Assembly (NCBI GenBank): GCA_030248295.1
Contig: JASANH010000626.1
Coordinates: 2,467,198 to 2,531,197, forward strand
Origin: Mesodorylaimus sp. YZB2_4
Taxonomy: Eukaryota > Nematoda > Enoplea > Dorylaimida > Dorylaimidae
Length of the DNA: 64,000 nt
Direction: 5' to 3'
In this document: positions 1-64,000 of the stretch, piece after piece
Layout of the letters: the number at the start of each line of letters is the position of its first letter
How positions within the stretch are numbered: position 1 is the stretch's first letter
The notes under the pieces: generated by a model
Databases searched by the model: none
The model's input: only the letters and a program-made list of their open reading frames with translations
Told to the model about the DNA's origin: nothing
Program-made: the position numbers and the translations under genes

Positions 1-319
1 AACCTCAGTTTTGGAAACTTTGCATCAGCGGCAATGCTTCCACACACCTTCGAAACGCACAGGTAAACTGCACGGCGGGCCAGCACCACCCGCACCCTTT
101 GGCTGGCGAATTGCTGGGTTGTTGTTGACCCATTCTTTCCAACTAACTTCTAAAATAATAGTTAGAAAAGGGTTCTCATGGAAGGAAAAAGATTTCACTT
201 TTCAAGGCGCCTGTGTTGATTCCCAACTGCTGAAGCAAATCTTTCTCAGTCACTTCGGAAGTGGCAAGGAAGCAGAGAAACTGTAAAAGGAAGAGAACAG
301 CAGGCAACCAGGTCCTCAT
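1..319 (-). CDS. Secreted EB-like cysteine-rich protein, 5' part only (copy C)
   Basis: Partial gene cut by the left window edge. I see an ATG at 319, then a hydrophobic signal peptide (MRTWLPAVLFLLQFLCFLA) followed by the short acidic segment SEVTEKDLLQQLGI. Exon 1 ends near 205 with a phase-1 donor. Exon 2 (about 135 to 55) encodes a SWKEWVNNNPAIRQP-type block ending at a GT donor. Both exons are close copies of exons 1 and 2 of the loci starting at 6284 and 9446, so this is a third member of a minus-strand tandem family. The cysteine-rich exons would lie outside the window. The role is unknown; a secreted extracellular protein is inferred from the signal peptide. Confidence 0.6.
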
Positions 320-606
320 AATTATTTGAATTTGGGCTTCAAAATAAGTACTCTGTGCAAAGTTGAGAAGAGTGAATATAATATAAGGATTGGTCGAGAT
401 AAAAACATTCTAATTTGGAAAACATCAAGTTACACACACACGCTGTTTTGCGGTCACGTAAACAACAAAAAGATTCAGTAACTCTTTGATGGACTCAAAA
501 ATCTCATCCCCAATTTGTTTCCCAAACATCGTCAGTCGCATGCCAATCCAGGCACCTAAATGTTTTCTTGTACGCCAACGCTTTCCCCAGGAGAAGATAA
601 TGTTTG

Positions 607-1502
607 GATGTACCGGGTTTTTCATAAAGAAAGAACCTGTTTTGAAATCGATTCGCGCGGTAACCGTTCCGAATTAGAGACCCCGGGTTGGAATTTAGTA
701 GTCCCCGTCCATGGGGAGACGAATGATCGAGAAAAGTTTTTTAATTCTCACTGTTGGAAATATTTAAATCTGCCGCGCATTTTGTGTAGGAGCTTTGAGT
801 AGACTATGTAATGTCTGCTAGTTAGGTGTCGCTGCACTCTCGTACTTTGTGCCACGGATTGCACGGATGGGGCCATGGTTATAGTACTATCGAATTTACT
901 GGCTCGCATCGTTAGAAACCGGTTGTAGGCCTAGGCTCTCTTCAGACTATAATAGTCTCGCCCGCTGGCCAATCGATACTACAGCCGGATCGGAAGAACG
1001 GGGCATTTGGTCACTTTAAGGGATATTTTAAAAATTTTCACGCCAAACACATCAGCTTAGGAGGCTCCTTCTATTCAATCAATTTCACTGCACGCCACTT
1101 CGCTTTTTGTGTAATGCACCACACAAATTCATGGATCTGGTCATCTGGTCATGTGAACTGGTCATTTTTAAATCTTTTTGCCTATGGAAACAATGAAAGA
1201 AACGTGGTTACTCGATAGGGTGTCCGTCGCTGTCTCGTAGAAGGCTGCATAGTGGCATCGAGCATGCCCTGAGCGTTAAGTGGGCTAATTTTTCGCGCAC
1301 CCAAGCAGACATAACACAATCTACTCAAAATTCCTATACAAAAGGAGTGGCAGCTTTAAATATTTTCAACAACGAGAATTTAAAAACTTTTTTTGATCAT
1401 CCGCGTCTGGGTCTAATTTCAACCTGGGGTCTCTAATTCCAAATGGTTACCGCGCAAATAGATTTCAAAACGGGTCCTTCTTTATGAAAAACCCGGTACA
1501 TC
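607..1502. repeat. Foldback element with long inverted ends
   Basis: The stretch 607-785 is repeated in inverted orientation at about 1345-1502. Matching blocks include GTACCGGGTTTTTCATAAAG at the outer edge, a GGTTACCGCGC-type block and GGAAATATTTAAA further in. This gives arms of roughly 160-180 bp around about 550 bp of unique DNA. The outer edges carry a TA next to CCGGG, which would fit a Tc1/mariner-type target site, but the match continues a few bases beyond it, so the true ends are uncertain. No transposase is encoded. Confidence 0.65.
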
Positions 1503-1746
1503 ACAAGAGAAGTCGAATTTTCAATGTTTACTCTTCTGCCCACTAAAACTTGTGCCCACTTGCCATATTTAACGCGACAGTGATTATTGACTGCAGTGAC
1601 TGCCATCGCGGGGATGTATCTCCCAGGATCGACCGAACACGATTTTTGCACCGAACCGAACCTTACCGAACTTTTTCTTAAATCTCACCGAACCGAATTT
1701 TTTATGTTCACCCTAGCACATCCTACATGAAGTGTCATCTTCTATA

Positions 1747-2468
1747 TCGAGTGCCATAAAGAATGACCCGCTAATGTTTCGTCTTCTACCAGCCTTAATC
1801 TGCATGTTATCGCGGTAAATTTTGATTCCATTGTGTTCAGCATTCGATTCTGAGTCAGTTTGACCTATTTTGCTAGCCATTATATTCACCATTCGTTTTT
1901 AAAAGGCGATATAGCCGAAGTACCAAATTTCACAACTTTTTTCACAATATCCAAACGAATTCGTTTCGGCTTTGAGTTGCTTTGGACTTTACTCGATCCC
2001 AGTTCATTGCATAAGCAAATTCTTCCCAGACTGAATAGTCTAATGGTCTAAATCGGGACTATTCAGGGGCCAACGCTTAGCTTCGATAAAATCAGAAAAA
2101 GTGATCCCTGCACCCTTTCTATGAATCTTTGTGCGTTTGAGCCTTCGCGCCATCTTGCTGAGATGTCCAGTTGTTCCCAAATACCTTTCTTCCATATTTC
2201 TCAGCTGCTGGCAAACCATTTCCACATGAACGGAATCATTGACTGTGACTTTACCCGACATGACCAGCGGTGTAACCAAATTTCTGAGGTCCTGACTTTT
2301 CATTTGTTGTACAGGCAACTGTTCAGTATTGTGGACACTGATTTGTGAGTGCACTGCCCGATGAAGCAAATGCTATATCTTTCTGTGTTAGTGTAAAGCT
2401 TACTACAACGCGACTGCTTCCGTAGAAAACTAGCCATTTATGTTAGTGTCATTCTTTATGGCACCCGA
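1747..2468. mobile_element. Tc1/mariner-like element relic
   Basis: The two ends share an inverted repeat of about 24 bp whose core is GTGCCATAAAGAATGAC, and each end is flanked by TA, the target site of Tc1/mariner elements. Inside, on the minus strand, is a fragment resembling the C-terminal part of a DDE transposase. The element is short (about 720 bp), so it is a decayed copy. Confidence 0.5.
2040..2369 (-). pseudogene. Tc1/mariner-type transposase fragment
   Basis: A minus-strand reading frame of about 110 codons ends in FIEAKRWPLNSPDLDH. This resembles the W-P-x-x-S-P-D-L-N-P block that carries a catalytic aspartate in Tc1/mariner transposases. The upstream part weakly resembles the region before that block, without the first catalytic aspartates or the DNA-binding domain. 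The frame stops right after the block. I read it as a broken remnant, not a working gene. Confidence 0.45.
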
Positions 2469-2745
2469 TATTTTCAAAATATTCAGAAGTCACTCTTTTT
2501 TTACCATTTTTCAAATTGAAATTTTGAAGATAATAAAGGAAGGACCAGATAATTAAGAAAAAGGGACAGAGAAATTTATAGCTAAAACGAAACCTTTAAA
2601 AACAAAATGACCGCGTTTTTTCCAATAAAAGAGGAAATTCGAAATTGGTTGTTCGGTTCGGTGGTTTGGTCCAAAAAAGCCGGTTCGGTTCGGTTCGGTA
2701 AAAATCGCCAATCCGGTGGTTCGGTTCGGTGGTTCGGTCGATGCT

Positions 2746-3649
2746 GGGTATCTGCGGTCCTTTCTGAGGAGGTTTTATTCCTTTGATGGGCTTGCCGGCA
2801 TACCCCATACCCATGTCATGATGCAAAATTAAAACCATACACGTGACAATGTGCATCTACAGCAAGACAGTCCTGGTTGACAGAAAGTGAACCAGAATTT
2901 CTGTCTGGTTTCTGGCTGCTTCATACGGTAGGTGGACAATATTTGAACTTTACTAACACTCGTCAGCAAGCAAGGCTTTCTTCCTTTAATCTTTTCAGGC
3001 AAAGTCTAAGGCTTCACGTGTTTTGAGTCGTCGTTTGTGCTTAGGTCAAAGAACTAATATGCGCGACCGGAAACGAGAACGATAAAATTTGACATCGATT
3101 TGTGGCCGATTAACCTTCGATTTTAATCATAACTGCTAATGAGAAATGGGTCTAAGCAAACCCAAATGAAGCAGAGAGGAGATCTGTGAGAAGGGCGAGG
3201 GCAGAGGGACTGATCAAGGAATGTGGCATGTGTGTGGAAGTCTTTGTCGACACTTCCTTTGCAATTTGAAAACTGGAAATTCAGATTGCCTTCCACGCAC
3301 ACTCTGTTGACCCGTGTCGTGTGGGCAGCATGAGTTTTCTTTCTTACAGGACAAACGTGCTATGTATTATGCATAGGTATATGCCACGGTGTTTATAAGG
3401 ACCTTTTACGAATCGCTGATGAAGCCACGCGTTGTGCTACTGAGTAAGTTCTGTAAAATTATAGCCGTCTTGCACGTACGCTACTCCTGCCTTTTACTTT
3501 TAATCACGACCACTTCTGAAATTCTATAGCACTTTTTGAGCCCCCCTTACGCCTTTGAGCCTTCACAGAGCCAAAAACTTACTTGCTTCCATGAGGTAAT
3601 CCTCTATTTTTATTGTATTTTTACAGTATGGAACAGGTAAGTAATGCCG
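2746..3649. other. Intergenic, nothing recognised
   Basis: About 900 bp without a supported gene. I see no splice-compatible reading frames with family motifs. Confidence 0.5.
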
Positions 3650-3960
3650 TTGTACAAGTAACGCGGGCCTCGTGGACTGGCGGGTTATGCGTCTGCCTCT
3701 TACGTCAGGAGCGAATGTTCGACTCGCGGTCCACTTAATTATTTTGTTAGTAATACGTCCCTTCGCCCTCGAGTGCGCATAAGCGCTTGATGATGTGGAA
3801 AAACATGAACATGAGCATGAACACAAACACAACCTATGCACTATGCACGTGAAATCGTGTCTGGCCCTGACCTAGGCAGACCAGTTGTGTGAACAAGTGC
3901 ACTGATAAGCGCGAAGAAAGTACCCACGCCTATCACACACGCACGTAATCTGCACACTTC
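3650..3960. repeat. Dispersed repeat with a tRNA-like segment
   Basis: At about 3660-3735 there is a tRNA-like stretch with a plausible internal B box (TGTTCGACTC). Downstream, the stretch from about 3855 (GTGTCTGGCCCTGACCTAGG, then GCAGACCAGT and CCCACGCCTATCACACA) recurs at about 44730-44800. I infer a second short retroposon family. The 3' end overlaps the last exon of the neighbouring secreted-protein gene. Confidence 0.4.
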
Positions 3961-6284
3961 CCGCTGATGATTACGGGCTGTTTCAGAGGATTGTGTAGGC
4001 ACGGGTTCAAACACTGGAGTGCGCCCCCTCCTATTCCTGGAAACTCGTAATATCCATCGGATGGCTGGCAAGAGGTATGTGGCGGGCACGGCTTTCCATA
4101 CAAGCAAACGTCTTGAAAAAGATCAGGCCCAGGTCCGGTTCCCCCGCTCTCATGAAACCTCTTCAAAATCTCCGTCATATTCAAGTTTGGCAATGCTGGA
4201 CAACAGTATGTTTGCTCGATCCCAGATGATGTGAAGAACTTTGGTCTCGGACCTTCATCAGGCGTCACGCACCAGTAGCCTTCGGGACATCCAGTGGTAT
4301 TTGAAGCAGGGTCGCAGGGCCACAGTAGTTGCGTCTTCAATAGATAGGGCCTCTTGAAGGGACACGAGTATTCTGAAACGCAGATTATGCAAGCTAGCAA
4401 AATAGGCGAATATCTATTAGAAATGCTCTTGCCTGCAGGCTTGCATACATCATTGAATTGAACAAAATCTTGCCTGCACGTGCAGACCTGGTCTTTGCAG
4501 TGGGCAAAAGCTGCATAGCAGTTGTCCTTCTCGGAGCATGGTTGGCCCAATTCTTTCTCTTAAGTTTTCAGCTGCTGGTTTTTAAATCCTGTTAACATTA
4601 GAATTTGATTGCCTTACTTTGTCTCTCTTCGCACTTTGTCCAATTTGCATTTAAAAATTGACCATCTTTGCAATCGCATGTTCCATTGTTACAGATCAAC
4701 GCCATGGTACTGTTGCAATGGGCATCGGTATGGCAACAGTACCCGTAATATAAAAAAAGCTTTTTCTTCGAATAAAGGCACCATGCTCTTTCTACAGTAC
4801 TTATGTATACTCTACTTTGACTGGGAGCCACGGGCTGTGCGCATTGCCCGTTAGCAAACACTGCGTCTGCAAACTCCGCAAAGGATTTCCAATCACCTTC
4901 TGAAACGCAAAATGACAGTTAGTTACCACATCCTGTCTTTAAAAAACTGTGGAACCAGCCCAACCATGATAAGTCTTGTTTTCACTGAGGATGACTCACT
5001 CTTCACACCATAAAAACTGAACGCTTGTGACAAAAGGAATAAACGACAATTCGTGATTCATATAGTCTTACATTTAGCTACAGTTAGCTATAGCTACAGT
5101 AACACCTGCACAGGAAGTTCGAGCAAACAGTGTCGACTGTGATTCTGCTGCTCCAGGCACCTTGACACACTTTGCCTTTTTTGAGGCTGCCACTGTTTTG
5201 ATGGCTTGTCTTATTGAGCCTGATTTGCCAGCGTACATGCTCCGCAAAGTTGCTCCATGATGCTACTGATCAATGAAGAATCAGAGGTGGAACCTTAGAT
5301 CGGCCCAATAAACGAGCAACGACAGCATGGCGTGCACGAGAGGAAGTTTAGCATTGGATCCCAAACACGCGCTAATGAGAAGTTTAGTTGCTGTTTCAAG
5401 CTGCGCGGTACAATCCTGCAGCGCAGGTTAGTTCCCAGCATCCGAAGCAAATCTTCTCGTTGTCAGTTACTTCGTCAGCGGCAAGTAACCACAGGAACTG
5501 CAGAACGAAGAGTTGAAACTGTATGAATTCAATGAGCGCTTTAGTAACAACTCTACCAAGCAACATTTGTAGCGGGAGAGGAGATATGGATGACTGTCTG
5601 GAAATAGTCTCCTGCCTAGCATAAGGTCTGACGCAGCAAACACTCACCCAGGCACATATCATTAACTTGGAAACGGCCTGCTTCGCAGGCACATATGCCA
5701 TTTTGGCATGATGCACCCAAGGAGAAACATTTGTCGCCGGGAACACATTGCTCTCCGATTTCTGAGGTATACAATGTAGAATTACTACCACACCGCAGTA
5801 AGCTGAAACAGTGCTTACTTCGCGCGCTTTGACAAACTGATTCTATATAGTCGAACATATAGCCCTCTTCACAAAGGCAGGTCCCATTGAGGCACACCAA
5901 CTTCATTTTTCGACAACAAGTCGAGCTGGAGTTGCAGCAGTCGTGAATATTCCCTAAATTAAGATTTTTTTTTATTTAGGGTACGCTACATCAGAAACTC
6001 ATTTCCATACTACCTTCGAAGCCCATAGGGGGAGTGCACAACGGACCACCACCCCATACAGCCTGTGGTTGACGAATTGCTGGGTTGTTGTTGACCCATT
6101 CTTTCCAGCTTACTTCTAAAAAATGTTTGGAATAAGGTTTTTATGAAACGAGAATGATTTCACCTTTCAAAGCTCCAGTGTCAATTCCCAACTGCTGAAG
6201 CAAATCTTTCTCAGTCACTTCGGGAGTGGCAAGTAACCACAGTAACTGTAGAACGAAGAGAACAGGTGGCATCCGCGTCCTCAT
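3933..6284 (-). CDS. Secreted EB-like cysteine-rich protein locus (copies B and D, possibly one gene)
   Basis: Exons on the minus strand: 6284-6164 signal peptide (MRTRMPPVLFVLQLLWLLA), 6115-6014 (SWKEWVNNN block), 5953-5819 and 5761-5648 (cysteine modules of C-x-NG-x-C-x-C type, as in EB modules). The series then repeats as 4899-4618, 4552-4433 and 4372-3933, ending CADYVRV. Introns are short and all phase 1; the one after 4433 starts GC, not GT. A second signal-peptide-like exon lies near 5566-5460, but against the other copies it has a length change that shifts frame and its donor GT is lost. I infer either one gene with duplicated modules (exons 1-4 joined to the distal exons) or two genes with separate starts. 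Function unknown; extracellular by inference. Confidence 0.6.
5120..5310. repeat. Duplicated non-coding block, copy 1
   Basis: This block (landmarks CACTGTTTTGATGG..TTGTCTTATT and GATGCTACTGATCAATGAA) recurs diverged at about 7410-7620. It shows that the duplication of this cluster included introns and intergenic DNA. Confidence 0.6.
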
Positions 6285-6540
6285 CACTGTTCGAAATTGG
6301 ATATCAGAACAAATGCTGTGCACAGTCGAGAAAAGTCGGACTTCGAAAAAGGACTGGTTTAGACAAGTATCACACAGCTGGAAAACATCGTTGCGCACGT
6401 TCTGTTTGGCGAGAGCATGCAAAGCGAATAAATTTCATTTCTCATTCCTACGAATTAACGTAAAGAGACAAAAACGCATGACGACTTTCACAATCCTACA
6501 AAAACTGACATTGCGTTTATGTCTATTCTAGGTCCAGGTC

Positions 6541-6895
6541 GAATGGCCAGTTTGCCCGGCGTTTCAGTGAATGGATGAACGGCACTCACCTCATGATTCC
6601 ACCTGCCTCAAGGATAGTCATTCAAATTTTGAATTTCCTTCTATCACTCTGCATAATAGGCACCTGAGGACCTGAATATCAAAAAGTTGCCTCAGCTTTG
6701 TTCTGCTGCCTCCTCAATACTCTGTTGACCAATGAGCTCATCACATTCCTCTAACTGCTTTTACAACTTAAATTTTCATTTGTCTATTCCCTGCGTTTAT
6801 TTATGTATTTTTTGACACTCGAATGCGCTTCATGCGGTTTGTCAAAAGTAAAATATCATATTATATCATAAGTAATAACTTTATAATTTAGATAT
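6541..6895. repeat. Duplicated upstream flank, copy 1
   Basis: About 340 bp upstream of the start at 6284, including GGCGTTTCAGTGAATGG and CACATTCCTCTAACTGCTT, recurs at about 11195-11520 upstream of the pseudogene starting at 9446. In the second copy the hAT-like element 9653-11139 lies between gene and flank. The segment may hold promoter elements, but I cannot define any. Confidence 0.65.
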
Positions 6896-7409
6896 TATTG
6901 ATGGCCCATTAGTCTGATTTTGTTTCGATTCTTTGACAGCTTCAGTCGAAAGCTTATCCCCATAAAAATTGGGATGACAGTCCGCATCGTTGCATCAAAA
7001 ACCAGAGGGCCCCACCCCCCACCAGAAGAAGTTTCTTTGCATCGACGATTGTAGCGATATTTCCCTACAGAAGAGAACACAGCGGAATTTCGCCAGTCAT
7101 TTACTGCCCACTAAAATATCATCCTACAGCTAATAGGCACAGAACAGTTGAAGAGAAGGGAATGTGGGTACGAAAAAAAATGTTTGGGTTAGAAGCAGAG
7201 AGTGCGCTAGAATGTTCATGTGGGAAACTGGATTGTTTCAGGAAGAGCCGTGAGAAAAGTTACTGAGTTGAGAGGTGATGTGATGATTCGATGAGAAGGA
7301 AAGGTCATTATCGCGAGAGTCGCGACAACGATGACACACGTTTCACATCATCAAAACTTACGAATAAAACGCTCCTGACCAGAGACGCGATTTCACAAAT
7401 GATTAAGTC

Positions 7410-7620
7410 CTTACAGTTCTGCCTTTTCAGGTAGTTCGAGCAGGTACCAGTTGCTCCATGCATTTTGATAGATTTTGACTTTTCAGAGGCTACTGAACCA
7501 CTGTTTTGATGGTTTGTCTTATTTTGCCAGACTTTATAGCGTACATGCCCTACAAATAGTTTCCACCTGATGCTACTGATCAATGAAAGGTAGAGGTGGG
7601 ACCTAACAAGAGGCCAATAA
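7410..7620. repeat. Duplicated non-coding block, copy 2
   Basis: Diverged copy of 5120-5310. No coding exons of the family remain beside it. The rest of 6900-7730 shows nothing I can assign. Confidence 0.55.
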
Positions 7621-7733
7621 TGGACTGAATTTGAGACCAGAAATAAGTCTTCGTTGGTCTCTGGTAGCGTTGATACAGTTTTGGAAAAAAGATTTAGTTT
7701 CAGTTGCAGTGAAGTTAACTGAATCTCCGAATA

Positions 7734-8130
7734 CTGTAAACGTAGAACATTTCGTGCGTACAACATTTCGCGGTTGAGGCTCGCCACATTATTCGCGGGT
7801 ACTACATTTCGCGGTGGTCAGCAGACATTAGGCAACTTACGATTAGGTTTTTTGTCAGACGCTAGCCGGCCTGGCGTCCCTAAGAGGAAATCCAGTTTTG
7901 AGATATTGATAAGCTAGTTTGAATTTTGGTGATTTGTAATTTCAATTACCGTTTGCAAGATCAGTTGTTCTTTCGACTAAAGAATATGGAGCGGTGTATA
8001 GTATAATAAAATGATGTTAATGTACTATATCTACTCATGTTTTGAATCGCGGATATTACATTTCGCGGATCTGGACCAGACCGCGAAAACCGCGAAATAT
8101 AATACACCGCGAAATGTTCTACGTTTACAG
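7734..8130. mobile_element. MITE with 21-bp perfect inverted ends and TA target site
   Basis: The ends are perfect inverted repeats beginning CTGTAAACGTAGAACATTTC, each flanked by TA (7732-7733 and 8131-8132). Inside the ends are several copies of an ATTTCGCGG motif in both orientations. No transposase frame is present. It sits in a stretch of degenerate TTCAGTT-type repeats. TA duplication points to the Tc1/mariner superfamily. Confidence 0.75.
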
Positions 8131-8789
8131 TAGATTCAGTTTCAGTTTCAGTCGCAGTCAACTGGATCTCAAAAGATTCTGTTAACTAAATTTAACTGAA
8201 TGACTCAGTTTTTCCTTAAAAAGCATTTCGCATCTTGATGTGAACACTTGACGAGAATAATCTCCTCTTTTCTTCGTTCAAATAACTACTCTTTCGCATT
8301 TATGACTTTAAACAGCTCACAAGGCGCAGTAAAGACCAAAGTCACCACCAAAGGGTCCTTTACGAGCACAGCGATGCACGACCATGTCTCAACAGTCCAC
8401 CCACCAACAAATCCGCAGACAGACCAGGTACCTGAACCTTGTAACCGTTCTAATTCTAATGCCATAGCTCATGATTTAATTTCTTTTGGTCCAAAAGAAA
8501 GAAATTAAATCATGAGGAAAATATTTAGCTCGTTTGGGCAACTACTGAGCAGAGGTCAGCGGCCGAAGTCCTACAAATTTTAGGAAACATGCTCGCTTCG
8601 TAGAATATTTTGTGCAAAAAAATTTAGAACTAGAAGCCTGGAAGACGGAACCAAAGCCCATAACCTGAACAGCGGGTTCAGAAGAACCCTGCGAGTGTTT
8701 CTCAACTTTCTGTCGCCTCGCAACACACGAATTTAAGAAACCCGCAAGATTTTAGGAGCTCACCGCTGCTGACCAGCTGGTCTTACTGT
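8131..8789. other. Intergenic, nothing recognised
   Basis: Contains an inverted repeat around 8468-8512 (AATTTAATTTCTTT-type arms with TCATGATTTAATTT) and no supported gene. Confidence 0.45.
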
Positions 8790-9446
8790 TAGCTATCACT
8801 TATTCATGCACATATCGTGAACTTTGAAAAGGGCTGGCTTCACAGGCACATATGCCATTTTGACAGGATGCACCCAAGGAGGAACATTGGTCGCCAAGAA
8901 CACATTACTCTCCGATTTCTGAAAAACAAGTTCGTAGTAGCTAACTACCACGCATTGAAAGCATGCTGAAACAGTGCCTACTTGGCGCCCTTTGGCAAAC
9001 TGATTCCATATAGCCGAATATAAAACCCTCTTTACAGAGGCATGTCCCACTGAAGCACACTCATTTCATTTTTTGACTACAAGTCGAGCTAGAAATGCAG
9101 CAGTCGTTAATATTCCCTAAAATGGGGTGATATTTTTAATTATAGTACGCTACATCAGCAGCTCATTCCCCATACTACCTTCCAAGCCCATATGGGGACT
9201 GCACAGCGGACCTCCACCCCATGTAGCATGCGGTTGCTGATTTGCTCGGTTGTTGTTGACACATTCTTTCCAGCTAGCTTAAAAAATATTTGGAAAAGGT
9301 TTTCATGAAACGAAAATAGGTTTACCTGTCGTTGCTCCCGTGTCAATGTCCAACTGCTGTTGCAAATCTTCCTCAGTCACTTCGGGTGTGGCAAGTAACC
9401 ACAGGAACTGTAGAACGAAGCAAACAGGTGGTATTCGCATCTTCAT
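8790..9446 (-). pseudogene. EB-like secreted protein pseudogene (copy A)
   Basis: The exon pattern matches the locus at 6284: signal peptide exon from 9446 (MKMRIPPVCFVLQFLWLLA), a SWKECVNNN-type exon near 9275-9175, and two cysteine exons near 9110-8965 and 8920-8810. Compared codon by codon with the intact copy there are two in-frame stops: TGA (about 9061) where the other reads TTG after MK, and TAA (about 8900) where the other reads CAA in GEQC. The final C-terminal exon is absent. Splice sites are still present, so it may be transcribed. Confidence 0.65.
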
Positions 9447-9652
9447 GTCTGTTCGAAATTGCAAATCTGAATTATTGCCAGTTTGCACAGTCAGCAAAGT
9501 CGGACTTCGAAAAAGGAATGGTTGAAACAAGTATCACACAGCTTGAATACATCGTTGCGCACGAATTGTTTCTCTTGAGCATACTGAGGGGAATAAATTT
9601 AAACTATTCCTTACTCATACGACTTTCGATTAGCATTAAACATGAGCATTAT

Positions 9653-11139
9653 TAACGTATATATCGTTACAGGTAAACGATATCGTTATCGTTCGTTAAC
9701 GATATCCCAAAAAATATCGTCATCGTTAATCGTTAACGGTTTCTCAAAAGATACCGTTAACGCGTTAAATATCGTTATCTTTTCGCTGAAAAGACGCAAT
9801 GTTGCCGCTTAGTATGCTGGGAGTCTGGCGGGAGTACTGTCGAGCTCCTCTGGACTCCGACAATAAGCTGGAGAGAACAGTGGACTGGCCGCCTCTAAAG
9901 AGGTTTGCCAGACAACTGAATCCATTTGGGGGGACCATCTCCGTCGGTGCCACTTGGTCAGCCCCCGCCTTGTCCAGATAATGCGCCCTTGTGCAGATTG
10001 TAGCCGCACAAACTGGGTCCTGCTTCCTGGACCAAATCGCGTCCAGGACCCCCATTTATAGAATCTAGCTTGCTGGCTATGGCTATTTGCCCTATCACCC
10101 TGCATCATTGCACCAGCAACAACGCGGCCGGGTGGTGTAGCCGGCTTTCTCCGTATTGCTCGGGAGCTAGTGGCTGGGCTCGTCCCAGGTTCAATCCCTG
10201 GTGATGGAGGTCGGTTTGCGAACAATAAACCCTCGCTGACCTTGCACGCCAGGCCGTGGGTGACTCACCCGGTAACCCAGAGGTGCTTTGAGTGGAGAGA
10301 CTGAAGCAAAACGAAGAGACAGTCTCGGCTGTCGAACATCGAGTGGATCCAATGCCAGCCCGCCATCGTCCGAGTAAGTCGGTTTCTGGCCCAGGATACC
10401 CTCGCGTGGAGGTGCTTCTAGTGGAAATAAGCAGAGGGACGCTGATGTGTGTTCCGCACAGCCCTGCTTACAAGGTGGCCGGCTTTAAACAAAAAGTAAA
10501 AATTAAAAAAAGTGCACCAGCAACAGCGACACCAAGGAGAATTACTACCAGATTCATGGCGCTCTAAGCTTCCTTTAACTTTTTCGGAGTACTAACTGAT
10601 TGAGGATAAGATCTGTTTCTGGTATTTAGAGGATACTTTCGTTAATTTTATAATGACGCGCGCAAAATCTGACTTATGCTCTCCAAACACAAGTCTCAAC
10701 AAAATTCTGTCAGCATGCCCCTTCTAATTACCGTCAGTTTTTTTTACTTTCTGCTTGTCAATTCTTCAATCTTGCTTGACATCTTCAAGAACACTGTTGA
10801 CATTCTAGACACTCGTAGTGCAGGTGCTTTCTGACGCCGCGTCTGGTACAGTTTTTAGGTTGGGAAAAATGTGAGTGTTATCGGAGGGTGATGCAGCGTT
10901 CATTCACCTACAGTTGCATCCTGTGATTGTGATCAATACCATCTCTTAAAGCGCGTGAACTTGCAACTTTGCAACTAAGAACTAACGGTATAATTACGGT
11001 TACCATATCATTATTTGGACGAATATCCTTATCGTTACCGTTATTTGAAAAAATATCGTTGTCGTTTCGTAAAAGACGTTGAAAAGATGTCGTTAACGAC
11101 GTGATATCGTTATCGTTATCGTTAACGCTATATACGCTA
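9653..11139. mobile_element. hAT-like non-autonomous element with GTTATCG arrays
   Basis: Flanked by a perfect 8-bp direct repeat AGCATTAT (9645-9652 and 11140-11147). The inverted ends read TAACGTATATATCGTTA on the left and, reversed, TAGCGTATATAGCGTTA on the right. Just inside both ends are arrays of CGTTATCGTTAAC-type units. An 8-bp target duplication and short inverted ends are hAT traits. No transposase frame is visible. A tRNA-derived SINE is nested at 10123-10510. The element separates pseudogene A from its duplicated upstream flank. Confidence 0.8.
10123..10510 (+). mobile_element. tRNA-derived SINE, full-length copy
   Basis: The head (GCGGCCGGGTGGTGTAGC ... GGTTCAATCCCTGG) has the look of RNA polymerase III A and B boxes. 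It is followed by CTTGCACGCCAGGCCG, GGGTGACTCACCC, GAGTGGAGAGACTGAAGC, ACAGTCTCGGCTGTCGA, CGCGTGGAGGTGCTTCTAG and CACAGCCCTGCTTACAAGG. The same order recurs inverted at 40100-40502, 48700-49063 and 55700-56100, with a head-only copy at 12658-12800. Confidence 0.8.
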
Positions 11140-11194
11140 AGCATTATACATGCGATTCTACAGTCTTACGTAGGGGTCATGTCTATCCTGGCTC

Positions 11195-11530
11195 TAACGC
11201 GAATAGCGTTTAAGCAGGCGTTTCAGTGAATGGGTAGAAGGCACTCACCCCATAATTCTCACCTGCCTCAAAGAAAGAGTCATTCACATTTTGAATTTGT
11301 CCCTATCACGCAGTGGAATTAGGCATCTGAGGACCTGGCTTCCAAAAAATGTCGCAGTCTTGTTCTATTGTCTCCTCAATTTTCCGTTTACCAGTGTTCT
11401 TATCACGTTCCTCTAACTGCTTCCACGTTGTAATTTTTATTTGTCTGTTCTCCTGTTTGTATTTCTGTCTTTTGACACTTGAATGCGCTTTAGGCGGTTT
11501 TTCAAAAGTAAAATATCATTGCATAAAAGA
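11195..11530. repeat. Duplicated upstream flank, copy 2
   Basis: Second copy of the 6541-6895 block, now pushed away from pseudogene A by the hAT-like insertion. Confidence 0.65.
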
Positions 11531-11549
11531 GTCAGTAACTTTATATACA

Positions 11550-11622
11550 CTGTTTTCTTTGGGAATACACACGCCCGCCACGTTGCCGCATAGTGCCGCG
11601 TGTACATTCCCAAAGAAAACAG
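11550..11622. repeat. Hairpin-forming inverted repeat
   Basis: Arms of 24 bp (11550-11573 and 11599-11622), built on CTGTTTTCTTTGGGAAT and its complement with about two mismatches, around a 25-base GC-rich loop. It could be a tiny MITE or a cruciform site. Confidence 0.6.
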
Positions 11623-12399
11623 ATAGTAATTATGTACAATGAAAGACCCATAAATCTCATCCCTTTCTTGTTTCTCCATCACCTTCAGTCGCAAGCCGGT
11701 ATGGGTACTGCAATGTTTGTGAGCGCAGGAGCTTTTATCTTCTATATACTTTTACCTGCGCACCCTGGCCATACTTATCCGATTATTGGCCCTACAGCTT
11801 AAAAATTTCCCTCGTTAGGGTGTATCTGGCTCTCACTTTATGAGAATATTGTATCACTGTGATGGAAGTTGTACAAGCCCTCCTCAGTGAAAAGAAATCT
11901 GACGTGAGATTACTCGTATAACTCCTCAAAGAATATAAAGCACCACAGGCAGCATACTGTAGTAGAATAACATGGATAATCGCCTGCGAGAAGGCCACTT
12001 TTACACAAGATCTTGTTTTCAAATCTGGCAGCAATTCTGCTTGTTTCAAGAGGGAACGCAGCAGAAGCAAAATTTAAAAAAGACGAAAGGGCCTAATTCA
12101 GAAAGGGATGATTTGTCATTCTTAAAATTCATCGTAATTGATTTCCATGATGATATCACTTTTGAAATTGGTTTTCTTTCTTGTAGCTATGCAACTGATT
12201 ATAATTTCCCATCGGAAATTATTAGGATAATTTGCCCGACTGACAAATTATTTGCAAAAGATTGATTAGCGTACAGGCCGGCTTTTTTGAAACAATAGCG
12301 TCATCTTCTTTCTTTTAGAATTAGAGACCAACAGCGGCTGACAGAAGCGAGGGAATCGTGCTTCTTGGTTTGTTTCCTCACAATTTTCTCTGCGCAGTC
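11623..12399. other. Upstream region of the lectin receptor, nothing assigned
   Basis: About 780 bp. I see no conserved exon. The promoter of the gene starting at 12400 should lie here, but no element can be named with confidence. Confidence 0.4.
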
Positions 12400-15300
12400 A
12401 TGAGGCCAAGTTCTATTCCCAGTGCTTTGATATACAAAAACACAGCTTGGATCATCGTTGCAATATTTTTTTCAGTGGTTCCGAGCGCAATTGCCATCAC
12501 AAATAATGCAGGTGAGGAAAACCCATGAGAGGATTTGCGCCAAGTTACATTCCCTAGATGCAAATTGAGATTATCGCTTTTTCGGTGACTTAAGTATATA
12601 GTGAGACCCACATGACAGTATTTTCATGCGCGCAAAACCAAGCATTCGATGAGCAAATGGGGCGGTGGTGCTGCGGCTCGGCATTCGTCTCTCCGTATTG
12701 CTTGTAGCGAGTGGCTGGATTCGTCCTGGGCGGGTTCAATCCCCGGTGATGGAGGTCGCTTTCGCTGACCTTGCACGCCACGTTTTGGGTGACTCAATGC
12801 TTGCCTTTCCTAGAAATCATTCTCGTGCTGTAGATTCCGCGTGGCCCTACAGGTCACTTCACTCCTCTGTATTATACCCCCTCCTAACAAGCACACGTGA
12901 TTTCAGCCTGTGCTACGAACAATGGTCGAATCATCAACGGCACGTGCATGGTTTACGTTCCTGCGAAAGAGTCATTTGAGGACGCCATGGAATATTGCAA
13001 CAAGTTGGGTGGATATCTCGCAAATATTCTTAGCAATGATCAGTTACAAGAAACGAATGACTACCTGAAAAACGTGAACAACGATGGCATATCGGACTAC
13101 ATTTGGATTGGCCTTTACAGCAAAGAAAAACCTGAAAAAGTCGAAGATTTCCGCTGGATTCAAGAAATTAACTGGTCAGAGGGCGAATCGACTGCACAAT
13201 CCACCAGAAACTGGGAAACTGGACTGAACAATCCGGATGAGCAGTGCGTGGCCATAAAATTAGATAAAAAGGAGTGGGTTGATCGCAAATGTGACAAAAA
13301 AGACGCTTTTTTATGCCAAGTCCCCAAGTTCATCAATAGATGCGACACAAATCCGTGCAAAAATCAAGGCACCTGTGTCGATCTGGCCGTTGGATCAATC
13401 TGCCATTGCCAGCCTAGAAGTGGTGGACCTTCTTGCGAGAAACAAATTGCCGACGGTAAGATGCTTGTCTGTTCTTTTAGACACCAGGATGAAAAGTCAA
13501 TTTTTCAGACGAAGCTGAGTGTAAGCTTGCGAAGGGCCATTACTTTGATGGTGAGGGCTGCCTGGTATTTGAGAAAGAAAAGGTGAAATGGAGAGAGGCC
13601 ATGCATATCTGCAATCAGCGTGGTGGCTATTTGGCGCATGCGGGTGATGCCATACTCGGACAAATGGGAACAAATTCTGATCAGTTCTGGATTGGATACA
13701 GCAACGGACAAGTGATATACACCCCGACAATGAGTAATGGCACAAAATGCGATTTTGCCGAGTTGGATGGCAATAATACCATCAAGAACGCCCAAAAATG
13801 TTCAGACGATCTCGATCATCTCCTTTGCCAATATCCTAGTGGAATCCACGACTGTTTCTCGAATCCATGCAAAAACGGAGGAACATGCATCGAAGGATCA
13901 AACAAGTTCACATGTTCTTGTCCCCCCTCATTCAAAGGGGACCGATGTCAAGAAAAACAAAAAGCCATAAACCAAGAAAAGTGTTAGTCTCCATCTTTAA
14001 CCACATACTGTAATATTTTCTGTGTCTACAGGATTTCTTTTTTTAGCACCTGATTTTGAACAGTTCTGCAAGGATTTTAATGGATTGATAATCAACGACA
14101 CTTGTTTCAGCCCCACTGTGTCTAAAGAACCTAAAATTTCTTTTGAAAGTGTTTTAAAGGGTGCCAGTTCAAAGTACTGCACTCTGTCAGCAATATACAC
14201 TTCCAGCATGCTTCAACGTTTGATCCAGCATCTCATGGCTGGAGGCCTGATTTCAGGCAGCATGAAATCTCAAATATTAACCAACATTCAAATTCAGCTG
14301 GATTCAAACAATAACAAAATCATCACACGATATCGAGACCCGAACAACGTCGTCCCGAATTCAGAAGTTGACGTATTACTCGACAACATTGCTGGCACTT
14401 CCAGCTGCATTGCGATAAAGCAGGATAATGACAAAGCGACTTTCATAGGCATCGACTGCAACACACCTGGCCAGTACATATACTTCCTTGAATTCCACGA
14501 CACCCCAGCTTGGTATAAACAACAGACGAGCCAAGCGCCTGTTGGAGACAGTTCGACAATGAAAAGCATAGGAGGTAAGAAAGTCAAAACCTTGCGGTAA
14601 GAAACTACCGCATTCCAGTGCCAATCGATAAAACCTTCAGGTATTGATCTTTCAAACTCGTTGAACGGCAATGGCCCCTGGATGGACGCAATTACTAGCA
14701 ATGGCCATCCATACATCCTGCAGGACGCTTCACTGCTCTCAGATGCACAACAGTCATGCGCGAGCAAAGGCGGTCGCATCGAAAATTTCCTGGACAATAT
14801 CGAGGCTTTTGGTGACCTCGTGCAGAAACTGAACAAGCTCGATTTGATTGTAGGACTTGGATTCAAGCTGACTAAACAATGGATTTCTGGGAGGCTCGTG
14901 TCGGCGCCAGATGGTATCAGTTATAATCAAAACCTTCTTGTTCAAATGGTCTTGCAAGGAAAGCTTACATCTGAAGGAGTAGGATGTGCTACCATTCAGC
15001 AGAGAGCTAAAGGCGTTTACAAAATGAGTGGTGTCAACTGCAGTACGAAGTTCCCTTATTTCTGTCGAGCTGAAAAGTCATGCGCGCAGTGCAACCAAGC
15101 CAATATCATAAGCTGCGATAGTGCAACTGCCAAGTGTTTCTGCAAACCAGATTGGAAAGGGCCGACATGCAACGAAGTGGTCTACGATTACTGCAACCCG
15201 AATCCATGTCGTTTCAGTCACCGATGCATTCCCGATCCACGGAAGGGATACCTGTGCAAGTGCATTAGTGGATACACAGGATATCTCTGCGATGTGGCCT

Positions 15301-16247
15301 ACAAACTGTCATTCGATCTGACCCAACTCTACAATTTTGTTATTCAAACAGTGGGCGATCTATGGGTCATTGTCACGTCCGCTCTCACAATCTTGGTTCA
15401 TTTGGGTTTGAACGACGGTACACCCGAGGGGGCACTGAAAAGGCACCACTTGCACGCTTTATGCTTGGAGCATTTGATGATTCTCCTGTTTCGTCATCCT
15501 GGTATATGTCGCATTGAAAAAGTGCACTGCACTCGCATATCCGCTTTGATTTTATGTTTCCGCGGGGCCAACATGCTTCTGGCACTGTTCCAATGCTTTC
15601 ACGTGCACTACATCATGACCGGTGTCACCCGCGGCAATTGGGGCTGGGCCGACAAATGGTGGCCCTATACACTGATGGGATGGGGACTACCCGCTGCCAT
15701 GTCTCTTATCATTTACTTCTATCAATTTGAGGAATTGAGCACTGGCTTCTCTTGCATGCTCGACTGGGAAACGAATGTTGTCTATTGGCTAGCCTATATC
15801 TTACCCGTAGTGCACCTGAGTGTGTTCAAACTGGAGCAGGCTCGACTGGGACAAGATCTGCAAGAAATCCAAACTGGAGCAACGGTTGATCGATATCAGT
15901 TGCAGGTTGCGAAAATTGGTCGCGTTGGCACCATCTTCGTGGTTTGCCTAGCACCTGCCAGTTATTGTCTCACGTCCTTGTCCGTCTTCTACGGACATTA
16001 TTTGTTGTACACCTTGGGCTTTGTTGTGAACATAGCTTTGGGCACAACTATCCTTTGCAGTTATGTTATCCAGAATCCACTGGCGCGCAATTACGTTTCG
16101 GACAAGTGGCAGTCGGCGAAGAAGGCGCCAAAAATTGTGAAGGAAAAATTGTTCCCACCTAAAAAGACAACCCTGAAGGGACCCAAAGACATGTTTCAAT
16201 GGAGACGCGTTTGGAAAAAAGGCAGCCCACCGCTTGAACCAAAGTAA
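12400..16247 (+). CDS. C-type lectin/EGF adhesion-like seven-helix receptor
   Basis: Exons 12400-12511 (signal peptide, ending VVPSAIAITNNA), 12907-13455 (C-type lectin domain with GYLANI, WIGL and EWVDRKC, then EGF), 13509-13980 (second lectin-like domain, then EGF), 14047-14574 (degenerate lectin-like block) and 14641-16247 (fourth lectin-like block, two EGF-like units, seven membrane helices, short basic tail). Helix 4 carries GWGLPAAMSLIIYF, the GWGxP motif of family B/adhesion receptors. The last EGF is followed after only about 20 residues by helix 1, so there is no GAIN/GPS domain. Other junctions are phase 1, but 13980 to 14047 is out of phase by one base. Either there is an indel, or a secreted form ends at the TAG at 13985-13987. 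Role inferred: surface ligand sensing. Confidence 0.7.
12658..12800 (+). mobile_element. SINE head fragment in intron 1
   Basis: Matches only the tRNA-like head and the CTTGCACGCCA..GGGTGACTC part of the SINE family, with GGTTCAATCCCCGG as B box. It lies within intron 12512-12906 of the lectin receptor, in the same orientation. The rest of the SINE is missing. Confidence 0.7.
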
Positions 16248-16489
16248 TCGGCGGTAAAAATTGGTCACACCATAAGGAAAGAATTGAAAATTGAGGATTT
16301 TGCTGTGAAAAAGTTTAGGTTTTTACTTTGCCCTTTACACTATTTTCACGATGAGGTAGTTGCATTGTTTTATTATAACATTCTATTCTATCCCAACCTG
16401 ACTCTGACACTATCTGGTACTGCTTAAGATGTATAATATCGGCCACGAAATAACAAATATGAACTGGGCGAGTTTTTTTGCATCAGGGG

Positions 16490-18049
16490 TACAGTTGGTT
16501 GCGTACAAAATACGCATACGCAAAGTTTGCGTATTACGCATTGAAATTCGGATGCGTATACGCAAACGCATGCGCATACGCATTCTAACCGATGTACGCA
16601 TGTACGCATACGCAAACTGGCTTGTACGCAATACATACAATGCGTACGCCGATAAAAGCAGCTTGAGCTAAATCATAGAAAGCCGCGCATTTTTTCGAAA
16701 CAATGGCGACGATAGATTGTGCTCACATCCTCTTATTAATCCATATTTCTTGTCTCATGATCAGAGTTATTGTCTGTAAGGCATCTGCGTGTTTGAGTCA
16801 TGCCTCATTTCAAGTTTAAACTGGCTTGCTCGTAGATGTAAGGGCTGCCATACTGTACAAAATCCTTCTACCACATCTATCTCCTTTAAACTTCTTGTTT
16901 TGACTTTTATGATTCTTCTGCATGTCGCCATAAAGCTCCCATAAAAGCCTCATAAAGCCCCCAGCATAAAGAGAAGGTTTTTGTGCAACTTTGCATGCTG
17001 TGGTCCCTATCCAGGGTCCACGGCAAGGAGTGAGTATGATACTTAGTTTGTGGCGATATGTGACTGCGCTAATTTATTTAGCTCCTTCGGTAAGGATTTC
17101 TCATGTACATTATGTAGGAGACCAAGAAGAATGGGTAAAAGAATGTGTATTCGAATCTGCGAGGTTTCTTCTCCGTGATTCACTTGTTAGGAGTTCTGAG
17201 GTTTCTCAATGAAGATCCTCCAAAACTGTATGAGGAAAATGCCAATAGGAAGCGTCTGTTTCTTCACACAATCGGGCAGCCACTGAACTGCGTTTCTACA
17301 GAGCAGTATATAATATGGAATGCTGGAAAAATACTTGTTTTTATAATCCAATAGGAATTTTGGCAAGCATTCCTAAAAATTCTTATCTGATGTAAGAGTT
17401 CTTATCCGAAAGTTGTGCAGGAAATCTGGAAAGTCTTAGCATTCTTCTTGTGAGTCTTAGGAATGTTTTGTGAGCGTGTGGCCGCTGCACTGCAAGCCTC
17501 CAAACGCTGGACTAGACTGTTATGTCAAAGAAACTTATCAGTCATTCAGGTCTGCGGCCTCAAAGCCAAAGTCTGTGCTAGGTTTTTTGTGTTATACATA
17601 GCTAAATATCACCTTGTGCCCTCGTGGCCATAGCATGTTCCGCCAGTGTTGAACAAGTGTTTCAAAAAGTACCGCGTTGGAAATATTCATGGCAATTAAG
17701 GCATTGATTGCATGGGAGCTGAGATTACTCGGAAAGAATCCATGATCGAAGCTGACAGGAATTTTTCCGGTCGGACTTTTAAAGCTGGCCATAAGCGGCA
17801 GCAAAATGTACTGCCATGTCAAAATGACCTAGCAGCTGCTATGGTCGCTGATAATTTTAGCGACGGATGCATGGTTAGTTACAGTACGGGGCTAGAAACC
17901 GACCACGAAAAAATAAGCAATACGCAAACTTGTATGCATACTTTGTGTAGTACGCAATTTGCGTATTACGCAATACGCATACGCATTCGGAAGACTTTGC
18001 GTATACGCAGACGCATACGCATTCAAATCAAGTATTTTTACCAACTGTA
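16490..18049. mobile_element. hAT-like non-autonomous element with TACGCA arrays
   Basis: The inverted ends share TACAGTTGGT. The flanks are ATCAGGGG (16482-16489) and ATCAGAGG (18050-18057), a 7-of-8 target duplication. Inside both ends are dense arrays of GCGTATACGC/TACGCA units (about 16500-16650 and 17925-18025). About 1.3 kb of interior has no recognisable transposase. It lies 240 bp past the lectin receptor stop. Confidence 0.75.
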
Positions 18050-18057
18050 ATCAGAGG

Positions 18058-19414
18058 GTACCAGATTAACCTCGCTGGTGCAGGCCCGTTCTTGGTGCGT
18101 TTGACACTCGACTTTACCTTTGCAGCCTGCGCGATACTGCAGGTGTCAGTCGGTTGTCTCATTTCTTGTTTCGCATTTTTTGCTATGCAATTATGTCTGA
18201 CCAAACCTACTCGGGATCTCCAACTTTTGTGGTACGAAAAGTGAAGCCAGTTTCGCCAACTCGGCGGGCGCCCTTCGGTTTGAAAACAACGGAACAAGCA
18301 TCAGCGCGCGTAAAGTCAGAATCGGATGATATACTGCACGTGCAGGCCTGGTACGTCATAATCATCAACAGTTTTTCCAGGCTTACTGCGATGCCGGACT
18401 TCAAACGACCACTGTTTTCTTCAGTTTTGACAGACAAACGCACAGCTACAGTATGCTGCCGAGTCAGAGTCAAAACCACAATGAATGCGAGTACTGCGTA
18501 GCATATGCAGGATATTCCTGCTGTGTGGAAGGTGTGATAAAGTAGTGCTTGTTGACTAATTTACTGACAATTAGCACTTAAATGATTATGCACTGGGTGA
18601 CCTCTGCTTAAACCAGTCGTGTTCGTGTTTTAGGGTCATATGACTAATTGATAGCGTTGACGGTGTGATTGGGCTCTTCCTGCTAGCATGAGCGCAGTGG
18701 AAAGAATAATATCAGTCACGCTGGGATATTGTAAGATGCATCAGCTGAGATACGATACTGTAATCCATGCTATTCTCGGGCTCTTCGAGCCAGGGCAGGA
18801 TCGATATACTCTCTAACAGCAGTGTGAGCGCCCGCTTGTGTCGTACAGGGAAGGTTCATTTACGAAATTTCTACGCTAATTTGGGAATTTAAAGCGCCAA
18901 ATTCATATATTTAAAAAAAGTTTTGAAAATGATAATAGGCCAAACGGTCTATTTTGATACGAGGAATTCAGTAAACCTACATTTTTTTGCGATAGCCTTA
19001 AAATTGAACCCCCCCCCCCCCCCTGTGTACAGTAGGAGCACGCGACCGCTCAGAGTCAGATGGTTCGCTCCGTCTAGCAAGTTGGCTTTGGCATTATTCG
19101 AAGAGGCTGAGAATACCGTAAGCATAGCCTTGCGATAATGTGAATGCTGTCATGAAATCGATATAAAAGTTTGCAAATGATTGATGTGATAGCACTGATC
19201 TCAATTCTTGTCACACGCTACTCCCACCAGGATAAACACTGTACACGAAATTATTCATAATGCCCCTTTATCTGATGGGTTTTTGTGTAAATATTGTAAT
19301 TTCATACAAAACTAAGTGATGCATTATGACGAAGTGTGTGATGAAAACTAGATGCTAGGTCAAAGCTTCTTTGACAACTTGCGTTGTTCGCAGTCACTTC
19401 CGTCGGCATTGATC
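18058..19414. other. Intergenic, includes a poly-C run
   Basis: No supported gene. A run of about 13-14 C lies near 19010. The frame 19352-19414 is in phase with exon 1 of the next gene, so its start could be further upstream at 19352. Confidence 0.4.
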
Positions 19415-21120
19415 ATGGAGAGTGCATATCGAAGCAACACTGATCGTGAGTGCATCACTGCACTGAAAAAAGAAATGGCTGTAATGAAGGCGGAATGGCG
19501 CGAATGGAAATCAAGGCATCAAAGAAGAGGTAGCGACCACCAAAAAATTAGTCCCTTTTTCTAAATGAATAAAGAGGCTTTTTAGGGTGCAGAGTCAGCG
19601 TTGGATATAAGATGGCGGAGGAAGTGACGGCTATCGTTGGTTTAAGGGAAGCAATTACGTCAAGAAATCTTCTTCTTCGCTGTGTTTGGATATGCCTTCT
19701 CATTCTTGGCATTTGTGCCACTGCCTACGATATGTTTGAGATTGGGTCAGAGTATCTGCGGCATCAAACTGCAACCAGTGTAAGCTACGATTCTTCTCCT
19801 GGGTCGCGATGATGCTGGCAGGTTTCTGGATGATATAACCCTGTGATGTTTCTCGCCAATATGCACTAGCTATGAGTTAGGTATGTATGTGATGGAAAGA
19901 ACCATTTTCAGGTAAAATTCGCCGCTAGGCCAGCCTATGATTTCCCACCATTGGTCTTATGCCCACCTAATTGGCATTGGCTCGATGTGGACAAAGCCTT
20001 GTCATTGGGGCTGTCTCGAGATGGTCTGGCATATTCTCTGGGGTATTTCGACTATTATCATCAATTAAAGCTTCAAAATGTCAAACCAGCTCGAAATGCG
20101 TTTCATGATTTCTATAATCAGAAAAAGTACAGTTCGTTCCTTGAGTATCTCAGGGAGCTGACCATTGAGCCTGAGGTAATTGACTCACCGGACAGTCTTC
20201 TCAATGATTCGACATCATCATTTTATTTTTGTGAAGGCTGCGCCCAAAACGGGTTTAGCAAGGAATATGTAGCATACGGAATGTGCTATGCAAATTTTTT
20301 AAACCCCGCATACCCACACTCGGTCAGCAAATCGAACCAGAGGCGTATAGTCATTGGTGTCGAGGATCGGATAAGAAATCTGACCAGGGAAGTTCCATCG
20401 CGCTGGTCTCTCCAAGTCTGTTCAACTCTCAGTTACTATGGCCCACAATGTCGATCGGTTTCGCTGTTGGCGGGATTTCAAAATATCGTGCAAATAAGCG
20501 TCTCAGAATATGACATGCTTGGCGCGCCCTACAGTACATGTTTAGAAAATACCGCCGAAGATTACGCTCCCGATCGGTGCTGGACAAAATGCCAGAATGA
20601 ACTTATGAGAAAGCGTATTTCTTGCGACATCCTGTGGGCATTCTCACCTCAGAATGAGCGTAACTTATCTGACTATTGCAACTTTTTCGATCCGCCAAGA
20701 AATAATACTCGTATGTCGGTAAGGCAATATTATGCAAGACGTCGAAATAGCTCTTCTGCCGCAAAGCCTGAGCCTGATGAGGGCTGCTTTGAGAACTGCA
20801 AGTTTCCATGCAAAAGAGTGGCTTATCATATCACTTTAGAGGATCAATACAATTTGTCTGAAACAGACATCTGGGGCTTCAGTGATTTTGCTCTTCGTAA
20901 TCCCAATGTGTCAGTAGTGCTTGTGCAAGTGCTTCATGCAGCTACCATCGATGGAGGAGTTGCAGTTTGGACTGAGGTGAAAACATTCTCCATATCGCAG
21001 TTGGTGGCAAATATTGGGGGCGCACTTGGATTATTTATTGGCGGCACTGTACTTACGGTAGCGCAAGTTATTTTATTTTGGATTTCATACATTTTTGAGA
21101 AATTTTTTCGAACACCGTAG
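19415..21120 (+). CDS. DEG/ENaC-family sodium channel subunit, copy 1
   Basis: Exons 19415-19529, 19586-19779 and 19912-21120 join in phase (1, then 0) to about 505 residues, a usual size for the family. The first exon encodes a charged, possibly coiled-coil N-terminus. Exon 2 carries helix 1 (LLLRCVWICLLILGICATAY). Exon 3 opens with YDFPPLVLCPPNW, equivalent to the FPxVTxC motif after helix 1, then the cysteine-rich extracellular domain and helix 2. The pore region reads GALGLFIGGTVLTVAQV. The usual G-x-S filter is G-G-T, and the acidic residue normally after it is glutamine. The N-terminal His-Gly gating motif appears as Val-Gly. Proteins of this family form trimeric, amiloride-type cation channels; gating stimulus unknown. 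Confidence 0.88.
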
Positions 21121-21250
21121 ATGTGGTCAATGCGGCACCGCTCGTATCCTATGTGACATTAGCGATTTGGAGAGTTTTACACACTGAAGTTGTCCTAAAT
21201 TAATGTAGGTGCAAAAGGCAACCTAAGTATTTTTTATGATCTGGAAATTA

Positions 21251-21256
21251 AATAAA
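21251..21256 (+). terminator. Polyadenylation signal AATAAA
   Basis: AATAAA about 130 bp past the stop of the plus-strand channel gene. Confidence 0.5.
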
Positions 21257-21881
21257 TTTTTTAATTATCTTTGCACAGCTGAGTAAATATTGGAGGCCAG
21301 GCCTGAGTTATTCACAGTTCAATGTGGAAAAATGAGGGAGAATTTGTTCTTTTCCGTTTACTTTGTGTCTGCGAGATTATAAACTCAAAGAGTAATGCCT
21401 TTTTTCTGGACAACCGTATTTGTACTATAGCTAGACGGCAAATGGAGTAAGCCTCTCGTACAAGGTCGTGCGTGGCTTCACAGAATACAGGTGGACAGTG
21501 GCGTCCCAAGAACAATCGACTCGCAGGTACAGAATGTTCAGCAACACTGTATCCCTGAGAATCCTGTCTAATAGCTTCTGGAAATCGCACACGGCTGGTG
21601 TGGATGGGGAGAATGATGCACTATTCAATGTGCATCAGCCATTGTTGAAAAAAATATAAGACCGAGAAGTGGACGCTAGTAAACTACACTATGATATGTA
21701 TACTCGTACTAACTACCCATGTACACATGTTTCAACAATTTTATTCCCTAGGTGTGGGTATATAGGATTTTAAAGGGATCTGACCAAGTGGTTATACTGT
21801 ACTCATGTGAGGGAGATTTAAACGAGGCATAGTGGCACACCTTCAACAACACAGGATCTTTTTACTTAGATCAAAACAGTT
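21257..21881. other. Tail-to-tail intergenic region between two channel genes
   Basis: About 620 bp between the presumed poly(A) signals of two converging genes. No conserved exon seen. Confidence 0.45.
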
Positions 21882-21887
21882 TTTATT
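21882..21887 (-). terminator. Polyadenylation signal AATAAA (minus strand)
   Basis: AATAAA on the minus strand about 90 bp past the stop at 21978. Confidence 0.5.
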
Positions 21888-21977
21888 GCCAGCGACGAGA
21901 CGACGCCAGAGCATGCAGAATTGACACAACAATTTTAAGCAAGGAACATGTGAAGTGCTAGCTAAATATTGATGAAA

Positions 21978-23718
21978 TCACAAAAAAGACCCTTTTTTAA
22001 TTTTCTTCCTAAGATAAATCACAATGACTACAATTACTTGGACAACTGTCATCAGCGTCCCCCCAATAAACAGTCCCAATGTCCCACCAATATTATTCAG
22101 TAAAGTGATAAAACTGTACGTGTATATTTCCTCAAAGGTGAGGACTCCCCCCGCTTCAAGTGCGTTATGAATAACCCAAAGGGACAAAACAGATAAATTT
22201 TGCATTCTGGCAGAGGGGACCGTATGATAAAAATCCAAATTCTCCATGTCCATTTTCGACAAAATGGTTATGTCGAAGACTGTTCTCTCACAGTCGTATG
22301 GACATTGGTCAAAACAATAAGAGGCAGCCGCGCTGAAAAGTTGTTTACCCTCATCGGAATTATAGTAGTCGTGGAAAGAGGCGTGTTCATTGAAGGGTTC
22401 AAAATGATTGCAAAGTTCACTTGGCCTTTGAGAAAGGGATAATCTGATACTGCAGTTCAAATGGGCTTGGAGATATTTGTTCTCACACTCAATCAAGCAT
22501 AACGAAAGCGGGGCGTACGAGTCAGCCTGACTCTTATCAATACACGGCGCCCCTGGTTTTGAAATAGTCAAGAATTTATTCATGCTCAACCTAATGAGAT
22601 ACTGCTTGAACGGTTTCAATGCCAAAGAAGGTACGAGTGTCCCCTCAGGTGGTAGCATTTGAGGAAATGCGATCCACCATGGACTGAAATCATCTGAAAC
22701 AATCTCATTTTGTTTCTCCTCTTTTGTTTTAAAATTTATTATATCCGTAGGCCTCCCCAAACCTCCTGTGATGCTCTGGAATTTGAACAAGTAGCATAGA
22801 GCGTCAGTGAAAAATTCTGTTTTCACCGGGATCTTTTTCTCACAGGTGCTGCAATAAAATGTTGGGGTTGCTGTTTGAGTGAACTCACTCATGGATTTGG
22901 ATTCTGGGATATCGATTGCAATCGATTCATAGTATTCGCGCAGTGAAGTGAAATCTTCAGCTTCATAAAAAGCCAAAAATTCTTTGCGTGCGCGTGAAAT
23001 ATTCTCAACTGTTATGTCAAGGAAATAATTGAAATATCCCAGCGAATACTTGACAGCATCTTTGTTCAGATCCTCGGTCGACTTTTCCGCATCGATCCAG
23101 CTGTGGGGACAAATGAGTAATGGTGGGAACTCGTAGGAGGTGTTTTTGAGAAGCTGCACCTAAAAATCTTCGTAAATGATATCTATACAGTAGGTTGTCA
23201 CCACAACCGTGCAGTGCCTACTTTTGTGGCCGTTGGCTTCGCAAAATATTCCTTTCCTGTTTCGTAGAGGTAAAAGCCAGTTGCCCCAATTCCAAAAGCA
23301 AGAAGTATGGACCAAAACCAACAAAGTGGCTTCGATTTCGAACAGACCGCCTCTTTCAAACCGGCTACAGTGGTCACGTTTTCAGCCAGTTGGGGAAAAA
23401 GGCCGTCTAGAATTTACATTAGCAAATTATCAGCCCATGGTAAAATTACAACAGTTTACCTGGTTCCGTTATTTCAGAGCTTTGATTCAAAATTTTATGC
23501 TGATCAGAGATCTCATGCCTATTATGTCTCTTTGGAACGTTGTAGTACGAGGAATCGAATTGACCGATCGCTTGCATAGCAGCCATTTGAGAAGTCAGAC
23601 TTTTCATAGATAAAATAACTTTTTCAATGTTTGATTCGACATTTTGAATCCTTTTTTCCACTGCCTCCATTTTCACTTTGTGGTTAGACAACAGTGGTCT
23701 AGAATGCTCTTCGTGCAT
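21978..23718 (-). CDS. DEG/ENaC-family sodium channel subunit, copy 2
   Basis: Exons 23718-23460, 23406-23222 and 23159-21978 join in phase 1 then 0, the same intron phases and positions as copy 1, giving about 541 residues. The N-terminal exon has a heptad-like stretch around KRIQNVESNIEKVILSM. Helix 1 is WFWSILLAFGIGATGFYLY, followed by YEFPPLLICPHSW. Helix 2 and filter read LGLFIGGTLMTVVQV, again G-G-T with glutamine at the usual acidic position. Before helix 1 the His-Gly motif appears as Ala-Gly. The shared structure and tail-to-tail layout show that the two genes are paralogues from an inverted duplication or local rearrangement. The products may assemble together, but that is inference. 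Confidence 0.88.
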
Positions 23719-24877
23719 CGACCTCTCCCAATCGGTTTTTTGTGAGCAGATGAAAAAGAGAACTCATAATATCAAGCTTAATGGATGTACCCGGGGCGCG
23801 CTCGAAACCTGATTAAGGCTTAGGGCCCTGGATCGTTTCCTGTTATAGAGAAGTCCAACTGTTGATCCAGGTGACTGAAAGCAAACCCCAATACACTGAG
23901 AATTACTCGATACGACCCACCCACTGCATTGAGTCATTTTAATAATATACGCTAACCAAATAAAACTGAATAATAATTCATATAAAGAATATTTTTAATG
24001 GCGCTCCCAATGTGTAATTACTTGTCGACATTGCTATTGCTATTGATATACTTCGGTAGTCAAGCACTCTAAGGAGCACTCCAAGGGCGCCACACACTAC
24101 ATGGAGCATGGGGCTTTGAAGCAATCAGAAATGGGCCTTTGGAAGGCAGCATGAATAGGGCCCTCTATTGATCGCCATTGCCACTGTAGAGGGTTGGGCA
24201 GGCATGCAGTGGATTCTGTCATCTACGAGTGAGTGTGTGCTACGAAGAGACAGAAGAATGAGATCAGGACAGGATACGAAAGATTCGCCCCTTTCGAACC
24301 ATTCATCATATTACCCCAGAATAGAAAGATGTGGGGAACAAGTGAGGTCAAGGTGTACCAAAGATATAGCGAGGCCACAGAAGAGGTCAGGGGTTTCATA
24401 AAATACGTACATCGACGAGTCTGTAGCGGGTTGGATATGATAGGATAGTATCAATCCTGTAACTGCTACTGATAAGATATCATTGATGTGCAGGTGCCAC
24501 ATCTGAAACCATAGGTTACCCACGTCGTCCATGGGGATCCGTTCTAATTAGCCAGCGTAATTGTAAGATAGGGTTGACCCCACCGGTACAGCAGGTATGC
24601 TCCAACCCCTTCGTTCTCTGTCTCAAACTGGCCAGGTCAGGGTGTGGCCTGTCTGCTTCCTGTTGGTGTGCCAGTGCCTGGTTCAAACTGCTGCCGCGCG
24701 CGGCCGCTAGTAAAGCACTTGTGGATTCTGGTGTCTTGTTTTGGGTCGGGCGCAAGCCCTTACAAGTACCTGTTTTACAAGAACATCACGAAAAGCATAT
24801 AAAAGCTGTACCGTATTTGACAGGATTTATACAAAAAAATGATCAACAACTCAGCAGTAATCAGAGTCACGAGGGGA
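23719..24877. other. Intergenic, nothing recognised
   Basis: No splice-compatible coding exons with known motifs on either strand. Confidence 0.45.
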
Positions 24878-25869
24878 CTAACAAAAACCACAAGATTTTA
24901 AACATCGATGTTGCACAAGTAGAGGTTTGTAGCAGCTGTATTTTTCCCATCTTAGCTTTGGAACAATGTTTCTTTCACACCATTTTGTAAATGACGTGCC
25001 ATCAGTGGCCACCTGGTCTCGGCATCCATATGACGGAACAGTTAACGTCTTTTCGGCTTCAGCAACTGCAAAGAGTAAATTGGACAATAATTTTTTAGGG
25101 GGTTGGTCACCAGACAGTACCCTCAATTTTTTTAGCCTGTCTGCACCTGTAGCGGGCCAGCACTCAGGATATGATCACGAGTAGGAGAGTCGTGAAGCAC
25201 CTACGTCCCAGGATGGGAGCGGGCGAGAAAGGGGAGCCCTTCCTGACTGGTTTCAAGGACCAGGCTACTGATTCTGTGTGGTGTCGGCGTCTTTTAACTT
25301 CTGGCTTCATGTGTGCCGAGTGTCCCTGGCGGTCAAGACCTGCAAGGTTTATGGTTTTCTGGACCTTCCTCATCGACAGGGACCTAGGACATGACCAGTG
25401 AATCGCCATAAGCAATGACCAGGGGACGCCAAACCACCTGCACCAACGCGGACGCTGGGCTTCTCACTCACGCTATCACCTGAAAGAGATCTTTCCAAAG
25501 ACAACTCGTTTGCGCATGTTTTGCAACACCAGATTCTTCCAAAAAACCAATTCTGCAGGCAGTATTCGGTGCCATTACGCATCGCTAAACCCCTCGAACA
25601 GAAATAATCGCTTTTCGTGTTTGTGCACTGCGGCAACTTTGGCCGCGTCTGATACGATGGAAGACAAGGATTGCGGGCAGTACACGGCTGACCACCACCT
25701 TCAATCTCTTTCAATTTATCGATCACAAATTTTTCAATTTCCAACACGCATTTGCCTCTCCCAAACCATAAGGCGAGAAACATCACACCTAAATGTAGGG
25801 CGGAATTGGAGAATCAGACAGATGGACTTAAAGAGATGACTTACAGAAATATGATCCTTGAGCAACCAT
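24878..25869 (-). CDS. Small secreted protein with a ShKT-like C-terminal domain
   Basis: Exons 25869-25845, 25788-25480 and 25065-24878 join with phase-1 introns to about 173 residues. The start gives a signal peptide (MVAQGSYFCVMFLALWFG). The C-terminal 50 residues hold six cysteines ending C-x3-C-x2-C at the terminus, as in ShKT domains. An upstream cysteine-rich block with a second C-x2-C may be a diverged copy. ShKT domains are common in nematode secreted proteins, where they serve as potassium-channel-binding or disulfide-stabilised modules of mixed function. Intron 2 is about 410 bp. The specific role is unknown, and nothing here shows that it is a toxin. Confidence 0.68.
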
Positions 25870-27113
25870 TTTGAGACGATAAGACAAGTTCTTCACTCGC
25901 TGTTTTCAAATTATTGGTGACATGGAGCATTTCAGAAGCTTATATACCGCTTGGACTTTACAATGACTATGTCTGATCGTGAGGTGAAATATCATTTTGC
26001 ATAGTAGTCAGACAACAAACAGTGACAGTGCCGATGACCCAAACACACAGATATTGGTATCTTATGCTTAGCTTGGTAATTATTCACATCGAAATGTGTT
26101 ATGCAGACCAACACTCCAAGGGGCAAACAAGGAGTTGTTTTGAGTGCTTGGAACAAACTAGTCATGACCAATACCATGCGAGGCATCAACAACAGGTTGC
26201 CCCTTACGACACGTTTATGAGCAAATACAATTAGAAAATTTAAAATACAAACATCAGCGCAGCTATATAGTCAATCTGAGTGAAAGGAGTAAGGCAGCAG
26301 ACAGCGACAGAAACAAATGTTAATTCCATAAATATGTTCAGAATTTGCCAGTCAATACGAGTAGACAGAAACTAAAGGAGCAAGGTCGTAATCACGCCGA
26401 CGATTTCAAGACTGTGAAAGGACAGCAAATCTTTTTTCACATACGCTTATCAGGTTCACAGACGTTAGGAAATCTTGGTTTCACCTAACAGTAATTTTTC
26501 GAGGATTGCTGATTCGATCCTTATCACATGGGCGACTATGATGTCAGCCGCGTTTCTGATCATAAATACAAAATAATAAAAGCAGATAACTATGATCAGG
26601 GCGTGAAGTAACTTGGCAATCAGGCAAGACATCGAGATTGAAGTCATTATTGATTGACACTAGCGCAATATTGACGCATTGGCACCGCATTCACACAGTC
26701 ATAGACTACATGTTCGCCCTGTACATTACTATATAAGCAGTCTAGCTAGTGGGCCTGAAACTCTTTAATCTCGAATTGCCTGCTGATGCTGATGCATTGA
26801 AATCACCGAGTTAGAAACGTATTTTTCCAGGTGACCTAGTTAAAGCGGGTGAACAAACATTCGCCTATGACCTATCCTGGTTTACAAAAGAGGACTCATC
26901 TCAAGCTAGATTTTTCCATTCTTGGAATGGCGCCTTGTATGCATTGCTGAGCACTGTTGGTATTTCCAAAATACACGAGTCTTTATTTTTGGACGTGCAA
27001 AATACCGAATATTAGCAATTTGGGCGCCACCGAAAAGGCTAGAATAAGAATAGGGCACATACTCGCAGGCGATCTTACGTCATTAAAGAGAACTGTAATA
27101 GGAACTAGCCAGG
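25870..27113. other. Intergenic, one small hydrophobic frame
   Basis: The only coding hint is a minus-strand 60-codon frame at 26465-26647 with a hydrophobic stretch (IIVICFYYFVFMI). It has no family match, and I do not call it as a gene. Confidence 0.35.
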
Positions 27114-30100
27114 TCATTTCTTCAGTTTTATATAAATAGCCATGCTAGTGAAGACAACGATTTCGAATAAAGAAATCATGCCAAGGCCCAGCCAATTGCC
27201 AATATTGGCAAAGATATCGGACACCAGCTGCAACAGCTAAAAACAAAATGATTTTATATTTTTGAAAAATAGAAATGGACAGTTATAGCCTCGTACTGTG
27301 AATTCTCCAAATCCCATCATATGAACGCTCGTTAATGTTCCATAATAGATATCGATGCGACTGTAGCTGCTGCTGCAAATAGGGACACACTGTTGGAACA
27401 ATTAGACATAAAACAGGATATGCCAGCATACTTTACACTGCTCTTGCAGTTGCTGTAATTGCTTCCCTGTAACCCCTCGCACATTGGCGGCTGGAAAAGA
27501 TGTCAGTAACTAACGCATTTTCAGCTGCATAAGTTCCTTACTATTATGTTAGGCGCTGGCCAAGCCGCTGATGTTTGCAGAATATTATGTACAGATGATC
27601 TAAGTATAGTACGACCGACGTATTGTAAATGCTTCTCCAGACAAACTCTTTTCACTGCTTACTTGCAAGCTGGCAAACATTGGCATGCAGCGACTGACAT
27701 TTCGTCAGCGGCATTCTCGCTGGCGTTATCAATACAAGCTTCTAAACAAGTGTTGCAGTGAGTGTCTGTAAACTAGTAAAGCAAAGCTGCTTACTTTTTG
27801 TTATATCACAATAGACGCCCCCTTCTGGCAATGGGTAACGTGGATCAGAGCACTCGCAGAATTTGCTCACCATTCGCTGATAGCAGCTGGCCATGCATGT
27901 CTGAAGCCAATGTACCCAACATGTGAATCTCTACATGTGTGGAAGAAGCAATGAGATTCAGAATCTTAAATTCGGGCCCTCAGGCGCCTCGATTAGTAGC
28001 ATGCTGCAGTTCTGCCTTGTTTATACAAATGAGCTAGGAATCTCTGCTTGACCAATGTGTAACTCAAATGAGTTATTCACCCGCTGCCCTAAGAGTTACT
28101 GTTTACTCGAAACCCACAAAATCGGATTGTTTTTCTTACCTCCACAGAATAAGACTTGTTGACGTAAAAGTTGTCCGCCTTGCTCGTTGTATTAGTTGCA
28201 CAGGGTTCGTACGGCTCACCTGCGATTAAAACCTCCACCTGTGCAGAGACGTGCTTGGTGATTGTAATGTTATACAGTATATGTGTTATTCTTTTGTATT
28301 GAATGTACCTTGCTGACAGAGAAGCTGTAGTAGAAGCCGGCTGTGCATAAAACTGCCAAAGTGCTCATCATCGGCTGCTGATCAGGTTCATGAAGCAGGA
28401 TCTTGTATCCGTTGCTCATAATAAAAGGGAGAAAATCCGATGATGGCATTTGTAAAATCATACTCAAACCCATCTTCTGGCCTGCTCTAACTGTAAAGTG
28501 AGTGTTGGCGATTGGGTTGAATGTGTAGCAGTTGCCGTAATTTGGGTCTGTGAACTTTAGAAAATCCCTGTAAAAGAAGCGATTAGTGTCAATTCTGTCG
28601 GCGCAAATATGTTTGGCCAACTTTGCCATGTCGCATGGGCTGGATCTGTACTGGCACCAATGCACAAAATCGTCGAGCTGGTAGCCGAGTGACGAGAGAA
28701 GATCAGCATCCAGACCCAAATATTGAATAACATACGGGAGTGTGTCTTCCAATTGATTTGCCCAAGACAGCGAGTCTATTTCAGCTGAAGGCTAGAATGG
28801 TTTCTTTCTTCTATTTAGTACAGTATCGGTCAAGCAGGATGTCCAAAACTTACTGTAGGGATCTTTTTTAACTGGCATGCGTTATCGCTACACGCAGTGG
28901 CCTCTGTAGTGGTAGTATCGCCTGACAGATCAGGAAGTGTGACCCTGTTCTTGGCGAAAATAGTTCTTTTTCTCAGTCTCGGGTACAGACTTCGTTTTCG
29001 CAGAACAGTGACTGTAGCACTGGACGTCTGGGAGGAATAGTTGACGTCATCCCAGCCAATGTGATCTAATGAAAGGTTTGATCGAGTTTCAGCTTCTGTT
29101 TAAGTAACACAAAACATTGAGTGGTCTGAATACCTTCTGTCATAATTGCTTCTCTGTTTCTGATGTCTTCCCTTGCAGAAGAATCATGGACATTTTCTAG
29201 AGCACTGCCAGATGTAGAGGAGAAGCTATAACTATCTTCGTTTTGGGGGCTGGAAAATTCTTCAATACTTCTCGCTCTTTCCGAGTACATCAGACCTTTC
29301 TCGTCAAAAACTGCATGGCTTGTTTCGAGTGCTTCTGTTAAAAGAAGTGGGCTTTCTGCCGCTGAAAACGTACTTGTGGCCTGTTTAGTTGTAAAGATCG
29401 TAGACAGACTTAAAAATGTTCTTCTTAATAGCTTGGATGTCTTGCTTTCAGTTAGGGGTCCCCAAGAAGCAGTAGTCTCTTGCGGAAGTGGTACTGTAGT
29501 TAGCATTCCGTCTTCAATTGACAGACTAGAAGTCTCCAAATGCATTTTCAGTGGAGGCTCTACATGTGTATTTTCAGTGGAGTGATCTTCTTGGATGGCT
29601 TCTGTAATTGTCTGCAATGTTGTGGTAAAATTTGCACACCAGCGCAGCTTGTACTAACTACACTTGAAGTTGTGTCAGTGCTTGTGATGCCTATAAGTTC
29701 CCCTCCTGAAATGACTGAAGTATCTAGTGTGCTACTGATACCTTGAAACGTCGTTTGCGATGCACCAATCCTTCGATAATCCTCCATGCCAGCTAAAACA
29801 GCGAAAGAAATATGGCTGGACGTCGGCTCTGACGAAGCGTGATGGATTGCTGCTACTGAGTTGCTAGTACCTATTAAAATGTTTTGATCTACTTTGATTT
29901 CAGAACATTCCAGTTGCATGTTCCAGTGTCGAATGATTAAGCTTTGGCTGATGATTTCATCCGTGTGTGTCCAAACCCCTGGGTCGTCCACATCGCAAGA
30001 CGTTACGGCAGGAGCACCAACTGCGCCTGGGTCTGACAATTGGGACACCTTTGTCAGAAAAGCAGCTGGCGGGGCGGCATAGTTATTTGGTGCTTTTGTG

Positions 30101-33100
30101 ATGTTTATGGTCTGAACGACACGATCAGCAATGTTTCCACAACTGTCCGTTAAATGCCATGTGCGCTCGATCAAGGATGAACATTTTGTGGTATAAACGG
30201 AGTCCTCGTACGACAAGTTGAAGGGAGTGCATCTTGGGTCAACAACTGCCGATGCTGGTTTTGGACTTTTCTCATCTTGTGGCAGCGGTATTGTATGAAA
30301 ATTGCATGAGAATATTTGGCAATAAGGATCAGGCACATTGATACGGGGGATCGTAGCCGCCAGATCTTCATCAATTAGTCCATCTTGGTCGTCGTCCAGG
30401 AAGTTTCGGATTTCTTCATCAATCCAGCCGTCGCAATCGTTGTCCTTGCCGTCTGGTGGCTTGCCATCATCCGATTTGGTACAGAAGTGAGAAGCAGGTG
30501 TGAGTAGCCTTCCAGCAGTGTATGCATAGGAGCACTTGTATCCGTATCCGTACATAGTCAGGCTGAACCGCGCGCTGACATCGGCATGCGTGATTCGGAA
30601 GGAAGTCGGGACACCTTTGCAGGCAAATTGATACTGGAAAGCGGTCAGTGACGTTCCAGGAATTTGATGCGGTTCTAAGGGGCCCAGAAACGTTTGATTG
30701 TTCAGCAGAAGCCCAGAGGCCTTGGAAGAATCGATTATGATTTTCATAAAATGGACAGAAAATGTTGGATGACAAGTAACGACAAAATAGTTTCGGGAAA
30801 ATGCGTCTGTTGGTGGCAGCAATAGTAGAGACGGGTCTGTTTGTTGGCCTATAATAGGCATGGCTGGTACAAGCGCCATAGCAATCTTATCGTTCTTTAT
30901 CGTCAAAAAAACGGACTTTCGCCTCTGGCGGACACAACCAGTCAGAGAATATCATTTTTCTTCATTTTTCTTACCTGGATATGAGATTCTCGTAAGAATT
31001 TGAGCTACTAGTATTGGCTGATTCGAAGTCAAGTACGAATATTCATTGTGCACGGTGAATATATCCAGATATTGTCCAGCATTCAGTGTGAACGACTCGT
31101 ACTTGGAGATTCCAAAACGCTCGACTTTTGTCCCATTCATCAGAGCAAGTACTTTGAAAAATTCATATGGCATTGCACAATACTTTTTGTCAGTGCAGCA
31201 GCTTGGTTTGCTGACGGTTGGTGTTTCGTGTTGGAATGGCACGAGTGGGAATTTTTTTCCGAATGTCGTCGTTGGTGGAAGCTAGAACACATACAAGTTT
31301 TCTAGCGATAAGTTACAGGACATCATCTGGGTTGATCAGGAGTTGTTGACTCTAAAAATCTATTCAATCACCTCATCAGACAATCATATCGATCACCGAA
31401 TCATACTGAGCTGATCATTATTGATGATTGGTAAGCCAATTATAGATATTTCAGTCAATTATCATTTTTCGAATTCCTATCAGTCATATCGATTTTTATC
31501 ACTATTTTCACATTGGCTCTTTTGTATCAACCAAAAGCACTTTATCACAACAATAGTAGCTGCTTATAACACTGCTTTTTCCATATCTTTCTAATCATCA
31601 AGGCCGCAGGTCTGGTGCATTGGATAAACCTTATTGCGCAAAGGGCACAAAATATTTTCTTTGAGACTACGCCTCTCTGTGCAGGAGCCCAGTTTCTAAA
31701 AAGCAGGTCCGCGAGCTCCGGGCTCTACATAGAAAATTGTGCTATAGCCCTTAGTTATAGAGGCTCTGTCCGTGAGAAAGATATTTTCTGCCCTTTAAGC
31801 AAAACGGCGCGGTAAAATCATGTCGAATGCACCCCCTCCATGCGCGGCAGACATGTGGTCTTTGACAGGAAAACAGAACGGTGCGATAATTAGCTGTAGA
31901 TGAACCATAACTTATGTAGATGAGTGCTTTTGACTGATTAGATTTGAAAATACTGATATGATATGGCCGAGATGAAATAATCCGACCAACAGAAATTTGT
32001 CATGGTAAGTGACTGATCGATTGATGGTCGACCAAGAGAGGGATAATTAGCTAGTCGTTTGCTGCTCGATATGATCGGATGATCTAACAAAATGATCGGG
32101 CGATTAATTAGTTGATCGATCGCCCCATCACATTAATAAGTCCATCAGTCAACTGGTTGGCCGATCGACCAGTCGATCGGGTAATCGATCGACTAATAAA
32201 AGTGATCTGGTTGATCAACCTATATCCTCATATCCACAGTCTTGCGCACAGCTCCGACATGTGGCGTTCTTACTTTATCACAAGCAAACAGTTGCCGTAA
32301 AGAACCCGACTATTCTTAAGCTAAGTTGACTTAAACCAGTTTTCTTAATGAGGACTTGTCTTATCTTTTATGCAACGGGGCCCAGATACCGTAAAATCCT
32401 CGTCTAAGCAGCTTTCTCATTACGCTGATTAGGACAGCAGGAGTCAAGTATCTCCCAGGTCTTTCATATGCGTTACAAAGTGTAGCACCGAATGTAACAG
32501 TAAAAGATAAGATTCTGTTTCTTTCTTTTGCATTAAAGGAAAGAGCTTGTTTCACATGAAATGCTGAAGTCTGTTTTGGCAGAATGGCAAAAACAGTATA
32601 CAGTATACAGTGGTCGAAAATATCTGCAGTGGTACCAACCCTTTTACAGCAGGGGAATGAAAACAATCGTAGATCATGGAAACAATGGAAACAAACAGCG
32701 ACAGGGACCCTACCTGCTCAATGACAACGTCGCATGCTTGGCATCCCGCTGGATAACGCAGGCAGCCGACACCCGTCATCACAGCAATCGGTTTATCCGA
32801 TAGGATTTTCGTGCCTGACATATCAGCATTGAGGGGAATGTCGATGACATCCATCTCATTAGCTTTGTACGGAGTTGCCTGTCCGGCTGGCCACACTACG
32901 TTTACCGTCGTGTCGTTGTATGCAGCGATGATATGTGCTCGGGACCCGAATTTCGACGTGGCGCTGTAGATCTCCATGAGCATGTACTCCATGCCCAGCG
33001 TATCAACAGGAAACAGTAACGTGCCGTCGCCAGTCGTGCCGCCAAGATGCATGGTATAAGCCACGAAATCGTGATCAGCTTCTATCTTTAATCCAGGTGG

Positions 33101-33956
33101 GATTTGATTCTTTGGAACTGCGAATTGATACACCTTGGTGTTATCGATTGTTATAACTGTTGTTGAGTAGGATGGTTTTTCAAAACTCCATCTTTTGTCT
33201 GTGATTGTGATGTTAAAAGGGAAGGAGGAATCGGTTGCGAGCATAAGTAACTGGACTGCTGAACTGGATGGAGTAGCATCGGTATCTTGAAGAAATGTTG
33301 TGTAGAATAATTTGCCAACATTGTCTGCGATGCCTAAATATACAGTATACTGAAAAACATGCTTACTGCACTGTGTAGATTCATACACGAATACCTGACG
33401 GTTCCGCAATTTGACGACGTCGTCTTGCCAGACTTGGTGGATTCAGCTCAGCGGATAGATTGACAGCTTGGGAAACCATGTGAAGGGCTGTTAAATTGGG
33501 GTCATTGCTCCAGTTCTGTTGGCCTAGTATGATAGCTGAGCTAACATCGGCAATCTAAACCAAGACATATGATTGCAAATCCTATGGTCTTATGGCTGCA
33601 AACTTACAGAATTGAACAGCTGCGGCACCTTCTTTTTTAATTCTGAGACCTTGTAAGGGTTCAAACTGCAGAATGACACTGATGGGAATTCCAAAGATCC
33701 AGTCTCAATCTAAAATCGGAGTTCATCGCCCTGGGAACGAATTCTGAATTTGGACTTCTACTCTTACCAAAATATCCGTTCCAACTGGAAAATCAAGAAA
33801 ATGGATCACCGAATGGGCGAGTAAGGTCACAGACACAGCAAAGAAAAAAAGGGAAACTAGAGACCAAAGAATTTTAACTGTTAATGTTTGTGCGTCAACA
33901 ATGATAGAAATTATGCGAAGGGTGGAACTAAGGAACCCTTCCTTCACATACTCCAT
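27114..33956 (-). CDS. DEG/ENaC channel with IgGFc-binding, metal-binding and HYR-like insert
   Basis: Exons 33956-33768, 33709-33608, 33554-33395, 33333-32714, 31281-30975, 30863-29662, 29611-29134, 29095-28854, 28791-28309, 28238-28140, 27900-27795, a variable pair, and 27236-27114. All phases agree; about 1420 residues. Order: helix 1 with DFPVGTDIL (1-63); FPSVSFCSLNPYKVSEL (64-97), a DEG/ENaC hallmark; RRRR (141-144); IgGFc-binding domain (about 152-560) with VIEQLPPTTTFGKKF; acidic DNDCDGWIDEE and DDDQDGLIDED (about 592-627); HYR-like block with RTWHLTDSCGNIADR; Ser/Thr-rich linker; two LRKR sites (1051-1063); DEG/ENaC finger with DPNYGNCYTFN; cysteine-rich domain; helix 2 with WLGLGMISLFEIV. 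The insert sits in the finger. C. elegans EGAS channels, with EGF repeats there, are the nearest precedent I know. Role inferred: ligand- or matrix-gated cation channel. Confidence 0.85.
27297..27765 (-). other. Two alternative exon routes in the channel's conserved cysteine region
   Basis: After exon 27900-27795 (phase 1) two routes keep frame. Route X uses 27765-27663, ending AACQCLPAC, then enters at 27372. Route Y uses 27490-27432, ending EQCK, then enters at 27389 and reads CVPIC. Both give the C-x-C-x2-P/I-x-C pattern of the family and then SSYSRIDIYYGTLTS. The intron before exon X would be only 29 nt, which may block that route or show that X is not used. Confidence 0.5.
31330..32225. 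repeat. Intronic repeat with GATCGAT arrays at both ends
   Basis: Within the 1.4-kb intron 32713-31282 of the fused channel, dense GATCGAT/TGATC units lie at about 31330-31500 and 31990-32220. Both outer edges carry GGTTGATCA in inverted orientation. This looks like the other array-ended elements, but I find no convincing 8-bp target duplication. Confidence 0.45.
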
Positions 33957-35181
33957 GGTGGCACTGAATAAAAATCTGGACCTGTCGTTAAGCCTACATG
34001 ATAGCGCCTTGGCGTTTTTAAGCTCACCATCAAGCTCTCACTCGTAGTTATGGTTAGCTACCAAAAAATTCTTTATTTGTAAGTGGATAAAAACAATGTA
34101 AAGGCCATTGTTTGTTGCCATAAATTATTACGCCTCGTCAAATATTTCCGCATCACAGCTATTGCACGGCTAGCCAGTTTTATTAGGGACTCATAAAAAT
34201 TTTACTTTGGCGATAGTTTTTTCCCGCTATCTTTTTTATTGACCATCAGCAGCATCAATTCGTGGCAGTTACTTCTCTGGAAAACGATTATTGCCAAGAG
34301 ACGCTTACCATCAACACTGGAGCAAACTTTTTGACGAGACTTTATGCTTTTGCTTTATTGGGCCAAAAACAGGGTTTGTTACCAGTTTCCCTGCTGAGGA
34401 TGTTATTGGTGTTATGTTTGCAGCCTGTATAGGTATGTAGCTGTAGTTTTACGGGCTATTGGATGCAATTCTAACGGAAGCTGATCTGAAATGACCGAGT
34501 CCGTATTACATGAAATACTTTACTGTATGTTTTTCCCGTTTTAGGCCTGATTCTTGACTATTTTGTTCCGCAGCCGATCGAGGATCACCTTGAAAGCGTG
34601 GCACAGCAATTCCTCTGTGTGTCCTTGGGATTCCTGGCGGACTGGTTTCTCAGACAGATGTTCAAGAGCCGCTGTATTCGCTCTTCCGTCCTCTAATAGG
34701 CACATCGAAGTCAAAGGTGCCCCGACAGTTACAGTTATACAACCTTGTGTACAAACCAGTCTTAATCACCAGAGATACGGTGATGGCAATCAGCCAGTGG
34801 GGCCGACAAACGCTTTCTCAGTGTGATACGCCAAGGAAATTCAAGTCGATAATAATCTGTCGCAGTCAGGAACTGGTTGTGAGTTGAAGCAACAAAGTAC
34901 TAAATGTGGTTGACCATGCGTGACAACACTATCTCCATTATCTCCAAGGTCCTCGGTCCATGAGCTAATGTCTGCATGGTTGAACTTCCCTTACAGTCAA
35001 GTTCAGGCATGTACATAAAGCGCAAACTGACAATGAGAGATATAAGTACAGAGCATACCAGTATACTGTAGGCACTGTAGACTGAATATGGTAGCTCCGT
35101 TAAATCCATTTATCCGCACTGTTGGCGTTATAAGGCTGGTATCAGCAACCTAAACTCAGGCGATAGTCAAGGAATCATGAT
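33957..35181. other. Intergenic upstream of the fused channel
   Basis: About 1.2 kb. It contains a minus-strand 69-codon frame (35109-34900) with a hydrophobic N-terminus (LVCSVLISLIVSL) that I cannot connect to other exons. The promoter of the fused channel should lie here. Confidence 0.4.
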
Positions 35182-35189
35182 CAGGAAAC

Positions 35190-36118
35190 TCACGGTCGGA
35201 TTGGTTCCGTATGTTTTGGTTCGGTTTCGGTTTCGATTTCGGTTCTAGGTAATCGGTTCGGTTCAATTCTCGGTTCTTTCGCTTTCGATTCTAAACCTTT
35301 CAGTTCGGTTCGAGAGCACTGGTTTTTTCTGTGCAAATTAGCGTTAACTTAGACCGTTATCTGTGGTATTGTACCTCCACAAAGCATGCTGCATAGCAAA
35401 TCTCCATCATAGAAAATGAAAGCAAGCCACATAATATGCTGAAGCTGAAAAATCATATGAATTCTAATCAAAATGCTCATTACGCTCGCGCGCAAGCACA
35501 CCTTCATTACCACTAGGCTGGCGTATGAATCAAGCGAGCTAGGTGTTACCTAGTCTGCAAGGCAATAATTCCACAGATGCAGGTTCAGATTGCCCTAAAA
35601 CTCAACTTCCCAGAATAATTCAACAAAAAACCGCTTCCCAGACACGCAACAATATTCTAAGCAAGCCACGATGGCGCATTTGAATACCATATCAGTATTT
35701 TAAAGGCGCCAAAAACTTCCATTGCTTCGGCAAGATCTCAGCTTTTCATAATGGAAAACACCCTTTGGAGCAGCGGCATTGTCGAGAGAGCTAACAAGAA
35801 GACAAAGTGCCAATATCTGAAGATGCCCAAGTATGCCCTGAAAATCTCAGATTGCCCCGGAAATGTCACTGCCCCAAAACCTGCCCCGACAGCTTACAAT
35901 GGCTGAGATTTAGGGCAATTGCCCTGAACCTGGCAACACTGCAGCGTGTTCCGCTGCCTGTGTGCTGCTAGCGCGTGTGAAAGGCTGGTGCATCCATGGA
36001 TAAAGGGTTGTGCGACACCAGCTGCTTGGTGCACCATGGAGCTGCAACAACGCCGAAAGAGGTGGAACCGAAATTTCGGTTCGGCTCGATTCCTGGAACC
36101 GAACCGATCCGCCCGTGA
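35190..36118. mobile_element. hAT-like non-autonomous element with GGTTC arrays
   Basis: Perfect 8-bp target duplication CAGGAAAC (35182-35189 and 36119-36126). The inverted ends read TCACGGTCGGATTGGTTC on the left and, reversed, TCACGGGCGGATCGGTTC on the right (16 of 18). GGTTCGGTTTC units follow inside the left end (about 35215-35310) and their complements precede the right end (about 36060-36105). No transposase frame. Confidence 0.8.
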
Positions 36119-36426
36119 CAGGAAACCCTTCGCGAAATTTACTGTACATGCACATGGATATCAATGGCTAATGGATAAGGAAAGATTCCGATTTCTTTAT
36201 TTTGTTGTTAAATAATTCATGGTAGCCACAGCAACGCCAAAAATACACCAAGAACAACTTTACTCAATGTTGTAATTTGTCCCAAATGCAAAAGTCATAC
36301 TCACGCGATTCGCAAACATCACAGGAAGCATTCCAAACTATATTTTGACTTATCACATTTGCAGTAAATACAACCCTGAAAGTAGCTTTCAAGAACAAGC
36401 GGGTACTTATGTCTGCCGAACTACCT

Positions 36427-39011
36427 TTAGTCTTGCACCAAATTACAGGGCTTAAGGAATTCTTGACCAACTTCTCTGAACCATTGATTTGCAACCCATT
36501 TCGATCCAGCAATGACTGGACATCCGGCGTGTATCGTATTCGTGTCCACAGCACCCGATGGCCGCAAATTGTACCAAAAGATGGCATCGTTCTACAGCAC
36601 AATTATCATTAAGGTAATGCTTGCCTACTGCAACCAAAATTTTATCAGTGATTACTTTGGATGGAGTGACTACTAAATCGAGTCTGGGAAAAGCGGTTCC
36701 GCCGCCATGGTCTGGTTCATACAGCTGAAAGTAGCGAAAGCTGAAATTTAGGGTTCGATGGTCAGAAGACTGCTTACATAGAACATGAGAGTCGCTATGC
36801 GGTTACCGCGGGCCCTATATTCAGAAATATTCAATATTCTTATGGGGTCGTCTGCCTGAAAAAAGTGATAAACTTTCTTCTGCTCATTGAAGCTACAAAT
36901 ATGCGAACTTTGAAGTAATCATAATGTGGAATGTATTGTCCACCAATTCCATACATTGAAATCTAAACAAAACATGACTATGCTCTATGTAATCAAACGT
37001 TGTCAGTAGCTCACGATCAGACCTGTAACACTTCTGCAGAGCCGAGATCTAAGCCAGTAAATGTAGATGCGCGCATTCGAACTCGCTCCGCTACCTCGTG
37101 GTCCTCATCACTCAGCCAGCCACTGAAATATGAGTCTTGCAAATTTCTTGCTTTTTGAGCATCATGGCAACATTCATTTGACAGGGACTTACCTGAAGCT
37201 TTCTCTCGTGTCTCGGTTAATTTCCTCCTTCGCCGTGGTACCTGCTACCCTTGACAAACTCATCTACAAACATGCTGGCATATTTGGCGGAAGATCTTAG
37301 AAAAAGGACAAGAGATTGCGTACCCTGTGTCTCACACTCTCTATCATAACCTGGATCTCCTCGTCGCTAATTATCTCCCGGAAAATCACTATAAAAGGGT
37401 CATCCGCCATTTTCTCTACCTTAGCAGGTGCCAGCATCAAATAAGGATGCGATCGGCCATAAAAGCATTTGAATTTCGGGTCGGTTAATCGTATCTAAAC
37501 TCATAATAATGAAAAAGAGTCATTTGCGCAAGCCCACCCAGCCCAGACCCACCATATGTTGATATTCATGCCGGCATAACCTTTCGAAATTCTGCTGGTG
37601 CGGGAATTTTTCCCAGTCGAGTCTGTAATTCACGCTTTCTGGCATATTATTATAGTCGAACCATTTGTCTGCCCTCGCCTGGTCTAAGAGAGCTCCGAAT
37701 TGTGGATGGGCATTAATAAATTCTTGTTTGTCCTCTGGCATTGCTATTTGATAAAATTCTAACGCAATTTTTTTAGCCCACTCAAAGTTGCCTTTTTTAT
37801 CCATGGATAATGCTAGGTAAGGCAAGACTTTGGTTTCATTGATGCTAGGCGGGGCTTCCATTCTCGAACGAGAATAAGCTTCCTGAAACCACATCAGTGC
37901 GTGGTAATGATCCTTGAGCGTGAACGCTATTTGGCCGAGACTAAAGCAGTCTTGGGCTGCAGAGAAATAGTTGATAGGAGGACACGGTGGTAAAAAAAAG
38001 TTCAGTCTTCTCACCGCTAATATTCACCACGCCGAAGCCAGGGACGCGTCCAGAGGCGATATTTGCGGCAGATAATTCATAGACATCTTGGATTCGGAAC
38101 AAGTTATAGGCAACGTCATGTATGTGATCTGGTTCAGGAATCGGCATGTTCGAATCAAGCAGGTCTGAAATGGGCTGTTATTGTCAGCCTGTGGTGCCCT
38201 CAGGATGGCTGGCAGAGCGGGGTTGGTTTAAAGTAATTGGGCGTCTGGGTCCGGCATTTGCGCTTAATACTCTGTGGAGTCATTGCGCCGTTTGCCGAAC
38301 GTTTCTTGGCTCAGCAAAAAGAGTGTAAAAAATACACCCTAAGGTTTATATTTGCTGTCAATGCAAGCGCTTTACCTGATTTTCGTGACATTCCTGGCCT
38401 AATAAACGCTTGCACTGACAAAACGAAAATTGCTTTCTCTGACCTGGATTTAAAAACTTTTAATTTGAATTAGGCCGATGCTACTTTGGTCCAGGTTGGA
38501 GCTGGGGACTTGTTGGGTTTGCCCAGGAGCTGTACAAATGGCAGAGGTCTAGTAGCTCCGCTACAGCGGCCCTTTGTTGTGATAATGCCGCAGCAGAGGT
38601 AGCATTCGATCAGGAGCACAGCTGAGTACGATCTACTTACTGGAAAAAGATGTGGAAGACATGGTTGTGCTAAGATTTTGCCATTCTTCTACCAACAACT
38701 TCACGTCATTGACTATGCTTATTAAGTTCGGACTTGCAGAGTCATGCCAACGCGATCTTTCTTCCAATCTTTCAGCATGCCTACAAAAACAGCTGCTCTG
38801 TCACTTGCACAGCCAACAGAACAGAAAAGGCTTACTTTGCCAGTCGCTCCAGCTTATCCTTTTCTTGAGCCACGTAATCTGTCAGGATTTTGGCCATCTT
38901 CGTTTCCATCGCTTGCACATAATTCGGGTGAATCGCAACTAACTGCGAGCCCGCGGGCACGTTTGCAATGCAACTCAAGGCTAATACGACAGCAGTGTAC
39001 GGAGACCACAT
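36427..39011 (-). CDS. Prolyl 4-hydroxylase alpha subunit, copy 1
   Basis: About eleven exons on the minus strand. Exon 1 (39011-38836) gives a signal peptide (MWSPYTAVVLALSCIA) and the start of the N-terminal dimerisation domain. Exons 38780-38641 and 38164-38015 continue it (NLFRIQDVYELSAANIASG). A TPR-like peptide-binding exon lies at about 37970-37540. The catalytic part has IPHYD (first Fe-binding His and Asp, near 36930), GGGTAFP, and HAGCPVIAGSKW with the second Fe-binding His and the 2-oxoglutarate-binding Lys. It ends GQEFLKPCNLVQD at TAA 36427. The enzyme hydroxylates proline in procollagen-like proteins in the ER lumen, using Fe(II), 2-oxoglutarate and ascorbate with protein disulfide isomerase as beta subunit. 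An upstream longer start at 39053 is possible. Confidence 0.85.
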
Positions 39012-40099
39012 TATTCGATTTTGATGTCTAAAAAAACAAAATTTCCCTAACAACGATTTCTAAAAATATCAGCCTAGCACTTTTCGATGAGAGCTCAAGC
39101 GCTTGCTCCTTTCATGGCACACCACAGGAGTGAGATCTGCGTCGAATTCACAATGGCAATTCGTTGTGAACTTAACTGTAATTTAGAACAGGATGCCTCT
39201 TCTATTCTGTTCATCATTGTAGTGCTAAAATACATTTGAAGGAGAAAAAGTGGCTGAAACGTCTATTCTTTTCTGTAGAAAACTCCTTAGCTGCTGGTTT
39301 CGGCTGCCATTTTCGTAGCAGGAGGGCAATTTAAATTCACTGTAAGGCCAGTAAAAAATTACTGCTAGAGAATCAAAAAATCCAGGAGAATGCATCCTAC
39401 AATGATCATTTCATAACAAAACTGACAAAGAATATAAAGCATAGCTCTATTCCTTTTATTCTATCCAGCATAAAAAAATCCATTGAAAAACATCAGACTG
39501 TCAAAAGGCTACTTTTGAAACCGTCAATAAACACATTTTTTTACTATCGTACAGTTATGCGATGACGGAAGACTGAAAGAGGGTCATTTTTCATTTTGTG
39601 ATCAGTTAGGGCTCATGCTCTGGTAAAAAACCCAATTAATCGCAATATAATTGTCTTACAACGACTAAAACGAACAATAAGAGTGTCTTAAAAAATCAAA
39701 TCACTCAGAACACTGGTGTAGCAGGAGAAGCTAAACAGTGCATACAGTACACGTGCTAGCAGTAATATTTTTCCAGTATCACTGGCGGAATGTATTCTAT
39801 TCTAGCCAGCAGTAGTCATGACTAAAATACCTTATGGAACTTAATTTGATGCTAGAATGATACCGATAGTGCTATCTGACTTGATTCTTCGGTGATACAA
39901 AAGCTGACTGAATAATTCACCGATTATTTGAATATGTGAGTTTCCATATCTTGCCTCCTTTGGTAGACGTCCTGCCTACAGAACCGAAAATTCACATTTT
40001 TATTTCAAAATTAGATTTGACGCTGGTCTAACAATTTTGCTGATGTGCAGCGGAGACCCGTACTATACAGCAGTACCTGAAGGCGTTTTTTTTGAATAG
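39012..40099. other. Upstream flank duplicated between hydroxylase copies 1 and 2
   Basis: The 300 bp above the start (about 39012-39330) closely resembles 43486-43925 above copy 2, so the duplication included the upstream region. The remainder holds nothing I can assign. Confidence 0.5.
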
Positions 40100-40502
40100 C
40101 TAGCCAGCAGTCAAACCCACCCTAGAGTATAAGCAAGGCTGTGCGGGACCAGCTTACACAGCATCCCTCTGCGGGTGCCTCTGACAATGAGTGCCTCCTG
40201 GGAGCACCTCCACGCGAGGGCACCCTGAAATGGACATTGACTTCTTCGGGAGATGGCGGGTGGGCTTTAAACCCTGTCGGTGTTCGACAGCCGAGACTGC
40301 CTACTCATTTGGCTTCCGTCTCTCCACTCAGGGCACCTCGGCGGTGCCGGGTGAGTCACCAGGCCTAGCGTACAAGGTCAGCGAGGGTTTATGGTTCGCA
40401 AACTGCCTCCGTCTCTGGTATTGAACCCTGGGACAAGTCCAACCACTCGCTCCCAAGTAACACGGAGAGAAAATGCTGAACCGCTTCTACACCACCGCGG
40501 CC
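40100..40502 (-). mobile_element. tRNA-derived SINE, full-length copy
   Basis: Minus-strand copy: the tail starts after CCAGCAGTCAAACCC, followed by CTCCACGCGAGGG, TTCGACAGCCGAGACTG, GGTGAGTCACC, AAGGTCAGCGAGGG and the head ending ACCACCGCGGCCGC. Same order as the copy at 10123-10510. Confidence 0.8.
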
Positions 40503-40707
40503 GCTGTTTATATTGAGCAAATGCAAATCAAAATCCGGTAGATGGTTCGAACTACATGTACTCAATAAACTACTAAAAACTCTTCTTTGGACACTTTACT
40601 TTGTTGGATAACAAATAAGCAGATTTAAAAACAAATGCAAACAATATCTACGCGCTTGGAAGCATCAGAAAAACACTCCAAACTACACTGCGTTCTTTAA
40701 TTAACAC

Positions 40708-43485
40708 CTACATGCATGCAGGTATTTTTATAATTTTCTTGAAAATTGCGACGATTGCAGTGAATGCAGCTGTCACGACCAACAGTATAACATGTACTGT
40801 GTCTGTCCAGCTACCAGCCGAGTCTTGCACCAAATTACAGGGCCGTCGAAATTCTTGACCAACTTCTCTGAACCATTGATTTGCAACCCATTTCGATCCA
40901 GCAATGACTGGACATCCGGCGTGTAACGTATTCGTGTCCACAGCACCCGATGGCCGCAGATTGTACCAAAAGATGGCATCGTTCTACAGCACAATGACCA
41001 TTAGCGCAATAGCATATATAATACAGTATAACTGAAGCCGCCAAAGCTCCTACTAATTACCTTGGATGGTTTGACTATTAAATTAAATGAGGGAAAAGCA
41101 GTTCCACCACCATGTTCTGGTTCATGCAGCTAAAAGTAAGCGAGTGCTGAAATTCATTTGGTTAAATGGTCAGAAGAACGCTTACATAAAACATGAGAGT
41201 TGCTATGCGGTTACCACTGGTGCTATCTTCAAAACTATTCAGGTCGTAAGCCTGAAACATAAAACAAAGAAACTGTCTCCTGGTTATTTAAGCAAATAGT
41301 CTTCGCACTTCAAAGTAATCATGGTGTGGAATGTATTGTCCACCAATGCCATAAAGTGAAATCTAAACAAAGTATAGCTATGCTCCGGCCATGAGCTGAT
41401 ACAGCAGCTATCGGACCTGTAAATGCTCTGCAGAACCGAGATCTAAGCCAGTAAATGTAGCCGCGCGCTTTCGAACTCGCTCCACTACCTCATGGTCCTC
41501 ATCACTCAGCCAGCCACTGAAATGACAGCCTTCAAAATTTCTCAGGTTTTGAGTTGTCCCTGCACAATCTTTCATTCTGATGTAACTCACGTGAAGCTTT
41601 CTCTCACGCCTCGATCAACTTTATCATTACCCAGGGTACTTATCACTTTTGACACGCTCATCTGAAAAGTTCACTTTAAGGTAAAGTCTTGGAAAGCGAC
41701 AAGCGATTACAGTACATACTTTGTGTTTTACGCTCTCTAAAAGGGTCTCGATCTCTTGGTCGCTAATAATCTGTCGAAAAATCACCACAAAAGGGTCGTT
41801 CGCCATTTTTTCTACCTTTGCAGGAACCAGCATCAAATAAGGATGAGTTCGGTCATAAAAGCACTTCAATGCTGGATCGGTTGGTTGTAACTAAACACAT
41901 AATGATGGATGCAATTCGCAGAAGTTAAAGCTAACTCACCATCTTTTGATATTCCTGTCGGCACAACCTTTCGAAATTCTGCTGGTGCGGGAATTTGTCC
42001 TGGCCAAGTATGTAATTTACTGTTTCTGGCATACTATTGTGATTAAACAATTTGTCTGCCCTCGCCTGGTCTAAGAGAGCTTCATATTGTGGATGGGCGT
42101 TAATAAATTTTTGTCTGTCCTCTGGCATTGCTATTTGATAAAATTCGAATGCAATTTTTTTAGCCCACTCGAAGTTGCCTTTTTTATCTATGGATAATGC
42201 TAGGTAAGGCAAGAGTGTAGTTTCATTGATGCTAGGCGGGTTTTCCATTCTAGAACGAGAATAAGCTTCCTGAAACCACATTAGTGCGTGGTAATGGTCC
42301 TTGAGCGTGAACGCTATGTGGCCGAAACTGAAGCAGTCTTGGGCTACAGATTTATGGGAAATCCTGTATGAGAAGATATCGATAGAAAAGTTCAAGTTTT
42401 CTCACCGCTAATATTGCCGACGTCGAAACCAGGGACTCGTCCAGAGGCGATATTCGCAGCAGACAATTCATAGACGTCCTGGATTCGGAATAAGGTATTA
42501 GCAACGTCATGTATGTGATCTGGCTCCGGAACTGGCAAGTTCGAATCAAGTAGGTCTAAAATCGGCCTTCAGTCACTGCTAGTCCAGCAGTGCCCAAGAC
42601 AAGGTCATCGATCAAAAACTTCCCGATTCGACCGGCGGGTGGCAAAGTCATTGCGGTTCATATATGCTGCAGAGTCTCAATGTCATTTTCTTCTTCACTA
42701 AAATACCCCTGGTTCTTTTTTTTGCACAGCTGCTGAGTGGAGCTTTTTCACCACGCCGAAAACCCCATGGCAGCTAACGAAGTCATCCCACCTAGTCCAT
42801 GCCTGGTACATCACCCTGACGCGTGACGCTCCGAACTGCCGGCTCCGTTTAGAGTATCGATTGCCAGTCGAGACTCTACAGTTTTAGTCGTACATTTAAA
42901 AAAATTAATGTGGAATGTGCTGGCGTTACGTTTCAGAAAATGACCCAGGTTTGGCAGAGAAATTTGTTAAATCTACGTACGAGCTGATTCAATCAGCGCT
43001 ATATGTGCAGTTAGTTTATGACGGGAAGTAGTTGCTCCATCAGCACTTTGTACAGTGTTATGATGTTTGAGATGGCGGCATAAAAAAATGGGTTGCTGGA
43101 GGCCGATATCCTTACTGGATAAAGATGTGGAAGCCATGGTTGTGCTTAGAATTTCCCATTCTTCTACCAACGACTTCACGTCATTGACTATGCTTATTAA
43201 GTTTGGAGTTGCGGACTCGTGCTCACGCGATCTTTCTTCCAATCTTTCAGCAATCCTATCAAATATCTCCTCTGTCACTTGCACAGCCAACAGAACAGAA
43301 TAGGCTCACTTTGCCAGTCGATCCAGCTTATCCTTTTCTTGAGCCACGTAATCTGTCAGGATTTTGGCCATCTTCGTTTCCATCGCTTGCACATAATTCG
43401 GGTGAATCGCAACTAACTGCGAGCCCGCGTGCACGTTTGCAAGGCAACTCAAGGCTAATACGACAGCAGTGGAAGGAGACCACAT
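40708..43485 (-). CDS. Prolyl 4-hydroxylase alpha subunit, copy 2, with C-terminal membrane segment
   Basis: Same exon pattern as copy 1 and very close in sequence: signal peptide from 43485 (MWSPSTAVVLALSCLA), N-terminal domain, TPR-like exon about 42395-41931, YIPHHDYF with the His and Asp Fe ligands near 41330, GGGTAFP, and HAGCPVIAGSKW near the end. Where copy 1 stops after NLVQD, this copy continues about 37 residues. The tail contains a hydrophobic run (VHVILLVVTAAFTAIVAIF) followed by KKIIK, ending at 40708. That would give a C-terminal membrane anchor, which soluble ER-lumenal collagen prolyl hydroxylases do not have. Catalytic residues are intact. The two copies are a recent tandem duplication. 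Confidence 0.83.
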
Positions 43486-44714
43486 TATTCGATTTTGATG
43501 TCTACAAAAACAAAATTTCCCTAACAACGATTTCCAAAAATATCAGCCTAGCATTTTTCGATGAGAGCTCAAGCGCTTGCTCTTTTCACAACAGTAAATA
43601 CAAAACTGAAATCCACATCGACATTGGTTTCTGGTCGAACTCGCAACGGCAACTCGTTTTTAACTAAACTGTAATTTTAGAACAGGATATCTCCTCCACA
43701 TCGTCATCTCTGACTTCGCGTTCAGTACCGCCGTGGGACAGGGTCCAGTTCTCTGGACTTTTTTTCGCCATACTTTCCAGTCTGTTGCGTCTCGTAATCT
43801 TTACAGCGCAAAAATACATTTGAAAACAAATGGCTCAATACGTCTTTTCTTTTCTGTCGAAAACTCCTTAGCTGCTACTTTTGGCAGTCATTTTCTCAGC
43901 AGTAGGCAATTTGAGTTTACGTAAACACTAATTCGAAAGTGAAGTAGAGAAAATCCCCAGCGATTTATAATTTTATTTCCAAACGTAGATGGAATCCGGC
44001 AGAAGCTATGGCCTGCTGTGCAAAGAAAACAAAAAATGTACAGAAAATTTACAGTAAAGCAGAGCTCCCATTCCAGTCCATTCCGTCCAGCGTATAAAAT
44101 TAAAACATCGAATCTCTGCGTATGATTTATTTCATGGGAGCAAAACTGATGAAAACTTTTTAAAAAGTCAAACAACCACACTAAAATTCGCAGTCAGAGA
44201 ACCTAAAAATTAATGCTAATATATGCTAACAAGAACCCTTTTCCGGTACCGCTGGCTGAATGTTTTCAATTCCAGCCAACAGTCGAATACTGTCTGAGAA
44301 CCTAATTTGACTCTTGCGTGACATCGACAATGATTCATACTTGGATTTTTCGGCATACCAAACTGATCTACAAATGATTTTTGATGCCGTGCCAATACCG
44401 AAACTTCAACTTTTGAATTGAATATAGGCTACGGAGGCCTCGCGATTTTGCTTGACGTCAGTGTACTTTCGATAAAATTGGATTAAACTTGAGTGTTTGG
44501 CTTCATAATTACCACAGGGCTGATAGCCCAATTAGCGAAGCATTTTTGCCGTCTTTTTCTTTTAGGTACCTAATCTGTTCGACCAATCGCGGTGTGTGTA
44601 TACCGCTGTACCGCTGTACTGGGTGTAAATTTTATGCCTACATGATGCCTTGTTAGCTAACGTGATCTGCACGTGAGAAATCCTTGGCTTATCCTAGGGC
44701 AAACCACTCGGCCT
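43486..44714. other. Intergenic, partly duplicated upstream flank
   Basis: 43486-43925 matches the flank of copy 1. The rest has no assigned feature. Confidence 0.45.
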
Positions 44715-44830
44715 CGACATCACTCTCGGCCTCGTGTCTGGCCCTGACCTAGGAGAGGCAGACCAGTGCAGATAAGTGTATCCACGCCTATTACACATGC
44801 AACAAATGGAGTGGAAATGAACTTATCACA
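44715..44830. repeat. Second copy of the dispersed repeat at 3855
   Basis: Shares GTGTCTGGCCCTGACCTAGG, GCAGACCAGT and CCACGCCTATTACACATGCA with the stretch at 3855-3950. Confidence 0.6.
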
Positions 44831-45578
44831 CGGAAAGTCAGGGACGTGAGTAATACAGACCAGACTTGACCAGATGGCTACGGAACCAAAAATGGTGGTG
44901 TAACCAAGCCTGGGAGGTCTCAGGAAAGAATGTGGCTGACCGAGGTCGGCGTGACAAAAAATCCGGCTGGAGTAGGCAGGTATTGCGTCTATCTGCGCTG
45001 AAACATCAACTTAAAGTGTTGACGTCTCCCAGCCAGGGGAGATCGATTACTCTCTGCCACTCCCAATGGCTACCAGGCACGAGGGCCACATTGGGATCAG
45101 TACAGTATCATGCAGTCCTAAAGAAATAAGCTTGAAAACAAAGCAAATGAGCGCACGGTGCACTTTTTTTGAAAACTATGTAGAGTTTCCTGATCTGCTG
45201 CTGCAGCGAAATAATTGATCCCGAATTACCCATATAGCTAAAATTCTGCAGTAAATTGGATATGATAGCCTACGTGCCAGATAAACGTTGGCGGGGATAC
45301 TGGCGTCGGAGTCTTCTAAACCTAAATTACACCTAATTTTTCATGAAGCTTAGAAAATTAACAAAAATTCTTGCGGAGTGCGTTCTCGGTATTTGCTCTT
45401 TCAAACCAGAATGGTCGACGGCCACTGTTGACTGTACTTCAGGCACATTCCGTACGGGTCAGTGCGAAATGTGGTAAAGCAAAACTAGTTACACTCTACT
45501 TTTAATGTCAATGCGATCAAACAAGGATTACACTGAAATTCTAAAATTTCAAAGAAATATTGATAGAAATGTGTTTTG
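44831..45578. other. Intergenic, nothing recognised
   Basis: About 750 bp past the stop of hydroxylase copy 3, without a supported feature. Confidence 0.4.
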
Positions 45579-48077
45579 CTACAGGGCACTTTGATCAATT
45601 GTTAGGGAGCACTTTCTTGACAGTTCCTGGCCTTTCACTCTAATCCATTGATTTGCGACCCATTTCGTGCCCGATATGACTGGACAGCCGGCATGCAATG
45701 TTTTAAGATCCCTGTTGCCAGAGGGCCTCAGATTGTACCAAAACAACGCATCATGCTATAGAAAGAACAGCTGTGAGTATGCGATGCTTTGAATATGACA
45801 AGGTGTACCTTGCTCGGCTTCACTACCAAGTCGAGAAGGGGAAAAGCCGTTCCACCACCCAGAACAGGCTCATCCAGCTGAAATAAGCTGACCGACTTCT
45901 CAGCAATTACGAATGGAATAAACTTACGTAAAACATAAAAGTTGCAATGCGATTTTCAGGAAGTTTGGCTCTGATTTCCTTTTCGTCGTCGGTGAATCTC
46001 TGTTATACAATGTTTTCATTGTTTATTCTCAAAAGCTGGCAAAACATAATTTGGTACCTTCAAAGAGTCGTAATGCGGTCTATAATGTCCACCGATACCA
46101 TACAGATTGACCTGTAAATACAGTACTCCTTTTCCAAGCGGCCTCCGGGATTTTATACTTTATCCTGTAAGCCGTGTGCTACCCGACTCCTTCTTGGAAG
46201 CCATGTCCATCTGATGTCAATCTGACCTTGGACTCAGCTTACGCTGCTGTACAGATTCTTACAAATCCCGAGTTTTATGGAAGAAGAAATCGGGTAAACG
46301 TTATCTGCGCGCCAACATGAAAAGACAAAAAGTACCAAACTCACTTGAAGGTGCTCAGAGTACTTGATGTCCAACTTGGTCAGTGCACCCACTCTCTTTC
46401 GCACTCGCTCTACGACCGGATGATCTTGATCTTCCAGCCATCCCCTGCAGACTTTATTGGTGGTATAACATGGTGACTGATATTAAACCCCAAGTCTTAC
46501 GTTAAACTTTCCCTGGAGACAGTTGACTTCGTGTTGCCTCCATTTGATGGCCCACTTATAACTGTAGCGTGTAGCATCTAAAGATAAAATGTCCATCACG
46601 AAGACAGGGAATGTGAGGGATAAGGAGGGAAGCTTACTCTGTCCATGGCAAGGTCTTGCAGAACTTTGATTTCTGCATCAGTGATAACCTGATGGTACAA
46701 AAGTACCAAGGGCTGGTCCAGCAGCTCTTCAACTTTTGCTGGTGATAGACTTAAATACGGAGTTGACTGGTCGTAGTAACAATGACGTGGCCCACGTTCG
46801 GAAATCTGAAAAACCCCGCGGTCATATTGTTTTGGGACCCCGACAGCAGTTACCTCATTTTGGTACTCCTCCCTGCATAAGGACTCGTATCGTGGCTGCT
46901 CTGCGACTTCATACCAATTCAATCTGTCATTAGTTATCACAGGTAGGTCGTCAAAATCATTATCCATCCAATCAATATCGGCTAATTTTTCCAAAAGTAC
47001 GGCAAGTTCTGGGTATTTTGCCAAAGTACGATTGAATATTTCTCTGTCTGTTGTAGTTTGGTCAAACAATATGGCCAGTTGTTGGGCCCTTATTGTATTA
47101 TTTTTCTTCTTCATACTCAAAGCTAATACAGGGTACAGTTCATGGCGTTCCAGCGTGGGTGGTCTTTCATTCAGTGAGCGAAGAAGGGCAGTTTGAAACC
47201 ATGACAAGGCGTGATAATAGTCTTGCCTGTCGAAGGCTATGTTGCCCAAATCGAAGCAAGTTTTAGCTAAATTGAGAAGCTGAGAATAAAAATGTGATTT
47301 ATGGTTTGTCTCTGAGTTTATGCAGCATAGACTCCAGCTACTGTCGCCGACTCCCTTGGCTTCCTGCTTTTGTCACGTCCTACGGATTTACAGTAAACTC
47401 TACAGCAGATGAGAGATCAGGTGAGCCCGAGCCTCTGGCAGATTTTGATTGGTTTACTCATCCAGATACGAGTGTACAGCCAAGGTCGTGTGCACGTCCC
47501 TCACCATCAAGTTCTCCACTTTCTTCCATTCCTGGCACTGTGCCACGTGCAATCTCGATTGACGAAATTTCATAAACATCTTGAATGCGAAATATGGCGT
47601 TGCTCACATCCTCCAAGTCCTGCGCCTTCGGAATTGATATATTGCCCGCCAGTAAATCTGAAACAGTCAACATATTGGCTTGGAAATACAGCCTCGTCAG
47701 GCATTTTGTACCCGACATTGCCGTCACACTCATCGTTTCCTTGAGGTCTCTCCATTCGTCGATCAATTTTTGCACAGTTTGGTATACTGTGATGGGATTG
47801 ATCTGCATATCTCTATGAGACTGTGATCTCATTTTGATTTCTTCAGCACGTCTAGAAAATATGTTTTATCAGGCCAAAGACAAATCCACGATTGTGTTCG
47901 GTACTTTGTGAGTAACTCTAATTTACTGGTTTCCTGGTCCACATAGCTTCTTATCAGCTTGGCCAACTTAGCCTCCATTTCGTAAGCGTATCGTGGATCA
48001 GTGCCCGAGATTGGGTGCCCATTCGCGTGGCTTATGAGGCAAATAAAATTAAACAAGAAAATGTATAATAGAAACAT
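45579..48077 (-). CDS. Prolyl 4-hydroxylase alpha subunit, copy 3
   Basis: A more diverged member of the tandem set. Signal peptide from 48077 (MFLLYIFLFNFICLISHA), then YEMEAKLAKLIRSYVDQE of the N-terminal domain and AIFRIQDVYEISSIEIARG. One long exon (about 47255-46640) joins the TPR-like region to RHCYYDQSTPYLSLSPAKVE; copies 1 and 2 have an intron there. The catalytic part shows YGIGGHYRPHYD (Fe ligands, near 46085), GGGTAFP, and LHAGCPVISGTKWVANQW with the second His and the Lys. It ends CSLTIDQSAL at TAG 45579, with no membrane tail. Predicted ER-lumenal collagen-type prolyl hydroxylase. An in-frame Met at 48128 would add 17 residues. Confidence 0.83.
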
Positions 48078-48699
48078 TCTGGAGGACCCTGGTTCTAGCT
48101 CAAATAAACTTACAGTTGAACAGAACACAGCACGAGAAGCAAAGTCTGAAGAACTAGCTTCACTATATGGGCTAGAATTCTTATGAAATTGCTATGAGCA
48201 CTCCTACAATTTTCAGCAAAGCCTGCTTATAAATTTGGCAAATCACAGGGAGCACACTATGTAAGTGCTTATTACTGAACTGATCTGAAAAACAAGACAG
48301 TCATTTTGTATCCCGTTGAGAAAAGGCCTATATTTTTCAAGTTTTGCTTCTTTTAATTGCACCAAAGTGGAGGGCTGGGCACATTTCTGACTATAACCAC
48401 TTCAAAATAGTCCTAACTGGCTTCTTTTCTGCGCTAACCTTGAAGGCCAATCCACGTGTAAATCTCGGGCAGGTCCTGCGTCCTGCAGTCTATGGGCCAC
48501 CACGCGCGGCATACCCATGCATATCACTTTGGTGTTTGCCTCGATCTATCTGCATATTTCAGAGGTGCATATCAGCTTAACAGTTCCAACCAACCACATA
48601 CAGTATACATGTACACAGCATGCGTCATATCCCTGATGTACCTGCACATCTGTCTTTTTTAAAAAAATTTTTGTGGTCTTTCGCCCGTTTTGCCTCCAG
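48078..48699. other. Intergenic, nothing recognised
   Basis: Upstream region of hydroxylase copy 3; no separate gene supported. Confidence 0.4.
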
Positions 48700-49063
48700 C
48701 TGGCCAGCAGTCAAACCTTATAAGCAGGGCTGTGCGGGGGGGGGGGGGACAGGCACATACAGCAGCGCCCCTCTTCGTGTCTCCACTAGAAGCACCTCCA
48801 CGCGAGGGTATCCTGGACATGGAACCGACTTCCTCAGTCACTGGCGGGTGGGCTTTAAACCCTGTCAGAGTTAAACAGCTTCCAGAGATACTTCCATCTC
48901 CACTCGGAGCACCCCAACGGTACCGGGTGAGTCACCCACGGCCTGGCGTGTAAGGTCAGCGAGGGTTTATGGTTACCGGGGATTGAGCCCGAGACGAGTC
49001 CAGCCACTCGCTCTCAAGCAATACGGAGTGACGAATGCCGAACCGCTGCACCACCGCGGCCGT
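48700..49063 (-). mobile_element. tRNA-derived SINE, full-length copy with poly-G run
   Basis: Minus-strand copy with GGCCAGCAGTCAAACC, TATAAGCAGGGCTGTGCGG, CCTCCACGCGAGGG, CGGGTGAGTCACCC, AAGGTCAGCGAGGG and the head ending CACCACCGCGGCCG. A run of about 12 G near 48736 follows the TGTGCGG motif. Confidence 0.8.
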
Positions 49064-50439
49064 TTTTTGGAATTGTCTTAATGTAGATGAAAAAGAGACA
49101 ATATACAGTATATAAAGCGGAAAGTCATTCGCATATAATATACGATCACTTCCGAGGAAATATACGGACAATACTGCCGTTAATATGAACGATTTCCAAC
49201 GCAATCATCTCCGCCACCGCAGCTTCAGATCCTGGGCGAAATACGACTATAGCCGTGGAAGTATCAGTAAGTAGATCGACGCTTTCGATGAATCCAATGT
49301 CTAGAACACACGAAGGGGCTTACAGTAGGCGGGAAACAATGCTAGTGGTACGCTGCTCTTGCCTCGCTCCCTGATCTTATGCTTGATGACTTTCCGAATG
49401 ACCGATTTTTTCAAGTGTTTTGGCAGACCATTCAAAAATACCGAACGTTTCTACAAATCGTGGGTCGGTCTGAACGTTTCAGTGCGGCGGTTCAGACTTT
49501 ACGCGAACGTGACATTTCATATTTTATAATAAGCAGTCTGATCCTTCACTTCCAATAAATGTAAAAAAACTTACGCGCTGAGCCCTGTTATGCCTCCTCT
49601 TCACTGGTACGGGTCGATCGACACCTGCGCCGCTCCTGGTTTTTACCATTATCTGAAAAAGGACACGCAGGTTTCTATCGTCAATCTCTCAATTGGAAAG
49701 AAAGAAATAAGAGCGTCTTACTGTAAATCCTGCAGGACTTATCAAATGCTGAAACAATTATTCGTTTAACAACAGCAGGCGATATCGCACCAAATTCACA
49801 ACCCGACCACTAATGATCAGGCCAACCACGTCCCCCAAATGACAGCTAAGTCGTTTGCGAAGTGGGGCTGGTTGTGCATGACGCACGCCGACACGAGAAA
49901 ATGCAAAGCTAGCTGAATCTACAGTAATTGGAAATATGAGCATCGACAGAAATGAGGAGTACAGTGCCCTGAGTGAAGCTGTTTTTCGAATCACTCAAAT
50001 GCTGTGAGTTTATTTTTCGATTTGCAACAATGTTATGGGGACTGGAATAAATAATAGGGAAGGCAAACTCGGCAAACAGAAAGCGCCAATAATTCACAGA
50101 TTGAGATGCGAATTAATTATTCTGTCACGACCAGTTTTATGTTCATGTTTCACCACATCACCAAACGCTTATGCGCAGTTTAGTGAAGTGCAGGGATAAA
50201 TGAGGAGAATGTGATTTGCTCATGGCCTTCATCCTCGACTTACGATTAGCAGCCCTCACAATGTGAGCCAGTGCGAGATGAGTCCTCGCCTTCTGCTGCG
50301 TTGCGCAATTATAGCCTTCGTCTGCCCGCGTGTGAAGCACCTAGTCTCGTTGTCGCGAACAAGAAGTAGCCTCAAAAAAATAAGAGTTGCTGATTTGCTG
50401 ACAGCGAATACTACATTCCCGCCACTTTACACTTCCCTC
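49064..50439. other. Intergenic, nothing recognised
   Basis: About 1.4 kb; no exon set could be linked. Confidence 0.4.
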
Positions 50440-51260
50440 GCTGGCCTTATGCACTTTTGACACTTTACACTGTCTCGCGGCCAATACATATAAGCGCGCT
50501 GCTGGCCGTGTCTCGTCATTCCGATTGACTGCTCGTTCACGAATGATGGTCTTGGCTGCGCAAATGTGGGTCTCGTTGCCCACGCCTGTCAGTCCGTTGC
50601 CATCGGCAGTGAGCCAGTTGCCAGCGAATGTGGGTCTTGTTGCCCACGCCGGCTGGTCTCGTTGCAGTCGCCCACGAATGTTGGCCTCGGCCAACGACAG
50701 ATGGGTCTGTGTATCGGAATGGCTGCGATGTGACGACCTCCCCGTGGTGCAGCTGGAAACTGGTCTTCCGATCAGGCCAACGTCACACAAGAAAGAAAAG
50801 TCGAATACAACGAGCGACGGACGAGACCACGGACGGGGGCGAGCTGCTGAGTATGCTTCGTTTACTTAGTAGACTGACTCCTTAACCGACTCCTTAACTT
50901 TCAGGCCCGACTTCCGATGCGAGTGGCATATGTCTGGATGATCGGGCCGGAGAAGATGGTCTCGTTGGATTGATCTCTAACGTGCTCGCCGACAATGACG
51001 GACTCGGTGAGGTGAGTTTGGTCTCTTGCACTCCCTTCTCGCTTCTAGCTAATCGAGCTTGCTTTTCAGGTATCAAACCTCAAGTCCGCACTCGTTGGGG
51101 CGTCACGACGAGAACCCGAGCAGTCAAGCAGCGAATACAGACAAGAGTGAATCTGCGTACATGGCCAAACCAAACGATGAATCAAGCTCCAACTCTGCCG
51201 TCGACCATTGGGCGTGTTGGACGAAGGCACGATCGTCGGAGTGACAGCCAGTGATCTCGA
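50440..51260 (+). other. Duplicated transcription-unit-like segment, copy A
   Basis: About 300 bp (50465-50770) is nearly identical to 53320-53625; flanking parts are more diverged. A TATAAG motif lies near 50492, followed by an ATG at 50544, TTTCAG acceptors near 50904 and 51070, and a donor near 51010. The last frame ends SSSNSAVDHWACWTKARSSE at 51244. Copy B ends SSNSAVDQWASRKKSRSPV, so the terminal reading frame is kept. The first part contains internal repeats of GTGGGTCT(C/T)GTTGCCCACGC. I could not build one fully in-phase model. It may be a young gene or a repeat family. Confidence 0.35.
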
Positions 51261-53279
51261 TCGTGACAACTTGTGAACGGCGTATCATGGCTTACATTGA
51301 TCATGGCCTTGTATGTGTCTGTTGGGTTCCAAGGAGAAGGGTGGGTCATGGGAGCGACGAGATGACGATTCCGTGCCTTAAGAAGCATGTTAGCAAGCGA
51401 AATCATGTCGATGCCATGACATGGGTTACATGCAGTCTCGAGTCATTCATGGTAGTGAGCGTCACAGGGCTTGCAGAATGGGGTGACTAAAGCGTAACAT
51501 ACCGTGATCTAGTGCAGTGTGGGATTGCTTAAGCAGTTGTTGTGCTCGTAAGGTTTTCTCTGATGCTGCGCTATCGACTGTGAGCGTCCGTGAATGGTAT
51601 CGTTGTAAATCCTCGTTTGTTATCCTGGGGTTAACGGCATTAGGCGCGAGCTGCCAGATGGTACCTCGTACTTCCTCAACTGTGCAGTGGAGAGCCCACC
51701 CCTCTGTCTCGATTGCCTCTCTCAGTAAACTAGGAACCCTCTCGGAGCAGGGGTCTGTTTTGCAATGTACGTACATCACCCTGTCAGTGCCATGTGACTT
51801 ACCACTAACCGCCTCCTGACTTCCAAACTAGGGTGAAGTAGGCAGGGCGGGGTCGGGCGAAAAAGGGTGGATCTGGATGGTCTTGTATGTTCCCTGTGTA
51901 TCAGAAGGCTGCTGTAAAATTTATGATGTCTGATCATGACGAGAAGTCAACCTACAAGAGGCCATAAAAGCTATGCAGCAGTCTGAAACGTGTGACACCT
52001 CTTCCTGTCGCCTATGCACAGCTATGCACTTGCGCACGCTGACAAAGTAGGATTTCAACAAACTGCGTGTCTTCTGCCTGGAATTATCGCTGTGATTCAC
52101 GGTTCGCTTTTCAAACGAACCCATGTCTCCTTTCTCAAGTCAGTCAGCCTTGGTTCCAAAGACTGAAGCGATCCTGCTGGCAGATTGGATTGTTGTGTGG
52201 ATCTACATGTCGCAACATTTGCGGGGGGTTGTGGTGGTGACACTCGAGGTGCTACGATGGCCGATGTGCTTGCTGCTTCTGCTTTACTCCCTGGTCATTG
52301 TAGAATGACTTTGGAGCAGTTTCATGATCGTTAGTTTTCGAAGGCCGCATTTTCCAACAGAATGGGCGCTGGGAATCACAGAAAGAGGAATTACAAATAC
52401 CACATCACGACTTTCGATTCGTGCACTATTTTTGGATGATTCGGCCATAGCCATGGATGGACACGCTTGGTTTGGTCGAATTTGATCTGTTCCTGTTTTA
52501 CCAGATCATCAAGAATGACCATCTTGTGCTCCACATTAGGGAGAGCTTGGTGCTGGATATGTCTTGTTCGGTGTCATATTTATCAATCTGACCATCGAAT
52601 CAAATATTTGGTATTAATTTGATGGGTGGCTCACTTTATTATCGATCGAGAAATTATTGTTCGCCAAGTGGGTATAGGATTAGACTTTGTACATGTGAGC
52701 ATAGCTAATTCATTCACTTCGTTAATAAAGTCCATGCTTAGCAGAAAATCTCGCTGGAAAACGATTTAAGAATACAGCCTCTACTGGTGTGCAAAGTCAG
52801 CGAGGGTTCTGGTTTTTCCAAACTGGCCTCTGTCACCAGAAATTGAACTCAGAATGAGCAAGGCCAGCGCTGACACATCGCTCGCTAATTGCTGTAGAAA
52901 CAAGAGGGCTTGGCTTAGGTACTGAGACGAGCCCAACAGTATAAAAGCCCCCCTCCGTCAACTTGGTTTGGGACAGTTGTATAGCCGCCTCCATCCCCCG
53001 TTTCCTGGGCGATCTGCCCTCGGTCCCTCCTTATCAGCCAGTCACACCACCATTTCCACCGGGCCACCAACCGATCGATTGCCGACGGCGCCCCCCCTAG
53101 CGAGAGAATCGCCCTCGAAGGCGTCCTCCCATCCATCGAACATTGCAAAATCAGCCCACGACCGAGAGGCCGATCGCTGGCTACCATCGTATTTTTCTAC
53201 CACGAAATATTGCTTTCTCGCCACTTCTCACTGGTTTCGCAGCCTGCTTCGTATGGTACATTCACTTTAAACTGCCCTC
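51261..53279. other. Spacer between duplicated segments
   Basis: About 2 kb; no reverse transcriptase, integrase or other transposon protein seen. A partial SINE lies at 52790-52885. Confidence 0.4.
52790..52885 (-). mobile_element. SINE head fragment, diverged
   Basis: AAAGTCAGCGAGGG and CTGTCACCAGAAATTGAACTC correspond to the inverted head of the SINE family; most of the body is missing. Confidence 0.45.
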
Positions 53280-54253
53280 GCTGGCCAACTGCACTGTTGA
53301 CACTTTACACTGCCCTGGCAGCCAGTACATAAGCGCGCTGCTGGCCGTGTCTCGTCATTCCGATTGACTGCTCGTTCACGAATGATGGTCTTGGCTGCAC
53401 AAATGTGGGTCTCGTTGCCCACGCCTGTCAGTCCGTTGCCATCGCCAGTGAGCCAGTTGCCAGCGAATGTGGGTCTTGTTGCCCACGCCGGCTGGTCTTG
53501 TTGCAGTCGCCCACGAATGTTGGCCTCGGCCAACGACAGATGGGTCTGTGTATCGGAATGGCTGCGATGTGACGACCTTCTCGTGGTGCAGCTGGAAATT
53601 GGTCTCCCCGATCAGGCCAACGTCACACAAGAACGAAGAACCGACGAAGCGGCAATCGGATCAGAAGGCGAAGAGAATAAGCGACGGACGAGACCAGGTT
53701 GAGCTTCGTTTACTCAGCACACGGACTTCTAGCGTCTTAACTTCCAGGCCCGACTTCTGATGCGAATGGCACATGGCTGGATGACCAGCCCAGACAAGAA
53801 AGATCTCGCCCCGTCTAACATCCCAAGTCGACAAAGGAGAATTCCCGATCAGGCCAACGTCACTAAAGGACGAAGGTCGAGTCGAATGGCGAACAAGACG
53901 AGAGGTACGCTATGGTTCATTCCTGACTTGTAGTGATTACCGTTTCAGATACCATTTTCGAGGCAAAACTCTTTGGTGATGATCTGGCAGCAACTACGTC
54001 TATTTGTAGTCCCTCCCGTTCTGAACATGCATTGGGTTTCAGAAACGACCTCGACGAAGATAAACAGCTGCGCCGATCAGCGTCCCCATCATCGTCGATG
54101 CATCGTCCAGAAACGGAGCAGTCAAGAACCCTGCTACCCGAAGAATGTGTGAATGCGTGCTGTGAATCTGGCCAGGCCGCAAACAACGAAACAAGCTCCA
54201 ACTCTGCCGTTGACCAATGGGCGTCTCGGAAGAAGTCGCGATCGCCAGTGTGA
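53280..54253 (+). other. Duplicated transcription-unit-like segment, copy B
   Basis: Partner of copy A. An ATG at 53382 lies in the near-identical block. TTTCAG acceptors occur near 53742 (as CTTCCAG) and 53948. The last exon reads TIFEAKLFGDDLAATTS and an acidic, Ser-rich stretch, ending at TGA 54253. Compared with copy A the first block has a 1-base insertion near 53603, which changes frame downstream. Product unrecognised. Confidence 0.35.
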
Positions 54254-55269
54254 CATGCTGTGATCTCGATCGCGATGGTGTTTATAGTATCGCTGCCTGT
54301 GCGGCTCATCTTCATGTTGGCCGTGTATGTTCTGTCTGGTTGGTGCGCATGAGGTCGGTTGGAGCGACGGGCAATTCGTGCCTTTGATGCTCGAAGCTTC
54401 ATAGCCTCATAGTAAAGTCTAGCGACACATGGAAAGTAATGCGAGCTGAATATCAAACGGAGAAGTGCTGTTTTGCTTGGCATCGACAAATCTGTGCTAT
54501 ACTCGCTTAAAGATGCGATACTGGCGCGTGCAGATGCGGCATTCGTGTGGCACGCTGAGACCAAGTATGGATTGGACAAGAACGCAAACCACAAACCCCA
54601 AAGATGTCTAACTTTTTGTAATGGTTTGTAAGAGAGGCGGCTTTGACGCTGTGACGCTGTCTTTTTGGAAGATTGTCATTCATTGTATGTGTAGCATGGC
54701 AGTTGTTAATGCACATCGCACGCACGCGCTTTCATTAGCTAGAGCACAACACAGAAATTCAAACATTATGCACGCGCACAAAAAAAGAAGAGGAAAAGGA
54801 AACACTGATTTGTTCATCGCGTGAAGACAGAGGGAAGCGTATGCTGTATTACAGGGAGCATTTCTAAACGTCATGAAAAATTCCAGTCGACCAAACGATT
54901 GAGCCGCGTGCCTTTGATACAACAAGGGGATCCAAGGATGCGGCAGAGACCTTCTTCACATGAAGCTTGCGGCATTCGGTCAATTCGGACAACAAGTCTG
55001 GCACTCTCTTTAAAGACGTCGTCCGCGTTGAAGGGGCCTCTCTCTTGCTCTATGATACGAGGGGAAGACGACCTGGGTACTCTTTCATTTCAGCGCTAGT
55101 CCGCTTCTCCCTAAGTCTGCATCCAGTTGCTTTATGCTAGCTGGTATGCACCACCTGGATTACCAAATCGGTCCTCTAACGCAAATTACTCCAGCGAGCA
55201 TCCTTGATGCAGCTGGTAACCGCAAGGCTGCTAATGCCTAGTAGTCATAAATGATGCCAAGTGCGTGGC
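54254..55269. other. Intergenic, nothing recognised
   Basis: About 1 kb without a supported gene. Confidence 0.4.
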
Positions 55270-55277
55270 ATCGAGAG

Positions 55278-55601
55278 TAGCGTTCGTTCGGGATCACTTT
55301 TTTCGGGATCGGGATCGGAACCGGGATCGGGATTTGTAGAGTATTCATCATGGCATTCAAAGTCAGGCTAGCAAAAAGACCTAGAATTAGTCACCAATTA
55401 GCAAACAAAACCCTCACTTCCTCTTTACCAGTTCAATCATCCACCAAAGTTTTTCCAGCTTACCCTTCGGGACACTCCCTCCCGATCCCTTCCTCTCCCC
55501 TTCCCCCTCTTCACACATCTCCACAACATTCACTCCCGACCATTTTTATCGGGTTCGGGAGGGGCGATCCCGACCGGGATCGGGATCCCGAACGAACGCT
55601 A
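55278..55601. mobile_element. hAT-like MITE with perfect ends and 8-bp duplication
   Basis: 324 bp. Perfect 18-bp inverted ends TAGCGTTCGTTCGGGATC. Perfect 8-bp target duplication ATCGAGAG (55270-55277 and 55602-55609). Just inside the ends are (CGGGAT)n units in opposite orientations. The interior is pyrimidine-rich. The intact ends and duplication suggest a young insertion. Confidence 0.88.
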
Positions 55602-55699
55602 ATCGAGAGACCGTTGCCCAAACGGGGCCGGGCAATAGAAGGGAGTTTCTGTTTACTTTTTTAATGTCTTTTAGGTTCCACCCCCGGACTTCACAACCC

Positions 55700-56100
55700 G
55701 TTTTGCCTATTGACGGCCAGCAGTCATGCGATAAGCGAGGCCGTGAGGTGATCAGCTCTCACCGCACTCTTTGTGTCTCCAATTGGAGGACGAACGGGAG
55801 GATGAATCTTGTCCAGGCGTGGAGGGCATGCTGGACAGGATACCGACTAGCTCGGACGATGGGAGGAGGGATGGTTGCTTTGAACCAGTGCGACAGCCGA
55901 GGCTGTCTACTCGTTTGGCTTCAGTCTCTCCGCTCCGCCTCACGGTCACCTGTACCGTGAGGCCTGGCGCGCAGTCAGCGGGTGTTTATGGCGCAAACCG
56001 ACCTCCATCACTGGGGATCGAACTTGGGGCAAGCCCAAGTCAGTCGCTATCAAGCAATGTGGGTAGACGAATTGAACCGTTCTGCGCTGACGCGGCCGCA
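55700..56100 (-). mobile_element. tRNA-derived SINE, full-length copy
   Basis: Minus-strand copy with GGCCAGCAGTCATGCG, GCGACAGCCGAGGCTGTC, ACTCGTTTGGCTTCAGTC, GTCAGCGGGTGTTTATGG and the head ending TGACGCGGCCGC. Confidence 0.75.
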
Positions 56101-56638
56101 AGAGAGAAGGCGAGGCAGATTAGGCAAGCTAGTGAGCGAACGAGAAATCACAGAATGGAACAATGCTTAATGATTTCTTCAGTCATTTCTTATCATCGGA
56201 AAGAGTGAGTAGCTACTGATATCAGGAATAAGAGCATAAGTTTTCAATTTTATTCTGACAGTCAGTCAATCCACACTCCGCAGTGGCTGGCGGTGGAAAA
56301 CAGTTTTCTCCCCTCCCATCTGGGAGAGTGCACGGCTAATAAAAATATTGACACTGAGCGTCGACTTCTGCTCTTATTGTACACCAAAAAATAGGAATGA
56401 ATATATTATTAAAATCGAATGATTCCAAAACTGATTTTTTTGTTCCTTTTCCTCGCCTGAAGTGTCAGCAAGAAGCAAACTTTGCTATGTCGCTGATCAC
56501 TGGCCCAGCAAGTTTTCGTGTTAGCCGTGCGGTGCGGCTGTCTTTCGCGGCGGGGGTTTTCGTTCGTTACCGATTCGATCAGAACCGCAAAAGCCATTGG
56601 TTGGATATCGCAAATTCTTGGTTGCCTTTATCTCAGTC
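56101..56638. other. Upstream region of the M16 protease gene
   Basis: About 540 bp; no TATA box or named element identified. Confidence 0.4.
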
Positions 56639-59600
56639 ATGTCGCCAGCAGCTGCAACACGCACCGCTTTTCGTCTTATCTCCAAACATCGATGCAATGG
56701 ACTCGTCGACGTGTTCAAATTCCGCAGCGAGAAGACTGGATTGCGACTAACAGTAGCCGATGTAAAAGGCCCCAACGTCAGCGGATTCTTCTGTTTAGGT
56801 AAGCTGTTATTGGTTGCTCATATATATTTTAAATGAACACGAAACTTTGCAATTTCAGCAACTGAAGCGGATTCGGACGATGGCTTACCTCACACTTTGG
56901 AACACTTGATTTTTATGGGGAGCGAAAAGTATCCATACAAGGTAGATTATCAGAATTGATTGAAACTTTTGAAACATTTTGGTTTATGTGGGCTGTATGT
57001 TTTTAGGGCATTCTTGATTTGGTTGCAAATCGATGTTTGGCTTCGGGCACGAATGCATGGACCGCAACCGATCACACGTGCTACACGTTGACCACAGCTG
57101 GTTCTGAAGGATTCTTGATCATGTTACCGATATACCTCGATCATATATTTCATCCAATGTTGACCGTAAGTTCTAGCTCATTTTTGGTAGTCGAATAAGG
57201 TAATTTGTTTTTGCAGTCAATGTACAGCAGGCATAAAACTTGATGTCGCAATCGATTCCTTTTTTTGAGGAACTTATTTCCGAATTGGTTATAGGATGCA
57301 CAGTTCACGACGGAAGTCCATCATATTAATGGTCAAGGCGAGGATGGAGGTGTTGTTTATTGCGAGATGCAAGAACATGAATCTCAAATGAGTGCATTAG
57401 TCGAGTGGAAATTCAAAGAGCGCATGTTCCCGGAAGGATGTGGATATCGTGTGGAAACTGGAGGAAGGCTAAAAAATTTGCGGACAAGTACAAGCAACGA
57501 GAAAGTAATTATATTATCCTTAACTTTTTCCAAGTTAGTACATGATTGGTTTTTGTTTTTAGGTCCGCAAATTTCATGAATCTTACTACCATCCGCAGAA
57601 CTGCGAAATAATTATCACTGGACAAATTGATCATGAAAAAATCTTCGAGGCGTTAGAGGATGTGGAAAAATCTTTAGTCGAGAAGAAAACTTTGAAGAAG
57701 TCGTTCGCTCGGCCATGGACCACGCCTGTGTCACCGCTGATAGTGAAGGAAACGAGTGGAATTGCTGTGGACGAAATGTTCATCGACTGTCCATCCGACG
57801 ATGCAAAATCGGGCATCGTGCTGATCGGATGGCGAGGACCGTTGGTGAAGGTAGAGCATACATTTTATTGATTATCAGCTAGGTTACTGAAGACGCATCG
57901 AAAATTACTGTTTTTATTTCTAAAAACCACGAAACAGATTTAAAGTCAATTTAAGGATTATTACACATTTATGGCGATCGATGCACTGCTCGATTATTTA
58001 GCCGATACCGCCGTTTCGCCATTGGAGCGGGATTTCGTCCAAATACCTGATCCATATTGTTCGCAAGTAAGTTGTGGATATTTTTTCCAGGAGCTTAAGA
58101 AATGTTTATTATATTTCAGATTTGTGCAAGTTTGGATGAATTCTCGGAATCAATTATCAAACTCGAATTTACTGGTGTAAAAACCGAAAAACTGAAGTTG
58201 ATTCGTCCTCGACTGGTTCAAACGCTGAAGCGAATATCAACTGGAGAAGAGCCATTTGACATGGTGCGGATGGGCGATATGTTACGACGAGCCGTCTTGA
58301 AAACTGAAAATGAAGTTAGTTAGTTGTATGGGTTTTTCAAAATTTTTCTAATTTAGTTTAGCCTATCGTTGTTTTCAGATGGAAACCAGTCCCCACCACA
58401 CAATTTCAGGACTTGTCATCGCGGACTTTTTGTACGGTGGTTCAGAAAAGGAGGTAAGTTTTTGAAACTTTTTTGATCTGGCTGCCCGCTGGTTATACGT
58501 TCCGGATTTTCTGATAGATCATATCATATGGCTGATAACAAAAATTCTGTGCAGGCATATCGAGGTTTTGAATTTTAAAGGAAGGCAAATTATGCATTTG
58601 GCGTTGGGTCAGCCGATGCTTGTTGTCGCATTAGATGCGCCGATTGTTTTCTAGACTGCAATGCGGCTGGATCATGTCAACATTTACAAGCGACTGAACA
58701 GCGAGAGCAAAGATTTTTGGATCGGTTTACTCCGCGAATACTTGGATGAGCGTCGTCCACACGTGTGTGTAAGTGCCGTGCTCTTATGTCGCACCTGGCT
58801 TGGCTAGAATTTTATCGATTTTAGATCGTCGGCGAACCGAAACTGGATATCGTAAAGAAATTATCAGAGGCCGAGAAACTACGAGTCGAGAAGCAAAAGG
58901 CTGATTTGGGCGAACAAGGATTGGAAGAGTGCGAAGATAAGTTAAACACGGCCATGGACGAGAATGAGGTGAGACTGGGTTGAACCCATAGGACTTGCAC
59001 AATTTAGAGCATAGATCTGTGTGACTAGCTCTTTTTCTAGTCCAGGGAAATGTCAGTTGCGAGCTTTTCTCTGCATCACCCAGTGCTACTCTGATACCTG
59101 AAACTGCCCGATGGTGTAAGCTGTCCTTCTTTCACCCAAGCCGGTCCTCTAGAATGGGTGGGGCCTCCGTTGTCATAGCTGACTGCTGAAACGAGGTGCG
59201 ATTGAGCTTTCAGGCAGGTTGGGTTAGGCATAGATGACATGTTCTTCCATTTCAGAAGAATACGCCTCCAGAAGAACTTCTTGAGCGGTGCATTGTTGGT
59301 TCGTTGGAAGGAATTCGATTTTTTGACGTGCGTTCGAGCACGAACAGATCTCTGGAAGAAGACGGCAACGGGCTGTTTACACTCTCGGACATTCCTTGTG
59401 CCTCGATTCTCACGGATTGTTGTGGCACAGCGTTCGTCGATGTAAGCAGAGATGGACGAGTCATGTTTCGAGGTAGAACGTATCGCCTTTTGTTGCAGCT
59501 GTCGATGCGATTAGATACGTCCGGCGTGGAAAAACACTTGCGTCCTCTCCTGTTTTTGTGGAGTGGTTTATTATTTGAAAGTTCAGTTGTGAGAAACGGA

Positions 59601-61933
59601 GGTAAGATGCTTGTTTTGTTTATCCTAATTAGGCATCAGGTCAGGTGGTTATCGCGGGCGGCAGCGCATAGTGTTATCGCCGCTATATGCTATACGCTCA
59701 TCGACTTCCAGGCCGCCTCGGTGTTAAAGCGGTGAAAGGCGTCTGCCACAGTTTGCTTGGTAGAGCTGGGAGCCGGTCGACCCTGAGTTCAACTCTGGCG
59801 GTCTGAGAACTTTCTGAAATTCTCTCTGCTCCTTGCACGTCTGGCGATGGTTACTCCCCCTTCATGCCTCCGGGGTCGATAAGCGAATGGCCGCACGGGC
59901 CGATGGCTCTCAAATTCAGCTCCCCTCATGGGGCGGGATCTGGGTATGGTAAGCCCACCTAAAGGGGGTAACCGGGGGTCGGCGGGCGGCGGGCCCAAGT
60001 GGGTAACCGCCGACATCGCGGGGTAGAGACTGACTCGCGCTACTGTCTGGCATGCATTCCATATTGAGTAGTCGATGGCAAGAAAGGGTCAACTAACAAG
60101 CCTCCCAGCCCGCGGGAAAAGAGCTACAAGTCGACCATGGGTAAAAAAGTCATCGACGCCCAGGAGTTTCAGGGCGCATATAGTTCAAGAAGCAGTTCAT
60201 GGAAACATGCGGGGGTCCTGTTTAGAGGGTTAAATGAGATGCATCACTTACAACAGTAACAGGTTGAGTTTTGTCATCTATTATCCGGTTTTTCAGTGTT
60301 ATTACCTTACGAGACGGTGGTAAAAGAACTGAATCGCGATCTCGTCTCTTACGATGCTCATGCAGGAATTTCGGACTCGTTCATGCGTTGGATTTCGTTA
60401 CGTTTCAAGGTATGTACCAATTTTTGTGGATAGTTGTACTTTCGGATAACTGGTCATTAGTTTGAGAGTGCCCTGTGATTTTTGATTTTAGGTCGATGTT
60501 GATCGAGTGAAAAATGTTGTCGATTGGTTCCGAGAAATTGTGTACGGTACGAAATTCGATTCGGATCGAATTCAAGTGATTGGACAGCGATTGATCAATA
60601 CGGCCGATGAGCATAAGCGAGAAGGTTATACCGTGGCTCAGTTTTTGAACGACTTGATGTGCTACGAATCAGGGTCGCCGCCCTTATTGCAAAACTTGCT
60701 TTTACAAGAAAAGTATTTGAAATTGGTTTTGGATCGATTGAAAAAAGAGCCGGAGAAGGTAATAATTTTGATGAAATATGGGGTCATTTCAGGAGGTTAA
60801 AATAGGTTTTTTCAGGTCATTTCGGATTTGAATCTCGCCCGAGACAAGATCACTTCGCCGGATCGATTAGTTTTGAATGTTCTTTGCGAAACTGAAAAAT
60901 TTAAAGAAAGAAATATCAAATTAGAAGACATATTTGTTGGTAATCTTTTGCCTAAGTCGCTTTTAACGGAGGGGAAGAGGTGAGAAGTCTGAGTTTCAAA
61001 TTTGGATCTTACTGGAAAGACCTGGTTTGATCTTTTCAGGAAACAAGCTAAATTTGGTGGAAACGAACCGACTTACGTGGCGAATGCGTTTGGTCAAGGT
61101 ATGATCGCGAGTGTGGCGTCGTGCGAATCGTGTTATGTTATCCAAACTGCACCGTGTTCAATCGGATACGAAGATGCGGATTTGCCAGCATTTAAAGTTT
61201 TGTTGCAATATTTGGATCAATGCGAGGTATGTGCCTGCTCTGACTGGCCTGGTGGATGTGTTCTTTGGACCTGTGACAGGCCTTTACCCATCCTAAAATT
61301 GCGTATACTTTTTTAGGGCCCCTTATGGAAAGAGATACGAGGGCGAGGACTGGCGTACGGTGCGTACACGACATTGAAAATTGATCAAGGTCTGCTGCAA
61401 TTCTTGTTGTATCGAACATCCGATCCGCTCGTGGCTTATGAAGAGGGCAAACGGGTTGTGGAAGAATATTTGAAAAGTGCCGATGAGTTCGATGACGATG
61501 AATTTGATGCGGCGAAACGGAGCTTGATTTTTCAAATTGTGGAAAAAGAGGCAACGATCAAGAAGGCCAGTGCGCAGGCTATCGTAAATTACCATCGCGG
61601 TGTGCCGTTGAGTTATAACAGGTAGGCGGGGAAGAAGTTTTGGGATAAGTATGTTGTATGGAATGGAAATTTCTGGGCGGAGATAATAGGTGAGAAGGGA
61701 TGGAAATCGGAATCTTTTTCAGGAAGTTGTTGGATCGAATTTGGAATGTGCAAGTGGAGGATTTACCGCGAGTTGGTCAGAAGTATTTGTCAAAGTTGTT
61801 CGATTTTCGCTCGGTGAACACATCGATTACGTGTCATCCGTCGAAATTAAATGAAGTGGTGGAAGGTTTTAAAAATTTAGGACGTGAATTCAAAGTGGTC
61901 ACTTTGGAAGATGAAAATTTGTATAAGTTCTGA
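56639..61933 (+). CDS. M16-family (pitrilysin-type) zinc metalloprotease
   Basis: Eighteen exons, from 56639-56798 to 61723-61933, join in phase throughout to about 1024 residues. Exon 2 holds the inverted zinc motif HTLEH (H-x-x-E-H), followed by FMGSEKYPYKG and SGTNAWTATDHTCYTL, as in M16 enzymes. The later glutamate ligand probably lies in the acidic EMQEHES region of exon 4. Near the C-terminus GRGLAYGAY matches the conserved Arg/Tyr region that shapes the substrate pocket in the M16C group. The whole protein resembles the uncharacterised C. elegans C05D11.1-type family, related to yeast YOL098C, and not insulysin itself. Introns are 52-70 bp except a few; intron 12 is about 700 bp and holds a SINE-like insertion. 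No clear N-terminal targeting peptide. Substrate unknown. Confidence 0.9.
59715..60110 (+). mobile_element. SINE-like insertion in intron 12 of the M16 gene
   Basis: A tRNA-like head (GGTAGAGCTGGG ... GAGTTCAACTCTGG) is followed by CTCCTTGCACGTCTGGCGATG, resembling the GACCTTGCACGCCAGGCCGTG segment of the other SINEs. The body differs, with a GC-rich AACCGGGGGTCGGCGGGCGG stretch, so it may be a separate subfamily. Confidence 0.5.
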
Positions 61934-64000
61934 AGCGGGCGTGCTTCGAATTGAGAGTGGTGCCTGTTTTGAGGCTTTGATGCAAAACTAAAATGATTTT
62001 TGGTAGACGATAATGATGGCCAGGGTGTGGTGAATTACCATAGTCCCCGGAGTATATCCCCTTCGCCCTGGTGCCTGGAGCAGTCATCTTTTGCTCTGCA
62101 TCCAGCGCTCAGTTTGTATTGCAGTCTTATCTCGCCGCGGTCTTTTGTCATGTAACCGCCAAGCAGATGATCAATGTCTCGCTTTCTGTGTAACTAGAGT
62201 GTACTAGATATGTCGCGAGCAGAGGAAGCACCTCGCACTGATCCAAGCTGCTAGCTGCGGCGATTGGAAGCAGGGCTCTACAATTTGTTGGCCAAAGGTT
62301 GCGAATAAGAGGTCTCTTTTTGGCTTCCTCCCGTGGGGAGTGTTGGGAAAGCATAGCTTCCTGAGATACAATAAGCTTCTCCCACCCACATTTGCCTGGC
62401 CTCCAATTCAAAGGCTAATTGTGTTGTGTCTAAGAAAAAGGGTGCAGGAATGTCTGTGGATGGGTTGGGCATATGGACATGCCAGAGAGAAGCAAAGCAC
62501 TGTTCGCGTGAAAGGGGAACGGTCAATTGTTGCAGTTAATGTACACGGAACCTCGGTATAGGCGACCGTTTTACAAGAGACTAAACAATGTACGGTGCGA
62601 AAGCAGCTAGCAGTGTACTCATATGCATATAGTTGAAACCTAAATATATCACATATCTCCCCCAATAAAATATGCCTTCAGCTTCCGCTCTCTTGAACAT
62701 CCTCCTCAAAACACGCGGCTCCATTGATCAGCAGGCATGGTAGTGCCTGCTTTCGATTAGACCAGCCAACCAGACGCCCAATGCTAAAGGACGATTTTCG
62801 CCGGCTAATAACTCGAAAACGGGCCGACGAAAATTTTTGATTTTTTGCACACTTAGCAGAATCGGCCGAGTCTAGAATTGTGCCAATTTTTATCAAAATC
62901 CGTCCGGCCATTGTCGAGTTCCAGAACACGCGATTTCTTGTTCAGGGGGAGAAGACGAGGAGGAGGAACAACATGTGCCTAGATCAACAACCAGAGGTCG
63001 TACAGTTGTAAATTTTAGTTTTTCTGAAAGCTGAAACTTTCGGACTCTGCCTTTTGACGGTCATTTTTTTGAAGCTTTAATTTCCGAAAAGTTAATTCTG
63101 AAAATAGTCACTGTTTCAGCTTTTTTTATCTGTCGCTCGTCAGGTACTGGACGGATTTCGATAAAAAGTGACATGGTTGCAGATCTGACTTATCTTGCAA
63201 AGCTTGCGAAAAATCAACTTTTCGGTTCAATCATTCTTGAGTTATCGACTATCGAAAGTTGCTGGCGCTGGTGTTCGTGGTTTACTTTTCAGCGCGGTGT
63301 TTAGAAACATCAACTGAACGGGTTGAGGCGCAGCGCCATTGAGTGGCTAGGCTTAGCGCGCCTCAGGAAGATGGGTATGGTGGACACCAATAAATTTGCT
63401 GATAATAAATTGAGAATATGTGAACGGAAATAAATGATGTGGAAAGAATTTCCATGGTCAGGACATGTTCTATAAGATGCGGAGGTAATATTGTTGAGAA
63501 AAATTAAAGCTAATAATAACTTGATAAAACTTGCGGATCCTCAGCGTTCTGTTAGCTTCTGATGGAATGCTCTGAGGATAAAGAAGTTAAGACCACTCGA
63601 GCATGAGGTAGTTCTCCTTGCGAATTACGCACGAATGAGCCTCACGAATTACGAATCCTTACGAATGAGCTTTTGTTGTTTTTCCTGCCGCCTGTATATC
63701 TATAAGTACATATTCGAAAAATCTGTGCGTTTCATGAGCAGGCACGGTAGTGCGGGTGAGAGTTTCAGACTATGAAATGGTCGATCTGTAGGCGGTCTTT
63801 ACGAGTAATTTCATGGGCGGGGGTTCACGTTCCGTTTTATGTTTCTCTCTTTAAGAGGTTTGGAAGAAGGTGTTTGGTGGTCACTTAATTCTATAATTCT
63901 ACCCCACTAAAAAAGGTCCATGAAATGGACCAACCCCTAGGTGCTTAGGAATAGAGAGCACAAACCTGTGTGGTACCCTCCCCGTGTATGGATCGGGATA
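61934..64000. other. Right-end region, no gene assigned
   Basis: No coding exon set could be supported. A segment at about 62815-63245 has ATTTTTATCAAAATCCGTCC and, in inverted form, GGACGGATTTCGATAAAAA about 270 bp apart, suggesting a diverged inverted repeat. Confidence 0.4.

What the first reader, a model, noticed from the sequence alone, without database searches (positions are those of the whole stretch)
27114..33956. DEG/ENaC channel with a roughly 900-residue IgGFc-binding/metal-binding/HYR-like insert in its finger domain
Seen in sequence: splice-compatible exons run without a phase break from helix 1 with FPSVSFCSLNPYK, through an IgGFc-binding domain, acidic calcium-loop-like motifs, a HYR-like block and a Ser/Thr-rich linker, back into the conserved DEG/ENaC finger and on to helix 2. 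Known: C. elegans EGAS channels carry EGF repeats at a similar place; IgGFc-binding domains occur in mucus and matrix proteins. Inference: a cation channel directly coupled to an extracellular adhesive or ligand-binding module. I know of no described channel with this architecture.
Basis: partly seen in the sequence, partly recalled or inferred. Interest (0 to 1): 0.92.

Follow-up and report, generated by a model that had tools for sequence, protein, structure and literature searches.

The report
Ion channel carrying a matrix-protein insert
One gene, probably of an animal, appears to encode a sodium-channel-family membrane protein with the outer part of an adhesion-type surface protein spliced into it; the papers searched do not describe this, and no RNA evidence was available.

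Summary
Minus-strand 33956..27114 reads as 15 exons, 14 GT-AG introns and 1419 residues without a stop (splice sites chosen by hand). Pfam splits one DEG/ENaC (ASC) domain, 156.5 bits, around a full IgGFc_binding domain, 151.8 bits. The insert starts where the mature part of a known surface-protein family starts (IgGFc, then DNDCDG and DDDxDG loops), at a phase-1 intron, and runs through two weak HYR-like repeats and a Ser/Thr-rich linker. Exons 4-6 are a phase 1-1 cassette. A furin-type site precedes the insert and two tribasic sites follow it, resembling the protease-sensitive loop of ENaC. The gap before the finger exon encodes no membrane segment, which argues against two genes. Two insert-free DEG/ENaC genes lie in the same window. 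No transcript and no second fusion gene was available. Verdict: very probably real, unusual; new variant of a known kind.

The parts
33768..33956 (-). Exon 1: start codon, N-terminus and TM1 (residues 1-63); SSTLRIIS stands where ASIC1 has SSTLHGIS
33608..33709 (-). Exon 2: post-TM1 strand FPSVSFCSLNPYK (residues 64-97)
33395..33554 (-). Exon 3: probable finger helix-1 region (inferred) ending in SLARRRRQIAEPSG, with the only R-X-[KR]-R site of the protein (residues 98-151); ends in phase 1
32714..33333 (-). Exon 4: start of the inserted module (IADNVGKLF...) and IgGFc profile positions 1-117 (residues 151-357)
30975..31281 (-). Exon 5: middle of the IgGFc domain (residues 358-460)
29742..30863 (-). 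Exon 6: end of IgGFc (profile 204-297), acidic loops DNDCDGWIDEE and DDDQDGLIDED, two HYR-like repeats (residues 460-834); 50% identical to P0001; ends in phase 1
29134..29601 (-). Exon 7: Ser/Thr-rich linker (residues 834-990); 3' end uncertain
28854..29095 (-). Exon 8: linker with tribasic sites VLRKRS and RLRKRT (residues 990-1070)
28309..28791 (-). Exon 9: DEG/ENaC finger and palm, FTDPNYGNCYTFN (residues 1071-1231)
28140..28238 (-). Exon 10: palm, GEPYEPC (residues 1232-1264)
27795..27930 (-). Exon 11: cysteine-rich region CMASCYQ...FCECSDPRYPLP (residues 1265-1310)
27663..27741 (-). Exon 12: cysteine-rich region CQCLPAC (residues 1310-1336)
27437..27490 (-). Exon 13: residues 1336-1354; its codon score does not favour the model frame
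27297..27372 (-). Exon 14: strand before TM2, SSYSRIDIYYGTLTSVHM (residues 1354-1379)
27114..27236 (-). Exon 15: TM2 LVSDIFANIGNWLGLGMISLFEIVVF and stop; GLG at the GxS position
26982..26987 (-). AATAAA signal 127 bases after the stop; no AATAAA on this strand between 33956 and the stop (ATTAAA occurs at 33641 and 33092)

Best explanation
This is one intact gene for a DEG/ENaC-superfamily membrane protein. The finger loop between the first post-TM1 segment and the finger/palm (the place where vertebrate ENaC has its protease-sensitive GRIP segment) has received the whole extracellular part of an IgGFc/acidic-loop surface protein, as a phase-1 exon cassette. Most likely working: three subunits assemble through the channel core (family knowledge), the module projects outward on a Ser/Thr-rich stalk and binds matrix, mucus or a partner cell, and tension, ligand binding or convertase cleavage at the flanking basic sites changes the finger and so the gate. 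Shown: open reading frame with compatible splice sites, domain order, module boundary, basic sites, altered pore motifs. Inferred: trimer, adhesion, cleavage, gating. My estimates: architecture as one protein 0.88; module works as adhesive or ligand-binding tether 0.6; cleavage at the flanks in life 0.4; it conducts on its own as a Na+ channel 0.3.
For: Open, phase-consistent 15-exon model. ASC split into two complementary pieces around a complete IgGFc domain. Kyte-Doolittle 19-residue windows above 1.6 occur only within residues 23-56 and 1394-1417; in the 950-base gap between exons 6 and 9 no stop-free segment of 25 or more codons in a forward frame reaches 1.2, so a separate downstream gene starting there would lack TM1. 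Solved ENaC and ASIC chains match both halves, the N-terminal half only modestly (best E 9.5e-05), and FaNaC1 matches TM2 at E 0.00086. The insert begins at the DNxG start that 7 of the 8 aligned relatives reaching this end share (DSxG in the eighth), straight after the exon 3/4 junction. Exons 4-6 and 4-7 are phase 1-1. R[KR]R: 4 starts in 3 clusters seen, 0.13 starts expected in shuffles; sites on both flanks with none in residues 152-979 in 0.00015 of 20000 shuffles, windows chosen after seeing the data. ENaC's GRIP segment lies between helices 1 and 2, with protease sites placed before P1 and probably after P2 (PMC6197857, passages).
Against: No RNA evidence. No second species with the fusion: P0001 (53% identical over 44% of the insert query) sits on a 4770-base contig I could not read. 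His-Gly and GxS are changed, so conduction is doubtful. The basic sites after the insert have Leu at P4 and are not strict furin sites. Intron 7 at 38 bp is suspiciously short. Intron 4 does encode hydrophobic stop-free segments (up to 1.8), so an internal start there is not formally excluded. The adhesive role rests on the kind of proteins that carry the domain elsewhere, not on a test.
Confidence: 0.62

Rival explanations
1. Two genes or two mRNAs: TM1 plus IgGFc makes a single-pass surface protein (N-terminus inside), and the finger-to-TM2 part belongs to another transcript.
For: Several IgGFc relatives are themselves single-pass surface proteins by eye (P0002, P0003, P0004, P0008, P0032, P0066 of 13 fetched). 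No homologue of the linker exons was found. Intron 7 is doubtful.
Against: The downstream part would have no TM1: no hydrophobic stop-free segment above 1.2 in the 950 bases before exon 9. No AATAAA inside the gene on this strand. The two ASC pieces are complementary parts of one profile. The linker frame is long and open (2 of 5000 shuffles).
Confidence: 0.08
2. Alternative splicing: exons 4-6 or 4-7 are a skippable cassette, so the gene makes both an ordinary-sized DEG/ENaC subunit and the long form.
For: Exon 3 ends in phase 1 and exons 7 and 8 begin in phase 1, so skipping keeps the frame. Neighbouring genes B and C are insert-free.
Against: No transcript data; frame compatibility is also expected from cassette insertion alone.
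Confidence: 0.25
3. A non-conducting or purely structural DEG/ENaC relative: the core only trimerises and anchors the adhesion module, or it is a modifying subunit.
For: His-Gly is Arg-Ile; GxS is GLG and the GG before it is FA. In ASIC1 the His-Gly motif hydrogen-bonds to the neighbouring subunit's GAS belt through Ser 445 (PMC7308080, passages), so both sides of one contact are changed. EGAS subunits gave no current above controls (PMC10424705, passage).
Against: TM2 otherwise aligns. Neighbours B and C also depart from GxS (both GGT) and from His (VG and AG by eye; the MAFFT alignment sets those residues three columns further on), so pore motifs may vary freely in this genome. Absence of current in one expression system is not proof of no pore; the authors themselves call it inconclusive for pH sensitivity.
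Confidence: 0.4
4. Assembly chimera or decaying gene.
For: Only one locus is known to me.
Against: No stop or frameshift in 1419 codons and 14 canonical introns; G+C steady at 0.435-0.442 over 24001-36000; exon 6 is 50% identical to P0001.
Confidence: 0.04

Closest known systems
ENaC alpha and gamma subunits (GRIP domain, protease-activated finger)
   Same: Same superfamily; extra segment in the finger; protease sites around part of it (PMC6197857, PMC7413742, passages)
   Different: ENaC's segment carries a short inhibitory peptide (8- and 11-mer tracts); here about 900 residues include a separate protein family. Only the first basic site is a strict furin motif, and the pore motifs differ
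C. elegans EGAS channels (EGF plus ASC)
   Same: DEG/ENaC protein combined with an extracellular module
   Different: No EGF domain here; the place of the EGF repeats in EGAS was not checked
IgGFc surface proteins with DNDCDG/DDDxDG loops (e.g. Lingula P0002, P0003)
   Same: DNxG start, IgGFc domain, paired acidic loops
   Different: P0002 and P0003 have a signal peptide and one C-terminal membrane helix by eye; here the module is enclosed by a DEG/ENaC core
FCGBP (mucus IgGFc-binding protein) and von Willebrand D-domain adhesives
   Same: FCGBP shares the IgGFc domain (recalled)
   Different: No VWD, C8 or TIL domain in the Pfam scan. Invertebrates have no IgG (recalled), so the domain name does not tell the ligand

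Membership tests
DEG/ENaC superfamily (ASC homology) | ASC profile above the curated cut-off over most of its length | tested here: met
   156.5 bits against 23.6; profile 134-455 of 455 in the whole protein, 9-92 in the N-terminal fragment
DEG/ENaC superfamily (ASC homology) | Two membrane helices at the ends with a large extracellular part between | tested here: met
   Hydrophobic windows above 1.6 only within residues 23-56 and 1394-1417; topology itself inferred
DEG/ENaC superfamily (ASC homology) | Conserved cysteines of the extracellular part | tested here: met
   In the beta-ENaC alignment 10 of 11 cysteines of the stretch 257-450 face a cysteine, counted by eye
Canonical Na+-selective DEG/ENaC channel | G/S-X-S filter in TM2 | tested here: not met
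   GLG opposite GIS of FaNaC1
Canonical Na+-selective DEG/ENaC channel | His-Gly motif before TM1 | tested here: not met
   RI opposite HG of ASIC1
Canonical Na+-selective DEG/ENaC channel | Amiloride-blockable Na+ current | not testable with these tools
   Needs expression and recording
ENaC-type GRIP regulation | Insert between finger helices 1 and 2 with protease sites around it | tested here: inconclusive
   Position fits the unmatched profile stretch 93-133; strict furin-type site before, tribasic sites after; the helices were not modelled and cleavage not tested
EGAS | EGF-like domains with ASC | tested here: not met
   No EGF family in the Pfam scan at E up to 1
IgGFc_binding domain family | Pfam PF17517 above cut-off over the whole profile | tested here: met
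   151.8 bits against 25.6, profile 1-297; exons 4 and 6 carry positions 1-117 and 204-297 (exon 6 alone is below cut-off, 20.7 bits)
HYR / HYR_4C repeat | Profile above cut-off | tested here: not met
   16.1 bits and 18.4 bits against 27; two three-strand blocks in a low-confidence model
MopE-type metal-binding motif | Profile above cut-off | tested here: not met
   14.8 bits against 27; the motif DNDCDG..DE is shared by 15 of the 111 hits
FCGBP-type mucus protein | VWD/C8/TIL repeats (recalled) | tested here: not met
   None in the Pfam scan at E up to 1

The most novel reading that the evidence does not exclude
A DEG/ENaC-derived adhesion receptor in which a complete matrix-protein ectodomain sits in the protease-sensitive gating loop, so that convertase cleavage or pull on the module controls the finger, while the coupled His-Gly/GxS pore contact has been rebuilt: a matrix-tethered, possibly mechanosensitive subunit with non-canonical conduction, or a channel turned into a trimeric adhesion anchor that may still gate together with its insert-free neighbours.
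Probability: 0.3. Interest if true: 0.82.

Novelty: new variant of a known kind. Interest (0 to 1): 0.66.

Why it matters
How DEG/ENaC channels are coupled to the extracellular matrix is a long-standing question in touch research, and the cases I recall use separate matrix partners. A channel-family protein that carries a matrix-type module in its own gating loop would make direct tethering testable in one polypeptide, and would show that the finger loop tolerates very large insertions. The joint change of two touching pore motifs is a second test case for what those motifs do.

Tried and rejected
Protein database searches: whole protein (the 7986 candidates sharing most words were scored, none at E 0.001) and residues 1140-1340 (104 candidates, none). 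These are weak negatives, since the search needs shared 5-residue words. The insert search gave 111 hits among 7037 candidates, but only proteins of about 314-998 residues could be candidates, so a 1400-residue fusion could not have appeared there; 0 of 111 matched a YGNCYTFN-like expression.

Viral contigs for exon 9 (2 stretches matched a pattern, none a relative) and for P0001 (no match). No tRNA and no Rfam match in the window and no tandem repeat array at score 80, so the host species stays unknown. I first considered an acceptor that keeps the motif IAMALVP upstream of exon 6; by eye it gives a stop or the wrong frame, and the acceptor before CCATGCCTATT gives the clean join used.

Literature, seen as listings with titles and abstract starts: ENaC with IgGFc (4 papers), amiloride-sensitive with IgGFc-binding (1), IgGFc_binding with sodium channel (0), IgGFc-binding domain with lophotrochozoa (0), ASC domain with EGF-like and architecture terms (0), IgGFc-binding with mollusc and invertebrate (10), ENaC with exon shuffling or EGF-like (119 papers, 15 listed), EGAS terms (152 papers, 20 listed; 2 each). 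None of the listed ones describes this architecture by title or abstract start. The library lacks most subscription papers.
Full report
Observation. I read the minus strand from 35500 to 26000 and built the gene from splice sites chosen by hand. The model has 15 exons between 33956 and 27114, 14 GT-AG introns, and 1419 residues without an internal stop. The first ATG of the opening frame lies in GCCACCATGG. An AATAAA signal lies 127 bases after the stop; none lies on this strand inside the gene, though ATTAAA occurs at 33641 and 33092. Thirteen introns are 38-209 bp; intron 4 is 1432 bp.

Domains. Pfam-A gives ASC (amiloride-sensitive channel) with 156.5 bits in two stretches, IgGFc_binding with 151.8 bits over its whole profile, and HYR_4C below cut-off. 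Cut apart, both ends still match ASC: residues 1-151 cover profile 9-92 and residues 1071-1419 cover profile 141-455. Solved structures agree: ENaC, ASIC and FaNaC chains match, the N-terminal part only modestly (best E 9.5e-05). The IgGFc domain is spread over exons 4, 5 and 6, exon 4 carrying profile 1-117 and exon 6 profile 204-297. After it come DNDCDGWIDEE and DDDQDGLIDED, two cysteine-bearing HYR-like blocks and a Ser/Thr-rich linker: 28% Ser plus Thr and no Cys in residues 835-1057, against 17% Ser plus Thr in residues 152-834.

One gene or two. The gap between exon 6 and exon 9 is 950 bases and holds a 195-codon open frame; 2 of 5000 dinucleotide shuffles do as well. No stop-free segment of 25 or more codons in its forward frames has a 19-residue hydrophobicity above 1.2, so a separate downstream gene starting there would lack the first membrane helix. 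The same test does find such segments in the long intron 4, up to 1.8, one with an ATG before it; they are not part of the model. Codon scores favour the model frame in 14 of 15 exons among the three forward frames and in 13 of 15 among six; exon 13 fails, and exon 11 has a better reverse frame. The training set was small, seven exons of the same gene with the tested exon left out. Intron 7 (38 bp) is the weak joint; three other phase-1 GT sites in exon 7 (29373, 29268, 29205) could replace its donor, so the linker may be shorter than modelled.

Where the insert comes from. The insert search found 111 proteins. Fifteen of 111 carry DNDCDG..DE, and 12 of these also the second loop by my regular expression; the named ones among the 15 are from Lingula, Mytilus, Mizuhopecten, Argopecten, Owenia, Liolophura and Watersipora. 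Of ten relatives aligned, eight reach the N-terminal end; seven have DNxG there and one DSxG, in most after a signal-peptide-like stretch by eye. Here the same start (IADNVGKLF) follows directly on the exon 3/4 junction. So the insert looks like the complete outer part of such a protein, minus signal peptide and membrane helix. Exon 4 begins in phase 1, and exons 6 and 7 end in phase 1. This is the classical signature of a shuffled exon cassette (established knowledge), and skipping exons 4-6 or 4-7 would keep the frame. P0001, from an unnamed source, is the closest: 53% identical over 44% of the insert query and 50% to exon 6, with both loops and both HYR-like blocks kept. Whether it too is enclosed in a channel is unknown.

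Position and basic sites. In human ENaC the GRIP segment lies between finger helices 1 and 2; the first furin site lies before strand P1 and the second protease site is likely after P2 (PMC6197857, passages). Its inhibitory peptides bind between finger and thumb (PMC7413742, passages). Here the insert occupies the unmatched stretch of the ASC profile (93-133). The only R-X-[KR]-R site of the protein, RRRR at 141-144, stands 7 residues before the module, and two RKR sites (1022, 1031) stand between linker and finger. Shuffles expect 0.13 R[KR]R starts against 4 seen; both flanks occupied with none in residues 152-979 occurred in 0.00015 of 20000 shuffles. I chose those windows after seeing the sites, and the later two sites have Leu at P4, so this is suggestive only.

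Pore. Opposite ASIC1's SSTLHGIS the protein reads SSTLRIIS. Opposite FaNaC1's SDIGGQLGLWVGISLITLAE it reads SDIFANIGNWLGLGMISLFE. So His-Gly and the Ser of GxS are both gone. In ASIC1 the His-Gly motif hydrogen-bonds to the GAS belt through Ser 445 of a neighbouring subunit, and both motifs are called highly conserved (PMC7308080, passages).

Neighbours. Two more DEG/ENaC genes lie in the window without any insert: B, + strand, 19612-21117, 458 residues; C, - strand, about 23389-21981, at least 449 residues, its start not found (ASC E 9.2e-23 and 2e-18 for their main exons; models). They are 30% identical to each other and only marginally similar to the fusion gene (best E 0.006). All three have a phase-0 intron shortly before the FPxxxxC strand. 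B and C have GGT at the filter, and VG or AG for His-Gly by eye; the MAFFT alignment sets those residues three columns further on.

What was not possible. The whole-genome search did not complete. No RNA data were available. The species is unknown. DEG/ENaC genes with introns and IgGFc relatives mainly from lophotrochozoans among the named animals suggest an animal, though DEG/ENaC homologues also occur in a few unicellular eukaryotes (PMC10507113, passages). Literature searches listed no paper that, by title and abstract start, describes this architecture. I read only passages of six papers (PMC10424705, PMC7413742, PMC7308080, PMC7333891, PMC6197857, PMC10507113). In the limpet-adhesive paper IgGFc-binding protein appears as a BLAST homologue of VWD-type adhesive proteins, so it lends little to the adhesion reading of this module.

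Conclusion. The architecture is there at the DNA level and very probably one protein. It belongs to the DEG/ENaC superfamily by homology, but not to the canonical Na+-selective channels by the two pore motifs tested. The most likely role is an outward tether or ligand-binding subunit; whether it conducts is open.

Noticed in passing
window 19612-21117 (+) and about 23389-21981 (-): Convergent pair of divergent, insert-free DEG/ENaC genes with a GGT filter and (by eye) VG or AG in place of His-Gly; 30% identical to each other.
   Followed up: partly
window 23700-23400 (-): Open frame with a possible coiled-coil stretch (MEAVEKRIQNVESNIEKVILSMKSL) upstream of gene C's TM1 exon, perhaps an extra N-terminal exon.
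   Followed up: no
window 12888-16244 (+): C-type lectin domain (above cut-off), and EGF-like and secretin-type 7TM matches just below cut-off, in neighbouring frames: possibly one adhesion-GPCR-like gene.
   Followed up: no
window 46599-47372, 37523-38023, 41934-42401 (-): Prolyl 4-hydroxylase TPR domain in the first ORF; the other two ORFs look similar by eye, suggesting a cluster.
   Followed up: no
window 3936-4559 (-): EB module and Lustrin cysteine-rich repeat in one frame, both above cut-off.
   Followed up: no
window 50402-50866 and 53301-53699 (+): Near-identical ORF text in two places of a G+C-richer stretch (0.485-0.506), as of a repeated element.
   Followed up: no
window about 32220-32030 (-), intron 4: The one long intron (1432 bp) holds many short GATCGATC-like repeats (by eye).
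   Followed up: no
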